A stretch of DNA of 64,000 nt from Meandrina meandrites. Taxonomy: Eukaryota > Cnidaria > Anthozoa > Scleractinia > Meandrinidae. Both the position numbers and the translations under genes were made by a program. Position 1 is the stretch's first letter. Each line of letters opens with the position of its first letter. Below, in pieces: positions 1-64,000 of this stretch. A model generated the notes under the pieces. The model was not told the DNA's origin. It did not search any database and saw nothing but the letters and a program-made list of their open reading frames with translations. The stretch lies in the NCBI GenBank assembly GCA_963693305.1, contig OY855913.1:25925114-25989113 (forward strand). Direction: 5' to 3'.

Positions 1-3000
1 GCATATGCGGCGCTTGAACGATGTCCTTACAACCTGCAAAACAATCATCAAAGGCGCATGAGCAGATCTTCTCATTTTGAGCTCACCAAAATAATCTCAG
101 CAAGAAAGAGGTCGATACTATTCCTTTTTTTTATAGCAGTCAAAGAAGATTTCTCAGTTGTTTCCTTAAAGCGGGAGAAAATTTTTGTCAACATGGAGTG
201 GTTGTTGTAAAATCGAATCCCGACGGTAATGGCAATGAAGATGTGGCGATCGAAATTTCAACGTGCAGGCTTACCTCGACATAAGAACCTGTGAATTTTT
301 TCTTTGTTTTGAAGCTATTGTTTTCCTGCTCGATTGTTTCATGACCCTTTGTTGTCTTGGACTTTCTTTGTTTTACGCCACTGGTGAGGTCCAGATAAAT
401 CGTGGATCATTTATTTGCAGTTAACTACGCGACGACGACGACGAATGTTTTGGACTTTAACCATGCGTTTATTTTTTCAGCGTAGATAGTTCTGACCGCT
501 TAACAAACACTGAATGCAACTACGATATCGCTGCCCTGGTTGCTCTAGTTCCCATTTCGCGGGAAAATATGGCTTGCTGCCACACTGTCGAAAAACCGCT
601 GACTTGGACTTGAATTGATTGCGTTTCAATTAATGAGAGCATCGTTATTCTGTCCCAGACCTCCTACCCCCCGCCCAACTACTGCTACGCATATTTAACA
701 ATTATCTTACGAAACCAGGCAGAACATCGTATAAACTTTGCCGACGAGGCCGTAAGAAATGGTCGACGAAAAATATTTTACAGCTAAGATAATTTTAGCA
801 GTTAACAGAAAATGAGCTAAACCCGAAAAAGAAGAGGGGAGGGCTCTGATCCCCTCCCTTGGATCCGCCACTGAGAGTGATCAAACAAATCGGACAAACG
901 CGGCGCGGTCGTCAATCACGCGAATGATTCCAAACCATTACTTTTACCACCTCCTCTCTATATAGCTAGCTCCACTTATAAGACACGTCATATTGCAGAT
1001 CAACGTGTTATATGGAAATTTTAAAACAAAGAGTTTATATATAAATTGAAGGACGAATCAGAAGTTGTACAAAGAAGTAGTAATAAACCGTAAATTAACA
1101 AGGATAGCTACGAATGAGGGAAATTAAAGTGGATAACGAACGCCAAACTGGAACGGATGTTACTCTTCTGAATCATCACCAACCTTTATTGAGTCACGTG
1201 ATCTGCTGTATGTCAGACATCTCCAGCCACCTGCCACTTTGAACGCGAGGGGGCTTTGGAGCAATGTTGTGGTGACATGAATTCACTGTCACTTAGTTTC
1301 AAGATATTAACGTCCTAAAGAACATTGAGCATAACTAATCATTTGTTCCAAACGGAGTTTCATCATAACGTGAAGAACGTGGGTAGGATTGGTAGGTGTC
1401 CTGTTTTAAGTCGCCGACATAACGTGGATCTGAAAACCACAAATACCAGACGAAAGGTCTTTCAAAGCCTTGTTACCATCCCCCCGGTCCCTCACCCCTC
1501 GCAATATATTTTCTCTTGCACGCAACACACCCTACACATGAAACACACCCTCTTGCGCCCCTACTGGGGAGGAAGTTCTCAGTGAAAAGATATAATATTG
1601 TCATAGGATGTTTGCATGCTTTGCTCGGCCGCCATCAAAAGCCGAAATCATCTTTGTGAAGGGAAGAAATGGTAAAATAATCTTACTCCTCGTCAAATAA
1701 ACCAATTCTGAATAGGCAAAGTTTCTACTCCATTTCAACATCCACGGATGTGGTTTTATTTTTTGTGCAGTTCTTCAACGGTACAAGCGTTGTCGCCTTG
1801 TCTTTGTTATGACTAGATACATCGCACTTTTTTCTTGGAATAACCTCTATACGAGTATTTAAACGAAGTCAAGGCGATCGCAATATGATCTGATTCGAAG
1901 TGAAATTTGAGACAAGAAATTCGAGACGGAACAAAATACCGCTGATGCCACAATTCGACTGTCACGCAATCAACTATTGTCGATGTTTCATCGTAATGCG
2001 ACAGCACCAAAAACCACTTATGCCGCTGGTTTCGACCGGATGGAAATATTTTTGCGATAGGAAAATATTTGTTATATGTGAACAAAAGTATGGGACCGCA
2101 TACTAAAATAAGCCGGTTCTCACGACGGTGGATCTTTGATGTGACGCTGCCAACGTGTTTTGATAACATCAGTTCAGCATGATAACTGTGGCTGTGGAAA
2201 TACCATAGAATGAAGTTTAAACACCAAGTGGACTTCGCCAAACTCCCTTTAAGGAATGACTTCTTAATTCTACGATGCTTGCTTGTGGGAAAGCCGAGCA
2301 GTCACCTTGGTGCGGCACGACCAACGGGCCGGTATGAATTTGTATTCGTTTCAATATAATTTGTTGCGTTCAATACTACCAGCTAACGGCTTTTAGAAGT
2401 TAAAACTTCTAACAATTTAAATATTTTCTTACAAAACTATGTCTTGCTTCTTTAAGCAACATTCCATTTAGTAAATTGTTTATGAACACTAAGTTATCAC
2501 GATTTCCGTGTTGAGCTCATTTGCATATCGCCACGGACTAAACGATATTTTGTTGAATGCAAACCTGTCATTCCTCTTAACTTTACAGAGTTTTTACTTT
2601 ATAAACAGAATTATCATTCCCTTGACAATCTATAGATAGTTTTAAATTCGATTTAAGAAACGCCGCATCTCTACAAACAATGGCTTTTGAGACCCCACCG
2701 TATTGACATGAATTGAATAGGGAGAACTAAAATTTTGTTTATAGCCAAACGAAATAAGTGACACAAGTTAAGTTAACGTCTTTCTATTGTTAAGGGTTAG
2801 GACTGTCCTGTGTAGAAATTTCACTTAATTTCTTCTCATTTTAAACTTGTGGCAGGTGATCAAACATGCTGTATATTTTAACCTCAAATTTGAACACTTT
2901 CCACTGTCTGACAGTTTGATTGACATTTCTCCAAAACAATAGACAATTGAACCAAACTGTTGCACCTGGTTGATGTACTAGTGAAGTTACAAAAGTGTGC

Positions 3001-3066
3001 CAAATTTGAGGGAAATCGGTGAGGTGCACTGTAGACTTGCTTGCATGGTTCTCATGTGGACTCACT
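1..3066. other. Left flank, no recognisable gene
   Basis: This stretch lies outside the duplicated block. Open frames here are short (142 codons at most) and show no domain, splice-supported exon or family resemblance that I can recognise. The base composition is AT-rich like the other spacers. I see no tRNA, long inverted repeat or long tandem array. Nothing functional is claimed. Confidence 0.6.
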
Positions 3067-3219
3067 CTTAAATAAAGCCAGTCGAAAAATAGGAAAAAAA
3101 TCCCTTAATCACAGTAAATGCAAACAATTTCCCTAAATTGTACAAACGGCTAAACTCAGACACCAAAAGTTCGATTTTTGCGGTTTGCCGTAAATACGTC
3201 ATACTTTTTAAAACCTCTC
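3067..3219. repeat. Right part of a small TIR element at the unit 1 edge
   Basis: The sequence is nearly identical to the right two thirds of the MITE at 61415-61639, ending in the same TIR (cgtcatactttttaaaacct). The left TIR seen in unit 3 is absent here. Unit 1 may therefore begin inside the element, or this may be a longer relative that is internally deleted in unit 3. Confidence 0.6.
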
Positions 3220-4037
3220 AAATGTTGTGTATTTTTGGCGCGATTTCCTTTTCAACTCACAAGGAGGACCTCTCGGGAAACACAGCATTTTTCTGATTGG
3301 TTGGTTTCGATCCTACAACTCAACAAAATGTCGCCAAACGTTGATTTTCATTTCATTTCGACAGTTTCTCGCTTCTGGCTGAGCTTAGAATATTCTGTTT
3401 GTACTTGTTTGAGCGGTGCTAGCTACAAAGTAATCTTCACAGGTGAAAAGTTTGGTCCGCTAGAAATCGTTTGGAGTTGAAAAGAAAATTTCGTTTTAAA
3501 CACGCTACATGAAGCAAACACAAGCAGTGGATGATTCCGCTACCGTCGATAAAACAGCTAAGAATCATGTTTTGTTTTATCTTTCTCTTTGTATGTACAT
3601 TTTTCTCTGTATTTGCTATGTTATTAAACTGTTTTTGCCTGATACATTTGTGGTGTTTGCAACATGTCTTGTCCTAACACAATATTTTAACTAGTAACGA
3701 GTGACCTTCATTTTTCAAAAACTCCGTAAAACCACATCTTACACAAGATGTTTGAATGTCAAATGATATAAAACACAAAAATTCATCTTACCTAGACACC
3801 TGTTGTTGTATTGAAGATGTCAATCGACTTCAATCTTGACTTAACATGATTCATATCTTCAGCCATCACTCGCTAAAATCAAAACATGTCTTCATTTGTT
3901 TTAAGATTATTTTTTAGTTGTTTTTTTCTTTACGGAGTTCCTGTTTTGTGTTTTTCAGTCGGTCACCAAACAACAATATTCCTAACAATTTGTTTAGTTT
4001 ATGTTTGAAAGACCATGGCAATCATTTTGAAATAATT
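3220..4037. other. Spacer 3' of receptor 1, conserved in all three units
   Basis: This is probably the 3' untranslated and downstream region of the minus-strand receptor. It recurs at 24379-25194 and 61643-62458. A plus-strand frame (3178-3480) stays open in units 1 and 2 but is cut by a stop in unit 3 after the shared segment, so I do not call it a gene. No clear minus-strand AATAAA was found close to the stop codon. Confidence 0.5.
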
Positions 4038-6911
4038 TTACAACTCAAACCTGACCCAGCAATTAGGATTATCCTCTCGGAAGCGCTGTTTAGCTTCAGG
4101 TGTTATGTCTTCATTGCCAGTGAGGTCTAACCAGGTTAACTCGCTTGTTTTTATTCCTTGGCTTAAGTGAACCAAACCTTCATCTCCTATCCCATTGCTC
4201 ATGAGGTCTAAGCTAGTTAGTTGACTTTTGTCACTTTGAAGCATTTTTTTAATCTCTACACAACCCAACGAGCCAATGTGATTAAAGGACAAATGTATGC
4301 GCGAAATTTGTTTCATATTCTTGATGATATGAACCAGTGCTGTACAGTCAGCAGGAGCGAGGTCACAAATACTAAAAACTACACTATTACAATTAATACT
4401 ATCTAATTTGTTTTGTACAAGGGAATTAATTACATTTAATTTACTGCCTTCATAAAGGCACTTTATTATTGTTAGTGCTAAATGTTTGTCGCTCCTAGTC
4501 GGCCACCGGGTAATTCCATCGCTGAACTTTTTTGTTTCCACGGGAAGAAGACTTGTGAATATTTCAATCGATTTGTCATCTCGCTCACCGAGCAGTCCTG
4601 CAACAAATTGCAGCACTACTTGCCATTCACCTTTCTTGATGTTATCGGAAACAAATCTTCTCAATTCTTCTTCATTCATGGTATCTGTTATGTGCTTGGC
4701 TGCGAGAAATTCTTGCATTGTTAAATGCATGAAACAGAATTGAGATTCGTGTTTGAAAGGCTTAATTTGACGATCCGGCATTTGATGAAACAGTGAACTG
4801 TTTTCCAATCCATGTACTTCGCTTTTTCCAAAGATGAGTCTTCCTTCTTTTACACCATTGAATGCAACTTCTCCTAGTAGCTTGAATTCAGGAGGGAACT
4901 CGTCGGATTCAATCTCTTCCCGGCTCAGACATTCGCCACGGTATTGCTCGTTGTGCCTGAAGTAAAATAGTTTTACCGCCTGCTTGTAAATCTCAGTAAG
5001 TTTTGTTGGAAGGCCAACACCAATTAAATCATTCCCTTTCTTAGTGTAGAACTGTAACACTTCCAGCAGGCATGAGCAAATTATGAAGCAATTTACTGGA
5101 ATGTAGCACAATGAAAAAAGGTTCATGTTCGTGCTGATGTGCCGCCATATTTTTTCTCCAGCGCCGCTAGAATTTTCCGCTGCACTTTCTCCTGCGTCAC
5201 TCAAATTTTTCGCTGCAGTTTCTCTTGCGCCACTCAAATTTTCCGCTGCATCTTGCGGAAAGTTCTTCACATATTCTTCAACTTCCTCCGCTGCAAAGCC
5301 CAGAATTTCAATAGTTCTGTTGAATTGAACACCACGAAGGCATGACACGGCGGTGGGTCTTGTAGTCGTTACGACGGCGGCTCCGGGGAGAAATTTTCCA
5401 GACACTATCTTGGAATAAAGAGCAGCCATAGGCATCTTCTCTTCAACTATATCTTTGTAGCTGTTGTTAACGGTCTCATTAGCGATCCTTGTATGATCTA
5501 CAAGCTCGTCCATGCCGTCGAACAAAATTAGGACTTTCTCGGGATTTTCGAGAATGTAATTCCAGACCACATTGGCGAGACATTCTGTCTCTGAATATTC
5601 TGCACTTGCGAGTAATCCGCGAAGACTGAGCGTTTCTACCGAGTTGAACTTCCTGAACTTAATCAGAAATGCAATGCCAAAATCAAGTTCAGCATCTTGT
5701 GTTGTGTTGAACACTCTACCCGATGCCCAGTCTCGGATAAACTTGGTACAAAACAGTGTCTTGCCTATTCCAGGACGGCCAATGATCACTATTTTCTTGT
5801 TTTCAGCGTCAATAATATCTTCTGGTCCTTTCAGTGGTTGAAAGTTTTCTTTTGGCATGGGATACTCTTTAAGCTGCTCCTCTCTATCTCCGCTAAAGTC
5901 ATATTGCGCTCTGTTGGCAATAAGAACCAAATTGGTATAAATACTGTCGAGCTTCAGATCTTCAATTCTTTCGCCTTCACCATGCTTAGGTTGAAACAAT
6001 GGTTTGAGATCTGTAGGTGTCTCTGTGTTTTCGATGATATTTTTCTTCAGGTTTTCGATGAATGATCGTGGTTGCGGTAATTCAGATTCTTGTGATACGA
6101 CTGGGAGTGAGAATTCTTCATTTTCTTCTTGTTGCCTGACTTCTTGGTCTTGTTCTTGTTGTGGCGCCTCATAGTTGGAGTTTAGATGATCTTTCAGAAA
6201 CTGCGAGTCTTCGGGGAATTGTTTCTCTTTTCTTGCTCGTGAAAAGATCCAGATGATCTCGATCAGAATGATAAGCGCAAAAACGCCATTCACTACACTC
6301 ACAGCAATCGTCCAGAAGGTTTTGTTCTTTGCTCTTTGATTAATGCACTCGTATATAGTCGAGTTCTGAATGTTCCCTGTTGACGCATTTGCCGTACGAC
6401 TGCTTCCTGCTGTTCCTGGCGGTTCAGTACAGTCGAAACTCGTTGGAAAATTAGAAGGATAAAGTAATTGAGTTTGTAGGACTATAAAAAGAATTCCAAA
6501 AACAAATCTGGCGGCAAGTTGACAACAGTACGCCACGAACAGAAAGTAGCTTTTAGGAGGGCGCTGTCTCTCGTGATCCAGCAATCGATCAACTCTTGAG
6601 GTGGCGAGTTGTGAATAAATCACACCAAAAAATAGAATTAATGAAAAATTAAGGATCACGAAGCCATACACCGGAAAACTCGATTTGTTGTATAGGTTTC
6701 TATACTGCTCGAAACACTTTGCTCGCACGAGGTCTTCATTTTGAATCTTTCCCCTTTCGGTACCACAGCGGAAATCAAACCTTGATTCACTGTTCTCCAT
6801 ATCTGCAAAAATGCCAAGCAGGATAACTCCGATTACGACCCAGCAAAAAATAGCCACGTAGCTGAGCCTGTTCATCGTCTTTGGCTTCAATAGTTCCTTT
6901 AGGCTGTCCAT
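4038..6911 (-). CDS. Membrane NACHT-LRR (NLR-type) receptor, copy 1
   Basis: The 957-residue reading frame is intact and unspliced. Seen in the sequence: four hydrophobic spans at about 15-36, 80-102, 121-148 and 198-223, with two cysteines in each predicted outer loop (C49/C66 and C161/C189) and N-glycosylation sequons near 75, 175, 183 and 196. An acidic Q/E-rich linker (230-340) follows. The NACHT domain has Walker A GRPGIGKT (378-385), Walker B LILFDGMDEL (461-470) and an arginine in TTTRP (518). Further on are FSLCYIPVNC (599-608) and FMHLTMQEFLAA (727-738), motifs typical of animal NLRs. LRRs of ribonuclease-inhibitor type lie at about 840-945. A degenerate 11-residue repeat occupies 555-587. 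NACHT proteins bind ATP and oligomerise on sensing a ligand; an innate immune role is inferred. The first Met lies 22 nt after a likely 5'-UTR splice acceptor (minus strand ttttcacag, exon edge 6933). There is no death, CARD or TIR domain. Confidence 0.88.
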   Translation of the reverse strand: MDSLKELLKPKTMNRLSYVAIFCWVVIGVILLGIFADMENSESRFDFRCGTERGKIQNEDLVRAKCFEQYRNLYNKSSFPVYGFVILNFSLILFFGVIYSQLATSRVDRLLDHERQRPPKSYFLFVAYCCQLAARFVFGILFIVLQTQLLYPSNFPTSFDCTEPPGTAGSSRTANASTGNIQNSTIYECINQRAKNKTFWTIAVSVVNGVFALIILIEIIWIFSRARKEKQFPEDSQFLKDHLNSNYEAPQQEQDQEVRQQEENEEFSLPVVSQESELPQPRSFIENLKKNIIENTETPTDLKPLFQPKHGEGERIEDLKLDSIYTNLVLIANRAQYDFSGDREEQLKEYPMPKENFQPLKGPEDIIDAENKKIVIIGRPGIGKTLFCTKFIRDWASGRVFNTTQDAELDFGIAFLIKFRKFNSVETLSLRGLLASAEYSETECLANVVWNYILENPEKVLILFDGMDELVDHTRIANETVNNSYKDIVEEKMPMAALYSKIVSGKFLPGAAVVTTTRPTAVSCLRGVQFNRTIEILGFAAEEVEEYVKNFPQDAAENLSGARETAAKNLSDAGESAAENSSGAGEKIWRHISTNMNLFSLCYIPVNCFIICSCLLEVLQFYTKKGNDLIGVGLPTKLTEIYKQAVKLFYFRHNEQYRGECLSREEIESDEFPPEFKLLGEVAFNGVKEGRLIFGKSEVHGLENSSLFHQMPDRQIKPFKHESQFCFMHLTMQEFLAAKHITDTMNEEELRRFVSDNIKKGEWQVVLQFVAGLLGERDDKSIEIFTSLLPVETKKFSDGITRWPTRSDKHLALTIIKCLYEGSKLNVINSLVQNKLDSINCNSVVFSICDLAPADCTALVHIIKNMKQISRIHLSFNHIGSLGCVEIKKMLQSDKSQLTSLDLMSNGIGDEGLVHLSQGIKTSELTWLDLTGNEDITPEAKQRFREDNPNCWVRFEL
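5151..5249 (-). repeat. In-frame 33-bp minisatellite (3 x 11 residues) in receptor 1
   Basis: Three imperfect 11-residue repeats occupy residues 555-565, 566-576 and 577-587. They follow the pattern AA(E/K)N(L/S)S(G/D)A(R/G)E plus one residue and are rich in Ala, Glu, Asn, Ser and Gly. They sit between the NACHT core and the next helical region, probably as a flexible linker. The same three repeats occur in copy 2 at 26308-26406. Confidence 0.8.
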
Positions 6912-7568
6912 TCTCTCAGCTCAATCAGTTAATCTGTGAAAATAATAGTGATTTGAATGAGGCGCGTCCATACATACAGTATAAACTGACAAAGACATTG
7001 ATCACAAGGTGGCCACAAGACCAGATTTATTAAAAGTTATTATCTATTATTTGTAAAGGGTTCTTTATAGGTCTTTTAATGGGGCTTTTAATATGCTGTT
7101 CTCCTTGTCAATCCCTACAGGGTAGGTAATAGACAGATTACAACCTGCAACTTGCAACCTGCAACCTGCATTTTTTCATGAAATGTTTGTATTGGCTTCA
7201 TCATTTATTATTTATTATCATTGCAGCCTCAGATTGCAGCCTTGCATTTCAAGTATGTTATAGAGCAGAAATTCATTATGCATTATACATGCAGCCCTGT
7301 TTCGCAACTGATATAAGACAAGTCACTCCACACATGCCAAGGACGCATGCATTATTTATAATGGATACGTTGTTGCGAATGCTAAGAGTCATGCACAGGC
7401 AATTCTTTTCAAACATCACAATTTATTCTTCTAGGCTGTAAAATGTTGGTATAGGCAACTTCAAGGTTTTCGGTTAGTTGGAAACCAGCGCGGAAGACAG
7501 GATTGAAATTATTCAAACTAGCAATACTGTAGTGTGTCATGACAGAAGCGGAATTCTATAAGAGCGCT

Positions 7569-7726
7569 AGACTGTTCACAGCTCTCTATTTTTTCGTGTT
7601 TTTCTTCGATCGTTGAACACGGGAAATAGGGGCGAGTGAACTGGACGACAGAACAAAACGAGAGGCGCTTTGCCAGCCCACTTTCTCGCGTTTTTCGTTA
7701 AAAAATAGAGAAGCTGTGAACAGTCT
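7569..7726. mobile_element. Short TIR element, 11-bp target duplication
   Basis: The ends are inverted repeats, agactgttcacagct at the left and agctgtgaacagtct at the right. The element is flanked by direct repeats ataagagcgct (7558-7568 and 7727-7737). The length is 158 bp with no coding capacity, so it is non-autonomous. A long target duplication of 9-11 bp is usual for Mutator-like elements; the assignment is tentative. The element is also present in unit 2 (28810-28973), so it predates the duplication. Confidence 0.75.
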
Positions 7727-8243
7727 ATAAGAGCGCTTTCAGACAAGGATAGAAGGTATAAAATTCAAATTTCCACATTTAAACTATTATATTTTGCTGG
7801 CAAACTGCAAATTATAACAGAATACTTCGGTCGTGACGCACTGGAGGTTTTGATAAAATCATAAAGCGCTGTCTCGGCTTCTATAATTCGATCCGCAACC
7901 TCGGAAACAAAATCATGAGCTGTTTTTCGAGAGTGGGCACATATGGAGCTCTAGCATCGCCGTAAAGCGCAATCTACCAAATAAAAGACGACTTCATAAA
8001 TTTCCATCATTCCTTGTTTTTGTCTTAGTAAAATTGTGCTCAATCATACCAAAACCACCGAGATATAAGCAATTTTGCCTTATGAATTTATTCATGGTAG
8101 GTGTCCTAAGTGACCTTATAAATGATTCCAAACACTTTGTCACTAAAACTTAAGCTCAACCTCTTTTTTCTTGCGGTATTTTCTTTCTCTCTTTTGCTTC
8201 GATCGATCGTGTGATGAGCTCAAAAAGTCATGTGATCACTTAA

Positions 8244-8622
8244 AGGGGCAGTCTCACCAAGATTTAGTGCTACTTGAAAAAAATCCAGTGAAGTTGTTGG
8301 TATTATTAAATTGTAAATCCACTAATAGTTGCAGAACCTTGCTAAAACATACTGTACTGGTCACAAAAGTTGTTTAAAACTGGTTTGTCTACGTACGGGT
8401 CGGAAAGAACTGGTCTGAAATTTGAAAAGGTCGGCCCGACGTTTTCAAGTTTGACAGTGTTACTTGGAGGGAAATCACTAGAAAAAAATTGTTTAAGGTT
8501 TGTTCGCATCTTATTGAATGAATTTCTTTTTTTGTCGTTTAAAGGTTATTTTATTGATCAGTGAGTGCAATTCTAGCATAGTTTACAAAAAACGTTGGAA
8601 GACATCTCGTGATACTGCCCCT
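8244..8622. mobile_element. TTAA-flanked MITE, unit 1 only
   Basis: A 379-bp non-coding element with inverted ends AGGGGCAGT..ACTGCCCCT is flanked by TTAA on both sides (8240-8243 and 8623-8626). Unit 2 has a clean empty site with a single TTAA at 29462-29465. A TTAA target with precise flanks is the signature of piggyBac-type transposition, so this is probably a non-autonomous piggyBac derivative that inserted after the duplication, or was excised from unit 2. Confidence 0.8.
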
Positions 8623-10297
8623 TTAAGCTACCTTAATTAGCGTCTCAAAATCTCTAAAGTAAACACTTATGATCGCCACACCTCTAATGTCAACCAACCG
8701 GCCACCCGGCGTCTATCGCTCAAATAAAGAGTTCATTGTTCTGATCCAAAAATAGGTAATCGATAGAACCTTTCTACCATAAATACGACAACTTCTTTTA
8801 AATTTTCTGGAAATATTTGTAGTGACTTCATCAGTTACTTTTTCTTATCACTTCCGTCTTGCTTGTTGTTTTCAAGTATTTCTGCTTATTTTTCTCTAAT
8901 TAATGAATACATCCATCCAAAAAATGGAAAATAATTTACTGACTCACACCAAACACGAAATTGCTCACTTTGACGAACTGAGCGATAAACGGCAAACGGT
9001 AAAAGTTTCCTTTTTGCCGTTCGCGGGAAAAATAAAGTGAAGCTTAACCTCTCTATTATTTTACATGTAGTCCCGTCGGTAAATATTTCGAAACTGCAAT
9101 CACAGATTTCGCGATGAGACAAGTCACGCGACACCAGCTACGCCATTGCGACCATTTTTCACGTCCAATTTCCACACTTTTTAAACAGACGAAATGTTCC
9201 GTTTAAAAGTATTTTCCGCCATTTCCAATCGTTGGTGCTTTGTTCTTTATATCGACTCGTATTTATAGTAAATCAAATAGAGATTTCGCAACGATAATGA
9301 TATCATGCTGCTGGGGAAAAAATGTTATACTAGTAAAATAATATCGTCCTTGACCAAAGATGTTTGTTACAGTATTTCGATGAGTTAGCAAACATGGTTG
9401 TCAATTTGGTAGTGAAGAAAGAACAAACTACTTAAACTACATCTACGAGTTTCGCGTTTTGATGTTCCCCTGATGACTCTGGAAGATACGAGGGAATATA
9501 GGATCCCAGGGCTTAACTTTTTTCTTCTTTTTTTTGGCGAAGGAAGGAAGAAATTAATTTTGCCGCTCTACTTTAAAAATGTTCTATAGCTTCAAAACTG
9601 ATTGCTACATGCTACACATAGTTAGGAAATCAGTTCTTGTAAGACTTGTAAGATTTCCATCTGTTACAAAGCCTTTCTTGAGAGAATTTGTGTATAAAGA
9701 AATCGCGCAGACACAGAAACAGCGAATGTGGTGATATCGCAAGAGAATGGTGGAGATCGAGCTAACGTTACTTGAAAAAAGCTGTACTCTACGAACGGAA
9801 TTGCGGTTCAATGTGACAATTCGAGACAATATATTGATGCTAAAACAAATCACTAGCTAGGTCTGATTATAAAATTTTCATTAACTAACCTCATAAAACG
9901 TTTAGCAAAATAAAAACCAACCTGCATTCACTGATGTCCAAAGAATAGCGGGCACGTTCAAAGTAAAAGAGCTTTGGATTAGAAACTAAGCGAGAGACGA
10001 AAGCTTGTAAACAGCGTAACAGGGCGGATGTGTCATCTGCACTGAGCTAAGCTTGAATGATCGGTTGTCTATGTATTCTCCTCTAATCGGTAACATTAGA
10101 GTTTTGTGTTTGAAAGCTCGAGGCGATCACGCAAAGATTCTGTCATTTCTCATCCCCTTTGGTCAAAGGGCACAGTTTGTCAAGAATTGAAACCGATATT
10201 GTGATTTGAGGGGGACACATTTGGCTCATCATTATGCATTCATCAAAAGTAACAAGTAATTTATGGGCTCTGAAAAATGTATAAAAGAAACAAATGT

Positions 10298-10463
10298 AGT
10301 AAATGGCCAACCTAGTAAATGGCCCAGTTCACCACGAGTCTCTTGTAGCTCAGTTGGTTAGAGCGCCCAACCGGTATCTGGGAGGCCATGGGTTCGATTC
10401 CCGTCGGGGACTCAGAATTTTTCTTTGTCCCATGCTCGTGTCATGTAGAAAAAATCCATCTTC
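10298..10463 (+). mobile_element. tRNA-derived SINE, unit 1 only
   Basis: The insertion is about 166 bp, flanked by a 13-bp direct repeat (aagaaacaaatgt at 10285-10297 and 10464-10476). Unit 2 has the empty site near 31169-31180. The body includes a tRNA-like head with A box (tagctcagttgg, 10346-10357) and B box (ggttcgattcc, 10391-10401), which would act as an internal RNA polymerase III promoter. No reverse transcriptase is encoded, so it relies on a LINE in trans. The leader upstream of the tRNA part contains agtaaatggcc twice. Confidence 0.8.
10338..10412 (+). tRNA. tRNA-like head of the SINE (probably not a working tRNA)
   Basis: The sequence folds as a cloverleaf: acceptor GTCTCTT/CGGGGAC with G-T pairs and one mismatch, D stem GCTC/GAGC, anticodon stem CCCAA/CTGGG with one mismatch, and T arm ATGGG-TTCGATT-CCCGT. 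The anticodon position reads GGT (Thr), but base 33 is C instead of the near-invariant T. Together with the flanking target duplication and the empty site in unit 2, this argues for a SINE head, not a functional tRNA gene. Confidence 0.55.
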
Positions 10464-12553
10464 AAGAAACAAATGTGTTACCCCAAGAAATTTGAATTCG
10501 AATCGAATTCTTTTAAACGATGACGTTTTTTCATGTTTTTTAGGCCGTGTGTTCTTTTTAACGACAACATTTATTGAGCTTACTTTGGAAAACTGTCAAT
10601 TGTTATGGCTGTTCGGCTGTGCCCAGACAAGATCACGTTGCGATCATATTTTCACGTCCAATTCAACTCCACACTTTTTCAACAGACAAAGTGTTCAGGA
10701 GTTCAGTTTTCCAGTATTTTCCGCCATTTCCAATCGTTGATGACTTGTACTTCATATCGAGTCGTATTTATAATGACTCAGAAAGAGATTTCGCAATGAT
10801 GATGATATGCCACAGACTGCGAAAAAGAATTTATAATAGCTCAGCAATTTCGTCCTGGACCAGCTGGATGTTTATCGATTTCGATGAGTTACAAACATGC
10901 TTGTCAATTTGGTAGTGAAGATCGAAGGAACTAACTACCTGAACTACGTCTGCGAGTTTCTCGTCTTGATGTTCAACTGATGACTGTGGAAGATACAAAC
11001 AGAGGAATATAGAAACCTCGCGCTATCAGGCGTTCTTTTTTTTGCGGAGGGAGGGAAAAACGATTACTGTTACATTTTGCGCTCGACTTTAAAATGTACT
11101 TAAGCTTCAAAACTGATTGCTACACATACATGTAGTCGGGAAATCAGTTCTTGTAAGCTTTCGATCGACGACTAACGGCAAACTTACAATCTGTTACAAT
11201 GCCTTCCTTGTTTCCTGCGTAGAATGGAATTTGCGTATAGAGGAATCGCGTAAACACAGAAACAGCGAATGCGATATCGCACGAGAAAGCTGGATAGAAG
11301 AATTAACATTACTTGAAAGATACTGTTCTCTACGAATGGAATTGCGGTTCAATTTGAAGCTATATGACAGCAATTTATGCGGTAATTCATGCTAAAATAA
11401 ACCACTCAGTGACACTCAGCAATCTAGATTGTAAAATGATCATAAAATAATCACATGTAACGTTCAACAAAATAGAAACCAACCTGAATCAATGAAGTCC
11501 AGAGAATAGCGGGCAGAGTTTTAGACTTAAGCTTGTGAGCTGCCTATCTGGGCGGATTCGTCATCTATACTGATCTGAGGAATGCTCGGTTGTCTCTGTT
11601 ATCTACTGTAATATAAGAGGCCTCGAGCTCTCTCACCCAAAGATTCTGTCATTTCTCCTCCCATAGGTCACAAGGGCACATCTTTGTCAAGAATTCAAAC
11701 TGGTGTTTTGAGCTCAACGTGTTTTTTTTTTCCTGGGTTATTTCTCTTTCTCTTTATCATTAGTCATATGATCGCCATAGCGTCGCACAATCTCTAAAAT
11801 AAACACTGCTGAACGCCACACCTCCATTAAATGCACAACAACTGGCGTGCATTGAGTAACTTATTTTCTGGGTCTTGGCTCATGACTCTCGTGGGTAGCC
11901 TCCCACAAAGTCGTTTTTAGGGGCGATCCATATTTCACTCCATACTATGTGGTGAGCCTAGCCTGTTCCAGGCTCTCTCGGTCAGTGGGACGAGCGAAGC
12001 GAAAAAGAGAGGGGGTCAAAATGGTGTAAATCACGTACTTCATGCAAATAGGGACCCCCACATCAGGGCTCTGTTCTTGCCAATTGTAGCAACCTGCTTT
12101 ATTAAATAAACCAATATCCCCTCCCAGCACCCCCTTGCCACACTGAAAAGTAGATCACCATCTTTTATTTTTGTGATGCGAAACTCCAATTCCGTCCCCA
12201 GGGCGCTTTTCCCATTTTCGTGGAGCATGAAATATCATGAGTGAAACAGGGGAGGGAGAAGAGAGTAAAGCCGAACTATATCAAAAGGAAAGTATTTTAT
12301 TCCTTGGACTGTTGAGAGGATCCGGGGAATGGCTGGCTTACAGCATGGAAAGCTTTTATATGTAGTCTATGAACAGTGAATGCGCACATCCCCGTCTAAA
12401 ATGGATCTCATGTCGATCCCACTCCTCCACTTGTGGCCCCGGCACATAAGCAAAGTCTACTTTTTACACCCACCACCCACCCACTGAATGTTGTCGCGCA
12501 TGCAAACGGAAATTGTGGTCAGCGGATGTACAAAAAATGACAACAGCCTGAAA

Positions 12554-15500
12554 ATGGCGGCCAGTGGAGGGAAGGATATTTTGGCCGCTTCTCCTTCCAA
12601 AATTTCAAGAGATAAAATCCTCTCAGAATTCCCACTACACTGGCACGTCTGGCACAAAGACTCTTCCTCGCTTGAAGAAGAACTTGCACTGAACAAGGTT
12701 GGTATTCCGCCCTATTTTGTCGAAGAAATGATTTGGTTTTAACCGCAAGCCAAGCCAAAAAGCAGGCATACATGTTTTATGCAATGTGATCAATAGTTTT
12801 TCTGTCTGATTGTGGTTTATATGCAGCACGATAAAGAGCTTTTGGATCCTCGCGGGCGGACACCACTTCATCTGGCGGTTTCTCTGGGTTATCTGAATTG
12901 TGTTAAGTGTCTTCTTCGCGGGGGCTGTGACGCAAATGCCATAAACCGGGATGGCTGGAATGGTAAGAAATTTTAAAAGCTGAAGTTGAAAGTGTGAAAA
13001 GTGCACGGCCATTTAATTTATGTTACGAGTTACACCCGGATGCAGAATTAATTCAAAATTTTAAGTCATAATTTTCAATATTGTGCAGATTGTGTATGTT
13101 TTTCAGTAAAAATAATAATAATAAAAATACTTGATTAAAAATCATTCCTTCTATCACTTTTACCCAGAGACCAAGACAAGAATGGCAAGGATTTTCATTC
13201 CCCTGCACATTGGCCATGTTAGCAGGACAATCTTAATTTCATTTTGCTTGTTTTAGTGCAACAGGCTTATGAAAATGAAATGAGTTGCCTGTACTGTTTT
13301 CTTTTTTACTGCAGGACTGTTCACTGATCATTTTAATTTTGGAAAATTTTGGAAATATCTGTTCAAGGGTGAATTTCTTTGGAAGAATCCAAGATTGGAT
13401 TTTCAATCTGAGATCACACAGATACTTTTCTCCCAAAGAAAGAAAGAATCTTAAAATGGATTTTTTGCCATGGCAACTCTGTAAACATTGTTCACGATGA
13501 ACATAATTAAATACCAGGAGGTATTTATTTTATATTGAAGGCTGGTGTCCTAGCCAAAATAATTTCAGCACACAAAAGCCTTAAAAAAATCACATGACGA
13601 AGTTGTTCTTCTTTAGCCTGATGCATAATGTGGCAAAAAAATGCATCTGAAGTGAAGAATTCTGCAAAAAAAAATGTGATCTGTACAAACTACACTCATG
13701 AAAATTTCAGAGAGGTACAGTTTTCGCAGGCATGCATTGACTTTTCTAGAAATAAGCATTAAGTTAAAGTGACACTTCACAGTCTGATCAAGTTACCGTT
13801 CCCTTTCATAATTAATCCTTTTGCCTTTTCATCAAACTAGATGCTTGGAAACTCATCATATTGATAGTGATAGTGTTTACAAATGGCGTAACCTTATTTT
13901 CACAGGGAAGACAGCTGGGCTGATACATGTTTTTCAAATCCTTTTCATAGAATCATGAATCCTAATGAATCCACTTAGAGTATGGATTCTTCAGATTCAT
14001 AATCCATTTTAATTTGTAGTTTAATAAACGTAATATCCATTTTTAGATACAAGAATCTGGAATTGGATTTTCCCTATGAAAGGCACCCTAATAAAAATGA
14101 AGTTAGAACAGAAAATTATCCAGGAAGGAGGCTAGGTCACCAAGGGCAACCTTGTTCCCAGGGTCTCTCTTCTCCCTACTGTTGCTCCACTGCACCAGTA
14201 TCTTGAAATCTTGAATGTATTCATTTGTGCTTGGTAGGTGTGGCTGAAACCAGCTTATTTGACCATGCAATATATTTTTCTTTTAGTATCACATGAAGCC
14301 ATTAGCGTAGGAAACCCTGAAATATTATCGCTTGTACTTCAACACCGCGACTTTCAAAGAGGAAGTCAGAGGCTTGCTGGAATTCCTGAACTCCTAGATG
14401 AGCTCAATGCTGTATGTCTCTTTAAATTTTTATTCTTAGAAATTTATATTTTATAGCAACATGGATGGGATGTACATGTACAGTAACATGCTAGTCAATC
14501 ACAAGACATCCCTTCTACGTTATGGAGTAGATATAAGGCATGAATTGAGTACAGATATTTTGTGATATTTGTACTCCATTTGATTGTGTGGAACATTAAA
14601 AACCAGTGGAAAGGCAGAATTTCAGTACAAGAAATATTGGACAATAAATCACTTACTGGTAGTGTTTAAGCATTGTTGTGCATTTTTCTTCATCATTTGT
14701 ATTTTGACTTTCCCTATGCCCGGCTCACCAACATACTGCAAGACTCATAAAAATAAGTAACAATACTGGGCTTATAGTGGGCAAGTTGCAAACAAGGTCC
14801 ACATTAAGTAACTCAGGCATGGATCCAGTCAGGTTTCCACTGTTTTATGGAAATCAGTCAGATTTTTTAAATACCGGTAATAGTTTTTATATTGTTGAAA
14901 TTATCCTCATCCGAGGAAACTGGGTGACTCAAAACATCTAGACATGGCAGTCTTTAGGGAGCCAAACCGTAAATTTTTTGGAAAAGCACCCCAACCCCCA
15001 CCCCAGCCTTTAACAGTTTGCGCATGTCGCATTTGTGTCATTGGAAAAAGTCACTATTTTCCTGGAGCCATGCCTGTAAACTACCCAGAACAATGTGGGA
15101 ACAATGATTACTTCCTGTCATGAAAAGAAGTTATGTTTTGTAAGGTAGCATATTTCGGCTAAAAATAATAAGAAACAAATTAAAGTAAAAATTAAGTACA
15201 TTATTTTCTTCATTCCTCTTGTCTGGTGTAAGTGGGAGGTACCTGTCTATTACAGGCTGGTTGTTGTTCCCATTGCCATACAAAAATTGACTTAATAAAT
15301 TATGTGAAATATTTCCATGATAACCTTTTTTTTCTTCTTCTCTATATTGCAGACCCCAGATTTTTATGTTGAAATGAAATGGGAGTTCACCAGTTGGGGT
15401 AAAAAGTATTTAATTGTAAATGTAACTAAAAGGTTATTTTATGTTATTATTATATCTATTTTATTGTTTAAACTTGTCTGAGATGTTTTCCTGCCAAGCT

Positions 15501-16048
15501 TAACACTAATTAAAAATATAATTTTTCCCCCAATGTCGTAGTCATATAATCATATGACAAAACTTATCTTGGTATGCAGAAAGGTTTTCACATCTATTTA
15601 ACCTTAGCTCTTAGCCAAGCTCCGAGAAGCTTCCTTTAGCTAAGTGCGCGTCAAGAGTGTCCAAGCGGTGTGTGGAAGGTCAAACATCATCATTGATAGA
15701 CTTTTGTTTCAGAAATTGTTTTACTGAATACTGGTAACTTGTTTTACTTTCTGAATAACGTCTTTCACAAGCAATGCCATGTTCCAGAAAATATCCATAC
15801 CTCCCTCCCCTGGAAGGGTTTTGTTACTCCCTCATGCATCCCTCAAGAAATTTCCAGTTTAGCTTAATTCCCTGGCACCCCTCAGAATTTTTAATGGCAT
15901 GTGGTGGGAATGGATATTTTCTGAAAACTAACATGATATTGTTAAGTTTAACTTTTTCTTAGTTATTAATTTTAATTTCCTACTTTTTTGACAGTGCCAT
16001 TTATGTCAAGAATGTGTCCAAGTGATACATACAAAATATACAAATGTG
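12554..16048 (+). CDS. ANKRD13-type gene, N-terminal exons only (unit 1)
   Basis: Five exons join in frame: 12554-12697, 12827-12962, 14287-14411, 15353-15398 and 15995-16048 (505 nt, 168 codons plus one base), all with GT..AG introns. The product shows an ankyrin repeat (DPRGRTPLHLAVSLGY), then the ANKRD13 hallmarks VLQHRDF, GIPELL and DFYVEMKWEFTSW, ending near the position of human ANKRD13 SRICPNDVCRIWKSG. Family members are ubiquitin-binding endosomal adaptors of about 500-650 residues with C-terminal UIMs; everything after the first quarter is missing here. The start chosen is MAASGGKD, because upstream sequence is not shared with unit 2. The donor after exon 5 is phase 1, while the next exon (GIT-type, 16550) is phase 0; splicing to it shifts frame and meets TGA after 20 codons. 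It is probably a truncated duplicate. Introns of 1324, 941 and 596 bp show no other gene. Confidence 0.8.
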
Positions 16049-16163
16049 GTAAGTAAATTAAGACTTTTGTTGTGTTTAGATGTAGTAGGTGTTAAAATTC
16101 ATTATTAAAGAAGTACCTTCTTACGATACACCACTAAAATACTTATAACCACAATGTAAAATA

Positions 16164-16341
16164 CAGGGGTTTCAATAAAATTTGAAGTAGGCAGCTAGTT
16201 CGAATAGAGTAGCCGACTGCATCAACAAGGTTTGAAAGGATCTTTCTCTAGTTTCTTCAATTTAGGGGAAAAAGTAGCCGACTTCTCCAAGCAAAGTAGC
16301 CGACACTTTTCGTCGGCCGTCGGTGCTTATTGAAAGCACTG
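16164..16341. mobile_element. 178-bp element inserted upstream of GIT exons, unit 1 only
   Basis: The element is absent from unit 2, where the single sequence aaaata joins the flanks (near 50882). In unit 1 aaaata stands on both sides (16158-16163 and 16342-16347). The ends are partly inverted: caggggtttcaataa at the left, and ttattgaaagcactg at the right. It is non-coding and probably a non-autonomous DNA element; the superfamily is undecided. Confidence 0.65.
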
Positions 16342-16549
16342 AAAATAAATAATAAATTGAAAACAAAGAAAAAAGAAAATACAAATTAAAGCAGGTTGCA
16401 AAAACTTAGATTACTAAATTAACTTAAAATCACTTAATATGAACAAGGCACTTGACTTCTTGATCCAACTTAATTGGATGCTGATTAATCACATGCTTCA
16501 TCTCCTCACCTCCCCTCTCCTCCTGCTTTGCTTCTACTATTGTTCGCAG

Positions 16550-19500
16550 GGAACAACGACAAGTTTTCTGGCGGAAGACTCTGTTTCTATGGAGCGTTAT
16601 TTAGCAGTTGAAAGTGCTCTGTCTACAGCTAATGTGAGTAAAGTACAATGAAACTGTTTTTGTTGTTGCTTTTTTTGGGGGGGAGGGGGTGGAGGGGAGG
16701 CTTCAGGAGTGTACCTTGCAAAAGGCCTATTTATTGAGACATATCATTCTGTTACTTTTTCAGGCTCGTGTTCAACAGCTCCTTCAAGTGAATGCAAATC
16801 AAAGTCATGAAATTCAGAACCTCCAGGCAATGGTGAGGAATTATTACATTAATTTATAAATCAAACTCGAACAGTCTGGACAGAGGACGGGTTTGTTGTG
16901 GGCGATGTTTCATTCTCACCCAGAACACCACTAAGTAATCACAAGTGAACAGGAATTCACTTCCCTTGGTTTCATGTCACATCTTTAAGGTCATTCCTCT
17001 ATTTTGCATTGCGCATCCTTACTGCGCACGATTTCTTGCGCCATTAGCGCGCGCACATAAACAAAATAGCAGCTTTTTTCTATGCAACTTAGTCCGCGAG
17101 AGAAATAAATCGTCGATTTCTCGTAAACGAGTATGGGGTCCTATCAATTTTTTCACGAATTTTGGGTAAAAGAAAACGTGTACTTTGCCAGTATTCGCAA
17201 TGGAATTATAACGAATTATGTGGTAAATACAAGGTCTTCCTGCTCGTAAACGAATGTGGTGGCCCCCTTTTTTATTTCAAAATTTAAGTTCCCTTTAGGT
17301 AATCAACCAGTAGCTTTGGTTGAAAATCTATGTTCAGTTCTATTTCGGGGGAATGACCTTAAATACGTAGTACAGTACAAGGTGTGCCTTGTTTGCGCAG
17401 TACCTCATCATGTCATATTGAGGTAACAAGTATACTTACACAATGTCAAAACTTTCTTGATACCACTGGTGGAGAGGGGGGGGGGCATGAATTGTATTAT
17501 TTTTAACAGAATGTTTATAGCAAGATGTGCACAGAAGACTACCAGCAGTGCCTAGGTACTATTTTTCAGAGTACATTGTTAATTTTTGAGTGAACCAATT
17601 TGTGTAGTAAGATTCCAAAACCTGACTTGGTTAAGGAGGATTAAAAAAAGCTGGACCCACAATTGGGTAATTTAGCAATTCTTGCATCCAACTCTTTGTG
17701 TTCACTCCACTCCAGTGTTTATTTCTGCTGATTAAAATTAATTTTCTGTTGTGGCTAATAGGTTCACAAGTTAGAGGATGAAAACAAATCCTTAAGGAGT
17801 CAGTTAGGAATTCTTAATGGAAGTGATGATAACGTGTTTTCTCCTGCTGTGAGTACAACAAACATCTGTAACTGTATACATGAATGAGGAAGTCAAACAG
17901 AAAGAGGCTTGATAGAAAATGTGGTAACTCATCAAGGAAGTGTTATTATAATTTTCAGAATTCAGCATGATTCAAGGCCATCAGATGTGGCATGACGTTT
18001 GCAATACTCGTGCAGATTTATGCTTTAAATGCCCCTTTTATTTTTGTTGGGGGGGGGGGGGGGGGTCTTAATTAGAAATGTGATACGCATGATGTATTGG
18101 GCTTTGAGTAATCTGCAAAAGCATGTTGTATATCACCCAAGCAGGAGCTTAACAACAACAGCTGTGACTTTACATACAGCGATAACGTTTTACGAATTAG
18201 TTGTACGTAAGGTTCTCCTGGTTACTTTGTATAAGAAACAAACATTTCTTGCAGCAAAAATCGAAAATAAAATGCCAATCAAACTAAACAGGATGTTGAA
18301 CTGCTTGTCACTGGTTCCGGTGTTATAGTTTTCCTGTGTTTGGCATAGCTTGCTTTGAGTTTTGATTTATTCATTGCGTTTATTGTGTATGGCCCTGAAA
18401 GTTCATTTACCACACTAAGAAAGCTGTTCATCATTCTTCACGTTTAATATCTTTGCCTGGGTCTTTTGGGTTACTCTGTTTTGGACATGGCAGGAGGGAG
18501 TGGAGCTAGTAAGCTGGTAAAGATGGGAATGCCATTCCTTTAGAGTTATTAAACAGCTCACATATTTTTGTTAACCCAGCCATACCAAGATGTAAGTGAT
18601 GAAGATGATCTTGTGGAGATCGGAAACATAGAGCCATATGCTGCCCCAGGCTCTCTCCTAAACCGCCCTACTCAGCCCACCACCCTGGGGCAGACTCACA
18701 CTGGAGATGCGAGTGGAAATAAAACTGTCAATCCTTATGACAATGTGAGTGACTCTCCAGATGGACCAGATGAAGAACGTAGATACCTCAATGTTGAAGA
18801 GATGAGGGAACATGAAAGAATGAGTTCTTGTGAGTGTTGTTTATTATTTTCTTGTTGCAGTACAGTTGAACCTTTGTCTATGGGCACTTTCTGTAGGTAG
18901 ACACTTCTCGGAAGCAGACACTTCTAGAGTCATGGCCCCAGCCACATGCAAACACAACATTCTTAACTTTGCATACAGTCAGTGGTCTTGCCTTTCAAGT
19001 TAACACTTTTCCTAATTCTGAAAGTGTCAGCTTATTGGATGTTTTGACTTCATTTCCCCCTCTTTTTCCAAAGAATTTTCAACAATTAAATTCAGATGAA
19101 TTAGGTCCTATTTAAATTTTTCAAATTCATCATTAGAAATCTATTTTACCATCAAACTTGTAGTTGAAGTCAATTTCTTTCCACTTTGCTAGCGGACAGC
19201 CCCTTTGATGAACAACTGGATCGTGAGGCAGAGAAGCTGATCCATGCAGTAGATGATCTAGTTCATGAAGCCACAAAGGATATCAGACAACAGCCATCCC
19301 AAGAGGATGTGGTTCGGTGCACAGAGCAGATCACCAAGAAAATCCAGGAACTTCTGCTGTCAGCACAGGCTGGAAGACACAGCTGGTAAACATCTGAGCT
19401 ATCTAGCTTACTCTTTTTGCATACATGTACATTTTCTATTATTAATTTTGGAGAATTCAGTTTTAAACAAGGCATCTCTTCTTAGATGAGCAAGACATTA

Positions 19501-20407
19501 TTCTGACAACCTGTCAGTTGAATTGATCATAGAAAAAGTTAGAGGAAGTTAATAACACATCATTGTTGGAATATTTTCTTATTCACTTATAAATTCTTTT
19601 TATTTATTTTTTTCACAGGATACAACATTTAATTAATATAATAATTAGATGTAGGTTACTAAGAAAAAACTTAACTTATTATGTGATTTGGCTTCCTCGA
19701 TGAAACAGAACTGACTCCTGCAATCAGATAAATACGTTCATGGCATTAAGTCTCTGAATAAGTAACAATAAATAAGTTAGAAAATAAACAAGAATAGCTG
19801 GGTCTTCAAACTTCCCCACGATGAAAACATCAGCTTTTTGCATTTATAGTTAGCCAACATGTGTCATTTGATCATCTTGAAAGTCTTTCACTATGTTTAT
19901 CTTTCAGTTTTATCCCCTGTTCAAGTAATATTTTCACCGCTGTAAATGACATGGCTAGCTTATTCCCAGAGGTAAGATTAAAGATAATTTGTTTCAAGGG
20001 TGTTTTCATGTTGGTTGCCATCAGTCCACATAGTGGTGATTAGCAACATCCCTTCCATTCTGATGCTTAGTGACATCCCTGGCATTATGTTGCTTAGCAG
20101 CATCCTTTCCAATATGTTGCCTAGCGACATCCCCTCCAAACTGCTTGGGTCGAGTCTTCCGATAGACCATACTGTGGTACTTATTTCTTTAATGGTGAAA
20201 TCTTTGCAGGAACCGGACATGGACAGCATGCGCGTCTCGCTTCAGCTGATGAAGAGCAGTGCTGCCAGATTGCAAGTGGAGTGTAAGAGCGCTGTGCTGC
20301 CTGGGAACACTGTAGATATGGCATTCCTCACTCAACAGGTCATACAATGTGCTTATGACATCGCTAAAGCTGCTAAACAACTGGTGACAACGTTTTCAGC
20401 CGATTAG
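16550..20407 (+). CDS. GIT-type Arf-GAP scaffold, C-terminal half (unit 1)
   Basis: Seven exons are all in frame: 16550-16633, 16764-16832, 17762-17848, 18580-18829, 19193-19385, 19908-19971 and 20210-20407 (314 codons plus TAG). The product matches the GIT1/GIT2 coiled coil (ERYLAVESALSTAN..VQQLLQVN..HKLEDEN) and the C-terminal paxillin-binding FAT-like bundle (EDVVRCTEQITKKIQELL, FIPCSSNIFTAVNDMASLFP, LTQQVIQCAYDIAKAAKQLV). The N-terminal ArfGAP zinc finger, ankyrin repeats and Spa2 domain of GIT proteins are absent; ANKRD13-type exons lie upstream instead. GIT coiled coils dimerise and bind PIX, and the FAT domain binds paxillin at focal adhesions. If expressed, the first internal start is Met at 16589, giving 301 residues, a scaffold without GAP activity. 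The frame is open and conserved with unit 2. The longest introns are 929, 731, 522, 363 and 238 bp. Confidence 0.85.
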
Positions 20408-20606
20408 AACATCTCTAACTGCTTATTATGTTATAGAAGATCTGTCGACTTTTTATGAAGAAAACCAAATGTAACATTATCCCTTTCACGAGCAAGACTA
20501 ACACATATTATAATTGGTGGATAGCAGCGAAAACGAAAGTAACACTCGATACACCTGGGTTTAATCCACAGCCTTTACGTCTGGACAGAGCCACCTTGTA
20601 CAGTGT

Positions 20607-20612
20607 AATAAA
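20607..20612 (+). terminator. Candidate poly(A) signal, GIT-type gene unit 1
   Basis: The first AATAAA is about 200 bp past the TAG stop and is conserved at the matching site in unit 2 (57104-57109). Use of this signal is inferred. Confidence 0.45.
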
Positions 20613-23600
20613 CAGTACTACATGAAAGTACTACCTAATAACATTCATTTCTAAATAGTTTGCAATAGTGTTTCATGCACAGGTTCAAACACTGCCAATT
20701 AATTACAGTGAAAGTGAAAAGGGTAGTAAAGCAACTGCTAACAGCTATCAAGCATCGTAAATTATCAGAAATAAAATAACTGTAAAGCTCTTGCAACTGA
20801 TGAAGACAAAATATTATTTTTTATGTTAAATACTATGGAAATTATTTTTGAAGCAAGTAGACATCTAAATGAGTGAAAGATCTATTGCACATAAGGAAAA
20901 GGACATTTTGGACTTCAGAGACTTTTCTGTTGAATATTAAGTTACGGTCTGGGTACTGCGGAATTTCAGTTACCGGTCAAAATTTTGGCAATTTCTGAGC
21001 TATCAGACGAGTTGAAATTACAGTCCCCTTCTTAGCTATCAGTAACTTTTGGAGACCTCTGAGCACTGTCCGTTAAAAGATTTCCAGATCGCAGCTGATC
21101 TCTGAAATTCTTTTCTTTTACTTCAGTTAAACAAATCAAATGTCTGGTGTTTGTTGACCGTTTGCTAGGTAAAATGTTACAAAATTGTGTCATTCTAATT
21201 AGCTAATCAAAGAGTTGTTTCTATTTAATACTAGGTAGAATTAAAATGGTTCATGTGTTCTTGCATGTATCATTACTGTGTGCGTGTTGCACAGAATGGT
21301 GGCAAATGGAATGGCCAGTTAGTCCCTAATTTCTGTGCTTAAGTGTGTACATGTTTGGTTTCAATATGAAATAGAAAATAGCCTGGTTTCCTTCCAGACA
21401 CCATGAGAGAGTGTCAGCAGTGAAAAATAAAACTCATGAAATTCTTTACTTACTTATAATGGAAGACTTATAGTTCTAAGCATGCATTATAGAGAGCAGT
21501 ATACAGTGGTTTATTTATTATAACCAGGCTGTTTGTGACCAGCCTTAGAATAACACCCAGGAGGCATAAATGTGACTAAACCATAATCAATTTCAGAAGC
21601 TTGGCTGCAAAAGGAGGCTTAGTGTGAGAGGGAACAGGAGGTCTAAACGTTTTGCTTCCTGCACCTTCCTTTCTTAGTGATTGCGGCCTCTCTGCTACCG
21701 TTATGAAGATACTTAGATGCAATGTTTAATTCATGAACTGTGCCTTTTTTTATTTTATTCCTTTTTTACAATCAGAAAGTTAAGTGATTTACTCATGACC
21801 ATGAACCATATTAGACAGTCAAATAATATTATTAATACAAAATCCCAAAGTAATTATAACCGTAAATAACATATTCATGTAAAAAAAAATGATGATACTT
21901 ATATAAATAATAGCTACCCGTGTGACCAAAAACTTGTTTTAAGCCTCGTCCTTCAATTGTCATTAACTATTGTCAGTTCTAAAATCCTACATTGTCTGTC
22001 TGTAAAGTGCTCTTGAATTAACAGTGTTGAAATAAAAATGACATGAAAGAGGAGAACTGTAGCTCCCATAAGCTGGTCTTTAATAATTTTATTAACGTAC
22101 CAAAAAGGGTACAATAAAACGTACAATTCCAAAAAACCATGCAAGGCACATTAAAGAACTGTTTGGTAGTACAATCAAACTGCAAAACTAAAACTCGCTG
22201 CCTTGAAAAACGTTCCACGTGCGATACCCTGGGGAATTGTCACGTGACTACAAAACCGGAAGTAACAAACCGGATGTGACAAACGGTAGCCACGAGAACC
22301 CTTCTCAAAATTGATTTGAGGTTTTGTCTGATCAGTGTGTTACAACCATTAATGTACTACACTAAAATCAACATATCCCACATATTGCAGGGGAGTTCTG
22401 ACTTCTGACCATCATGAACAAGGTTTCCAATTTTCTCACAGTGTTTTGATGTGTGGTATAAATAAAATTAATGCCAGAAGATACGAAGAAATTAACAGCT
22501 AAATGACATGGACCAGAGGCCTATTCCTTGAAGTACTTAAACGTGGAGACAAATTTACGGCCTAAGGCAGGGGGAGGGGTGCGATGGGTGTGTCTGCACC
22601 TCCTCATGCTGGCAAAGGTTCACTTAATTTGAGAGCAAGGGCTAAAATGACTCTCGGAATGCAGGAAGTGTAGACTTCAACAACTTCAGTTTTCCAAATT
22701 CTAGCACTGGGGAAAAATACCCCTGGATCCCCCCAAGATGTTCACACTGCCAGCGCTCGCACCCAGCCATGCAAAATCGTGCCTATGGCCCTGAAACTGA
22801 TGTGAAGTTAACATGTGGACTGGACTACCAACTAGGAAAATGGGTGGAAATTCCAAATCTATCAGGGTTTTCTTTTAGAGAGGGGACTTTGAAGAGAGCA
22901 AGGAGCACAAAAGTGTGAACACTGACACTAATTCATTTCATTTCAATTTTTTCGTGCAGATTTAATCCCATCAGTAATCAACTTTAAGCTGTACTTGGCT
23001 TCTGATAAGTTAATGACTGCACCCAAGAATGTGAATAAATTAAAAATGGTCACACTTTTGGGCTCCTTGCAGCAACTTTTTTCTACTGTGGTCATGAGCA
23101 ACCTCAATCAAACCCTGCCTCCCAGTGTAAGTTTTGAGCAAAAAACAAGCTACAGCTAAATTCTAAGTTTAGTGCCTGACCTTTTCTTTATTAATGGGCT
23201 AGCTAATGCTCCAACGGTTGGTAGCATGGAAACGGCTAGTGGGTAAACTTCAAGATATACATCATGCTAGAATATGGTTAGCTTCCCCGCATTTGTCTTT
23301 TTTGGGGAAGGGGAGGGCTTGCTAACTTGCCTTATTTCGTTTACACACCAGGAGGCCTGTCAGCTTGTAAAAAAAGCAAAAATGTCAGCTGCTAAACAAG
23401 CAGCTCATGCTGTTCACAAACGTGTCTGTGTTAATTCTTACCGCTTTCCCTTAAGTGTGGTCTTAATTTATTGTCATGGCCCGAGCATTTACCACATGTT
23501 TAACCATGGTTTAACTTCTCTGTGGACTGTAAACAAAAGATATCATTTTATGTTTGCCGTCTGCTGGAACTGACTGAGTTTCTCATGGCAACTACTTGGT

Positions 23601-24084
23601 CAGTATTGCCTATGTTGCAGCCGGGATCATATGATTGTTGGCAATCTATTTTAAGCTGCCTCGATCAAAAATCATCTTGTGCCTGTTTTCCTTTATAGCC
23701 AAGCATAGCTCTGCCCAAATTCTGATTTTATATCAAGCTAAAGTTAAACTACACAGAGCTTCCTCAAACAATAATATTTATTCTGAACAGGACAAGAGTG
23801 TTGCTCTCGTCAGATCTCAGTCATTACAAAGATCACTAAAGTCCATCAGCAAAAGTAGCAAAGTTCCATATTTACAAGATCTGAAAGTTCATCTTATTAA
23901 TCTACAGTTGTATAAATAGTATTGATACAGTTCAAATCATTAACAAATAGTGACTAAGATTAAAAAATTTAAAGTGCACACACAATCATTGCAGTGGACC
24001 TTTCAAAATCAATGGAGGGATGACAGCTCTCCCACCCCTAAAAAACCTACTGCAATTGCATGAAAAATAACATGGTTTTTTTGG

Positions 24085-24285
24085 AAGACAGCTATTTCTT
24101 TGCTTAAGAAAAATCCTTACTTATTATTCTAAGAAAACCTTTGATTCTCGGGATCGAACATGTTGAGCTAGTTTCTTTGCTTTAAAAAATCCTTTTTTAA
24201 CACTTTATTTTCAAAAAATCTTTAATTTATTCCTGGAACATGTTTAGCTATTTCCTTGCTTTAAAAAAATCCTGCTGAGCATAAA
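24085..24285. repeat. Degenerate tandem repeat (about 75-bp period, ~3 copies)
   Basis: The motif agctatttctttgctttaaa, or close variants, recurs three times, each followed by an A-rich run and aatcct and separated by a ggaacatgtt-like or ggatcgaacatgtt sequence. The same array is at about 61100-61310 in unit 2. It is non-coding. Confidence 0.55.
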
Positions 24286-25194
24286 CACCTGAAAAAACAC
24301 CCAGCAGCGAACTAAGGCTGGAAAAATCGTTTACTGAAACTTTTCACCCCTTTCCTTGATTTGTAATGGTCCAACAATGTTGTGTATTTTTGGTGCCATT
24401 TTCTTTTCAACTCACAAGGAGGACCTCTCGGGAAACACAGCATTTTTCTGATTGGTTGGTTTCGATCCTACAACTCAACAAAATGTCGCCAAACGTTGAT
24501 TTTCATTTCATTTCGACAGTTTCTCGCTTCTCGCTGAGCTTAGAATATTCTCTTTGCACTTGTTTGAGCGGTGCTGGCTACAAAGTAATCTTCAAAGGCG
24601 AAAAAATTGGTCCGCTAGAAATCCTTTGGAGTTGAAAAGACAATTTCGTTTTAAACACGCTACATGAAGCAAACACAAGCAGTGGATCCGCTACCGTCGA
24701 TACTAAAAACAGCTAAGAATGATGTTTTGTTTTATCTTTCTCTTTGTATGTACATTTTTCTCTGAATTTGCTATGTTATTAAATTCTTTTTCCCTGATAT
24801 ATTTGTGGTGTTTGCAACATGTCTTCTCCTAACACGATATTTTAACTAGTAACGAGTGACCTTCATTTTTCAAAAACTCCGTAAAACCACATCTTACACA
24901 AGATGTTTGAATGTCAAATGATATAAAACACAAAAATTCATCTTACCTAGACACCTGTTGTTGTATTGAAGATGTCAATCGACTTCAATCTTGACTTAAC
25001 ATGATTCATATCTTCAGCCATCACTCGCTAAAATCAAAACACGTCTTCATTTGTTTTAAGATTATTTTTTAGTTGCTTTTTCTTTACGGAGTTCCTGTTT
25101 TGTGTTTTTCAGTCGGTCACCAAACAACAATATTCCTAACAATTTGTTTAGTTGTTATTGTTTGAATGACAATGACAATAATTTTGAAATTATT

Positions 25195-28068
25195 TTACCA
25201 CTCAAAGATGACCTCGCAATTAGGATTATCCTCTCGGAAGCGCTGTTTAGCTTCAGGTGTTATGTCTTCATTGTAACTGAGGTTTAACCTGGTTAATCTG
25301 CTTGTTTTTATTCCTTGGCTTAAGTGAACCAAACCTTCATCTCCTATCCCATTGATACTGAGGCTTAAGCTAGTTAGTTTACTTTTGTCACTCTCAAACA
25401 GTTTTTTAATCTCTACACAACCCAACGAGCCAATGTGATTATGGTACAAATTTATGTGCGAAATTTGTTTCATATTCTTGATGATATGAACCAGTGCTGT
25501 ACAGTCAGCAGGAGCGAGGTCACAATTACTAAAATTTACACTATCACAATTAATACTATCTAATTTGTTTTGTACAAGGGGATTAATTACATTTAATTTA
25601 CTGCCTTCATAAAGGCACTTTATTATTGTTAGTGCTAAATCTTTGTCGCTGAGAGTCGGCCACCAGGTCTTTCCACCGCTGAGCTTTTTTGTTTCCACGG
25701 GAAGAAGACTTGTGAATATTTCAATCGATTTGTCATCTCGCTCACCGAGCAGTCCTGCAACAAATTGCAGCACTACTTGCCATTCACCTTTCTTGATGTT
25801 ATCGGAAACAAATCTTCTCAATTCTTCTTCATTCATGGTATCTGTTATGTGCTTGGCTGCGAGAAATTCTTGCATTGTTAAATGCATGAAACAGAATTGA
25901 GATTCGTGTTTGAAAGGCTTAATTTGACGATCCGGCATTTGGTGAAACAGTGAACTGTTTTCCAATCCATGTACTTCGCTTTTTCCAAAGATGAGTCTTC
26001 CTTCTTTTACACCATTGAATGCAACTTCTCCTAGCTGCTTGAATTCAGGAGGGAACTCGTCGGATTCAATCTCTTCCCGGCTCAGACATTCACCACGGTA
26101 TTGCTCGTTGTGCCTGAAGTAAAATAGTTTTACCGCCTGCTTGTAAATCTCAGTAAGTTTTGTTGGAAGGCCAACACCAATTAAATCATTCCCTTTCTTA
26201 GTGTAGAACTGTAACACTTCCAGCAGGCATGAGCAAATTATGAAGCAATTTACTGGAATGTAGCACAATGAAAAAAGGTTCATGTTCGTGCTGATGTGCC
26301 GCCATATTTTTTCTCCAGCGCCGCTAGAATTTTCCGCTGCACTTTCTCCTGCGTCACTCAAATTTTTCGCTGCAGTTTCTCTTGCGCCACTCAAATTTTC
26401 CGCTGCATCTTGCGGAAAGTTCTTCACATATTCTTCAACTTCCTCCGCTGCAAAGCCCAGAATTTCAATAGTTCTGTTGAATTGAACACCACGAAGGCAT
26501 GACACGGCGGTGGGTCTTGTAGTCGTTACGACGGCGGCTCCGGGGAGAAATTTTCCAGACACTATCTTGGAATAAAGAGCAGCCATAGGCATCTTCTCTT
26601 CAACTATATCTTTGTAGCTGTTGTTAACGGTCTCATTAGCGATCCTTGTATGATCTACAAGCTCGTCCATGCCGTCGAACAAAATTAGGACTTTCTCGGG
26701 ATTTTCGAGAATGTAATTCCAGACCACATTGGCGAGACATTCTGTCTCTGAATATTCTGCACTTGCGAGTAATCCGCGAAGACTGAGCGTTTCTACCGAG
26801 TTGAACTTCCTGAGCTTAATCAGAAATGCAATGCCAAAATCAAGTCCAGCATCTTGTGTTGTGTTGAACACTCTACCCGATGCCCAGTCTCGGATAAACT
26901 TGGTACAAAACAGTGTCTTGCCTATTCCAGGACGGCCAATGATCACTATTTTCTTGTTTTCAGCGTCAATAATATCTTCTGGTCCTTTCAGTGGTTGAAA
27001 GTTTTCTTTTGGCATGGGATACTCTTTAAGCTGCTCCTCTCTATCTCCGCTAAAGTCATATTGCGCTCTGTTGGGAATAAGAACCAAATTGGTATAAATA
27101 CTGTCGAGCTTCAGATCTTCAATTCTTTCGCCTTCACCATGCTTAGGTTGAAACAATGGTTTGAGATCTGTAGGTGTCTCTGTGTTTTCGATGATATTTT
27201 TCTTCAAGTTTTCGATGAATGATCGTGGTTGCGGTAATTCAGATTCTTGTGATACGACTAGGAGTGAGAATTCTTCATTTTCTTCTTGTTGCCTGACTTC
27301 TTGGTCTTGTTCTTGTTGTGGCGCCTCATAGTTGGAGTTTAGATGATCTTTCAGAAACTGCGAGTCTTCGGGGAATTGTTTCTCTTTTCTTGCTCGTGAA
27401 AAGATCCAGATGATCTCGATCAGAATGATAAGCGCAAAAACGCCATTCACTACACTCACAGCAATCGTCCAGAAGGTTTTGTTCTTTGCTCTTTGATTAA
27501 TGCACTCGTATATAGTCGAGTTCTGAATGTTCCCTGTTGACGCATTTGCCGTACGACTGCTTCCTGCTGTTCCTGGCGGTTCAGTACAGTCGAAACTCGT
27601 TGGAAAATTAGAAGGATAAAGTAATTGAGTTTGTAGGACTATAAAAAGAATTCCAAAAACAAATCTGGCGGCAAGTTGACAACAGTACGCCACGAACAGA
27701 AAGTAGCTTTTAGGAGGGCGCTGTCTCTCGTGATCCAGCAATCGATCAACTCTTGAGGTGGCGAGTTGTGAATAAATCACACCAACAAATAGAATTAATG
27801 AAAAATTAAGGATCACGAAGCCATACACCGGAAAACTCGATTTGTTGTATAGGTTTCTATACTGCTCGAAACACTTTGCTCGCACGAGGTCTTCATTTTG
27901 AATCTTTCCCCTTTCGGTACCACAGCGGAAATCAAACCTTGATTCACTGTTCTCCATATCTGCAAAGATGCCAAGCAGGATAACTCCGATTACGACCCAG
28001 CAAAAAATAGCCACGTAGCTGAGCCTGTTCATCGTCTTTGGCTTCAATAGTTCCTTTAGGCTGTCCAT
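25195..28068 (-). CDS. Membrane NACHT-LRR (NLR-type) receptor, copy 2
   Basis: This is a second intact 957-residue receptor with no insertion or deletion against copy 1. Over residues 1-794 I count six amino-acid differences (F95V, P270L, A332P, E408G, F419L, L678Q). The four membrane spans, outer-loop cysteines, Walker A and B and the QEFLAA motif are unchanged. Residues 795-957 differ at 29 positions, clustered in the segment before the LRRs and on the exposed positions of each LxLxxN strand, and none of the nucleotide differences there that I checked is silent. The same 5'-UTR splice acceptor precedes the start codon. The copy is probably functional and has a different recognition surface. 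Confidence 0.88.
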   Translation of the reverse strand: MDSLKELLKPKTMNRLSYVAIFCWVVIGVILLGIFADMENSESRFDFRCGTERGKIQNEDLVRAKCFEQYRNLYNKSSFPVYGFVILNFSLILFVGVIYSQLATSRVDRLLDHERQRPPKSYFLFVAYCCQLAARFVFGILFIVLQTQLLYPSNFPTSFDCTEPPGTAGSSRTANASTGNIQNSTIYECINQRAKNKTFWTIAVSVVNGVFALIILIEIIWIFSRARKEKQFPEDSQFLKDHLNSNYEAPQQEQDQEVRQQEENEEFSLLVVSQESELPQPRSFIENLKKNIIENTETPTDLKPLFQPKHGEGERIEDLKLDSIYTNLVLIPNRAQYDFSGDREEQLKEYPMPKENFQPLKGPEDIIDAENKKIVIIGRPGIGKTLFCTKFIRDWASGRVFNTTQDAGLDFGIAFLIKLRKFNSVETLSLRGLLASAEYSETECLANVVWNYILENPEKVLILFDGMDELVDHTRIANETVNNSYKDIVEEKMPMAALYSKIVSGKFLPGAAVVTTTRPTAVSCLRGVQFNRTIEILGFAAEEVEEYVKNFPQDAAENLSGARETAAKNLSDAGESAAENSSGAGEKIWRHISTNMNLFSLCYIPVNCFIICSCLLEVLQFYTKKGNDLIGVGLPTKLTEIYKQAVKLFYFRHNEQYRGECLSREEIESDEFPPEFKQLGEVAFNGVKEGRLIFGKSEVHGLENSSLFHQMPDRQIKPFKHESQFCFMHLTMQEFLAAKHITDTMNEEELRRFVSDNIKKGEWQVVLQFVAGLLGERDDKSIEIFTSLLPVETKKLSGGKTWWPTLSDKDLALTIIKCLYEGSKLNVINPLVQNKLDSINCDSVNFSNCDLAPADCTALVHIIKNMKQISHINLYHNHIGSLGCVEIKKLFESDKSKLTSLSLSINGIGDEGLVHLSQGIKTSRLTRLNLSYNEDITPEAKQRFREDNPNCEVIFEW
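26308..26406 (-). repeat. In-frame 33-bp minisatellite in receptor 2
   Basis: The same three 11-residue repeats as in receptor 1 (residues 555-587) are present, with identical amino-acid sequence and repeat number. The array was therefore not changed after duplication. Confidence 0.8.
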
Positions 28069-28809
28069 TCTCTCAGCTCAATCAGTTAATCTGTGAAAAT
28101 AACATTGATTGGAATGAGGCGCGTCCATACATACTGTAACTGACAAAGACATTGATCACAAGGTGGCCACAAGACCAGTTATTTGTTATTATCTATTTAT
28201 TTGTAAAGGGTTCTTTATAGGTCTTTTAATGGGGCTTTTAATATGCTGTTCTCCTTGTCAATCCCTACAGGGTAGGTAATAGACAGATTACAACCTGCAC
28301 GATAAATTCTTTTTTTCATGAAATGTTTGTATTGGCTTCATCATTTATTATTTATTATCATTGCAGCCTTCCATCGCCTTCCATTTCAAGTATGTTATAG
28401 AGCAGAAATTCATTATGCATTATACATGCAGCCCTGTTTCGCAACTGACAAGTCACTCCACACATGCCAAGGACGCATGCATTAGTTAATGGATACGTTG
28501 TTGCGAATGCTAAGAGTCATGCAGATGCAATTCATTTCAAACATCATAATTTATTCTTCTAGGCTGCAAAATGTTGGTATAGGCAACTTCAAGGCTTTCG
28601 GTTAGTCAGTGAGTCTTCAGTGGAGACCAGCGCGGAAGACGCATTCGGAAATTTCACAGTTTGGACTTTTCCGACAATTTTGTGTTCAAAAATTCAGTGC
28701 AGATATCACGGGAGATATAGAAGTTCATGATCACGAGCTGGCACTGCAGAGTGGCAAACTAGCAATACTGTAGTGTGTCATGACAGAAGCGGAATTCTAT
28801 AAGAGCGCT

Positions 28810-28973
28810 AGACTGTTCACAGCTCTCTATTTTTTCGTGTTTTTCTTCGATCTTTGAACGCGGGAAATAGGGACTAGTGTGTGAACTGGACGACAGAACA
28901 AAACGAGAGGCGCTTTGCCAGCCCACTTTCTCGCGTTTTTTGCGTTAAAAAATAGAGAAGCTGTGAACAGTCT
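28810..28973. mobile_element. Short TIR element, unit 2 copy
   Basis: This is the counterpart of 7569-7726, with the same inverted ends and the same 11-bp flanking repeat (ataagagcgct at 28799-28809 and after 28973). It was inherited through the duplication. Confidence 0.75.
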
Positions 28974-31202
28974 ATAAGAGCGCTTTCAGAGAAGGATAGA
29001 AGGTATAAAATTCAAATTTCCACATTTAAACTATTATATTTTGCTGGCAAACTGTAAATTATAAAAGAATACTTCAGTCGTGACTCACTGGAGGTTTTGA
29101 TAAAATCATAAAGCGCTGTCTCGGGTTCTATTCAATCCGTAACCTTGGAAACAAAATCATGAGCTGTTTTTCTCTACCATCGCCGTAAAGCGCAATCTAC
29201 CAAATAAACGACGACTTCGTAAATTTCCATCATTCCTTGTTTTTGTCTTAGTAAAATTTGTGCTCAATCATACCAAAACCACCGAGATATAAACAATTTT
29301 GCCTTATGAATTTATTCATGGTTGGTGTCGTCCGTGACCTTAATGATTCCAAAAACTTTGTCACTAAAACTTAAGCTCAACCTCTTTTTTCTTGCGGTAT
29401 TTTCTTGCTCTCTTTTTGCTTTGATCGATCGTGTGATGAGCTCAAAAAGTCATGTGATCACTTAACCTACCTTAAATCTCTAAAGCAAACACTTATGAAC
29501 GCCACACCTCTAATGCGACTGATAATTGCTAATGTTATTGTCAACCAACCGGCCACCAGACGTCTATCGCTCAAATAAAGAGTTCATTGTTCTTATCTAA
29601 AAATAGGTAATCGAAAGAACCTTTCTACCATGAATACGACAACTTCTTTTAAATTTTCTGGAAATATTTGTAGTGACTTCATCAGTTACTTTTTCTTATC
29701 ACTTCCGTCTTCCTTGTTGTTTTCAAGTATTTCTGCTTATTTTTTCTCTAATTAATGAATAAATCCGTCAGAAAAATGGAAAATAATTTACTGACTCACA
29801 CCAAACACGAAACTGCTCACTTTGACGAACTGAGCGATAAACGGCAAACGGTAAAAGTTTCCTTTTTGCCGTTCGCGGGAAAAATAAACGTGAAGCTTAA
29901 CCTCTCTATTATTTTACATGTAGTCCCGTCGGTAAATATTTCTCCACTGCAACCACAGATTTCGCAATGAGACGAGAAACGCGACGCCAGCTACGCCGTG
30001 TGTTATTTAAAACAACATTTGAGCTTACTTTGGCACAAACTTCTACCATCTGTGCTGAAAAAAGATCACATTGCGACCATATTTTCACGTCCAATTTCCC
30101 CACTTTTTCAACAGACCAAATGTTCCGTTTAACAGTATTTTCCGCAATTTTCAATCGTTGATGCTTTGTTCTTTATATCGACTCGTATTTATAGTAAATC
30201 AAATCGAGATTTCGCAACGATAATGATATCATGCTGCTGGGAAAAAAATGTTATACTAGTAAAATAATATCGTCTTTGAGCAAAGATGTTTGTTACAGTA
30301 TTTCGATGAGTTAGCAAACATGGTTGTCAATTTAGTAGTGAAGAAAGAACAAAATACCTAAACTACATCTACGAGTTTCTCGTCTTGATGTTCCCCTGAT
30401 GACTGTGGAAGATACGAGGGAATATAGAAACCCCACGCTTAACTTTTTTTTGGCGAAGGAAGGAAGAAATTAATTTTGCCGCTCGACTTTAAAAATGTTC
30501 TATAGCTTCAAAACTGATTTCTACACATGGTTAGGAAATCAGTTCTTGTAAGCGTTCGATCGATAACGTCAAGCTTTCCATCTGTTACAAAGCCTTTCTT
30601 GTTTCCCTCGTAGGAGAGAATTTGTGTATAAAGAAATCGCGCAAACACAGAAACAGCGAATGTGGTGATCGAGATCGAGCTAACATTACTTGAAAAAAGC
30701 TGTACTCTACGAATGGAATTGCGGTTCAATGTGACAATTCGAGACAATTGATGCTAAAACAAATCACTAGCTAGGTCTGATTATAACATTTTCATTAACT
30801 AACCTCAAAAAACGTTTAGCAAAATAAAAACCAACCTGCATTCACTGAAGTCCAAAGAATAGCGGGCAAGTTCAAAATAAAAGAGTTTTGGATTAGAAAC
30901 TAAGCGAGAGACGAAAGCTTGTGAACAGCGTAACTGGGCGGATTCCTCATCTACACTGAGCTAAGCTTGAATGATCGGTTGTCTATGTATTCTCCTCTAA
31001 TCGGTAATATTGGAGTTTTGTGTTTGAGAGCTGGAGGGGATCAAGCAAAGATTCTGTCATTTCTCATCCCCTTGGTCAAAGAGCACATTTTTGTTAAGAA
31101 TTGAAACTGATGTTGCGATTTGGAGGGGGACACCTCAGCCTCATCATTATGCATTCAAAAATGTATTAACGAAACAAATGTGTTACCTCTAGAAATTTGA
31201 AT

Positions 31203-31204
<2 letters not shown>

Positions 31205-31239
<35 letters not shown>

Positions 31240-31294
31240 TTTATTTAAGTGTCAAATGTATTTAGCACTAGTGTGCTAATTGGGGACACTGTGT
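31205..31294 (-). mobile_element. 3' tail of a LINE with (AAAT)n, unit 2 only
   Basis: A 90-bp insertion absent from unit 1 is flanked by a 10-bp direct repeat (atttgaattt at 31195-31204 and 31295-31304). On the minus strand it ends in aataaagtgatttatttatt followed by a tetranucleotide tail. A severely 5'-truncated copy with a microsatellite tail and target duplication is typical of target-primed insertion by a non-LTR retrotransposon. The tail forms a (TTTA)n microsatellite. Confidence 0.65.
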
Positions 31295-31904
31295 ATTTGA
31301 ATTTGAATTCTTTTAAACGATGACATTTTTTAGGCCGTGTGTTATTAACAACAACATTTATTGAGCTTACTTTGGATAACTCTCAATCGTCATGGTTGTA
31401 CTGCTGTGCTCAAACAAGATCAAATTGCGGTCGTATTTTCACGTCCAATTCAGTTCCCCACTTTTTTAACAGACGAAGTGCTCTGAAGTTCAGGAGTTGA
31501 GTTTTGCAGTATTTTCCGCCATTCCAATCGTTGATGTTTTCTCGCTTTATATGAACTCGTATTTATATAATAAATCAGAAAGAGATTTCGCAATAATGTT
31601 GATATCATGCCACTGCGCAAAAGAATTTACACTAGCTCAGCAATATCGTCAACGACCACAGAATGTTTATCACAATAATTGCAATGTACCGATTTCGATG
31701 AGTAACAAACATACTTGCAATTGTGAATTTGGTGGTGAAGATTGAAGGAACAAACTACACGTCTACGAGTTTCTCGTCTTGACGTTCCCGGCTTTTGACT
31801 AGGGAATATATATAGAACCTCCGCACTACTTCAGATGATCACATATCAAGAGCTATCGATTACTGTTATGAATTTTGCCGCTCGACTCTTGAAATGTATT
31901 CCGA

Positions 31905-32048
31905 CAGTGGTTGGTTACAGTGTTGGTTAGGTCGAGGTCCTCCATCGCAATGTCGGATATTTCTCTGACTTCTGAGGGCCGAAGTTGCCTAGCCAAAGGC
32001 TGTAAATGCCTCTGTCGTTTTTCGGCAGTGTAGCCAACCCTTGAGTTC
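31905..32048. repeat. Fragment of a dispersed repeat, split by the BEL element
   Basis: Similarity to unit 1 stops at about 31904 and resumes at about 39590, so this is the left edge of a 7.7 kb inserted block. On the minus strand it contains aaaacgacagaggcattt and acttcggccctcagaag. A related run on the plus strand at 41765-41830 has acgacagcgacattt and acttcggtcctcagaag, which indicates a dispersed family. The BEL element later inserted at its right edge. Confidence 0.45.
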
Positions 32049-32409
32049 TGTTCGGGAAACTCTCCCGACGCTGGTTCACAATCAAAAGGACTGTATCTTT
32101 CCAATGGTTGCGTTTTATTCTCTCACAATCTCGTTCACAATGTTATACTATCAATCGCTTTTCCGTTCTAAATTGAAGCTTTACATCAATACCTTATACA
32201 TCCGAGAAATGAAATACAATCATGCTGCGGTTAAATCTTGGCTCGCTATATCCTATTGTAATACATAGCCTTAATTAAATCTATTCTTAGTTGTCTTGAA
32301 ACAGTACGTGATATATTGCCTATGCAATCTGTAAGTAAAGTCACGCAGTGACGTAACATAAACAATTCGGATAGCGTGATATGAAATTACAATTGATTAT
32401 TATCAGACA
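32049..32409 (-). repeat. 3' LTR of the BEL/Pao element
   Basis: The 361-bp direct repeat of 38037-38397 begins tgttcggg and ends cagaca on the plus strand. It is preceded on the coding strand by the polypurine tract. No difference from the other LTR was seen. Confidence 0.93.
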
Positions 32410-32422
32410 CACTCCCTCCCTT
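32410..32422 (-). promoter_or_regulatory. Polypurine tract
   Basis: On the coding (minus) strand the sequence reads AAGGGAGGGAGTG and abuts the 3' LTR directly. It is the expected primer site for plus-strand DNA synthesis in LTR retrotransposons. Confidence 0.75.
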
Positions 32423-32488
32423 GACCTGTGAAGGTCAAGCATAGCACAAATCTGAAATCACGTTCAGTAACGCAAATGATATAAAAAA

Positions 32489-35400
32489 TTAATCGTGATC
32501 AAGCATGGCTCGTGTCTTCCAACGAGAATCCAGCGCGGCCGCACGCCGTGGGATTTCCCTCCCCTTGTTTGTCTGCCTTTCTGTGTCTCCCACCGGGTTT
32601 GTGTTGCGCTGACCACTTTCACTCTCATTCTCTCTCGCCACACTACTTACCTCTAACGGATACAGTTTTTGCATTGCTCTGTTAACAATGATGGGCTTTC
32701 CCTTGGTAATCACTTTCAACTTAGCACCTCTAACCACGTCATCTTTTCCCACAACAAGTTCTAATACTTTCCCCATCTTCCATTTAGACCTCTTAACATT
32801 GTCTTCGTGCACCAACACTACGTCCCCAATACTTACCTGGTTTTGAACTTCCTTCCTACCTCGGTGATGCTCTCTCAAATCTGTCAGGTATTCCTTTCTC
32901 CATCGATTCCAAAAATGAATTCTTAACCTGGCAAGGTACCTGAACCTTCTAAGAAACCCTGTCTCGCTCTCCTCCTCGTCATTCCTGACCTCTTCTGGCA
33001 GACTCGACAACCGGCGTCCATAGATCAGGTGAGATGGTGTGAGCATTTCAGCTCCAACTTCGTCATACTCATACGTTAGAGGACGCGAATTTAGGGTTGC
33101 CTCTAGTTCCATCAAAATAGTCAACATTTCGTCCGCGTTGAGCTTCGCATTTCCGAGGACCTTTCGAAGACAACGTTTCGCGGTACCGATCAAGCGCTCA
33201 AAAAATCCACCCCACCAAGGGGCCCTCTCCAAATTAAACTTCCAATCAATTCGATTGCTCTCTAAATGCTCTCTTACCTCTTGTTTGTCATGCAGTCGCC
33301 TTAGCAACTTCTCGGACGCCTTAAAGGTCTTGGCGTTGTCGGAAATTATCAGTGATGGGGTTCCTCTCCGAGCTGCAAATCTACGCATACAGCGGACAAA
33401 AGTACTTGCAGTCAGATCCTTCACTAGATCGAGGGTAACAGCTCGTGTCACACAACACGTGAACAGGGCAATGTAAGATTTGACCATTTCACCTGTCGGT
33501 GACTTCACAAACAAAGGACCGGCAAAGTCTACACCTACCTTCGAAAATGGCAAAGCCTCTTTTACTCTGAAGTCTGGAAGTGCAGCTTCTGGTGGGGATC
33601 CATAGGGTTTTCCCTGTTGCCTTTTACAAGTCACGCATTCGTTTAACACCTTCTTAATAGCTTGTCTTCCTTTCGGCACCCAGAACCGTGATCTCAGCTC
33701 TCCAAGTGTTGCCCGGATTCCACCGTGTTTTGTCTTCAGATGACACTCCTCTATCACCAGTTTTGTCAGTTTGTCGTCTCTTGGGAGGATGATTGGTTGT
33801 CGTGACTCTGGCTCTAGGTCCGAATGTTCCAGTCTACCTTGGCACTTTAACAGCCCATTAATTTCAGTCAATTTCAGCTTCATAGCCAAATCATTATAAT
33901 GTTTGCTACCTTTCAGCTCATCTTGGGAAGACCTTATCCACATTCGCTCCGCCTCTACTATTTCACTCCTACACAGCATGCCCTTTCTCCGCTCGGTGCC
34001 CTTCGTCTTTGATTTTGAATTGTGCAGGAAACGTTTGACCCACGCAGTCACACGTAATAGCCGTCCGAAATTACTAAATTTGTTTACATCTATCACTTGC
34101 GTGGCACCCGTTCGCTTTGTCACACTCGCCACTGTCACGTTCAACTTCTTTCTCTCTTCGTTGCTCTGTGGAGTCTCACTGACCTCTGAGTTCGGCCATT
34201 CGCTCTCTGGTCTGGTCAGCCAAGTTGGACCTCTCCACCATAGCTCACTTTCTTTCAGTCTCGACGCTCGCTCACCTCTCGAACCGATGTCAGCCGGGTT
34301 TTCTTGCCCTGGACAATGTCCCCATTCGTTTTTCTTTGTAATCTTGAGAATCTCGTTAACCCGGTGACGGACGAATTGTTTCCATTCCCCGTTGTTTTCG
34401 ATCCACCAGAGAGCGGTCTTGCTATCTAACCACAAGCGTGTCGTGCCGATATTAACTTCATCTTTCAATGCGTTCTTTACGGTGTCCATAAGAGTCGCAA
34501 GAATTTTTCCAGACATCAGTTCTAGACGCGGAATGGTCTGTTCCTTTATGGGAGAAACTCTCGTCTTGGAGGTCAGCAGCGTCAAAGAAACGGCTCCAGA
34601 AACCTCACACACAAAGTAAATAATCGCGCAATACGCCTTTCTGCTTGCATCCGCAAATCCGTGCAGCGAACAGTTGAACTCACCTTGTTCTATTCCATAG
34701 ACACATCTTGGCACATGGACCTCTTTCGTCTCCTTCAAGTCCCTTAGCCATCCAATCCAACTCTTCTCTCTTTCGCCGGTTATCCGTTCGTCCCAGTCTA
34801 CTTTGCTCACACACAACTCTTGAAATAAAACTTTCATGCCAACAAGTACTGGACTCAGCAAGCCTAAGGGGTCATACATACCTGCGATCACCTTCAAAAT
34901 GTTTCGTTTCGTAACGGGTAACCCATGCGCTCTTTCAACCATTTCAGACAGCTCAAACACAAACGTATCATTGTCGCAATTCCACGACTGCCCTAGTACC
35001 TTTTCATTCTTGGTTCCTACCTTTGCGCCGAGTGTGGCTTTGGCGTAACTTTCGTCAGCGCTTTCGATTTGTTTGTCCACGTTCGACTCGCCACGCAGTT
35101 CGCGCTGTATTATTTTTGCTCTTAACTCCTCGCTGTTAGTCAACCATTTCCTCAATTTAAACCCACCTATCGCAAGTCTTGTCTTCGCCTTTTCATACAA
35201 CTCACCTGCCCCCCGAGTGGTCTTTTGCCCTGTAACAAGATCATCGACGTAAAAACTCTTTTTCATAACCCGCACGAACTCTGGGTCGATCTCAGTAAAC
35301 GAATCTAAATGGTACTGGAGTGTTGCATTAAGCAAAAACGGCGAACAGTTGACTCCAAACACAACACGACAGAATCTGTAAACAACTGGATCTAATCGCT

Positions 35401-38092
35401 CGCTGTCAACACCCTTCACCCAAAGAAACCTCAAACAATCCCTGTCACGCTCGTTGACCACAATATTGAGAAACGCTTTCTCAATATCACCAACTAACGC
35501 AACGCGCTTCTCTCTAAATCGAATGAGAATGTCAAACAATAATGGAGATAAAGCAGGCCCCACGTGCAGACAATCATTTAACGACACGCCCCCTTTTCCT
35601 TCCTTTGAAGATGCGTCATAAACCACGCGAATCTTTGTGGTTTTGGCTTCATTCCGAATAACTGCGTGATGTGGCAGATAATGCACTTTATCGGGCGTTT
35701 CTAATTCCAACACTCTTTCAATAATACCGACTTCTGCTTGCTCCTTGATAATCGCATCATACGCATTCAAATTCTCCGGTACGCTTTTCAACTTTTCGAT
35801 CTGCCCCTTTAGACGCTTAAAACTGTTACGGTAGTTGCTTGGTAGCGGCGCGTGCCCCTCTTTCCAAGGAAGACCGACTTCGTACCTTTTCCCGTTGAAC
35901 GAAATGGCGTCTTTTAACGCCTCGTGGACCTCATTTTCTTCCCTTATGCCCAAGGTCTCAAAATCCCACAATTTTTGGACGCTATCATCTAATTCACGAT
36001 CACTCCTTGGCATCGCGTGGCCAACAAAATTGACACTAATTTGCGCGTCGTCACGAAGGCCCTTCATTGGGCCTGACAGAACCCACCCTAGGCTGGTTTC
36101 TACGGCAACTGGCTGGTCCGCCTCCCCCCGTATGGTTCTCCCCCTTTGAAACGACCAAAGGTAATCCGCTCCGATCAATAAATCTATGCCCAGGACCTCG
36201 TCCTTACGATTCACATCTGAGAACCAGAGGCCTTGCAAATAGGGGTATTCGCCCCTCCTCATTTCAATATGTTGATTGCCGATCTCCGCTATGGTGGGGA
36301 CCTCATACGCCTCAATTTTAATTCTATCTCCCCCCTGCAAGGGAAACACGTCTAACTCAAAGACCGCCCTCAGATTACAATCTTTCGTTTGTTGACCAAA
36401 CGTACTTATTTCAATCCATTCCTTACCTTTAAGTGGTAACCCAGCCGTTTGTACTGCTCGAGTCGTAATAAAAGATCGGTGGCTACCCGCATCGAATAAC
36501 ACTCTTACCCTCACACTCTTTCTATCGCCCCTAACCACAGCTTGTGCGGTTTGTAAGGCGACCCTCCCCACGGATCCCACATGAAAGGTAGGACTTGCAA
36601 CTGCCTGAGAATTTTGCATTGCATCACTCCCCCCGGATCCCTTGGGTTGGGCGGCGGTGGCATGACTGGAACTATCAGAATGCACAAAAACACCGCGATC
36701 ACCATTGTGGCCGGAACTGAACTGATTCCGTTGCGCACTATTTCCCCTTTCACAAATAGAAACATGATGTTTTCCCATGCAAATATTACAAGCTAACTTA
36801 GACAAACAATCACGCGAAATGTGGCCCCTTTGGGCACAAATAAAACATCTACCGTACTTACGTAGTAGTTGCCTTCTCTCGTCTACTGATTTTACATTTG
36901 TACAATCCTGGTGGGCGTGCCCACCTTTACAATACGCGCAAAACAGTTTGTTCATTTTTGCCAACAGAGCGCTGGCAGTGTTCAGTTCGTCCATCTTTTT
37001 CTTCCTGTCCTTGTCGTTACGTGTGTACTGGCTGCTTTCAGACTTGTTGATCGTACAATGTTCCTCCCTCAGTTCAAGCTCACTGAGCAGTTCCTTCAAC
37101 AAATCCTCCATCTTCCATTCCGTGTGATTTTTTCCTCGAGTGATTTGTAGTTTTACCGCTTCTGGTAATTTGCCAAGGATGGCGGGCACAACGATTCCTT
37201 CGTACGTGCTGGCATTAACTTCCAAGGCTTTAAGGCCTCTATGGTGGGTTTCGATCTTGTCATAAAGTCTACGAAGGCCTGTCGTGTCCCTTTCACTAAG
37301 AACTGGTGCGACGCTTAACAATTCATTGACGTGCGCTCTTTCGATAACAACAGGCTTTCCAAATCGTCCTCTCAACAATTCAATGGCTTCCTTATAATTG
37401 GCTGTTGTTAGCGCAAGTCCTGCGATGGTTGTTCTCGCGGCTCCCCCTAGAAGACCGCGCAGATAGGTAAACTTGTCGATATCCGAAAGGTTTGGGTTTG
37501 AATGAATGGAGCTCTGGTAGCAGTCCCAGAATTCTTGCCATTCGTCCACCTTTCCATTAAAACGCCTGACCTCTAGCTTGGGAAGCTTCACTCGCACGTT
37601 ACTGTTTGTGGCCACATTACTACTCGCAACTGGTGGGTTCTGATGTGGGCTCACAGGACTTTCTGTTTTTGGCGTAAGAAGCTCAGCCAAGGTCGTAGTA
37701 ATGGCCTTTATCTCTCCTTTTAGGTTTCCAGCAATTTGGACTTCTTCTGCGATGTCCTCATCGGTAACGCCCTCTTGTTCTACAAGGCCACTCAAAATTT
37801 CTGCATCCAGCTTTCTCAAACTTTCAAGCTGCTCTTCAAGCGATGCTTTAATTTGTACGATTCTCGGTCGCGTTTCTGTGGTTGACTCACCCGCTTCGAT
37901 AAAGCCTTTAGCTTCTGGCAGGACCTGACTCACGTAAGCCCTATGCCCACCTCGTGTTTTTCTCTTTGTCTTCACGGCTTCTGCCATGTCCGTTCTCGTT
38001 TCTTTCAGCTCACAGTATCCGGCTCGAAGGACCAAGTGTTCGGGAAACTCTCCCGACGCTGGTTCACAATCAAAAGGACTGTATCTTTCCAA
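32489..38092 (-). CDS. BEL/Pao gag-pol polyprotein
   Basis: A 1867-residue frame is uninterrupted. In order: a coiled Gag region with a DUF1759-like segment (about 170-260), zinc knuckles C385-C388-H392-C397, C416-C419-H424-C429 and C435-C438-H443-C447, an aspartic protease with D534-A-G, a reverse transcriptase with an aspartate in VGDIEKAF (869) and YVDD (948-951), RNase H with D1148, E1191 and D1223, an integrase zinc finger H1451/H1456/C1486/C1489, and an integrase core D1522, D1585, E1632. Gag, protease, RT, RNase H and integrase are thus all present with their key residues, so autonomous activity is plausible. The first ATG (38092) lies inside the 5' LTR and its frame reads through the primer-binding site; Met36 (37987) is the first ATG within the internal region and is a more conventional start. 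There is no envelope frame. Confidence 0.95.
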   Translation of the reverse strand: MERYSPFDCEPASGEFPEHLVLRAGYCELKETRTDMAEAVKTKRKTRGGHRAYVSQVLPEAKGFIEAGESTTETRPRIVQIKASLEEQLESLRKLDAEILSGLVEQEGVTDEDIAEEVQIAGNLKGEIKAITTTLAELLTPKTESPVSPHQNPPVASSNVATNSNVRVKLPKLEVRRFNGKVDEWQEFWDCYQSSIHSNPNLSDIDKFTYLRGLLGGAARTTIAGLALTTANYKEAIELLRGRFGKPVVIERAHVNELLSVAPVLSERDTTGLRRLYDKIETHHRGLKALEVNASTYEGIVVPAILGKLPEAVKLQITRGKNHTEWKMEDLLKELLSELELREEHCTINKSESSQYTRNDKDRKKKMDELNTASALLAKMNKLFCAYCKGGHAHQDCTNVKSVDERRQLLRKYGRCFICAQRGHISRDCLSKLACNICMGKHHVSICERGNSAQRNQFSSGHNGDRGVFVHSDSSSHATAAQPKGSGGSDAMQNSQAVASPTFHVGSVGRVALQTAQAVVRGDRKSVRVRVLFDAGSHRSFITTRAVQTAGLPLKGKEWIEISTFGQQTKDCNLRAVFELDVFPLQGGDRIKIEAYEVPTIAEIGNQHIEMRRGEYPYLQGLWFSDVNRKDEVLGIDLLIGADYLWSFQRGRTIRGEADQPVAVETSLGWVLSGPMKGLRDDAQISVNFVGHAMPRSDRELDDSVQKLWDFETLGIREENEVHEALKDAISFNGKRYEVGLPWKEGHAPLPSNYRNSFKRLKGQIEKLKSVPENLNAYDAIIKEQAEVGIIERVLELETPDKVHYLPHHAVIRNEAKTTKIRVVYDASSKEGKGGVSLNDCLHVGPALSPLLFDILIRFREKRVALVGDIEKAFLNIVVNERDRDCLRFLWVKGVDSERLDPVVYRFCRVVFGVNCSPFLLNATLQYHLDSFTEIDPEFVRVMKKSFYVDDLVTGQKTTRGAGELYEKAKTRLAIGGFKLRKWLTNSEELRAKIIQRELRGESNVDKQIESADESYAKATLGAKVGTKNEKVLGQSWNCDNDTFVFELSEMVERAHGLPVTKRNILKVIAGMYDPLGLLSPVLVGMKVLFQELCVSKVDWDERITGEREKSWIGWLRDLKETKEVHVPRCVYGIEQGEFNCSLHGFADASRKAYCAIIYFVCEVSGAVSLTLLTSKTRVSPIKEQTIPRLELMSGKILATLMDTVKNALKDEVNIGTTRLWLDSKTALWWIENNGEWKQFVRHRVNEILKITKKNEWGHCPGQENPADIGSRGERASRLKESELWWRGPTWLTRPESEWPNSEVSETPQSNEERKKLNVTVASVTKRTGATQVIDVNKFSNFGRLLRVTAWVKRFLHNSKSKTKGTERRKGMLCRSEIVEAERMWIRSSQDELKGSKHYNDLAMKLKLTEINGLLKCQGRLEHSDLEPESRQPIILPRDDKLTKLVIEECHLKTKHGGIRATLGELRSRFWVPKGRQAIKKVLNECVTCKRQQGKPYGSPPEAALPDFRVKEALPFSKVGVDFAGPLFVKSPTGEMVKSYIALFTCCVTRAVTLDLVKDLTASTFVRCMRRFAARRGTPSLIISDNAKTFKASEKLLRRLHDKQEVREHLESNRIDWKFNLERAPWWGGFFERLIGTAKRCLRKVLGNAKLNADEMLTILMELEATLNSRPLTYEYDEVGAEMLTPSHLIYGRRLSSLPEEVRNDEEESETGFLRRFRYLARLRIHFWNRWRKEYLTDLREHHRGRKEVQNQVSIGDVVLVHEDNVKRSKWKMGKVLELVVGKDDVVRGAKLKVITKGKPIIVNRAMQKLYPLEVSSVARENESESGQRNTNPVGDTERQTNKGREIPRRAAALDSRWKTRAMLDHD
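38018..38034 (-). promoter_or_regulatory. Primer-binding site, complementary to tRNA-Tyr
   Basis: On the coding strand it reads TGGTCCTTCGAGCCGGA, two bases inside the 5' LTR. This complements the 3' end of metazoan tRNA-Tyr (..TCGAAGGA-CCA) over 17 bases. The tRNA identity comes from recall of tRNA-Tyr and should be checked against the host tRNA set. Confidence 0.8.
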
Positions 38093-38397
38093 TGGTTGCG
38101 TTTTATTCTCTCACAATCTCGTTCACAATGTTATACTATCAATCGCTTTTCCGTTCTAAATTGAAGCTTTACATCAATACCTTATACATCCGAGAAATGA
38201 AATACAATCATGCTGCGGTTAAATCTTGGCTCGCTATATCCTATTGTAATACATAGCCTTAATTAAATCTATTCTTAGTTGTCTTGAAACAGTACGTGAT
38301 ATATTGCCTATGCAATCTGTAAGTAAAGTCACGCAGTGACGTAACATAAACAATTCGGATAGCGTGATATGAAATTACAATTGATTATTATCAGACA
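38037..38397 (-). repeat. 5' LTR of the BEL/Pao element
   Basis: The 361-bp LTR is upstream of gag-pol on the minus strand and should carry the element's promoter. The gag-pol frame opens within its last 56 bases. The right flank is the 5-bp target repeat agttc. Confidence 0.93.
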
Positions 38398-41300
38398 AGT
38401 TCAGTAATTAAACCAACAGGACGACAATAAATTTACGAGTGAATTTTATGCTTCATCGTTCAGTCTCAAAGCGAGTTTGGGTCTACCGACTTGACTGCGA
38501 ACATTTGACAGCTGATAAGTAATTTGAAATTGCAAAACTTAAAACAAACCCAAAATTTGGTCCCTTGAAACTACGTCATTCAACAGATTCAATTTGCGTG
38601 TGTTCCTAACGGTCCACAGCATTAATAGTATTGTCATACATCGCAATCGCCCGAGGTGTTTTTCAATCCAGTGATCAAACCAATAGGCAGCTAAACTTTT
38701 ATCAGTCGAAGGACTAGTGAAAGCATTTTTAATTCGCTCAATATCTTTAACTATTTTCACACAGTATGAGAGGTTTGTTTGTCTTCTAAAAGAAGACATA
38801 ATATTCTTCAAAAAAAGGGCAAGAGGAAGCTATAGTTTCGAATATTGTCATATACAAGTAAAATATACTCTGTCAAGTCGCCTTGGCCTTAGAATATTGA
38901 GCACTTAACATGCTCAGTGGGGACGCCAATGAATAAGTCGCTGCAGCGCAGACCAGCTATTATTATGAAAACTGACATTGTTCAGTTTCATCAACGGCAC
39001 GGCAGGCTACCTATCGAAATTGTTTCAGACATTTCAAGTTATAAAAAATTTTTTGTTGTCTGTTATTCAGTTTTGGACTTCAACGTCGCTAATTGAGGTT
39101 GAATCACGCGACTCAATGGGAGTCTGCAGAAAACGCATATTTGATAGCTAGGAACCGTGATCCGTTAATTTGATTAACTAAGTTACTTAGCGCTTGAGAC
39201 GAACCCAAAGTTTGGTACGTCTTACCTATGGCATGTTTGGTCACTAGGGAGGGTATAGGCAGTCTAAATCTCGGTCTAGGCATTTAAAACAAGGGACTGG
39301 GCGCTGGCTAGTTTTGGATTTTACTATTCGATATACCTGGGAATTAATTTTGAAAAACTGAGCTTTCAGAAATGCAATTTCCTAAAACTGAGTCACTTTC
39401 ATGCGATATTTACTGCATATTTACTTGCTAACTTTTACTGAGCTGTTATTGGTATTGTGTCGCTTGCGCATTTGAGCAGTAAGACCCGGTATCCACGTCA
39501 CTTATCGACGATTAGAGATTCCTGGGTCACCAAGATTCGATCAGGGCTGCGTCGTTTGTCGCTTTTATCCCTTGGAAGGCCTCATAGTTGGCAAATCAGT
39601 TCTTGTAAGCATTCGATCGATAAAGTAAAACTTCCAATGCCTTCCTTTCCTTCGTAGGAGAGAATTTGTGTATAAAGCGATTGCGCAAACACATGAACAG
39701 CGAATGTGATATCGCACGAGAAAGCTGGCTTGAAGATCGAGCTAACGTTCACATTACTTGAAGGAAACTGTTCTCTATGAATGGAAAATGCGGTTCAATA
39801 TGACAACACGGAAACCAATTACTGTGCCATTGATGCTAAAAACATCACTAGCTAGTGACTACGAGATTATATAATTATCATAAAATAAGCACACATATCC
39901 AGCTGAACCCTTAACGATTAGCAAAAAAGAAAACCAACCTGCATTCACTGACGTCCAAAGAACAGCGGGCAAGTTAAAGATGGAGGAGTTTTAAATTTAT
40001 AGAGACTAGAGCTTGCAATTGTGAACTGCGTATTTGGGCGGATGAGTCATCTAAGGAACTATTATATCGATCTGTTGTCTCTGTTATCTCCTGTCTCCTT
40101 GGCGATTAGAGGCCTCACGCCAAGATTCTGTCATTTCTCCGCCCCTAGGCCATAAGGCACATTTTTGTCAAGAATTAAAAATTCCACATATGAAATTGAC
40201 TTTTGAGGCGTGGCTCATGTGTGGCATGACTACCTACCTTCTAACTACCTTTTCTACTCAATCGGTTTTGATTTATTTGGCTGCAGCGTGCCAGTGGAAC
40301 TGCTTTTGACAGAAACGATTGATATTGAATGGACCACCATGGAGAGAGAAAAACCGGATCCTCTGACTGTAGAGGAACTAATTAATCAGCGATTCTTAAT
40401 CATGAAGTATACCGTCCGAATTCCAATATTTTTGGAAAAGTTTAACAGCTTGTCTCCTACCATTAAAGCATAAAGGGTGCGTGCGTCACTTCGCGTGATT
40501 CAACCTCGGTTTATAGGGACGTCGAAGCTAAAAATTTATCAGTCAGTAATTTTCATGTCTAAAACAATTTAATTAATAGCTAGCCTGTCGCGCCTTTGAT
40601 GAGATGCGGCGAAAAAGAGAAGCGGAATAAATTTATAAACATATTTTTAGCAAGGACAATTTTTGAAACTAGCTCCCGCGTGCTAAATACTTATCTGAAT
40701 ACACGGAAAAGAATTTCTATTAATCAGTCGAAGGTATAAATTAGTAATGGGAATTGGGATCGGTAAATCTAAATGGCAGCAAGGTCGAAATACACACTCC
40801 CTTGTTTTGAAAGACAAACAAACCTCTCACACTGTGTGAAAACACTTGAAAATATTTAGCAATTAGAATTACTTGGCTAGTCCGCGTTCGAGATAACATC
40901 AAACTAAAGCACCCAGTTTAGCTGCTTATTGGTTTGATCACTGGACCAAAAAACACCTCGGGCGATTCGTTCTCAATTGACTGGTTCCCTTGAAGGATTG
41001 CGATGTCTGACAATACTTTCAAAGCTGTGCTCCGTTAGGAAAACACGCAAATGGTTTTTCAATTTCAAATTACCTAAGCCTGGCTTGTATCAAATGTTCG
41101 CAGTTACTCGCTTGATCCAAGTCGCTGCAAGGGAACGCTGAACCATAAATTTATTCATATCATTAAGTTATTTAAATTCTTGTCATTTTCTGTTGGTTTA
41201 GTTAGGACTCAATGGGTGGGAATATTTGAAGTGATTCACACAGCCCCCGCTTGAAAGGTTGTGTCGCTCGAAGAAAAATATCTTTTGTTAGAAATTGGAA

Positions 41301-42130
41301 CGCATTTCCTAAACTTTTCTTTTATTCGAACCTTGATCCTCGGCTTAAAAAATCCCAACCTCTGAGTCGGAAAAAACATCTTGCCTCATTTCCGTCTGAG
41401 ATTTCGAGATCGAATCAAAAAAAGTTTCAGAGTCGAGTTTTCTCGGTAGCATTTGCCAGGTGAGCCCCCATTATATCTCCCTCGTGTCCCCGGCCCGGAT
41501 GCCCGTAACAGTGCACGGGTTCGCTGCTCATTGTTAATTTTTGCTCAGTAGCAGGATGAAACTCCGGCTCCAGAAAAAAAACTCCAATCATGTTTATATC
41601 CTCGCGATGACTCAAAAAGAGTCAATAAACCGTGACATAAGCAGTTAAAATGCGGTAAACTGAGATGAACAACGACAATCATAACCATTATTCCGTTGCG
41701 TATCAAGCTTTATTTGGAGAAGCACACTGGGAAAAGCTTGAAGATTCGGTGGCATTTGCCTAAACTGCGAGAAACGACGACAGCGACATTTCCCGCCGTT
41801 GGTTTGGCGACTTCGGTCCTCAGAAGCATGTGACAGTGCCGGACACGGGTAGCCCTCTGTAGATGGGCCCCGTGATGCGTGAATTACCACTGAGTCGAGT
41901 ATGACGCGTGTTCCGCTAATTTTGAGGAACGTGATTCGTTTATATTCCGGCAAAAAGATGTTCGGGGTTGAAACCGAAGATAAATTCATCGTAAATCGAT
42001 TTAATTAAGGTAGTGGAGCAAGATTGATCATCGACACGAATGAAAAATTGACTGCTTTTCGCATCGATTTTGTAATTCGTGACTCACGTATTACAAATGT
42101 ATGAACTTTAAACGAGCTCTAAAACATGAG
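38398..42130. other. Inserted and rearranged spacer DNA, unit 2
   Basis: The stretch from 39590 to 40170 is the remainder of the second 1 kb direct repeat (matches 11140-11690). The rest, 38403-39580 and 40200-42120, has no counterpart in unit 1. It contains inverted arms (38498-38830 with 40800-41110) and a dispersed-repeat fragment at 41765-41830. Similarity to unit 1 returns briefly at about 42135-42200 (matches 12250-12310). The 87-codon frame at 40210-40473 shows no recognisable domain. Confidence 0.55.
38498..41110. repeat. Imperfect inverted arms of about 300 bp
   Basis: Left arm 38498-38830 and right arm 40800-41110 are imperfect reverse complements. Examples are agaggtttgtttgtctt against agacaaacaaacctct, cgcccgaggtgttttt against aaaacacctcgggcg, and cgaacatttga against tcaaatgttcg. 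They flank about 2 kb that includes unit-derived sequence, so they may be two opposed copies of one repeat and not the ends of one transposon. Confidence 0.55.
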
Positions 42131-43799
42131 AGGGAGAAGAAAAAAAGCCGGACTATATCAAGAGGGAAATATTTTTGAATAAAAGGCACATTTATTCTGT
42201 GGACTTTCTGTGGACTGTTACAGTGGGCAAGTTTATATGTACCCTGAATGTGAAATTACCTCAAACTCGCACCCCCATCTAAAATCGATTCTCGTATCGA
42301 CGCCGCGCCCCCTCCCGACCCTCCCCTTGTGTCATTGAATATTATCGCCGTTCATCACATCCAGGACTTCGTGTACTTCACTAGCCACCTACACAGACGC
42401 TCTTTATGTACAGTAAATATTAAGCAGTGTTAGCAGTGTCAGCAGTGTCACGAGAGGTCTTCTATGTTTTTGTGTAAACTATGATAGAATATTAGGTGTA
42501 CCTACTGATAGACAAAATAACCTTTGAACAACATAAAAAAAACCCAGAAGTTCAATCCCTAAGTTGTGAACAAACCATAATCAATGTTTTTTGAGTGATT
42601 TTCTCAGCACAGTGCAGTGCGTTTTAGAAAGATTAGGCCAGTATTAGTGGATTTCCAGTTTATACTAACACGTTCATTGGATTTTTAAGTAGCACTAAAT
42701 CTTGGTGAGATTTCCCTGACCCCAGGGGGGTACTCGAAGTATACTTGACGGGGGGGTCCGACGGAGCTTCATATATAATAGTCCATGGGCCCAGACCCCA
42801 AAATTAGGCATTTGGTACCATTCGGAGGGACAAATGCTATCATATATTTTTCGAATCCTTGAACACTCTAGTTCATTTTGGTATGTGATAGCAATTCCAA
42901 AAGAGTAGCTTTCTTGCTTAAATCACGTGATTTCTGACGTGATTTCTGAAAGGTAATGAAAAATCACTTTATCGAAACTTCAAACACGTAAATGTTGTGA
43001 GAGAGGCCTGACAAAGTACAGGAAAGGCAACTGATGCTAGCCAAGGGCTTTTGCCGCACTTAAGGGTTTTTTTCTTTATGGTTTCCATGGCAACAAAGCC
43101 GGATTGCAATGTAGACCTCTTATATATCGAGAGTGATATTAGAATTTCAAAATATGGACCGAGTTTTTAAATGAATCAGGTAGAGAAAACAAGGATTTGT
43201 GTTTTACAGTACGGACCGATCACTTGAGGTTAATAAGAGTTATACTGGTTTCTCTTTCTTATAAAAATGAAAGCCTTTCGAGCCAACAGATGCGCGCGGG
43301 AGGCGGCCTCAATTTGACTAAAGCGCGTGGAGGTTTTATCTAACGTCATTGAAATTACAAATCTTGCCAGTGTATCTTATAAACTTTTTTTTTACATATT
43401 CTTGCCATAAAGAACATAAAAATCTTGTAAATTTGATATCGATTCAGTGCTTTGTTTAGAGGATAAAGCATTTTGACATTTGCGTAGTCCCGGATGAAAG
43501 TGTTTCCTAATTGTCACAAAAACGTGTATTCCAGCTTCATTGTGTTGTTAAATTACAGACGCGACATCAATCACAAAGTAACATCTAAAATAATGTTAAG
43601 TGAAGATGAATAATATTAATGGAAGAGTTTTCTCGACTGATTATACATTTCTTTGGCCGCCCTATTTGTGCCCCAAATTAAAGAGGGAAACTAACATTGT
43701 GGCTGCATAGTCAACACTGTTTTGTCTCACAATTATTTTCTTAAGAACTTGGTTGTAAAGAATGCCACAGAGCTTTGATTTGGCCTGCTCTATTAACCA

Positions 43800-43965
43800 A
43801 TTCCTCTCTACACCCAGGTGTATTAAATGGTACTTGCGAAGTTACTGCAGGAGGGAGGGGGGGAAGGAGCCCTGCGATGGATTAGCATCCCATCCAGGGG
43901 GATTAGCAATAGTGCTAGTCGCTTAATACTACAGATACCGGGATAAGCTCCAGCCTGATGGGTCA
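43800..43965 (-). repeat. Dispersed repeat fragment
   Basis: On the minus strand it contains gagcttatcccggtatctg, ctggatgggatgctaatcc and atcgcagggctcc, followed by a polyC run and cacctgggtgt. These strings resemble a highly repeated family that I recall from coral and other marine animal genomes; the family name is not certain. It has no coding content. Confidence 0.45.
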
Positions 43966-46529
43966 CTTGGCTCAAACACAAACTTTTCCTACTTACCATA
44001 AAACCGTAGTTTTCAAGGACGTTTTTCATACGAACAAATGCTATGACCATGTTATAACGGGTCTATTAATTTTACGAGAAATGATAAAAGTTGTTTTCAG
44101 TGAAAGCATGGAAACTGGATACAACTCGAGATCATTATTACATAAATTCCGAAGTTCTTTAGACAGAAGAGAACAACTCAACTCAGAAGAAAACACCACA
44201 AGTCGACACGAGCAACTTACAGCGTGTTTGTCAAACTTTCGAAATCTGTAAAATGTGTAGTGTAACCCACAAAATATTCAGAACGAGACGGCATTTAGGC
44301 TTGGATGCTAATCAACGGTTCTGACTGAGAAATAGTCATTGTTCCCTTTCTGAAAGATTAGAACATCATAGAACTTAAAGCTGTCTAGTCTGTTCGTACT
44401 CAACTTCATTCTGTTCTTAAAATAAATAAATTGACGTCTTTAAAAGGAAATCTTCCGAAGAGCTTGTGAAGAACAGGAACTTCGAAAATTGTAGCCTATC
44501 AGCGGTGGCACATTGACAACATTGTTTTTGGATACTTCTTCCTCGCGGACTGATATATCAGTCAAGCCAGTCCAACTACTTACGTTCTGCTTTTTCACTT
44601 TGCACGAAGGTGCAGTTAAATTCAAAGCAACTTTTTCTTCTATGCGTGCTTTTTCGTCTGTTCAAATATTATTCCATAATTTTCTTGCTAGAGGATTACA
44701 GCACTTAACTAGCATTGTTTAAGTGTTAACGAGGCTCTGTTTTGTTCTTGCTAATTTAGCCACTGTCGTTGGGGGGAGTTGGGTTCCAAAGTGTCAGGCT
44801 TGGACAGCGATACCGTTGACCCTGTGGGACATTTCAGAAAGGCAAGGGAGGTGTTACTCTGAGGTAGTGGTTTTACATTTTCATGGGTCGAACAGGGCAG
44901 GATTTGTAGAGACAAAGTGCCGTTTTAATTTCCTAATTGCGAGAAGGACTTCTAGCTCGCTCCTGGGCGGTTTACACTTCTAATGACCACAATGTAAATC
45001 AAGTTCTTCTAAAACATTTACTGCATTTTTGCACAGCTCTCACGGCTAGGGTGACCATCAACCTTGTCCCCGGGCGTTCTTTAAAGGTGTCACTGCTAAT
45101 GAGCTGAGAATGCTAGTGAATAGGCTGTGTGGCCATGTTATTTGAACAGCTTCTTGTGAAATAATTGAGTATCAAATGTATTTAATAGCTTCCTTAATTT
45201 CATCGATACTGTTGCATTACGTGCTGCTTATTGTGATAATTGATGTTAAAGAATATGTTGTATTTCTGGCCAGAGTAGTCAATTACAAACAGTTTGAGGA
45301 GAGTTTGAGGCCTTTTGCGTCGCCAAGCGCGAAATGGACAGATAATGCTGTAATAATGCCGATTGTTTCGCCTGCTCGAAAATTTGAATGGCTCTATATT
45401 TTTTGGAACGTTTCATATATATGCTTTTCTAATTACATTTTTTTTTTCAAATCGTACATTGTGCTTTTGCATTTGAAGATCTTTTTTGGCGGGGCTTTAA
45501 CCACCTCGCGTCTATTTCGTAGTTTATCTAATTCCCGCTTTAACGGCAACATTTGCGGTGATATAACATAGACGTAATTTCCCTTTCTCCAGCAATGTCG
45601 AGGACTGATTTCAATTCTCCATCTACTGTGGTGCTTTTAAATCGTCACTGTTGTCATCACTGCAATAAATGACATGAAAGGGGTTGATTTTTCACCCAAC
45701 TGAAGCTGAATGGTGTTTCTCCCATGTACAGAGGATTTTAAGGTAAAAGTTGAGATGCGGTGATTACCGCCTACAAAGAACGCATCTGTCTGCCATAGTT
45801 TACGACGCATTTTTATAATTTTGGTCAGTAAAGACTCTTTCATGGTTATTTTGACATTCTTTTAGCTCGCCACGAGTTGTCCCACCCCACCAACCGGGTT
45901 CCTTTCCTTGTTTTGCGCCCCTGTCCTCGCATTAGCCAATCTCAAACTTGATTACAGGAAATATTATCTATATATTACATCTTCTGCCGTAAATGCCCCA
46001 AAGAAATTTTCATGAGTAATGCAGGACACATATTGACTGAATCCTTTAGGAAACATCGCCTCGAGGTGCGATAGCACAACAGAGACCCCATGTACATCTG
46101 ATGCAACATTTCGATGATAATGAATGCCTCAGCCCATTTAATTCAAGACGTCCTTGTTCCATGGTGCAATCAGGTTTAGTAATGAAGTATTTCCGGACGG
46201 CGCAATGCAATATCTTTTAATGTAGAACACTTGTTTCTCTTGGCAACAACCACGATTCCTTTTTTCTGTCATCTTTCTGTTCAACACGCGCACGTGCCAT
46301 CTTGGCGCGCGCAAACTTTTTTGAATTATTTGCGTACGACTGTAGAGAACAAACTGTGTTTTCCAACATAGTTGTTAGCCTTTCCGAAAAAAGGCAGCAG
46401 TGCACAATCGGGAAACCAGCACCAAGCTAAATAACGTCTACGAAACAAATGCTTATTTCAAAAATCAGAACAATATTGATACCCTTTCACGCCTCGAGAA
46501 GATATTTCTGGGCTGATATTGTAAGTTAA

Positions 46530-47000
46530 TTATATAGAGGGGGACATTGGGGTTTGCGGTATTGCGGTATTGGCCAATTTTTCATACGGTATTTCGGTAA
46601 TTTTAATCTTGAATTGCGGTATTGCGGTATTCTCCAAACCTGCGGGATCCGTTTTCTTGGCGTTTTGGTCGACGATTTTCGGTACAAAAACGTATCCTTC
46701 ACTTTTTAACGAGTATTTTTAGCCGTTTCTGAAGCAACCTGAAACAGCCTTGTTTTGTCACACATTTTAATCTACAATTTGACTGTTTTAACAACCCGTT
46801 TAAGGTCGTGCCATTGTTTCCGCGGTCCCACCGCTCGTTTTTGCCTCTATTTTTGCCCTCGCGTCAACGAATCCACCAGCTATACAGATTTACTATAAAA
46901 TTGCGGTATTTTCCGATTCTTATTGCGGTATTGCGGTATTTGTCGAATTTTTTTGCGGTAATGCGGTGTTCAGCAACCCCCAATGTCCCCCTCTATATAA
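46530..47000. mobile_element. MITE with 24-bp TIRs and gcggtatt repeats
   Basis: The terminal sequences ttatatagagggggacattg and caatgtccccctctatataa are perfect inverted repeats, extending by about four more bases. Inside both ends the motif gcggtattgcggtatt recurs with variants (sub-terminal repeats). The length is 471 bp with no coding capacity. There is no unit 1 counterpart, so the target duplication could not be confirmed. Confidence 0.7.
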
Positions 47001-47766
47001 ATAATTATCTTTTAGATTCCTTCAAAATTGCCAAAAATAGTTTTCTAAAGTTTTTAATACAATCTTAATCTTTTTTAGAGATTTCTTTGTCCTTTACTGG
47101 GGATTTAAATCGATAAATTAAGACCAAAATAACCGTACACCTTAGTACGGCCGCCATCTTGGATTTACCCAGAATGCAATTCAGGACCTTCAAACAGTAT
47201 TTTGTTCTGTTTTAGTCATTAATTCAAACTTTTACCATTTTATTGAGTGAACTAGTTAATAATCATGTTTCCAATACTGCAAGATGAAATTGAGCAAAAA
47301 TAGACCATAATAGGAGTTGTGAATTCTATCTCAATTTTAGCCTCGTTTTCATGCAGAAGGAGAATTTTATACCCTTAAAAAATCCTACTAAGCTACTCTT
47401 TCGTGATTGCTATCAGCTCAATTTTAAAACTCCTTCAGATGAACTTTAATCTAATACCACTCACAATTTGTCCCTTTGAATGGTACCGAAATCTGCTCGG
47501 GCCCATGGACGCAAACCCAAAAAAATACACAAGCCAGAAAAATGATTGCCTTGTTAGCCGTTTACACTGAGATCAAAATAGTGTTGCCCCAAACAGCTAA
47601 AGAACAGCTAACCGCAAGCAGACTGCAGTGACACAGTGAAGGCTAACCGCAAGCGAACGGCAGTGAAAACGGCCGAAAAAAACGGCCAGTATCACCGATA
47701 TCACCCGTGACGACGCAAGAGGAAAATATGGTCAGCGGATGTACAAAAAATGACAACAGCCTGAAA

Positions 47767-50700
47767 ATGGCGGCCAGTGGAGGGAAGGATATTTTGGCCG
47801 CCTCTCCTTCCAAAATTTCAAGAGATAAAATCCTCTCAGAATTCCCACTACACTGGCATGTCTGGCACAAAGACTCTTCCTCGCTTGAAGAAGAACTTGC
47901 ACTGAACAAGGTTGGTATTCCGCTCTATTTTGTCGAAGAAATGATTTGGTTTTAACCGCAAGCCAAGCTATCAAAGCAGGCATACATGTTTTATGCAATG
48001 TGATCAACCGTTTTTCTGTCTGATTGTGGTTTATATGCAGCACGATAAAGAGCTTTTGGATCGTCGCGGGCGGACACCACTTCATCTGGCGGTTTCTCTG
48101 GGTTATCTGAATTGTGTGAAGTGTCTTCTTCGCGGAGGCTGTGACGCAAATGCCATAAACCGGGATGGCTGGAATGGTAAGAAATTTTAAAAACTGAAAT
48201 TGAAAGTGTGAAAAGTTCACGGCCATTTAATTTATGTTACGAGTTACACCCGGATGCAGAATTAATTCAAAATTTTAAGTCATAATTTTCAATATTGTGC
48301 AGATTGTGTATGTTTTTCAGTAAAAATAATAATAATAAAAATACTTGATTAAAAATCATTCCTTCTATCACTTTTACCCAGAGACCAAGACAAGAATGGC
48401 AAGGATTTTCATTCCCCTGCACATTGGCCATGTTAGCAGGGCAATCTGAATTTCATTTTGCTTGTTTCAGTGCAACAAGCTTATGAAAATGAAATGATTT
48501 GCCTGTACTGTTTCCTTTTTTACTGCAGGACTGTTCACTGATCATTTGAATTTTGGAAATATCTATTTAAGGGTGCATTTCTTTGGAAGAATCCAGGATT
48601 TGATTTTCAATTTCAGATCACACATATTTTTCTCCCAAAGAAAGAAAGAATCCTAAAATGGATTTTTTGCCATGGCAACTCTGTAAACATTGTTCACGAT
48701 GAACATAAAATACCAGGAGGTATTTATTTTATATTGAAGGCTGGTGTCCTAGCCGAAATAATTTCAGCACACAAAAGCCTTAAAAAAATCACATGACGAA
48801 GTTGTTCTTCTTTAGCCTGATGCATAATGTGGCAAAAAAATGCATCTGAAGCAAAGAATTCTGCAAAAAAATGTCATCTGTACAAACTACACTCATGAAA
48901 ATTCCAGAGAGGTACAGCTTTCGTAGGCATGCATCGACTGTTCTAGAAATAAGCATTAAGTTTAAGTGACACTTCACAGTCTGATCAAGTTACCGTTCCC
49001 TTTCATAATTAATCCTTTTGTATTTCATCAAAATAGATGCTTGGAATCTCATCATATTGATAGTGATTATCATTGATAGTGTTTACAAATGGCATACCCT
49101 TATTTTCACAGTGAAGACAGCTAGGCCAATACACGTTTTTCAAATCCTTTCCCATAGAAAAAAAGTTCATGAATCCTAATGAATCCACTTAGAGTATGGA
49201 TTCTTCACATTCATAATCCCGTAGTTTACATGTAATAAAGAAACATAATATCCACTTTTAGATACAAGAATCCGGAATTGGATTTTCCCTATGAAAGGCA
49301 CCCTAATAAAAATGAAGTTAGAACAGAAAATTATCCAAGAAGGAGGCTAGGGTCACCAAAGGTAACCTTGTTCCCAGGGTCTCTCTTCTCCCTACTGTTG
49401 CTCCACTGCACCAGCATCTTGAAATCTTGGGTTTATGGTGGGCAAGTTGCAAACAAGGTCCACATTAAGTAACTCGGGCATGGATCCGGTCAGGTTTCCT
49501 CTGTTTTATGGAAATCAGTCAGATTTTTTAAATAATAGTTTTTAGAGTTCTCTAAAATCATTACAATTATAAAAGAAATTGTATTGTTGAAATTATCCTC
49601 ATCCAAGGAAACTGGGTGACTCAAAGCATCTAGAGATGGCAGTCTTTAGGGAGCCAAACCGTAAATTTTTTGGAAAAGCATACGGTCTGATGCCACCCCA
49701 CCCCCACCCCACCCTTTAACAGCCTGCGCAATTCGCATTTATGTCATTGGAAAAAGTCACTATTTTCCTGGAGCCGTTCCTGTAACCTACCCAGAACAAT
49801 GTGGGAACAATGATATTACTTCCTGACATGAAAAGAAGTTATGTTTTGTAAGGTAGCATATTTCGGCTAAAAAAGAAACAAACGTAAAAATTAAGTACTA
49901 ACATTATTTTCTTTGTTCCTCTTGTCTGGTGTAAGTGAGAGGTACCTGTCTACCACAGGCTGGTATATGTAAACTACAAAATTTAGAATTCTCTATAAGT
50001 TGTTGTTCTCATTCACTGCCATACAAAAATTGACTTAATGTGTGAAATATTTCCATGATGAACCTCTTTTCTTCTTCTCTATATTGCAGACCCCAGATTT
50101 TTATGTTGAAATGAAATGGGATTTCACCAGTTGGGGTAAAAAGTATTTAATTGTAAATGTAACTAAAAGGTTATTTTATGTAATTATTATTTATATTTTT
50201 TTGTTTAAACTTGTCTGAGATGTTTTCCTGCCAAGCATAACACTAACATAATTTTTCCCCCGATGTCGTAGTCATATAATCATATGACAAAACTGATCTT
50301 AGTATGCAGAAAGCTTTTCACATCTTTTTAAGCTTAGTTCTTAGCCTAGCTCCTAGAAGCTTCCTGTAGCTAAGTGCGTATCACGAGTGTCCAAGCGGTG
50401 TGTGAAAGGTCAAACATCATCATAGACTTTTCTTTGGAAATTTTTTTACTGAATACTGGTAACTTGTTTTACTTTCTGAATAATGTCTTTCACAAGCAAT
50501 GCCATGTTCGAGAAAATATCCATACCTCCCTCCCCTGGAAGGGTTTTGTTACTCCCTCATGCATCCCTCAAGAAATTTCCAGTTTAGCTTAATTCCCTGG
50601 CACCCCTCAGAATTTTTAATGGCATGTGGTAGGAATGGATATTTTCTGAAAACTAACATGATATTGTTAAGTTTAACTTTTTCTTAGTTATTAATTTTAA

Positions 50701-50773
50701 TTTCCTACTTTTTTGACAGTGCCATTTATGTCAAGAATGTGTCCAAGTGATACATACAAAATATACAAATGAG
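47767..50773 (+). pseudogene. ANKRD13-type N-terminal exons, broken copy (unit 2)
   Basis: Exons 1, 2, 4 and 5 are present (47767-47910, 48041-48176, 50090-50135 and 50720-50773). Exon 3, which carries the HRDF and GIPELL motifs, is gone in a deletion of about 550 bp corresponding to unit 1 14214-14767. Exon 2 ends in phase 1 and exon 4 begins in phase 0, so joining them shifts the frame into an early TGA. Exon 5 independently has TGT changed to TGA at 50770-50772. Sequence immediately upstream of exon 1 is unrelated to unit 1. The copy cannot make the ANKRD13 N-terminal region. Confidence 0.85.
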
Positions 50774-51090
50774 GTAAGTAAATTAAGACTTTTGTTGTGT
50801 TTAGATGTAGTAGGTGTTAAAATTCATTATTAAAGAAGTACCTTCTTACGATACACCACCAAAATACTTATAACCACAATGTAAAATAAATAATAAATTG
50901 AAAACAAAGAAAAAAGAGAATACAAATTAAAGCAGGTTGCAAAAACTTAGATTACTAAATTAACTTAAAATCACTTAATATGAACAAGGCACTTGACTTC
51001 TTGATCCAACTTAATTGGATGCTGATTAATCACATGCTTCATCTCCTCACCTCCCCTCTCCTCCTGCTTTGCTTCTACTATTGTTCGCAG

Positions 51091-54000
51091 GGAACAATGA
51101 CAAGTTTTCTGGCGGAAGACTCTGTTTCTATGGAGCGTTATTTAGCAGTTGAAAGTGCTCTGTCTACAGCTAATGTGAGTAAAGTACACTTCCCTTGGTT
51201 TCATGTCACATCTTTAAGGTCATTCCTCTGTTTTGCATTGCGCATCCTTACTACGCACGATTTCTTGCGCCATTAGCGCGCGCACATAAACAAAATAGCA
51301 GCTTTTTTCTATGCAACTTAGTCCGCGAGAGAAATAAATCGTCGATTTCTCATAAACGAGTATGGGGACCTATCAATTTTTTCACGAATTTTGGGTAAAC
51401 GAAAACGTGTACTTTGCCAGTATTCGCAATGGAATTATAAGGAATTATGTGGTAAATACGAGGTCTTCCTGCTCCTAAACGAATGTGGTGGCCCCCTTTT
51501 TTATTTCAAAATTTAAGTTCCCTTTAGGTAATCAACCAGTAGCTTTGGTTGAAAATCTATGTTCAGTTCTATTTCGGGGGAATGACCTTGAATACGTAGT
51601 ACAGTACAAGGTGTGCCTTGTTTGCGCAGTACCTCATCATGTCATATTGAGGTAACAAGTATACTTACACAATGTCAAAACTTTCTTGATACCACTGGTG
51701 GAGAGGGGGGGGGGGGGCATGAATTGTATTATTTTTAACAGAATGTTTATAGCAAGATGTACACAGAAGACTACCAGCAGTGCCTAGGTACTATTTTTCA
51801 GAATACATTGTTAATTTTTGAGTGAACCAATTTGTGTAGTAAGATTCCAAAACCTGACTTGGTTAAGGAGGATTAAAAAAAGCTGGACCCACAATTGGGT
51901 AATTTAGCAATTCTTGCATCCAACTCTTTGTCTTCACTCCACTCTAGTGTTTATTTCTGCTGATTAAAATTAATTTTCTGTTGTGGCTAATAGGTTCACA
52001 AGTTAGAGGATGAAAACAAATCCTTAAGGAGTCAGTTAGGAATTCTTAATGGCAGTGATGATAACGTGTTTTCTCCTGCTGTGAGTACAACAAACATCTG
52101 TAACTGTATACATGAATGAGGAAGTCAAACAGAAAGAGGCTTGATAGAAAATGTGGTAACTCATCAAGGAAGTGTTATTATAATGTTCAGAATTCAGCAT
52201 GATTCAAGGCCATCAGATGTGGCATGACGTTTGCAATACTCGTGCAGATTTATGCTTTAAAAGCATCTTTTTTTGGGGGGGGGGGGGGGGTCTTAATTAG
52301 AAATGTGATACGCATGATGTATTGGGCTTTGAGTAATCTGCAAAAGCATGTTGTATATCACCCAAGCAGGAGCTTAACAACAACAGCTGTGACATACAGC
52401 GATAACGTTTTACGAATTAGTTGTACGTAAGGTTCTCCTGGTTACTTTGTATAACAAACAAACATTTCTTGCAGCAAAAATCGAAAATAAAACGCCAATC
52501 AAACTAAACAGGATGTTGAACTGCTTGGCACTGGTTCCGGTGTTATACTTTTCCTGTGTTTGGCATAGCTTACTTTGAGTTTTGATTTATTCATTGCATT
52601 TATTGTGTATGGCCCTGAAAGTTCATTTACCACACTAAGAAAGCTGTTCATCATTCTTCACGTTTAATATCTTTGCCTGTGTCTTTTGGGTTACTCAGGG
52701 AGTGGAGCTAAGCTGGTAAAGATGGGAATGCCATTCCTTTAGAGTTATTAAACAGCTCACATATTTTTGTTAACCCAGCCATACCAAGATGTAAGTGATG
52801 AAGATGATCTTGTGGAGATCGGAAACATAGAGCCATATGCTGCCCCAGGCTCTCTCCTAAACCGCCCTACTCAGCCCACCACCCTGGGGCAGACTTACAC
52901 TGGAGATGCGAGTGGAAATAAAACTGTCAATCCTTATGACAATGTGAGTGACTCTCCAGATGGACCAGATGAAGAACGTAGATACCTCAATGTTGAAGAG
53001 ATGAGGGAACATGAAAGAATGAGTTCTTGTGAGTGTTGTTTATTATTTTCTTGTTGCAGTACAGTTGAACCTTTGTCTATGGGCACTTTCTGTAGGTAGA
53101 CACTTCTCGGAAGCAGACACTTCTAATATAATGTCATGGCCCCAGCCACATGCAAACACAACATTCTTAACTCTGCATACAGTCAGTGGTCTTGCCTTTC
53201 AAGTTAACACTTTTCCTAATTCTGAAAGTGTCAGCTTATTGGATGTTTTGACTTCATTTCCCCCTCTTTTTCCAAAGAATTTTCAATAATTAAATTCAGA
53301 TGAATTAGGTCCTATTTAAATTTTTCAAATTCATCATTAGAAATCTATTTTACCATCAAACTTGTAGTTGAAGTCAATTTCTTTCCACTTTGCTAGCGGA
53401 CAGCCCCTTTGATGAACAACTGGATCGTGAGGCAGAGAAGCTGATCCATGCAGTAGATGATCTAGTTCATGAAGCCACAAAGGATATCAGACAACAGCCA
53501 TCCCAAGAGGATGTGGTTCGGTGCACAGAGCAGATCACCAAGAAAATCCAGGAACTTCTGCTGTCAGCACAGGCTGGAAAACACAGCTGGTAAACATCTG
53601 AGCTATCTAGCTTACTCTTTTTGCATACATGTACATTTTCTATTATTAATTTTGGAGAATTCAGTTTTAAACAAGGCATCTCTTCTTAGATGAGCAAGAC
53701 ATTATTCTGACAACCTGTCAGTTGAATTGATCATAGAAAAAGTTAGAGGAAGTTAATAACACATCATTGTTGGAATATTTTCTTATTCACTTATAAATTC
53801 TTTTTATTTATTTTTTCACAGGATAATAATTAGATGTAGGTTACCAAGAAAAAACTTAACTTATTATGTGATTTGGCTTCCTCGATGAAACAGAACTGAC
53901 TCCTGCAATCAGATAAATACGTTCATGGCATTAAGTCTCTGAATAAGTAAACATAAATAAGTTAGAAAATAAACAAGAATAGCTGGGTCTTCAAACTTCC

Positions 54001-56904
54001 CCACGATGAAAACATCAGCTTTTTGCATTCATAGTTAGCCAACTGTTACAAAATTTACTGTCACACATGTCAGGGTTTTCAAAAGTAACCGGCGCCCGAC
54101 GCAAGTCACCGGCTACTTCGAGCGTGAGCGCCGGGTACTTTTGGAAGTCAAAATTAAAAAAAAAATAATAGTAATAAAAAATTCCGATTCCTATGGGTTA
54201 AGTTATTTAAAGATAACATATTTTATTCTTGCCCATTGATTGCGTTCCAGCATCAGAAATCGTAGCTCTTTTATTCAACAGCATTCAACGTGGACTGGGA
54301 ACCATTGCGTTTTCCCGCGAAAGACTGACATTTGATCCTTTCGTGACTAGTTTCTTCTTGCGTAAGCGAATGTGAATTCGTGAGAGCTTTGTACTTGGTG
54401 CTTTCTTTAAGAAAATGGTCCCAGTCACCGGATGAAAAGGCAGAAATCACGGCCGCTTTTAACCCAGTTTGGGTTCAAACATCAAAGAAAGGAGATTGCT
54501 GGTATGAAACACCTTTTAAAATGCAAATTGTGTAGTGTTCGCCGGGTTTCTGTTTACAATCCCCAGTCGATCAGAAAATAAGTTTGGGTGCTTGTTATGA
54601 ATGAAACAGTGCTTGAAAACAATATTGGATCGCTTAGGTTGAATTATTTATTGTCAGCAAGGCAATTTGTAAGGGATGCTTTTATTTATTCAACGTTTGG
54701 TTTCGTGAGGCGCCGTTTCGTGAATGTGAACAGTGGCAGACTCTGGCGATTAAATAAATTTTATGCCGACACAAATTTGTTCAAATTTAACTTTTGATAT
54801 AAGCCAAGGCATTTTTAAGATTTCTGTGAGACTTAAAGTTTAATTTCAAGTCTTCATCATTAGTAAACCGGATGAAACTGAATGTTTTACAGTTCTTTAT
54901 GGAAAATTAATTTTATACGGAGGCTAACTTTTTAACCTTTTGTTTTTGTGGAGTTTTACTGAAATTGTTTGTTTAGCAGAGCATTGTTACTTTGATAACT
55001 AAACAACAGTTAAAACAGTTGTGCCCGCAGAATAAAATTGATTTATCTAATCGATTGAAATTTAGCTAACAATGCATTATTTACGGAGCTTGGATGTAGC
55101 GCTAAAAAATAAAATTAAATCTCCACCTTTCACTCAAATTTTGTATTCGCGAGGTCATTACGTGAGGCTGAAATAACTATGCTTGGTTTCTTTAAGGTGA
55201 TTCCACTGAAAAAGAAGGAGTATTTAGAATTTTCTAAGACTTGGTCCAGTTCATAACCATGTTATGAGCCTTACAAAAATACAATAAAAAATGGGGGTTA
55301 CCGTGCTCGTTTTTGGGCAACCTGGATGGCTATTATAGTAAACATATGACCCACGAGGTTCATACTGGGAACGCTCATAATCCGAAAGGGGAACTATCGT
55401 TTCTAGAAAAAATCATTTCTTGCGTTAAAATATCGAAGCAGTTCAACGAAATAGACTTTAATCTTACATAATAAACCATTTTAATTAAACTGGAATTAAA
55501 ATTATGAAAGAAATTAAAGATTTTGCTGCGTGCGTGCGTAAGCAGCACTACCTCAAAACGTACTTTTTAAAGCATTCAAATAAAAATATCTCAAAGTAGA
55601 GTATTTAACTTTTCTTTAAATTGCGATATATTGTAGTCAACCGGATGTCTTTTAAATTTATGCATTAAAAAATGGGGGTCACCGTGCTCGTTTAGAAGAA
55701 AATGACCATTTATTTCTCTTCTGAGCTTAACCTAAAAAGAAAAGCCGTAATGTTGTGTGTGCACGCGCGCTCGTGCACGCGCTAAATGACACGAAAACTC
55801 ATGCGCAACATGGATGCACAATGCAATTCAGTGGAATCACCTTAACGCGTTGGTCATGAAACTGTTCATCTTTATTTCAATAAGTAGGAAAACTCTGACT
55901 GCAAAAATAAATTTCAAAAGTTGATTCATGTTATAACAGGTCAATGAAGTACTGATGATGGAAAGAGGTCAATTTTTATTCGGATGTAATATGTAACATG
56001 GGAAAAGCATTGTAATATGTATGAGTAAACATAATTTTCAAGAAACTCTTGATACCGGTAATGAGTCAGATTTAAGAAAAACTCTAGGTTATGATAAAGT
56101 GTACAACGACCTAAAAAATAACTTTTTGGTCCTGAAAATGCACCAGAATGCACCTCAGGGCATGCAGATTTTCAATTTTTTCGGGGGGAGGCCCCCCCAT
56201 ACCCCCCCCCCCCCCTGCAGGAGGGGGAAACCCCCTCCCACACCCTCCCCATGGGCGGCTTTGCTGCCCAGCGCCGCTAGTGCGGCGCATTGGTGCTCCG
56301 GCTATTTTCCAGTTTCCTCCTGATACTTTTCCCATTTTGAAAACCCTGACATGTGTCATTTGATCATCTTGAAAGTCTAAAAGTTCACTATGTTTATCTC
56401 TCAGTTTTATCCCCTGTTCAAGTAATATTTTCACCGCTGTAAATGACATGGCTAGCTTATTTCCAGAGGTAAGATTAAAGATAATTTGTTTCAAGGGAGT
56501 TTTCATGTCGGTTGCCATCAGCCCACGTAGTGGTGATTAGCAACATCCCTTCCATTCTGATGCTTAGTGACATCCCTGGCATTATGTTGCTTAGCAGCAT
56601 CCTTTCCAATATGTTGCCTAGCGACATCCCCTCCAAACTGCTTGGGTCGAGTCTTCCGATAGACCATACTGTGGTACTTATTTCTTTAATGGTGAAATCT
56701 TTGCAGGAACCGGACATGGACAGCATGCGCGTCTCACTTCAGCTGATGAAGAGCAGTGCTGCCAGATTGCAAGTGGAGTGTAAGAGCGCTGTGCTGCCTG
56801 GGAACACTGTAGATATGGCATTCCTCACTCAACAGGTCATACAATGTGCTTATGACATCGCTAAAGCTGCTAAACAACTGGTGACAACGTTTTCAGTCGA
56901 TTAG
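51091..56904 (+). CDS. GIT-type scaffold, C-terminal half, one exon lost (unit 2)
   Basis: Exons are 51091-51174, 51994-52080, 52779-53028, 53397-53589, 56405-56468 and 56707-56904 (TAG). The 69-nt second exon of unit 1 (ARVQQLLQVN..) has been deleted with about 312 bp of DNA. The exon was phase 0 on both sides, so the frame stays open (291 codons from the exon edge) with 23 residues missing from the coiled coil. Other differences are few: one threonine is Met (an extra early ATG), His to Tyr, Arg to Lys, and Ala to Val near the end. The paxillin-binding FAT-like bundle is intact. As in unit 1, the ArfGAP, ankyrin and Spa2 domains of a full GIT protein are missing. Intron 5-6 is enlarged to 2.8 kb by a TIR element (54071-56348). 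Expression is unproven. Confidence 0.78.
54071..56348. mobile_element. 2.3 kb TIR element in GIT intron, unit 2 only
   Basis: The ends are cagggttttcaaaa and ttttgaaaaccctg, perfect inverted repeats, flanked by acatgt on both sides (54065-54070 and 56349-56354). Unit 1 has a single acatgt at the empty site (19859). CAGGG-type ends suggest hAT, but hAT usually makes 8-bp duplications, so the class is open. I see no transposase frame. A TTAA-flanked MITE is nested inside, and a C/G homopolymer cluster lies near the right end (56183-56240). Confidence 0.72.
55196..55841. mobile_element. TTAA-flanked MITE nested in the TIR element
   Basis: The ends GGTGATTCCACTGAA and TTCAGTGGAATCACC are inverted repeats, each bordered by TTAA (55192-55195 and 55842-55845). 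The length is 646 bp and it is non-coding. The TTAA borders suggest piggyBac-type mobilisation. It contains two near-copies of aaaatgggggt(t/c)accgtgctcg (about 55289 and 55671). It inserted after its host element. Confidence 0.72.
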
Positions 56905-57103
56905 AACATCTCTAACTGCTTATTATGTTATAGAAGATCTGTCGACTTTTTATGAAGAAAACCAAATGTAACATTATCCCTTTCACGAGCAAGACTAACA
57001 CATATTATAATTGGTGGATAGCAGCCAAAACGAAAGTAACACTCGATACACCTGGGTTTAATCCACAGCCTTTACATCTGGACAGAGCCACCTTGTACAG
57101 TGT

Positions 57104-57109
57104 AATAAA
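57104..57109 (+). terminator. Candidate poly(A) signal, GIT-type gene unit 2
   Basis: An AATAAA about 200 bp past the stop, at the position matching unit 1 20607-20612. Confidence 0.45.
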
Positions 57110-60100
57110 CAGTACCACATGAAAGTACTGCCTAAAACATTCATTTCTAAATAGTTTGCAATAGTGTTTCATGCACAGGTTCAAACACTGCCAATTAATT
57201 ACAGTGAAAGTGAAAATGGTAGTAAAGCAACTGCTAACAGCTATCAAGCATCGTAAATTATCAGAAATAAAATAACTGTAAAGCTCTTGCAACTGATGAA
57301 GACAAAATATTATTTTTTATGTTAAATACTATGGAAATTATTTTTGAAGCAAGTAGACATCTAAATGAGTGAAAGATCTATTGCACATAAGGAAAAGGAC
57401 ATTTTGGACTTCAGAGACTTTTCTGTTGAATATTAAGTTACGGTCTGGGTACTGCGGAATTTCAGTTACCGGTCAAAATTTTGGCAATTTCTGAGCTATC
57501 AGACGAGTTGAAATTACAGTCCCCTTCTTAGCTATCAGTAACTTTTGGAGACCTCTGAGCACTGTCCGTTAAAAGATTTCCAGATCGCAGCTGATCTCTG
57601 AAATTCTTTTCTTTTACTTCAGTTAAACAAATCAAATGTCTTGTGTTTGTTGACCGTTTGCTAGGTAAAATGTTACAAAATTGTGTCATTCTAATTAGCT
57701 AATCAAAGAGTTGTTTCTATTTTAATACGAGGTAGAATTAAAATGGTTCATGTGTTCTTGCATGTATCATTACTGTGTGCGTGTTACACAGAATGGTGGC
57801 AAATGGAATGGCCAGTTAGTCCCTTATTTCTGTGCTTAAGTGTGTACATGTTTGGTTTCAATATGAAATAGAAAATAGCCTGGTTTCCTTCCAGACACCA
57901 TGAGAGACTGTCAGCAGTGAAAAATAAAACTCGTGAAATTCTTTACTTACTTATAATGGAAGATTTATAGTTCTAAGCATGCATTATAGAGAGCAGTATA
58001 CAGTGGTTTATTTATTATAACCAGGCTGTTTGTGACCAGCCTTAGAATAACACCCAGGAGGCATAAATGTGACTAAACCATAATCAATTTCAGAAGCTCA
58101 GCTGCAAAAGGAGGCTTAGTGTGAGAGGGAACAGGAGGTCTAAACGTTTTGCTTCCTGCACCTTCCTTTCTTAGTGATTGCGGTCTCTCTGCTACCGGTA
58201 TGAAGATACTTAGATGCAATGTTTAATTAATGAACTGTGCCTTTTTTTATTTTATTCCTTTTTTACATTTTACAATTTACTCATGACCATGAACCATATT
58301 ACACAGTCAAATAATATTATTAATACAAAATCCCAAAGTAATTATAACCGTAAATAACATATTCATGTAAAAAAAAAATGATACTTATATAAATAATAGC
58401 TACCCGTGTGACCAAAAACTTGTTTTAAGCCTCTTCCTTCAATTGTCATTAACTATTGTCAGTTCTAAAATCCTACATTGTCTGTCTGTAAAGTGCTCTT
58501 GAATTAACAGTGTTGAAATAAAAATGACATGAAAGAGGAGAACTGTAGCTCCCGTAAGCTGGTCTTTAATAATTTTATTAACGTACCAAAAAGGGTACAA
58601 TAAAACGTACAATTCCAAAAAACCATGCAAGGCACATTAAAGAACTGTTTGATAGTACAATCAAACTGCAAAACCAAAACTCGCTGCCTTGAAAAACGTT
58701 CCACGTGTGATACCCTGGGGAATTGTCACGTGACTACAAAACTGGAAGTAAACTGGATGTGACAAACGGTAGCCACAAGAACCCTTGTCAAAATTGATTT
58801 GAGGTTTTGTCTGATCGGTGTGTTACAACCATTAAAGTACTACACTAAAATCAACTTATCCCACATGTTGCAGGGGAGTTCTGACTTCTGACCATCATGA
58901 GCAAGGTTTCCAATTTTCTCACAGCATTTTGATGTGTGGTATAAATAAAATTAATGCAAGAAGAAGCGAAGAAATTAAAAGCTAAATGACATGGACCAGA
59001 GGCCTATTCCTTGAAATTTGTAACGTGGAGAAAAAATTTACGGCCTAAGGCAGGAGGGAGGGGTGCGATGGGTGCATCCGCACCTCCTCATGTGTGGCAA
59101 AGGTTCATTTAATTTGAGAGCAAGGGCTAAAATGACTCTTGGAATGCAGGCAGTGTAGGCTTCAACAACTTCAGTTTTCCAAATTCTAGCACTGGGGAAA
59201 AATACCCCTGGATCCCCCAGGGCATTCACACTGCCAGCGCTCGCACCCAACCACGCAAAATCGTGCCTACGGCCCTGAAACTGATGTGAAGTTAACATGT
59301 GGACTGGACTACCAACTAGGAAAATGGGTGGAAATTCCAAATCTATCAGGGTTTTCTTTTAGAGAGGGGACTTTGAAGAGAGCAAGGAGCACAAAAGTGT
59401 GAACACTGACACTAATTCATTTCATTTAAATTTTCATGCAGATTTAATCCCATAAGAAATCAACTGGAAGCTGTGCTAATGGCTTCTGATAAAGTAATGA
59501 CTGCACCAAAGAATTTGAATTAACTAAAAATGGTTACACTTTTGGGGTCCTTGCAGCAACTTTTTTCTACTGTGGTCATGATCAACCTCAAACAAACCCT
59601 GCCTCCCAGTGTACGTTTTGAGCAACAAGCAAGCTACAGCTAAATTCTAAATTTAGTGCTTCTTCCTTTTCTTTATTGATGGGCTAGCTAATGCTTCAAC
59701 GGTTGGTAGCATGGAGACGGCGAGTAGATAAACTTCAAGATATACATCATGCAAGAATATGGTTAGCTTCAGATTTTATTCTTGGGGGGGGGGGGGACGG
59801 GAGGGGGAGTTTTAGGTCATTTGTCTTTTTTCTTTGACAGACAAGGGAGCCTGTCGGCTTGTAAAAGAAAAAAAATGTCAGCTGCTAAACAAGTAGCTAA
59901 TGCTGTGCACAAACATGCCTGTATCATTTCTTCTCACTTTCTGTCAAGTGTGGTCTTAATTTATTGTCATGGCCTGAGCATTATTTTACCACAACTTGGT
60001 CATGTTTAATTTCTCTGTGGACCGTAAACAAAAGACATCATATTGTTTGCCGTCTGCCGGAACTGACTGAGTTTCTCATGGCAACTACTTGGTCAGTGTT

Positions 60101-60510
60101 GTCTATGTTGCAGGATTATGTATGATTATTGGCAATCTATTTTAAGCTGCCTCGGTCAAAAATCATCTTGTGCCTGTTTTCCTTTATGGCCAAGCATAGC
60201 TCTGCCCAAATTCTGATTTTATATCAAGCTTAAGTTAAACTACACAGAGCTTCCTCAAACAAGAATATTTATTGTGATATTGTGAATAGGACAAGAGTGT
60301 TGCTCTCCTCAGATCTCAGTCATTACAAAGATCACTAAAGTCCATCAGCAAAGTTTCATATTTACAAGATCTTAAATGTTACTCTCCTCCGTTCTCAGTC
60401 ATTACTAAGATCACTTAAGTCCATTAGCAAAGTTTCATATTTACAAGATCTGAAAGTTCATCTTATTAATCTCCAGTTGTATAAATATTATTAATACAGT
60501 TCAAATCTTA

Positions 60511-60979
60511 TGCATCAGTCAATTCCAGCAGTGCCCATCCCCCCCCCCCCCCCCCGGCAACCCTGGGGCATTTCCAAATGTTGCCCGTCCCAGGGGTGGG
60601 GCATTTGCGTACCTCGGGCTGACCCCCGGGCATTTGACACATGGTTTCGAAACCGTGGAGTGAGTCTCGTATTCGTGATGGAGGCGTTTATAGGCCAAGA
60701 CGTGGACTACGTTGCAGATTAGCTAGTCCATGAAGGACTAGAGAAGCTCGTGGATGTTTTTAAAGGTATATTTTCTGAATTTTAGATATTTCTTCATTGT
60801 CAAGAAGCAACAACTTGTATTATATTCTTATATCACCTATCGAGAGATTGAAAACAATCAACCCGGGAGCAGGGCATTTGCCCGGTTCCCTCATCCCCAC
60901 CCTGGGGAATTTGCCAAAGAAATGCTAATGCCCGGGGGGGGGGGGGGGGGGATGGGCACTGCTGGAATTGACTGATGCA
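60511..60979. mobile_element. MITE with poly-C/poly-G arms, TTA target
   Basis: The inverted ends tgcatcagtcaattccagca and tgctggaattgactgatgca continue through gtgcccatc into a C run (left) and G run (right), so the arms pair over about 45 bp. TTA flanks both sides (60508-60510 and 60980-60982). Unit 1 has the empty site (aaatcattaac near 23936). The length is 469 bp. A 3-bp TTA target suggests PIF/Harbinger-type mobilisation. No protein is encoded. Confidence 0.82.
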
Positions 60980-61414
60980 TTAACAAATAGTGATTAAGAT
61001 TAAAGTGCATACACAATCATTGCAAGGGAGGGATGACAATTCTCCCCACCCCCTAAAAACCTACTGCAATTGCATGTAAAATGACATGTTTTTTTGGAAC
61101 ACAGCTATTTCTTTGCTTAAGAAAAATCCTTACTTATTATTCTAAAAACACGTTTTACCTTTGATTCTCGGGATCCAACATGTTAAGCTAGTTTCTTTGC
61201 TTTAAAAAATCCTTTTTTAACACTTTATTTTATTTTTTTTTATTATTAAATTATCCTTAATATATTCTTGGAACATGTTTAGCTATTTCCTTGCTTTAAA
61301 ATATCCTGCTGAGCATAAACACCTGAAAAAACTCCCAGCAGTGAACTAAGGCTGGAAAAAATTCGTTTCCTGAAACTTTTCACCCCTTTCCTTGATTTGT
61401 AATGGTCCAACAAT

Positions 61415-61639
61415 AGGGAGGTTAAGCATGACGTTTACGGCAAACGGCAAAAATAATTCTGATTTTGCTCACTTTTTCTTTAGCACTTAAATAAAGCCAG
61501 TCGAAAAATAGGAAAAAAATCCCTTAATCACAGTAAATGCAAACAATTTCCCTAAATTGTACAAACGGCTAAACTCAGACACCAAAAGTTCGATTTTTGC
61601 CGTTTGCCGTAAATACGTCATACTTTTTAAAACCTCTCA
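61415..61639. mobile_element. 225-bp TIR element at the unit 3 edge
   Basis: The ends contain acggcaaacggcaaaaat at the left and atttttgccgtttgccgt at the right, with outer gaggtt/aacctc. aat stands on both sides (61412-61414 and 61640-61642), and unit 2 has an empty site with a single aat (24376-24378). Unit 1 carries only the right part (3067-3219). It is non-coding. Confidence 0.75.
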
Positions 61640-62458
61640 AATGTTGTGTATTTTTGGCGCGATTTCCTTTTCAACTCACAAGGAGGACCTCTCGGGAAAC
61701 ACAGCATTTTTCTGATTGGTTGGTTTCGATCCTACAACTCAACAAAATGTCGCCAAACGTTGATTTTCATTTCATTTCGACAGTTTCTCGCTTCTAGCTG
61801 AACATAGAATATTCTGTTTGCACTTGTTTGAGCGGTGCTGGCTACAAAGTAATCTTAAAAGGTGAAAAGTTTGGTCCGCTAGAAATCCTTTGGAGTTGAA
61901 AAGACAATTTCGTTTTAAACACGCTACATGAAGCAAACACAACTTCAAACTCAAGCAGTGGATCCGCTACCGTCGATAAAAACAGCTAAGAATCATGTTT
62001 TGTTTTATCTTTCTTTGTATGTACATTTTTCTCTGAATTTGCTATGTTATTAAACTGTTTTTGCCTGATATATTTGTGGTGTTTGCAACATGTCTTCTCC
62101 TAACACAATATTTTAACTAGTAACGAGTGACCTTCATTTTTCAAAAACTCCGTAAAACCACATCTTACACAAGATGTTTGAATGTCAAATGATATAAAAC
62201 ACAAAAATTCATCTTACCTAGACACCTGTTGTTGTATTGAAGATGTCAATCGACTTCAATCTTGACTTAACATGATTCATATCTTCAGCCATCACTCGCT
62301 AAAATCAAAACATGTCTTCATTTGTTTTAAGATTATTTTTTAGTTGTTTTTTCTTTACGGAGTTCCTGTTTTGTGTTTTTCAGTCGGTCACCAAACAACA
62401 ATTCCTAACAATTTGTTTATTTGTTATTGTTTGAATGACAATGACAATAATTTTGAAA

Positions 62459-63235
62459 TTATTTTGAAAAGTCGACCTCGCAATTAGGATTATCCTCTCG
62501 GAAGCGCTGTTTAGCTTCAGGTGTTATGTCTTTATTGCCTCTGAGGTTTAACCAGGTTAATCTGCTTGTTTTTATTCCTTGGCTTAAGTGAACCAAACCT
62601 TCATCTCCTATCCCATTGTTCCTGAGGCCTAAGCTAGTTAGTTGACTTTTGTCACTCTCAAGTAGTTTTTTAATCTCTACACAACCCAACGAGCCAATGT
62701 GATTACCGGACAAAGATATGTGCGAAATTTGTTTCATATTCTTGATGATATGAACCAGTGCTGTACAGTCAGCAGGAGCGAGGCGACAATAACTAAAATC
62801 TACACTATCACAATTAATACTATCTAATTTGTCTTGTACAAGGGGATTAATTACATTTAATTTACTGCCTTCATTAAGGCACTTTATTATTGTTAGTGCT
62901 AAATATATGTCGCTGTAAGTCGGCCAGCAGGTCATTTCATCGCTGATCTCTGTGGCTGTTTTCACGGGAAGAAGACTTGTGAATATTTCAATCGATTTGT
63001 CATCTCGCTCACCGAGCAGTCCTGCAACAAACTGCAGCACTACTTGCCATTCACCTTTCTTGATGTTATCGGAAACAAATCTTCTCAATTCTTCTTCATT
63101 CATGGTATCTGTTATATGCTTGGCTGCGAGAAATTCTTGCATTGTTAAATGCATGAAACAGAATTGAGATTCGTGTTTGAAAGGCTTAATTTGACGATCC
63201 GGCATTTGGTGAAACAGTGAACTGTTTTCCAATCC
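62459..63235 (-). pseudogene. NACHT-LRR receptor, copy 3, 3' third only
   Basis: The frame is open and matches residues 701-957 of receptors 1 and 2: end of the NACHT-associated helical region with QEFLAA, then the LRRs. Upstream of about 63236 the similarity stops abruptly and unrelated DNA follows; a chance ATG at 63244 opens the frame but is not homologous. The transmembrane and NTPase parts are not in the window. The LRR tail is a third distinct variant, for example ending CEVDFSK, with other residues at the same exposed strand positions. It could be a relic, a donor for gene conversion, or a gene interrupted by an insertion whose far side lies past 64000. Confidence 0.75.
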
Positions 63236-63236
63236 T

Positions 63237-63669
63237 TGTACCACAGGGAGACCACAATATTTGAGGAAATGAATAAAGAATAATATTATTCACGTGGTTT
63301 TCTGTATTGTTTTTCTTATATGTACAGTAGGCGTCAATAAACGCGACAGCACCGCTATCGTGTGCAGAGCTGCTCAAGTGCGCGAGCGGATCTGAAATAT
63401 GCTAATTTTTTACCTACAATATTAATAAGTAACAAGGGTGGCAACTCTTTCACGAAATAATTTGAACACGCTGTGCGAAATCACTTTAAACTTGCTTCTT
63501 TCGCACCTTTTTGCGACCAAAATCGACCCAAACGAAAGCTAGATAATTTGCAAATACTCTTACCTGACAGTCTCCTGAAAAGAAGCGATTTCCAGACAGA
63601 ATTTGAGTTCCCTTTTAGCAGTTTTGCTCGGAGTTTTTTTTTCGTTACATGTGCGGCCCGTTACCTTGG
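63237..63669. other. Unrelated sequence at the receptor 3 breakpoint
   Basis: This sequence has no counterpart in units 1 and 2. No exon or domain was recognised. It leads into the inverted repeat at the window end and may be part of the same inserted element. Confidence 0.5.
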
Positions 63670-64000
63670 CACATACGCGCGAGATTTACGCGCCATCAAG
63701 TGCGAATCAGTGACGCTGCCTCCCCTGCAAAAAATTTTTTGTGCAAACACTCACCTCTCCCGGTCAGTCAAAATTTGCCTTTTCCGATCTAGTTCACGGC
63801 GAATTCACGGCAAATATTGCGCTTTTATATTGTGGCAAAATGGTTGCGTGAAATTCGCGCACAACACATCGTTCCTGATTTCCGGACACGCGCAAATTTT
63901 GACTGACCGGGAGAGGTGAGTGTTTGCACAAAAAAATTTTTTAAGGGGAGGCAGCGTCACTGATTCGCACTTGATGGCGCGTAAATCTCGCGCGTATGTG
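63670..64000. repeat. 109-bp near-perfect inverted repeat, 113-bp loop
   Basis: Left arm 63670-63778 and right arm 63892-64000 are reverse complements with only a few mismatches, in the A/T runs around the cctcccc/ggggagg segments. The right arm reaches the last base of the window, so the true arm length is unknown. It is either a fold-back element or the two ends of a short transposon. Confidence 0.85.

What the first reader, a model, noticed from the sequence alone, without database searches (positions are those of the whole stretch)
4038..4529. Receptor LRR tails differ only by replacement changes, mostly on exposed strand positions
Comparing receptor copies 1 and 2 codon by codon, residues 795-957 differ at 29 of 163 positions, and I saw no silent difference among these codons. 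Residues 1-794 differ at only six, with at least four silent changes. In the LRRs the changes fall mostly on the x positions of LxLxxN strands: R-I-H-L-S-F-N against H-I-N-L-Y-H-N, L-D-L-M-S-N against L-S-L-S-I-N, L-D-L-T-G-N against L-N-L-S-Y-N. Leu, Asn and the backbone codons are unchanged to the base. LRR concave faces bind ligands in known receptors. This looks like strong diversifying selection or a targeted diversification process acting on the recognition surface.
Basis: partly seen in the sequence, partly recalled or inferred. Interest (0 to 1): 0.88.

Follow-up and report, generated by a model that had tools for sequence, protein, structure and literature searches.

The report
Coral receptor array with hypervariable recognition face
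A coral-type genome carries a row of about 35 copies of one immune-type receptor gene whose last part is kept nearly identical except at the surface residues expected to touch a target, which mostly differ from copy to copy, so the array looks like an inherited library of recognition surfaces.

Summary
They belong to about 35 copies in 1.4 Mb of a coral-type genome. Over 31 C11 tails, 18 of 18 testable strand positions (i, i+2, i+4, i+5 of five predicted LRR strands) carry 4 or more residues, against 4 of 102 others. Their pairwise dN/dS is about 11 (9.7-12.9). Silent differences are few, not absent: 0-7 per pair, median 2, against a median of 31 replacements. Gene bodies (residues 1-650) differ at 28-41% of silent sites between the two array sides, tails at 5%; tail similarity does not follow gene-body kinship. 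Codon variants look shared by descent and mosaic at roughly 10 bp. Best reading: germline gene conversion of a 3' LRR cassette plus extreme diversifying selection, as in PRDM9 or fungal NLRs. A random-base or adenine-specific mutator is disfavoured; somatic change was not testable. Unexpectedly, the N-terminus models as a connexin-like channel domain fused to NACHT-LRR.

The parts
4038..6911 (-). Receptor copy 1, single ORF of 957 aa: connexin-like membrane domain, NACHT, helical domains, LRR tail
6222..6911 (-). Residues 1-230: four long helices and two loops, connexin-like large-pore channel fold
5259..5792 (-). Residues 374-551: NACHT domain
   Evidence: Pfam PF05729 E 1.6e-26; NLRP3/NOD2 matches
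3238..4691 (-). Homogenised 3' cassette: residues about 741-957 plus about 800 bp 3' of the stop; low silent and non-coding divergence between otherwise divergent array sides
   Evidence: the borders are approximate
4038..4529 (-). LRR tail, residues 795-957 and stop: the reported finding
4485..4526 (-). Residues 796-809: variable edge before the LRRs (796, 797, 799, 800, 802, 806, 809), with small indels in some copies
4368..4385 (-). Strand 1, residues 843-848; variable 843, 845, 847, 848; V844 and F846 invariant to the base
4284..4301 (-). Strand 2, residues 871-876; variable 871, 873, 875, 876; I872, L874 (and N877) invariant to the base
4197..4214 (-). Strand 3, residues 900-905; variable 900, 902, 904, 905; L901, L903 invariant to the base
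4116..4133 (-). Strand 4, residues 927-932; variable 927, 929, 931, 932; L930 (and N933) invariant to the base, L928 in 30 of 31
4041..4058 (-). Strand 5, residues 952-957; variable 952, 954 (956, 957 in the copies that extend so far); V953 invariant to the base; stop position varies
25195..28068 (-). Receptor copy 2 (957 aa)
62459..63244 (-). Copy 3: tail part of a disrupted copy that runs beyond the window (L014)

Best explanation
The tail is the recognition module of a tandem family of about 35 copies of a predicted membrane-anchored NLR-type receptor (connexin-like channel domain, NACHT, LRR) in a coral-type genome. SHOWN on sequence: the tail with its 3' UTR is homogenised across the array while gene bodies stay divergent, and inside it the strand positions predicted to line the concave face carry extreme replacement diversity with few silent changes. 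INFERRED mechanism: ordinary point mutations at the exposed codons are retained because new or rare recognition surfaces are favoured (dN/dS about 11), and non-crossover gene conversion between copies, including copies in opposite orientation, repeatedly swaps short pieces of the cassette. This keeps the scaffold uniform to the base and recombines the strand alleles into a new combination in each copy. INFERRED function: the 5 x 4 grid binds variable ligands (microbes, symbionts or non-self colonies), NACHT oligomerises, and the connexin-like domain acts as or regulates a pore.
For: Array: 39 match rows to the tail, at 35 C11 places (one an 84-base fragment) and 1 C3 place (loci). Grid 18/18 hypervariable against 4/102 off-grid, Fisher 7e-18; grid pN 0.42 against off-grid 0.041 with pS 0.059 and 0.040; dN/dS 11.0, bootstrap 9.7-12.9. 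7 further tails not used for the definition: 74/126 grid against 45/714 off-grid cells differ from the majority. Between the two array sides (7 x 19 full-length copies) pS is 0.28-0.41 in residues 1-650 and 0.048 in the tail; the 3' UTR stays similar between sides to about 800 bp and then diverges. Tail distance is unrelated to body distance, Mantel rho -0.007, p 0.54, 26 copies. Alleles look identical by descent: 0 of 41 cases with both codon families; 63 of 73 distinct plus-side grid codons also occur on the inverted side, and 0 encode a shared residue by another codon. Copying-model tract about 10 bp in the tail, 50 bp in the 3' UTR, 200-500 bp in the body; log-likelihood gain 133 over independence, no gain in 3 of 3 shuffles of the tail. 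Replacement/silent rate ratio at 19 hypervariable codons rises with sharing: 2.8, 5.2, 22. Very young pair L028/L035: 14 base differences in 2889, 9 tail codons changed, no silent tail codon difference.
Against: A tract of about 10 bp is short for ordinary gene conversion and may partly reflect recurrent mutation. L028/L035 differ by a three-base codon change (GAC/AGG, codon 806) with the neighbouring codons unchanged, which one ordinary substitution does not explain; and only 4 of their 9 changed tail codons lie on the grid. Pairwise dN/dS on recombining paralogues is only indicative, and sharing by homoplasy would also raise the shared replacement/silent ratio. Private changes are 88 replacement to 27 silent, so the youngest class alone is a much weaker signal. 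The C3 copy's tail is also less silently diverged from the array (22%) than its body (39-58%), so some silent constraint or older exchange is possible. Among minus-side copies the 3' flank does not show the sharp rise past 800 bp (0.14-0.17 there). The C3 copy differs at 6 compared residues from its apparent ENA allele P0021, none in the tail, so diversification is not seen outside the array; n is 1. No ligand, expression or population data.
Confidence: 0.78

Rival explanations
1. A dedicated targeted mutator (diversity-generating-retroelement-like or deaminase-like) rewrites bases at chosen strand codons.
For: In many HV codons the first two bases vary while the third is nearly fixed; one-step replacement pairs by codon position are 89/70/18 against opportunity 0.40/0.42/0.18, a mild third-base deficit; adjacent silent sites are frozen.
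Against: The matches are gene copies or pieces of them; no separate template was seen. Several A-rich codons are invariant in 32 of 32 copies (AAT 877, 933; AAA 888), against adenine mutagenesis. Random NN mutagenesis would mix codon families; 0 of 41 cases do. Haplotype structure exists. No tail difference in the C3 copy against its apparent allele. No search for a mutator enzyme was made.
Confidence: 0.06
2. Diversifying selection on new point mutations alone; the copies are simply young and little exchange takes place.
For: Full-length plus-side copies differ by only 0.25-0.59% in residues 1-680; 198 of 203 codon alleles have a one-step neighbour.
Against: Tail silent divergence is 5% between sides whose bodies differ at 28-41% of silent sites; the 3' UTR is homogenised too; 63 of 73 grid codons are shared across sides.
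Confidence: 0.08
3. Low silent divergence reflects constraint on silent sites (codon usage, overlapping element), not exchange.
For: 10 of 14 strand backbone codons are unchanged in 31 of 31 copies; the C3 tail is less silently diverged than its body.
Against: The C3 copy still differs from array tails at 22% of silent sites; the non-coding 3' flank shows the same homogenisation between array sides.
Confidence: 0.03
4. Somatic diversification: the germline array is further varied in the tissues of one colony.
For: None here; corals have long-lived stem lineages (general knowledge).
Against: Not testable with one assembled genome. Exactly matching proteins recur in ENA contigs, but those contigs may come from the same data.
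Confidence: 0.05

Closest known systems
PRDM9 zinc-finger array (PMC2779102, passages)
   Same: Near-identical repeat DNA, hypervariable contact codons, concerted evolution plus positive selection; human dN/dS 12.6, 9.9 and 13.9 at contact positions, here about 11
   Different: One gene with tandem fingers binding DNA; here about 35 copies each carrying an LRR cassette
Fungal NACHT-WD/ANK/TPR NLRs such as HET-D/HET-R (PMC4986451, passages)
   Same: NACHT receptors with concerted evolution and positive selection on the repeat recognition surface
   Different: WD/ANK/TPR repeats within and between genes; that abstract reports no LRR motifs in fungal NLRs; here animal LRRs and a predicted membrane domain
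Zebrafish NLR-B30.2 family (PMC4852459, passages)
   Same: Large array; gene conversion acts differently on N- and C-terminal modules; C-terminal module exchanged across groups under positive selection
   Different: Variable module is B30.2, and the LRRs are said not to be particularly variable; here the LRR itself is the variable module
Plant hvNLRs (PMC8226289, passages)
   Same: High-entropy residues cluster on the predicted concave LRR surface
   Different: Variation across ecotypes of plant NLRs; no comparable codon-level freezing in the passages seen
Conotoxin codon-level cysteine conservation (PMC3823881, listing and passages)
   Same: Hypervariable residues beside scaffold codons conserved to the base
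   Different: Secreted toxins; there explained by amino-acid selection plus phylogenetic history rather than array-wide conversion
LRRC8 and connexin channels (folds)
   Same: N-terminal domain models with the four-helix large-pore fold; LRRC8 also carries LRRs (recalled)
   Different: No NACHT in either (recalled); only 2+2 invariant loop cysteines here

Membership tests
NLR (NACHT-LRR receptor) | NACHT NTPase domain | tested here: met
   PF05729 E 1.6e-26, residues 374-551
NLR (NACHT-LRR receptor) | C-terminal leucine-rich repeats | tested here: met
   LRR_6 above cutoff; five strand units in the model
NLR (NACHT-LRR receptor) | Ligand-induced oligomerisation and signalling | not testable with these tools
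   needs an experiment
Concertedly evolving, diversifying recognition repeats (PRDM9/HNWD type) | Silent-site homogenisation among copies | tested here: met
   tail pS 0.048 against 0.28-0.41 in residues 1-650 between array sides
Concertedly evolving, diversifying recognition repeats (PRDM9/HNWD type) | Replacement excess concentrated on predicted contact positions | tested here: met
   18/18 against 4/102; dN/dS 11 on the grid, 1.17 in the rest of the tail
Concertedly evolving, diversifying recognition repeats (PRDM9/HNWD type) | Polymorphism within the species | tested here: inconclusive
   7 further ENA proteins with new tails, all listing a contig of 1,302,091 bases; haplotype status inferred only
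Connexin | Connexin fold | tested here: met
Connexin | Three conserved cysteines in each extracellular loop (recalled) | tested here: not met
   only C49, C66 and C161, C189 are C in 72 of 72 aligned sequences
Connexin | Pfam Connexin above cutoff | tested here: not met
   19.7 bits against cutoff 31.3 for copy 1; several homologues carry PF00029 in the precomputed column
Diversity-generating retroelement target | Adenine-specific variation from a template repeat | tested here: not met
   A-rich codons 877, 888, 933 invariant in 32 copies; no non-gene template among the matches
Diversity-generating retroelement target | Linked reverse transcriptase and template RNA | not tested
   no search for a retroelement cassette was made

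The most novel reading that the evidence does not exclude
The array runs a codon-scale, templated diversification process: very short, non-crossover copying between paralogues, focused on the LRR 3' cassette (effective tract about 10 bp against 200-500 bp in the gene body), shuffles strand alleles one row at a time so that every copy has a unique grid (31 of 31). This would be a germline, and possibly somatic, combinatorial receptor library in an animal without antibodies, driving a connexin-like NLR pore.
Probability: 0.15. Interest if true: 0.95.

Novelty: new variant of a known kind. Interest (0 to 1): 0.74.

Why it matters
It would show that a cnidarian reaches PRDM9-like diversification strength on the recognition face of an innate receptor, by sharing a 3' LRR cassette across a 1.4-Mb array, in a group for which gene conversion has been described as very rare (PMC10236652, passages). 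The grid names the residues to test for ligand binding, allorecognition or symbiont choice. The connexin-like N-terminus suggests an NLR that carries its own pore. It also makes an old question directly testable: do corals vary receptors between colonies or tissues?

Tried and rejected
Adenine-mutagenesis (DGR-like) reading: tested on invariant A-rich codons and codon families; rejected.

Third-base lock as proof of a mutator: only a mild deficit (18 of 177 one-step replacement pairs at base 3, opportunity 18%); not used as proof.

Transition/transversion spectrum: 0.89 at four-fold sites of the body against 0.56 at HV codons; saturation makes it uninformative.

Broken copies as a test of selection: L009, L014, L020, L023 and L024 have short or split ORFs; 4 of 5 have private counts like the rest and L024 has more private aa and silent changes (9 and 5); too few to decide.

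Linkage by mutual information fades beyond about 12 bp; the copying model was added because that test has low power.

Placing the 7 extra ENA proteins in G000: the search did not complete. They are 7 of 22 own-type proteins; the other 15 have tails identical to one of my loci. Species not identified: the nearest named hits are Oculina patagonica, Desmophyllum, Acropora and Pocillopora.

A first regex for pooled repeats found none and was replaced. It fixes L, L and N, so only the other positions are informative there.
Full report
WHAT IS THERE. The window lies at C11:25925114-25989113 of a 551-Mb eukaryote assembly. Two intact 957-aa single-ORF genes (window 4038-6911 and 25195-28068, minus strand) and the tail of a third disrupted copy (62459-63244) belong to an array. 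A DNA search with the 492-base tail gave 39 match rows, 38 on C11 between 25.80 and 27.23 Mb and one on C3. These are 35 C11 places (one only an 84-base fragment, L034) and the C3 copy; I fetched all 36. Copies up to 26.07 Mb face one way, those from 26.35 Mb the other. The nearest named homologues are coral proteins (Oculina patagonica 61%, then Desmophyllum, Acropora, Pocillopora), so this is a coral-type genome; the species was not identified.

Copies 1 and 2 differ in the tail at 29 codons, all replacement, and in residues 1-794 at 6 replacement and 4 silent codons. Under equal per-site rates, all-replacement has probability about 1e-4.

WIDER SAMPLE. Of 36 loci, 32 gave an in-frame tail alignment (L027, L033, L034 and L040 dropped); the C3 copy was then left out, leaving 31. 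These 31 include five copies whose upstream frame is short or split (L009, L014, L020, L023, L024). Codons 848, 873, 876 and 905 carry 11-12 residues each over the 32 copies, close to codons invariant to the base. Over 465 pairs and residues 795-955, replacement differences are 9-42 (median 31) and silent codon differences 0-7 (median 2), with 32 pairs at 0.

WHERE THE CHANGES FALL. The AF2 model (LRR blocks pLDDT 84-95) puts strands at 843-845, 871-873, 900-902, 927-929 and 952-954. Positions i, i+2, i+4 and i+5 of these make a 5 x 4 grid. Of the 18 grid positions up to residue 955, 18 carry 4 or more residues; of 102 other positions in 836-955, 4 do (850, 924, 934, 941); Fisher 7e-18. The buried strand residues barely vary: among 14 examined, 10 have one codon in 31 of 31 copies; the other four are 849, 906, 928 and 955. 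In seven further proteins, apparently of the same species and not used for the definition, 74 of 126 grid cells and 45 of 714 off-grid cells depart from the array majority. Solvent exposure was inferred from the strand pattern, not computed from coordinates.

SELECTION STRENGTH. Grid pN is 0.42 and off-grid pN 0.041 in residues 836-955, with pS 0.059 and 0.040. Jukes-Cantor-corrected grid dN/dS is 11.0 (bootstrap over copies 9.7-12.9), the rest of the tail 1.17. Pairs are not independent and recombination is present, so these are indices, not model estimates. With 19 hypervariable codons defined by shared variants, the ratio of replacement to silent variants per site is 2.8 for singletons, 5.2 at two copies and 22 at three or more; for the other codons it is 0.60, 0.52 and 2.1. 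That is expected if favoured variants rise; recurrent mutation would also contribute. PRDM9 values reported for human contact positions are 12.6, 9.9 and 13.9 (PMC2779102, passages).

HOMOGENISATION. Between the two array sides silent divergence is 0.41 in residues 1-250, 0.28 in 331-560, 0.30 in 561-650, 0.11 in 651-794 and 0.048 in the tail. Inside the plus side, whose full-length bodies differ by only 0.6-1.3% at silent sites up to residue 650, the tail differs at 3.5% of silent and 9.4% of replacement sites. Non-coding sequence 3' of the stop stays similar between sides for about 800 bp (2.6-9.7% per 50-bp bin) and then diverges to 20-60%; among minus-side copies there is no such step. The C3 copy differs from array tails at 22% of silent sites, less than its body at 39-58%; so the silent sites can change, but some constraint or older exchange is not excluded. 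Tail similarity is unrelated to gene-body similarity (Mantel rho -0.007, p 0.54, 26 copies; among pairs with bodies over 3% apart rho is -0.16), while residues 681-794 do follow the body weakly (rho 0.24). Exchange between copies of opposite orientation argues for conversion without crossover (inference).

SHARED ALLELES, NOT RANDOM REWRITING. In 41 of 41 site-by-residue cases of Ser, Arg or Leu with two or more copies, one codon family only is used; 94 of 105 common residues have a single codon; 198 of 203 codon alleles have a one-step neighbour at the site, against 0.62 for random synonymous choices. Of 73 distinct grid codons on the plus side (9 copies), 63 also occur on the minus side (22 copies), 10 encode residues absent there, and none encodes a shared residue by another codon. 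A copying model gives an effective tract of 10 bp in the tail (30 copies), 50 bp in the 3' UTR, 200 bp in residues 600-739 and 500 bp in residues 341-499; three column shuffles of the tail showed no structure. The very young pair L028/L035 differs at 14 of 2889 bases, with 9 codons changed in the tail (4 of them on the grid) and no silent tail codon difference; both alleles occur in other copies at 8 of the 10 differing codons from residue 741 on. For copies 1 and 2 it is 24 of 28. The short tract is the least ordinary feature: either many successive conversions, or exchange at codon scale.

RELATED RECEPTORS. Of 98 foreign homologues listed (those with names are corals), 56 carry three or more canonical repeats, 354 in all. 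Entropy peaks at i+4 (3.13 bits) and i+5 (3.57), and repeats inside one protein differ there in 68% and 82% of pairs, 35% or less elsewhere; i and i+2 (25% and 34%) are no more variable than some off-strand positions. So homogenised repeats with two free strand positions are widespread among these relatives. This is protein level only, and the search pattern fixes L, L and N.

RELATION TO KNOWN SYSTEMS. Concerted evolution plus diversifying selection is established for PRDM9, fungal NLR repeats and, by module, zebrafish NLR-B30.2 (passages). PMC10236652 states that gene conversion is very rare in corals (passages); this array looks like a clear exception. Searches for this pattern in corals or cnidarians listed no paper whose title or abstract start describes it (8 of 8 shown, 20 of 45 shown, 2 of 2 shown). 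I file it as a new variant of a known kind.

LIMITS. One assembly; no reads, expression or population data.

Noticed in passing
window 6222-6911 (-): Connexin-like four-helix channel domain modelled at the N-terminus of an NLR in a coral-type genome; connexins are usually regarded as chordate proteins (recalled).
   Followed up: partly
window 32049-38397: Two identical 361-bp direct repeats bracket a 1867-aa ORF (32489-38092, its start lies inside one repeat): looks like a young LTR element inserted in the array; contents not examined.
   Followed up: no
window 5153-5250 (-): A near-repeat with a 33-bp shift inside the gene (residues about 554-587), between the NACHT region and the helical domains.
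   Followed up: no
window 12502-23853 and 47715-60352: Collinear repeated segments (main ones 93.6-96.7% identical, short ones 87.6-99.3%): the array unit is larger than the receptor gene.
   Followed up: no
L027: Copy with an expanded LRR tail (1052 aa): tail pieces repeat in tandem, so LRR number also varies.
   Followed up: no
tail codons 956-957 in L009-L043: Stop position varies: of 31 copies 18 end right after residue 955, 5 have one more residue, 7 have two and L042 has ten.
   Followed up: partly
L009-L017 and L018-L043: The array is split into two halves of opposite orientation with a gap of about 290 kb (26.07-26.36 Mb) without a tail match.
   Followed up: partly
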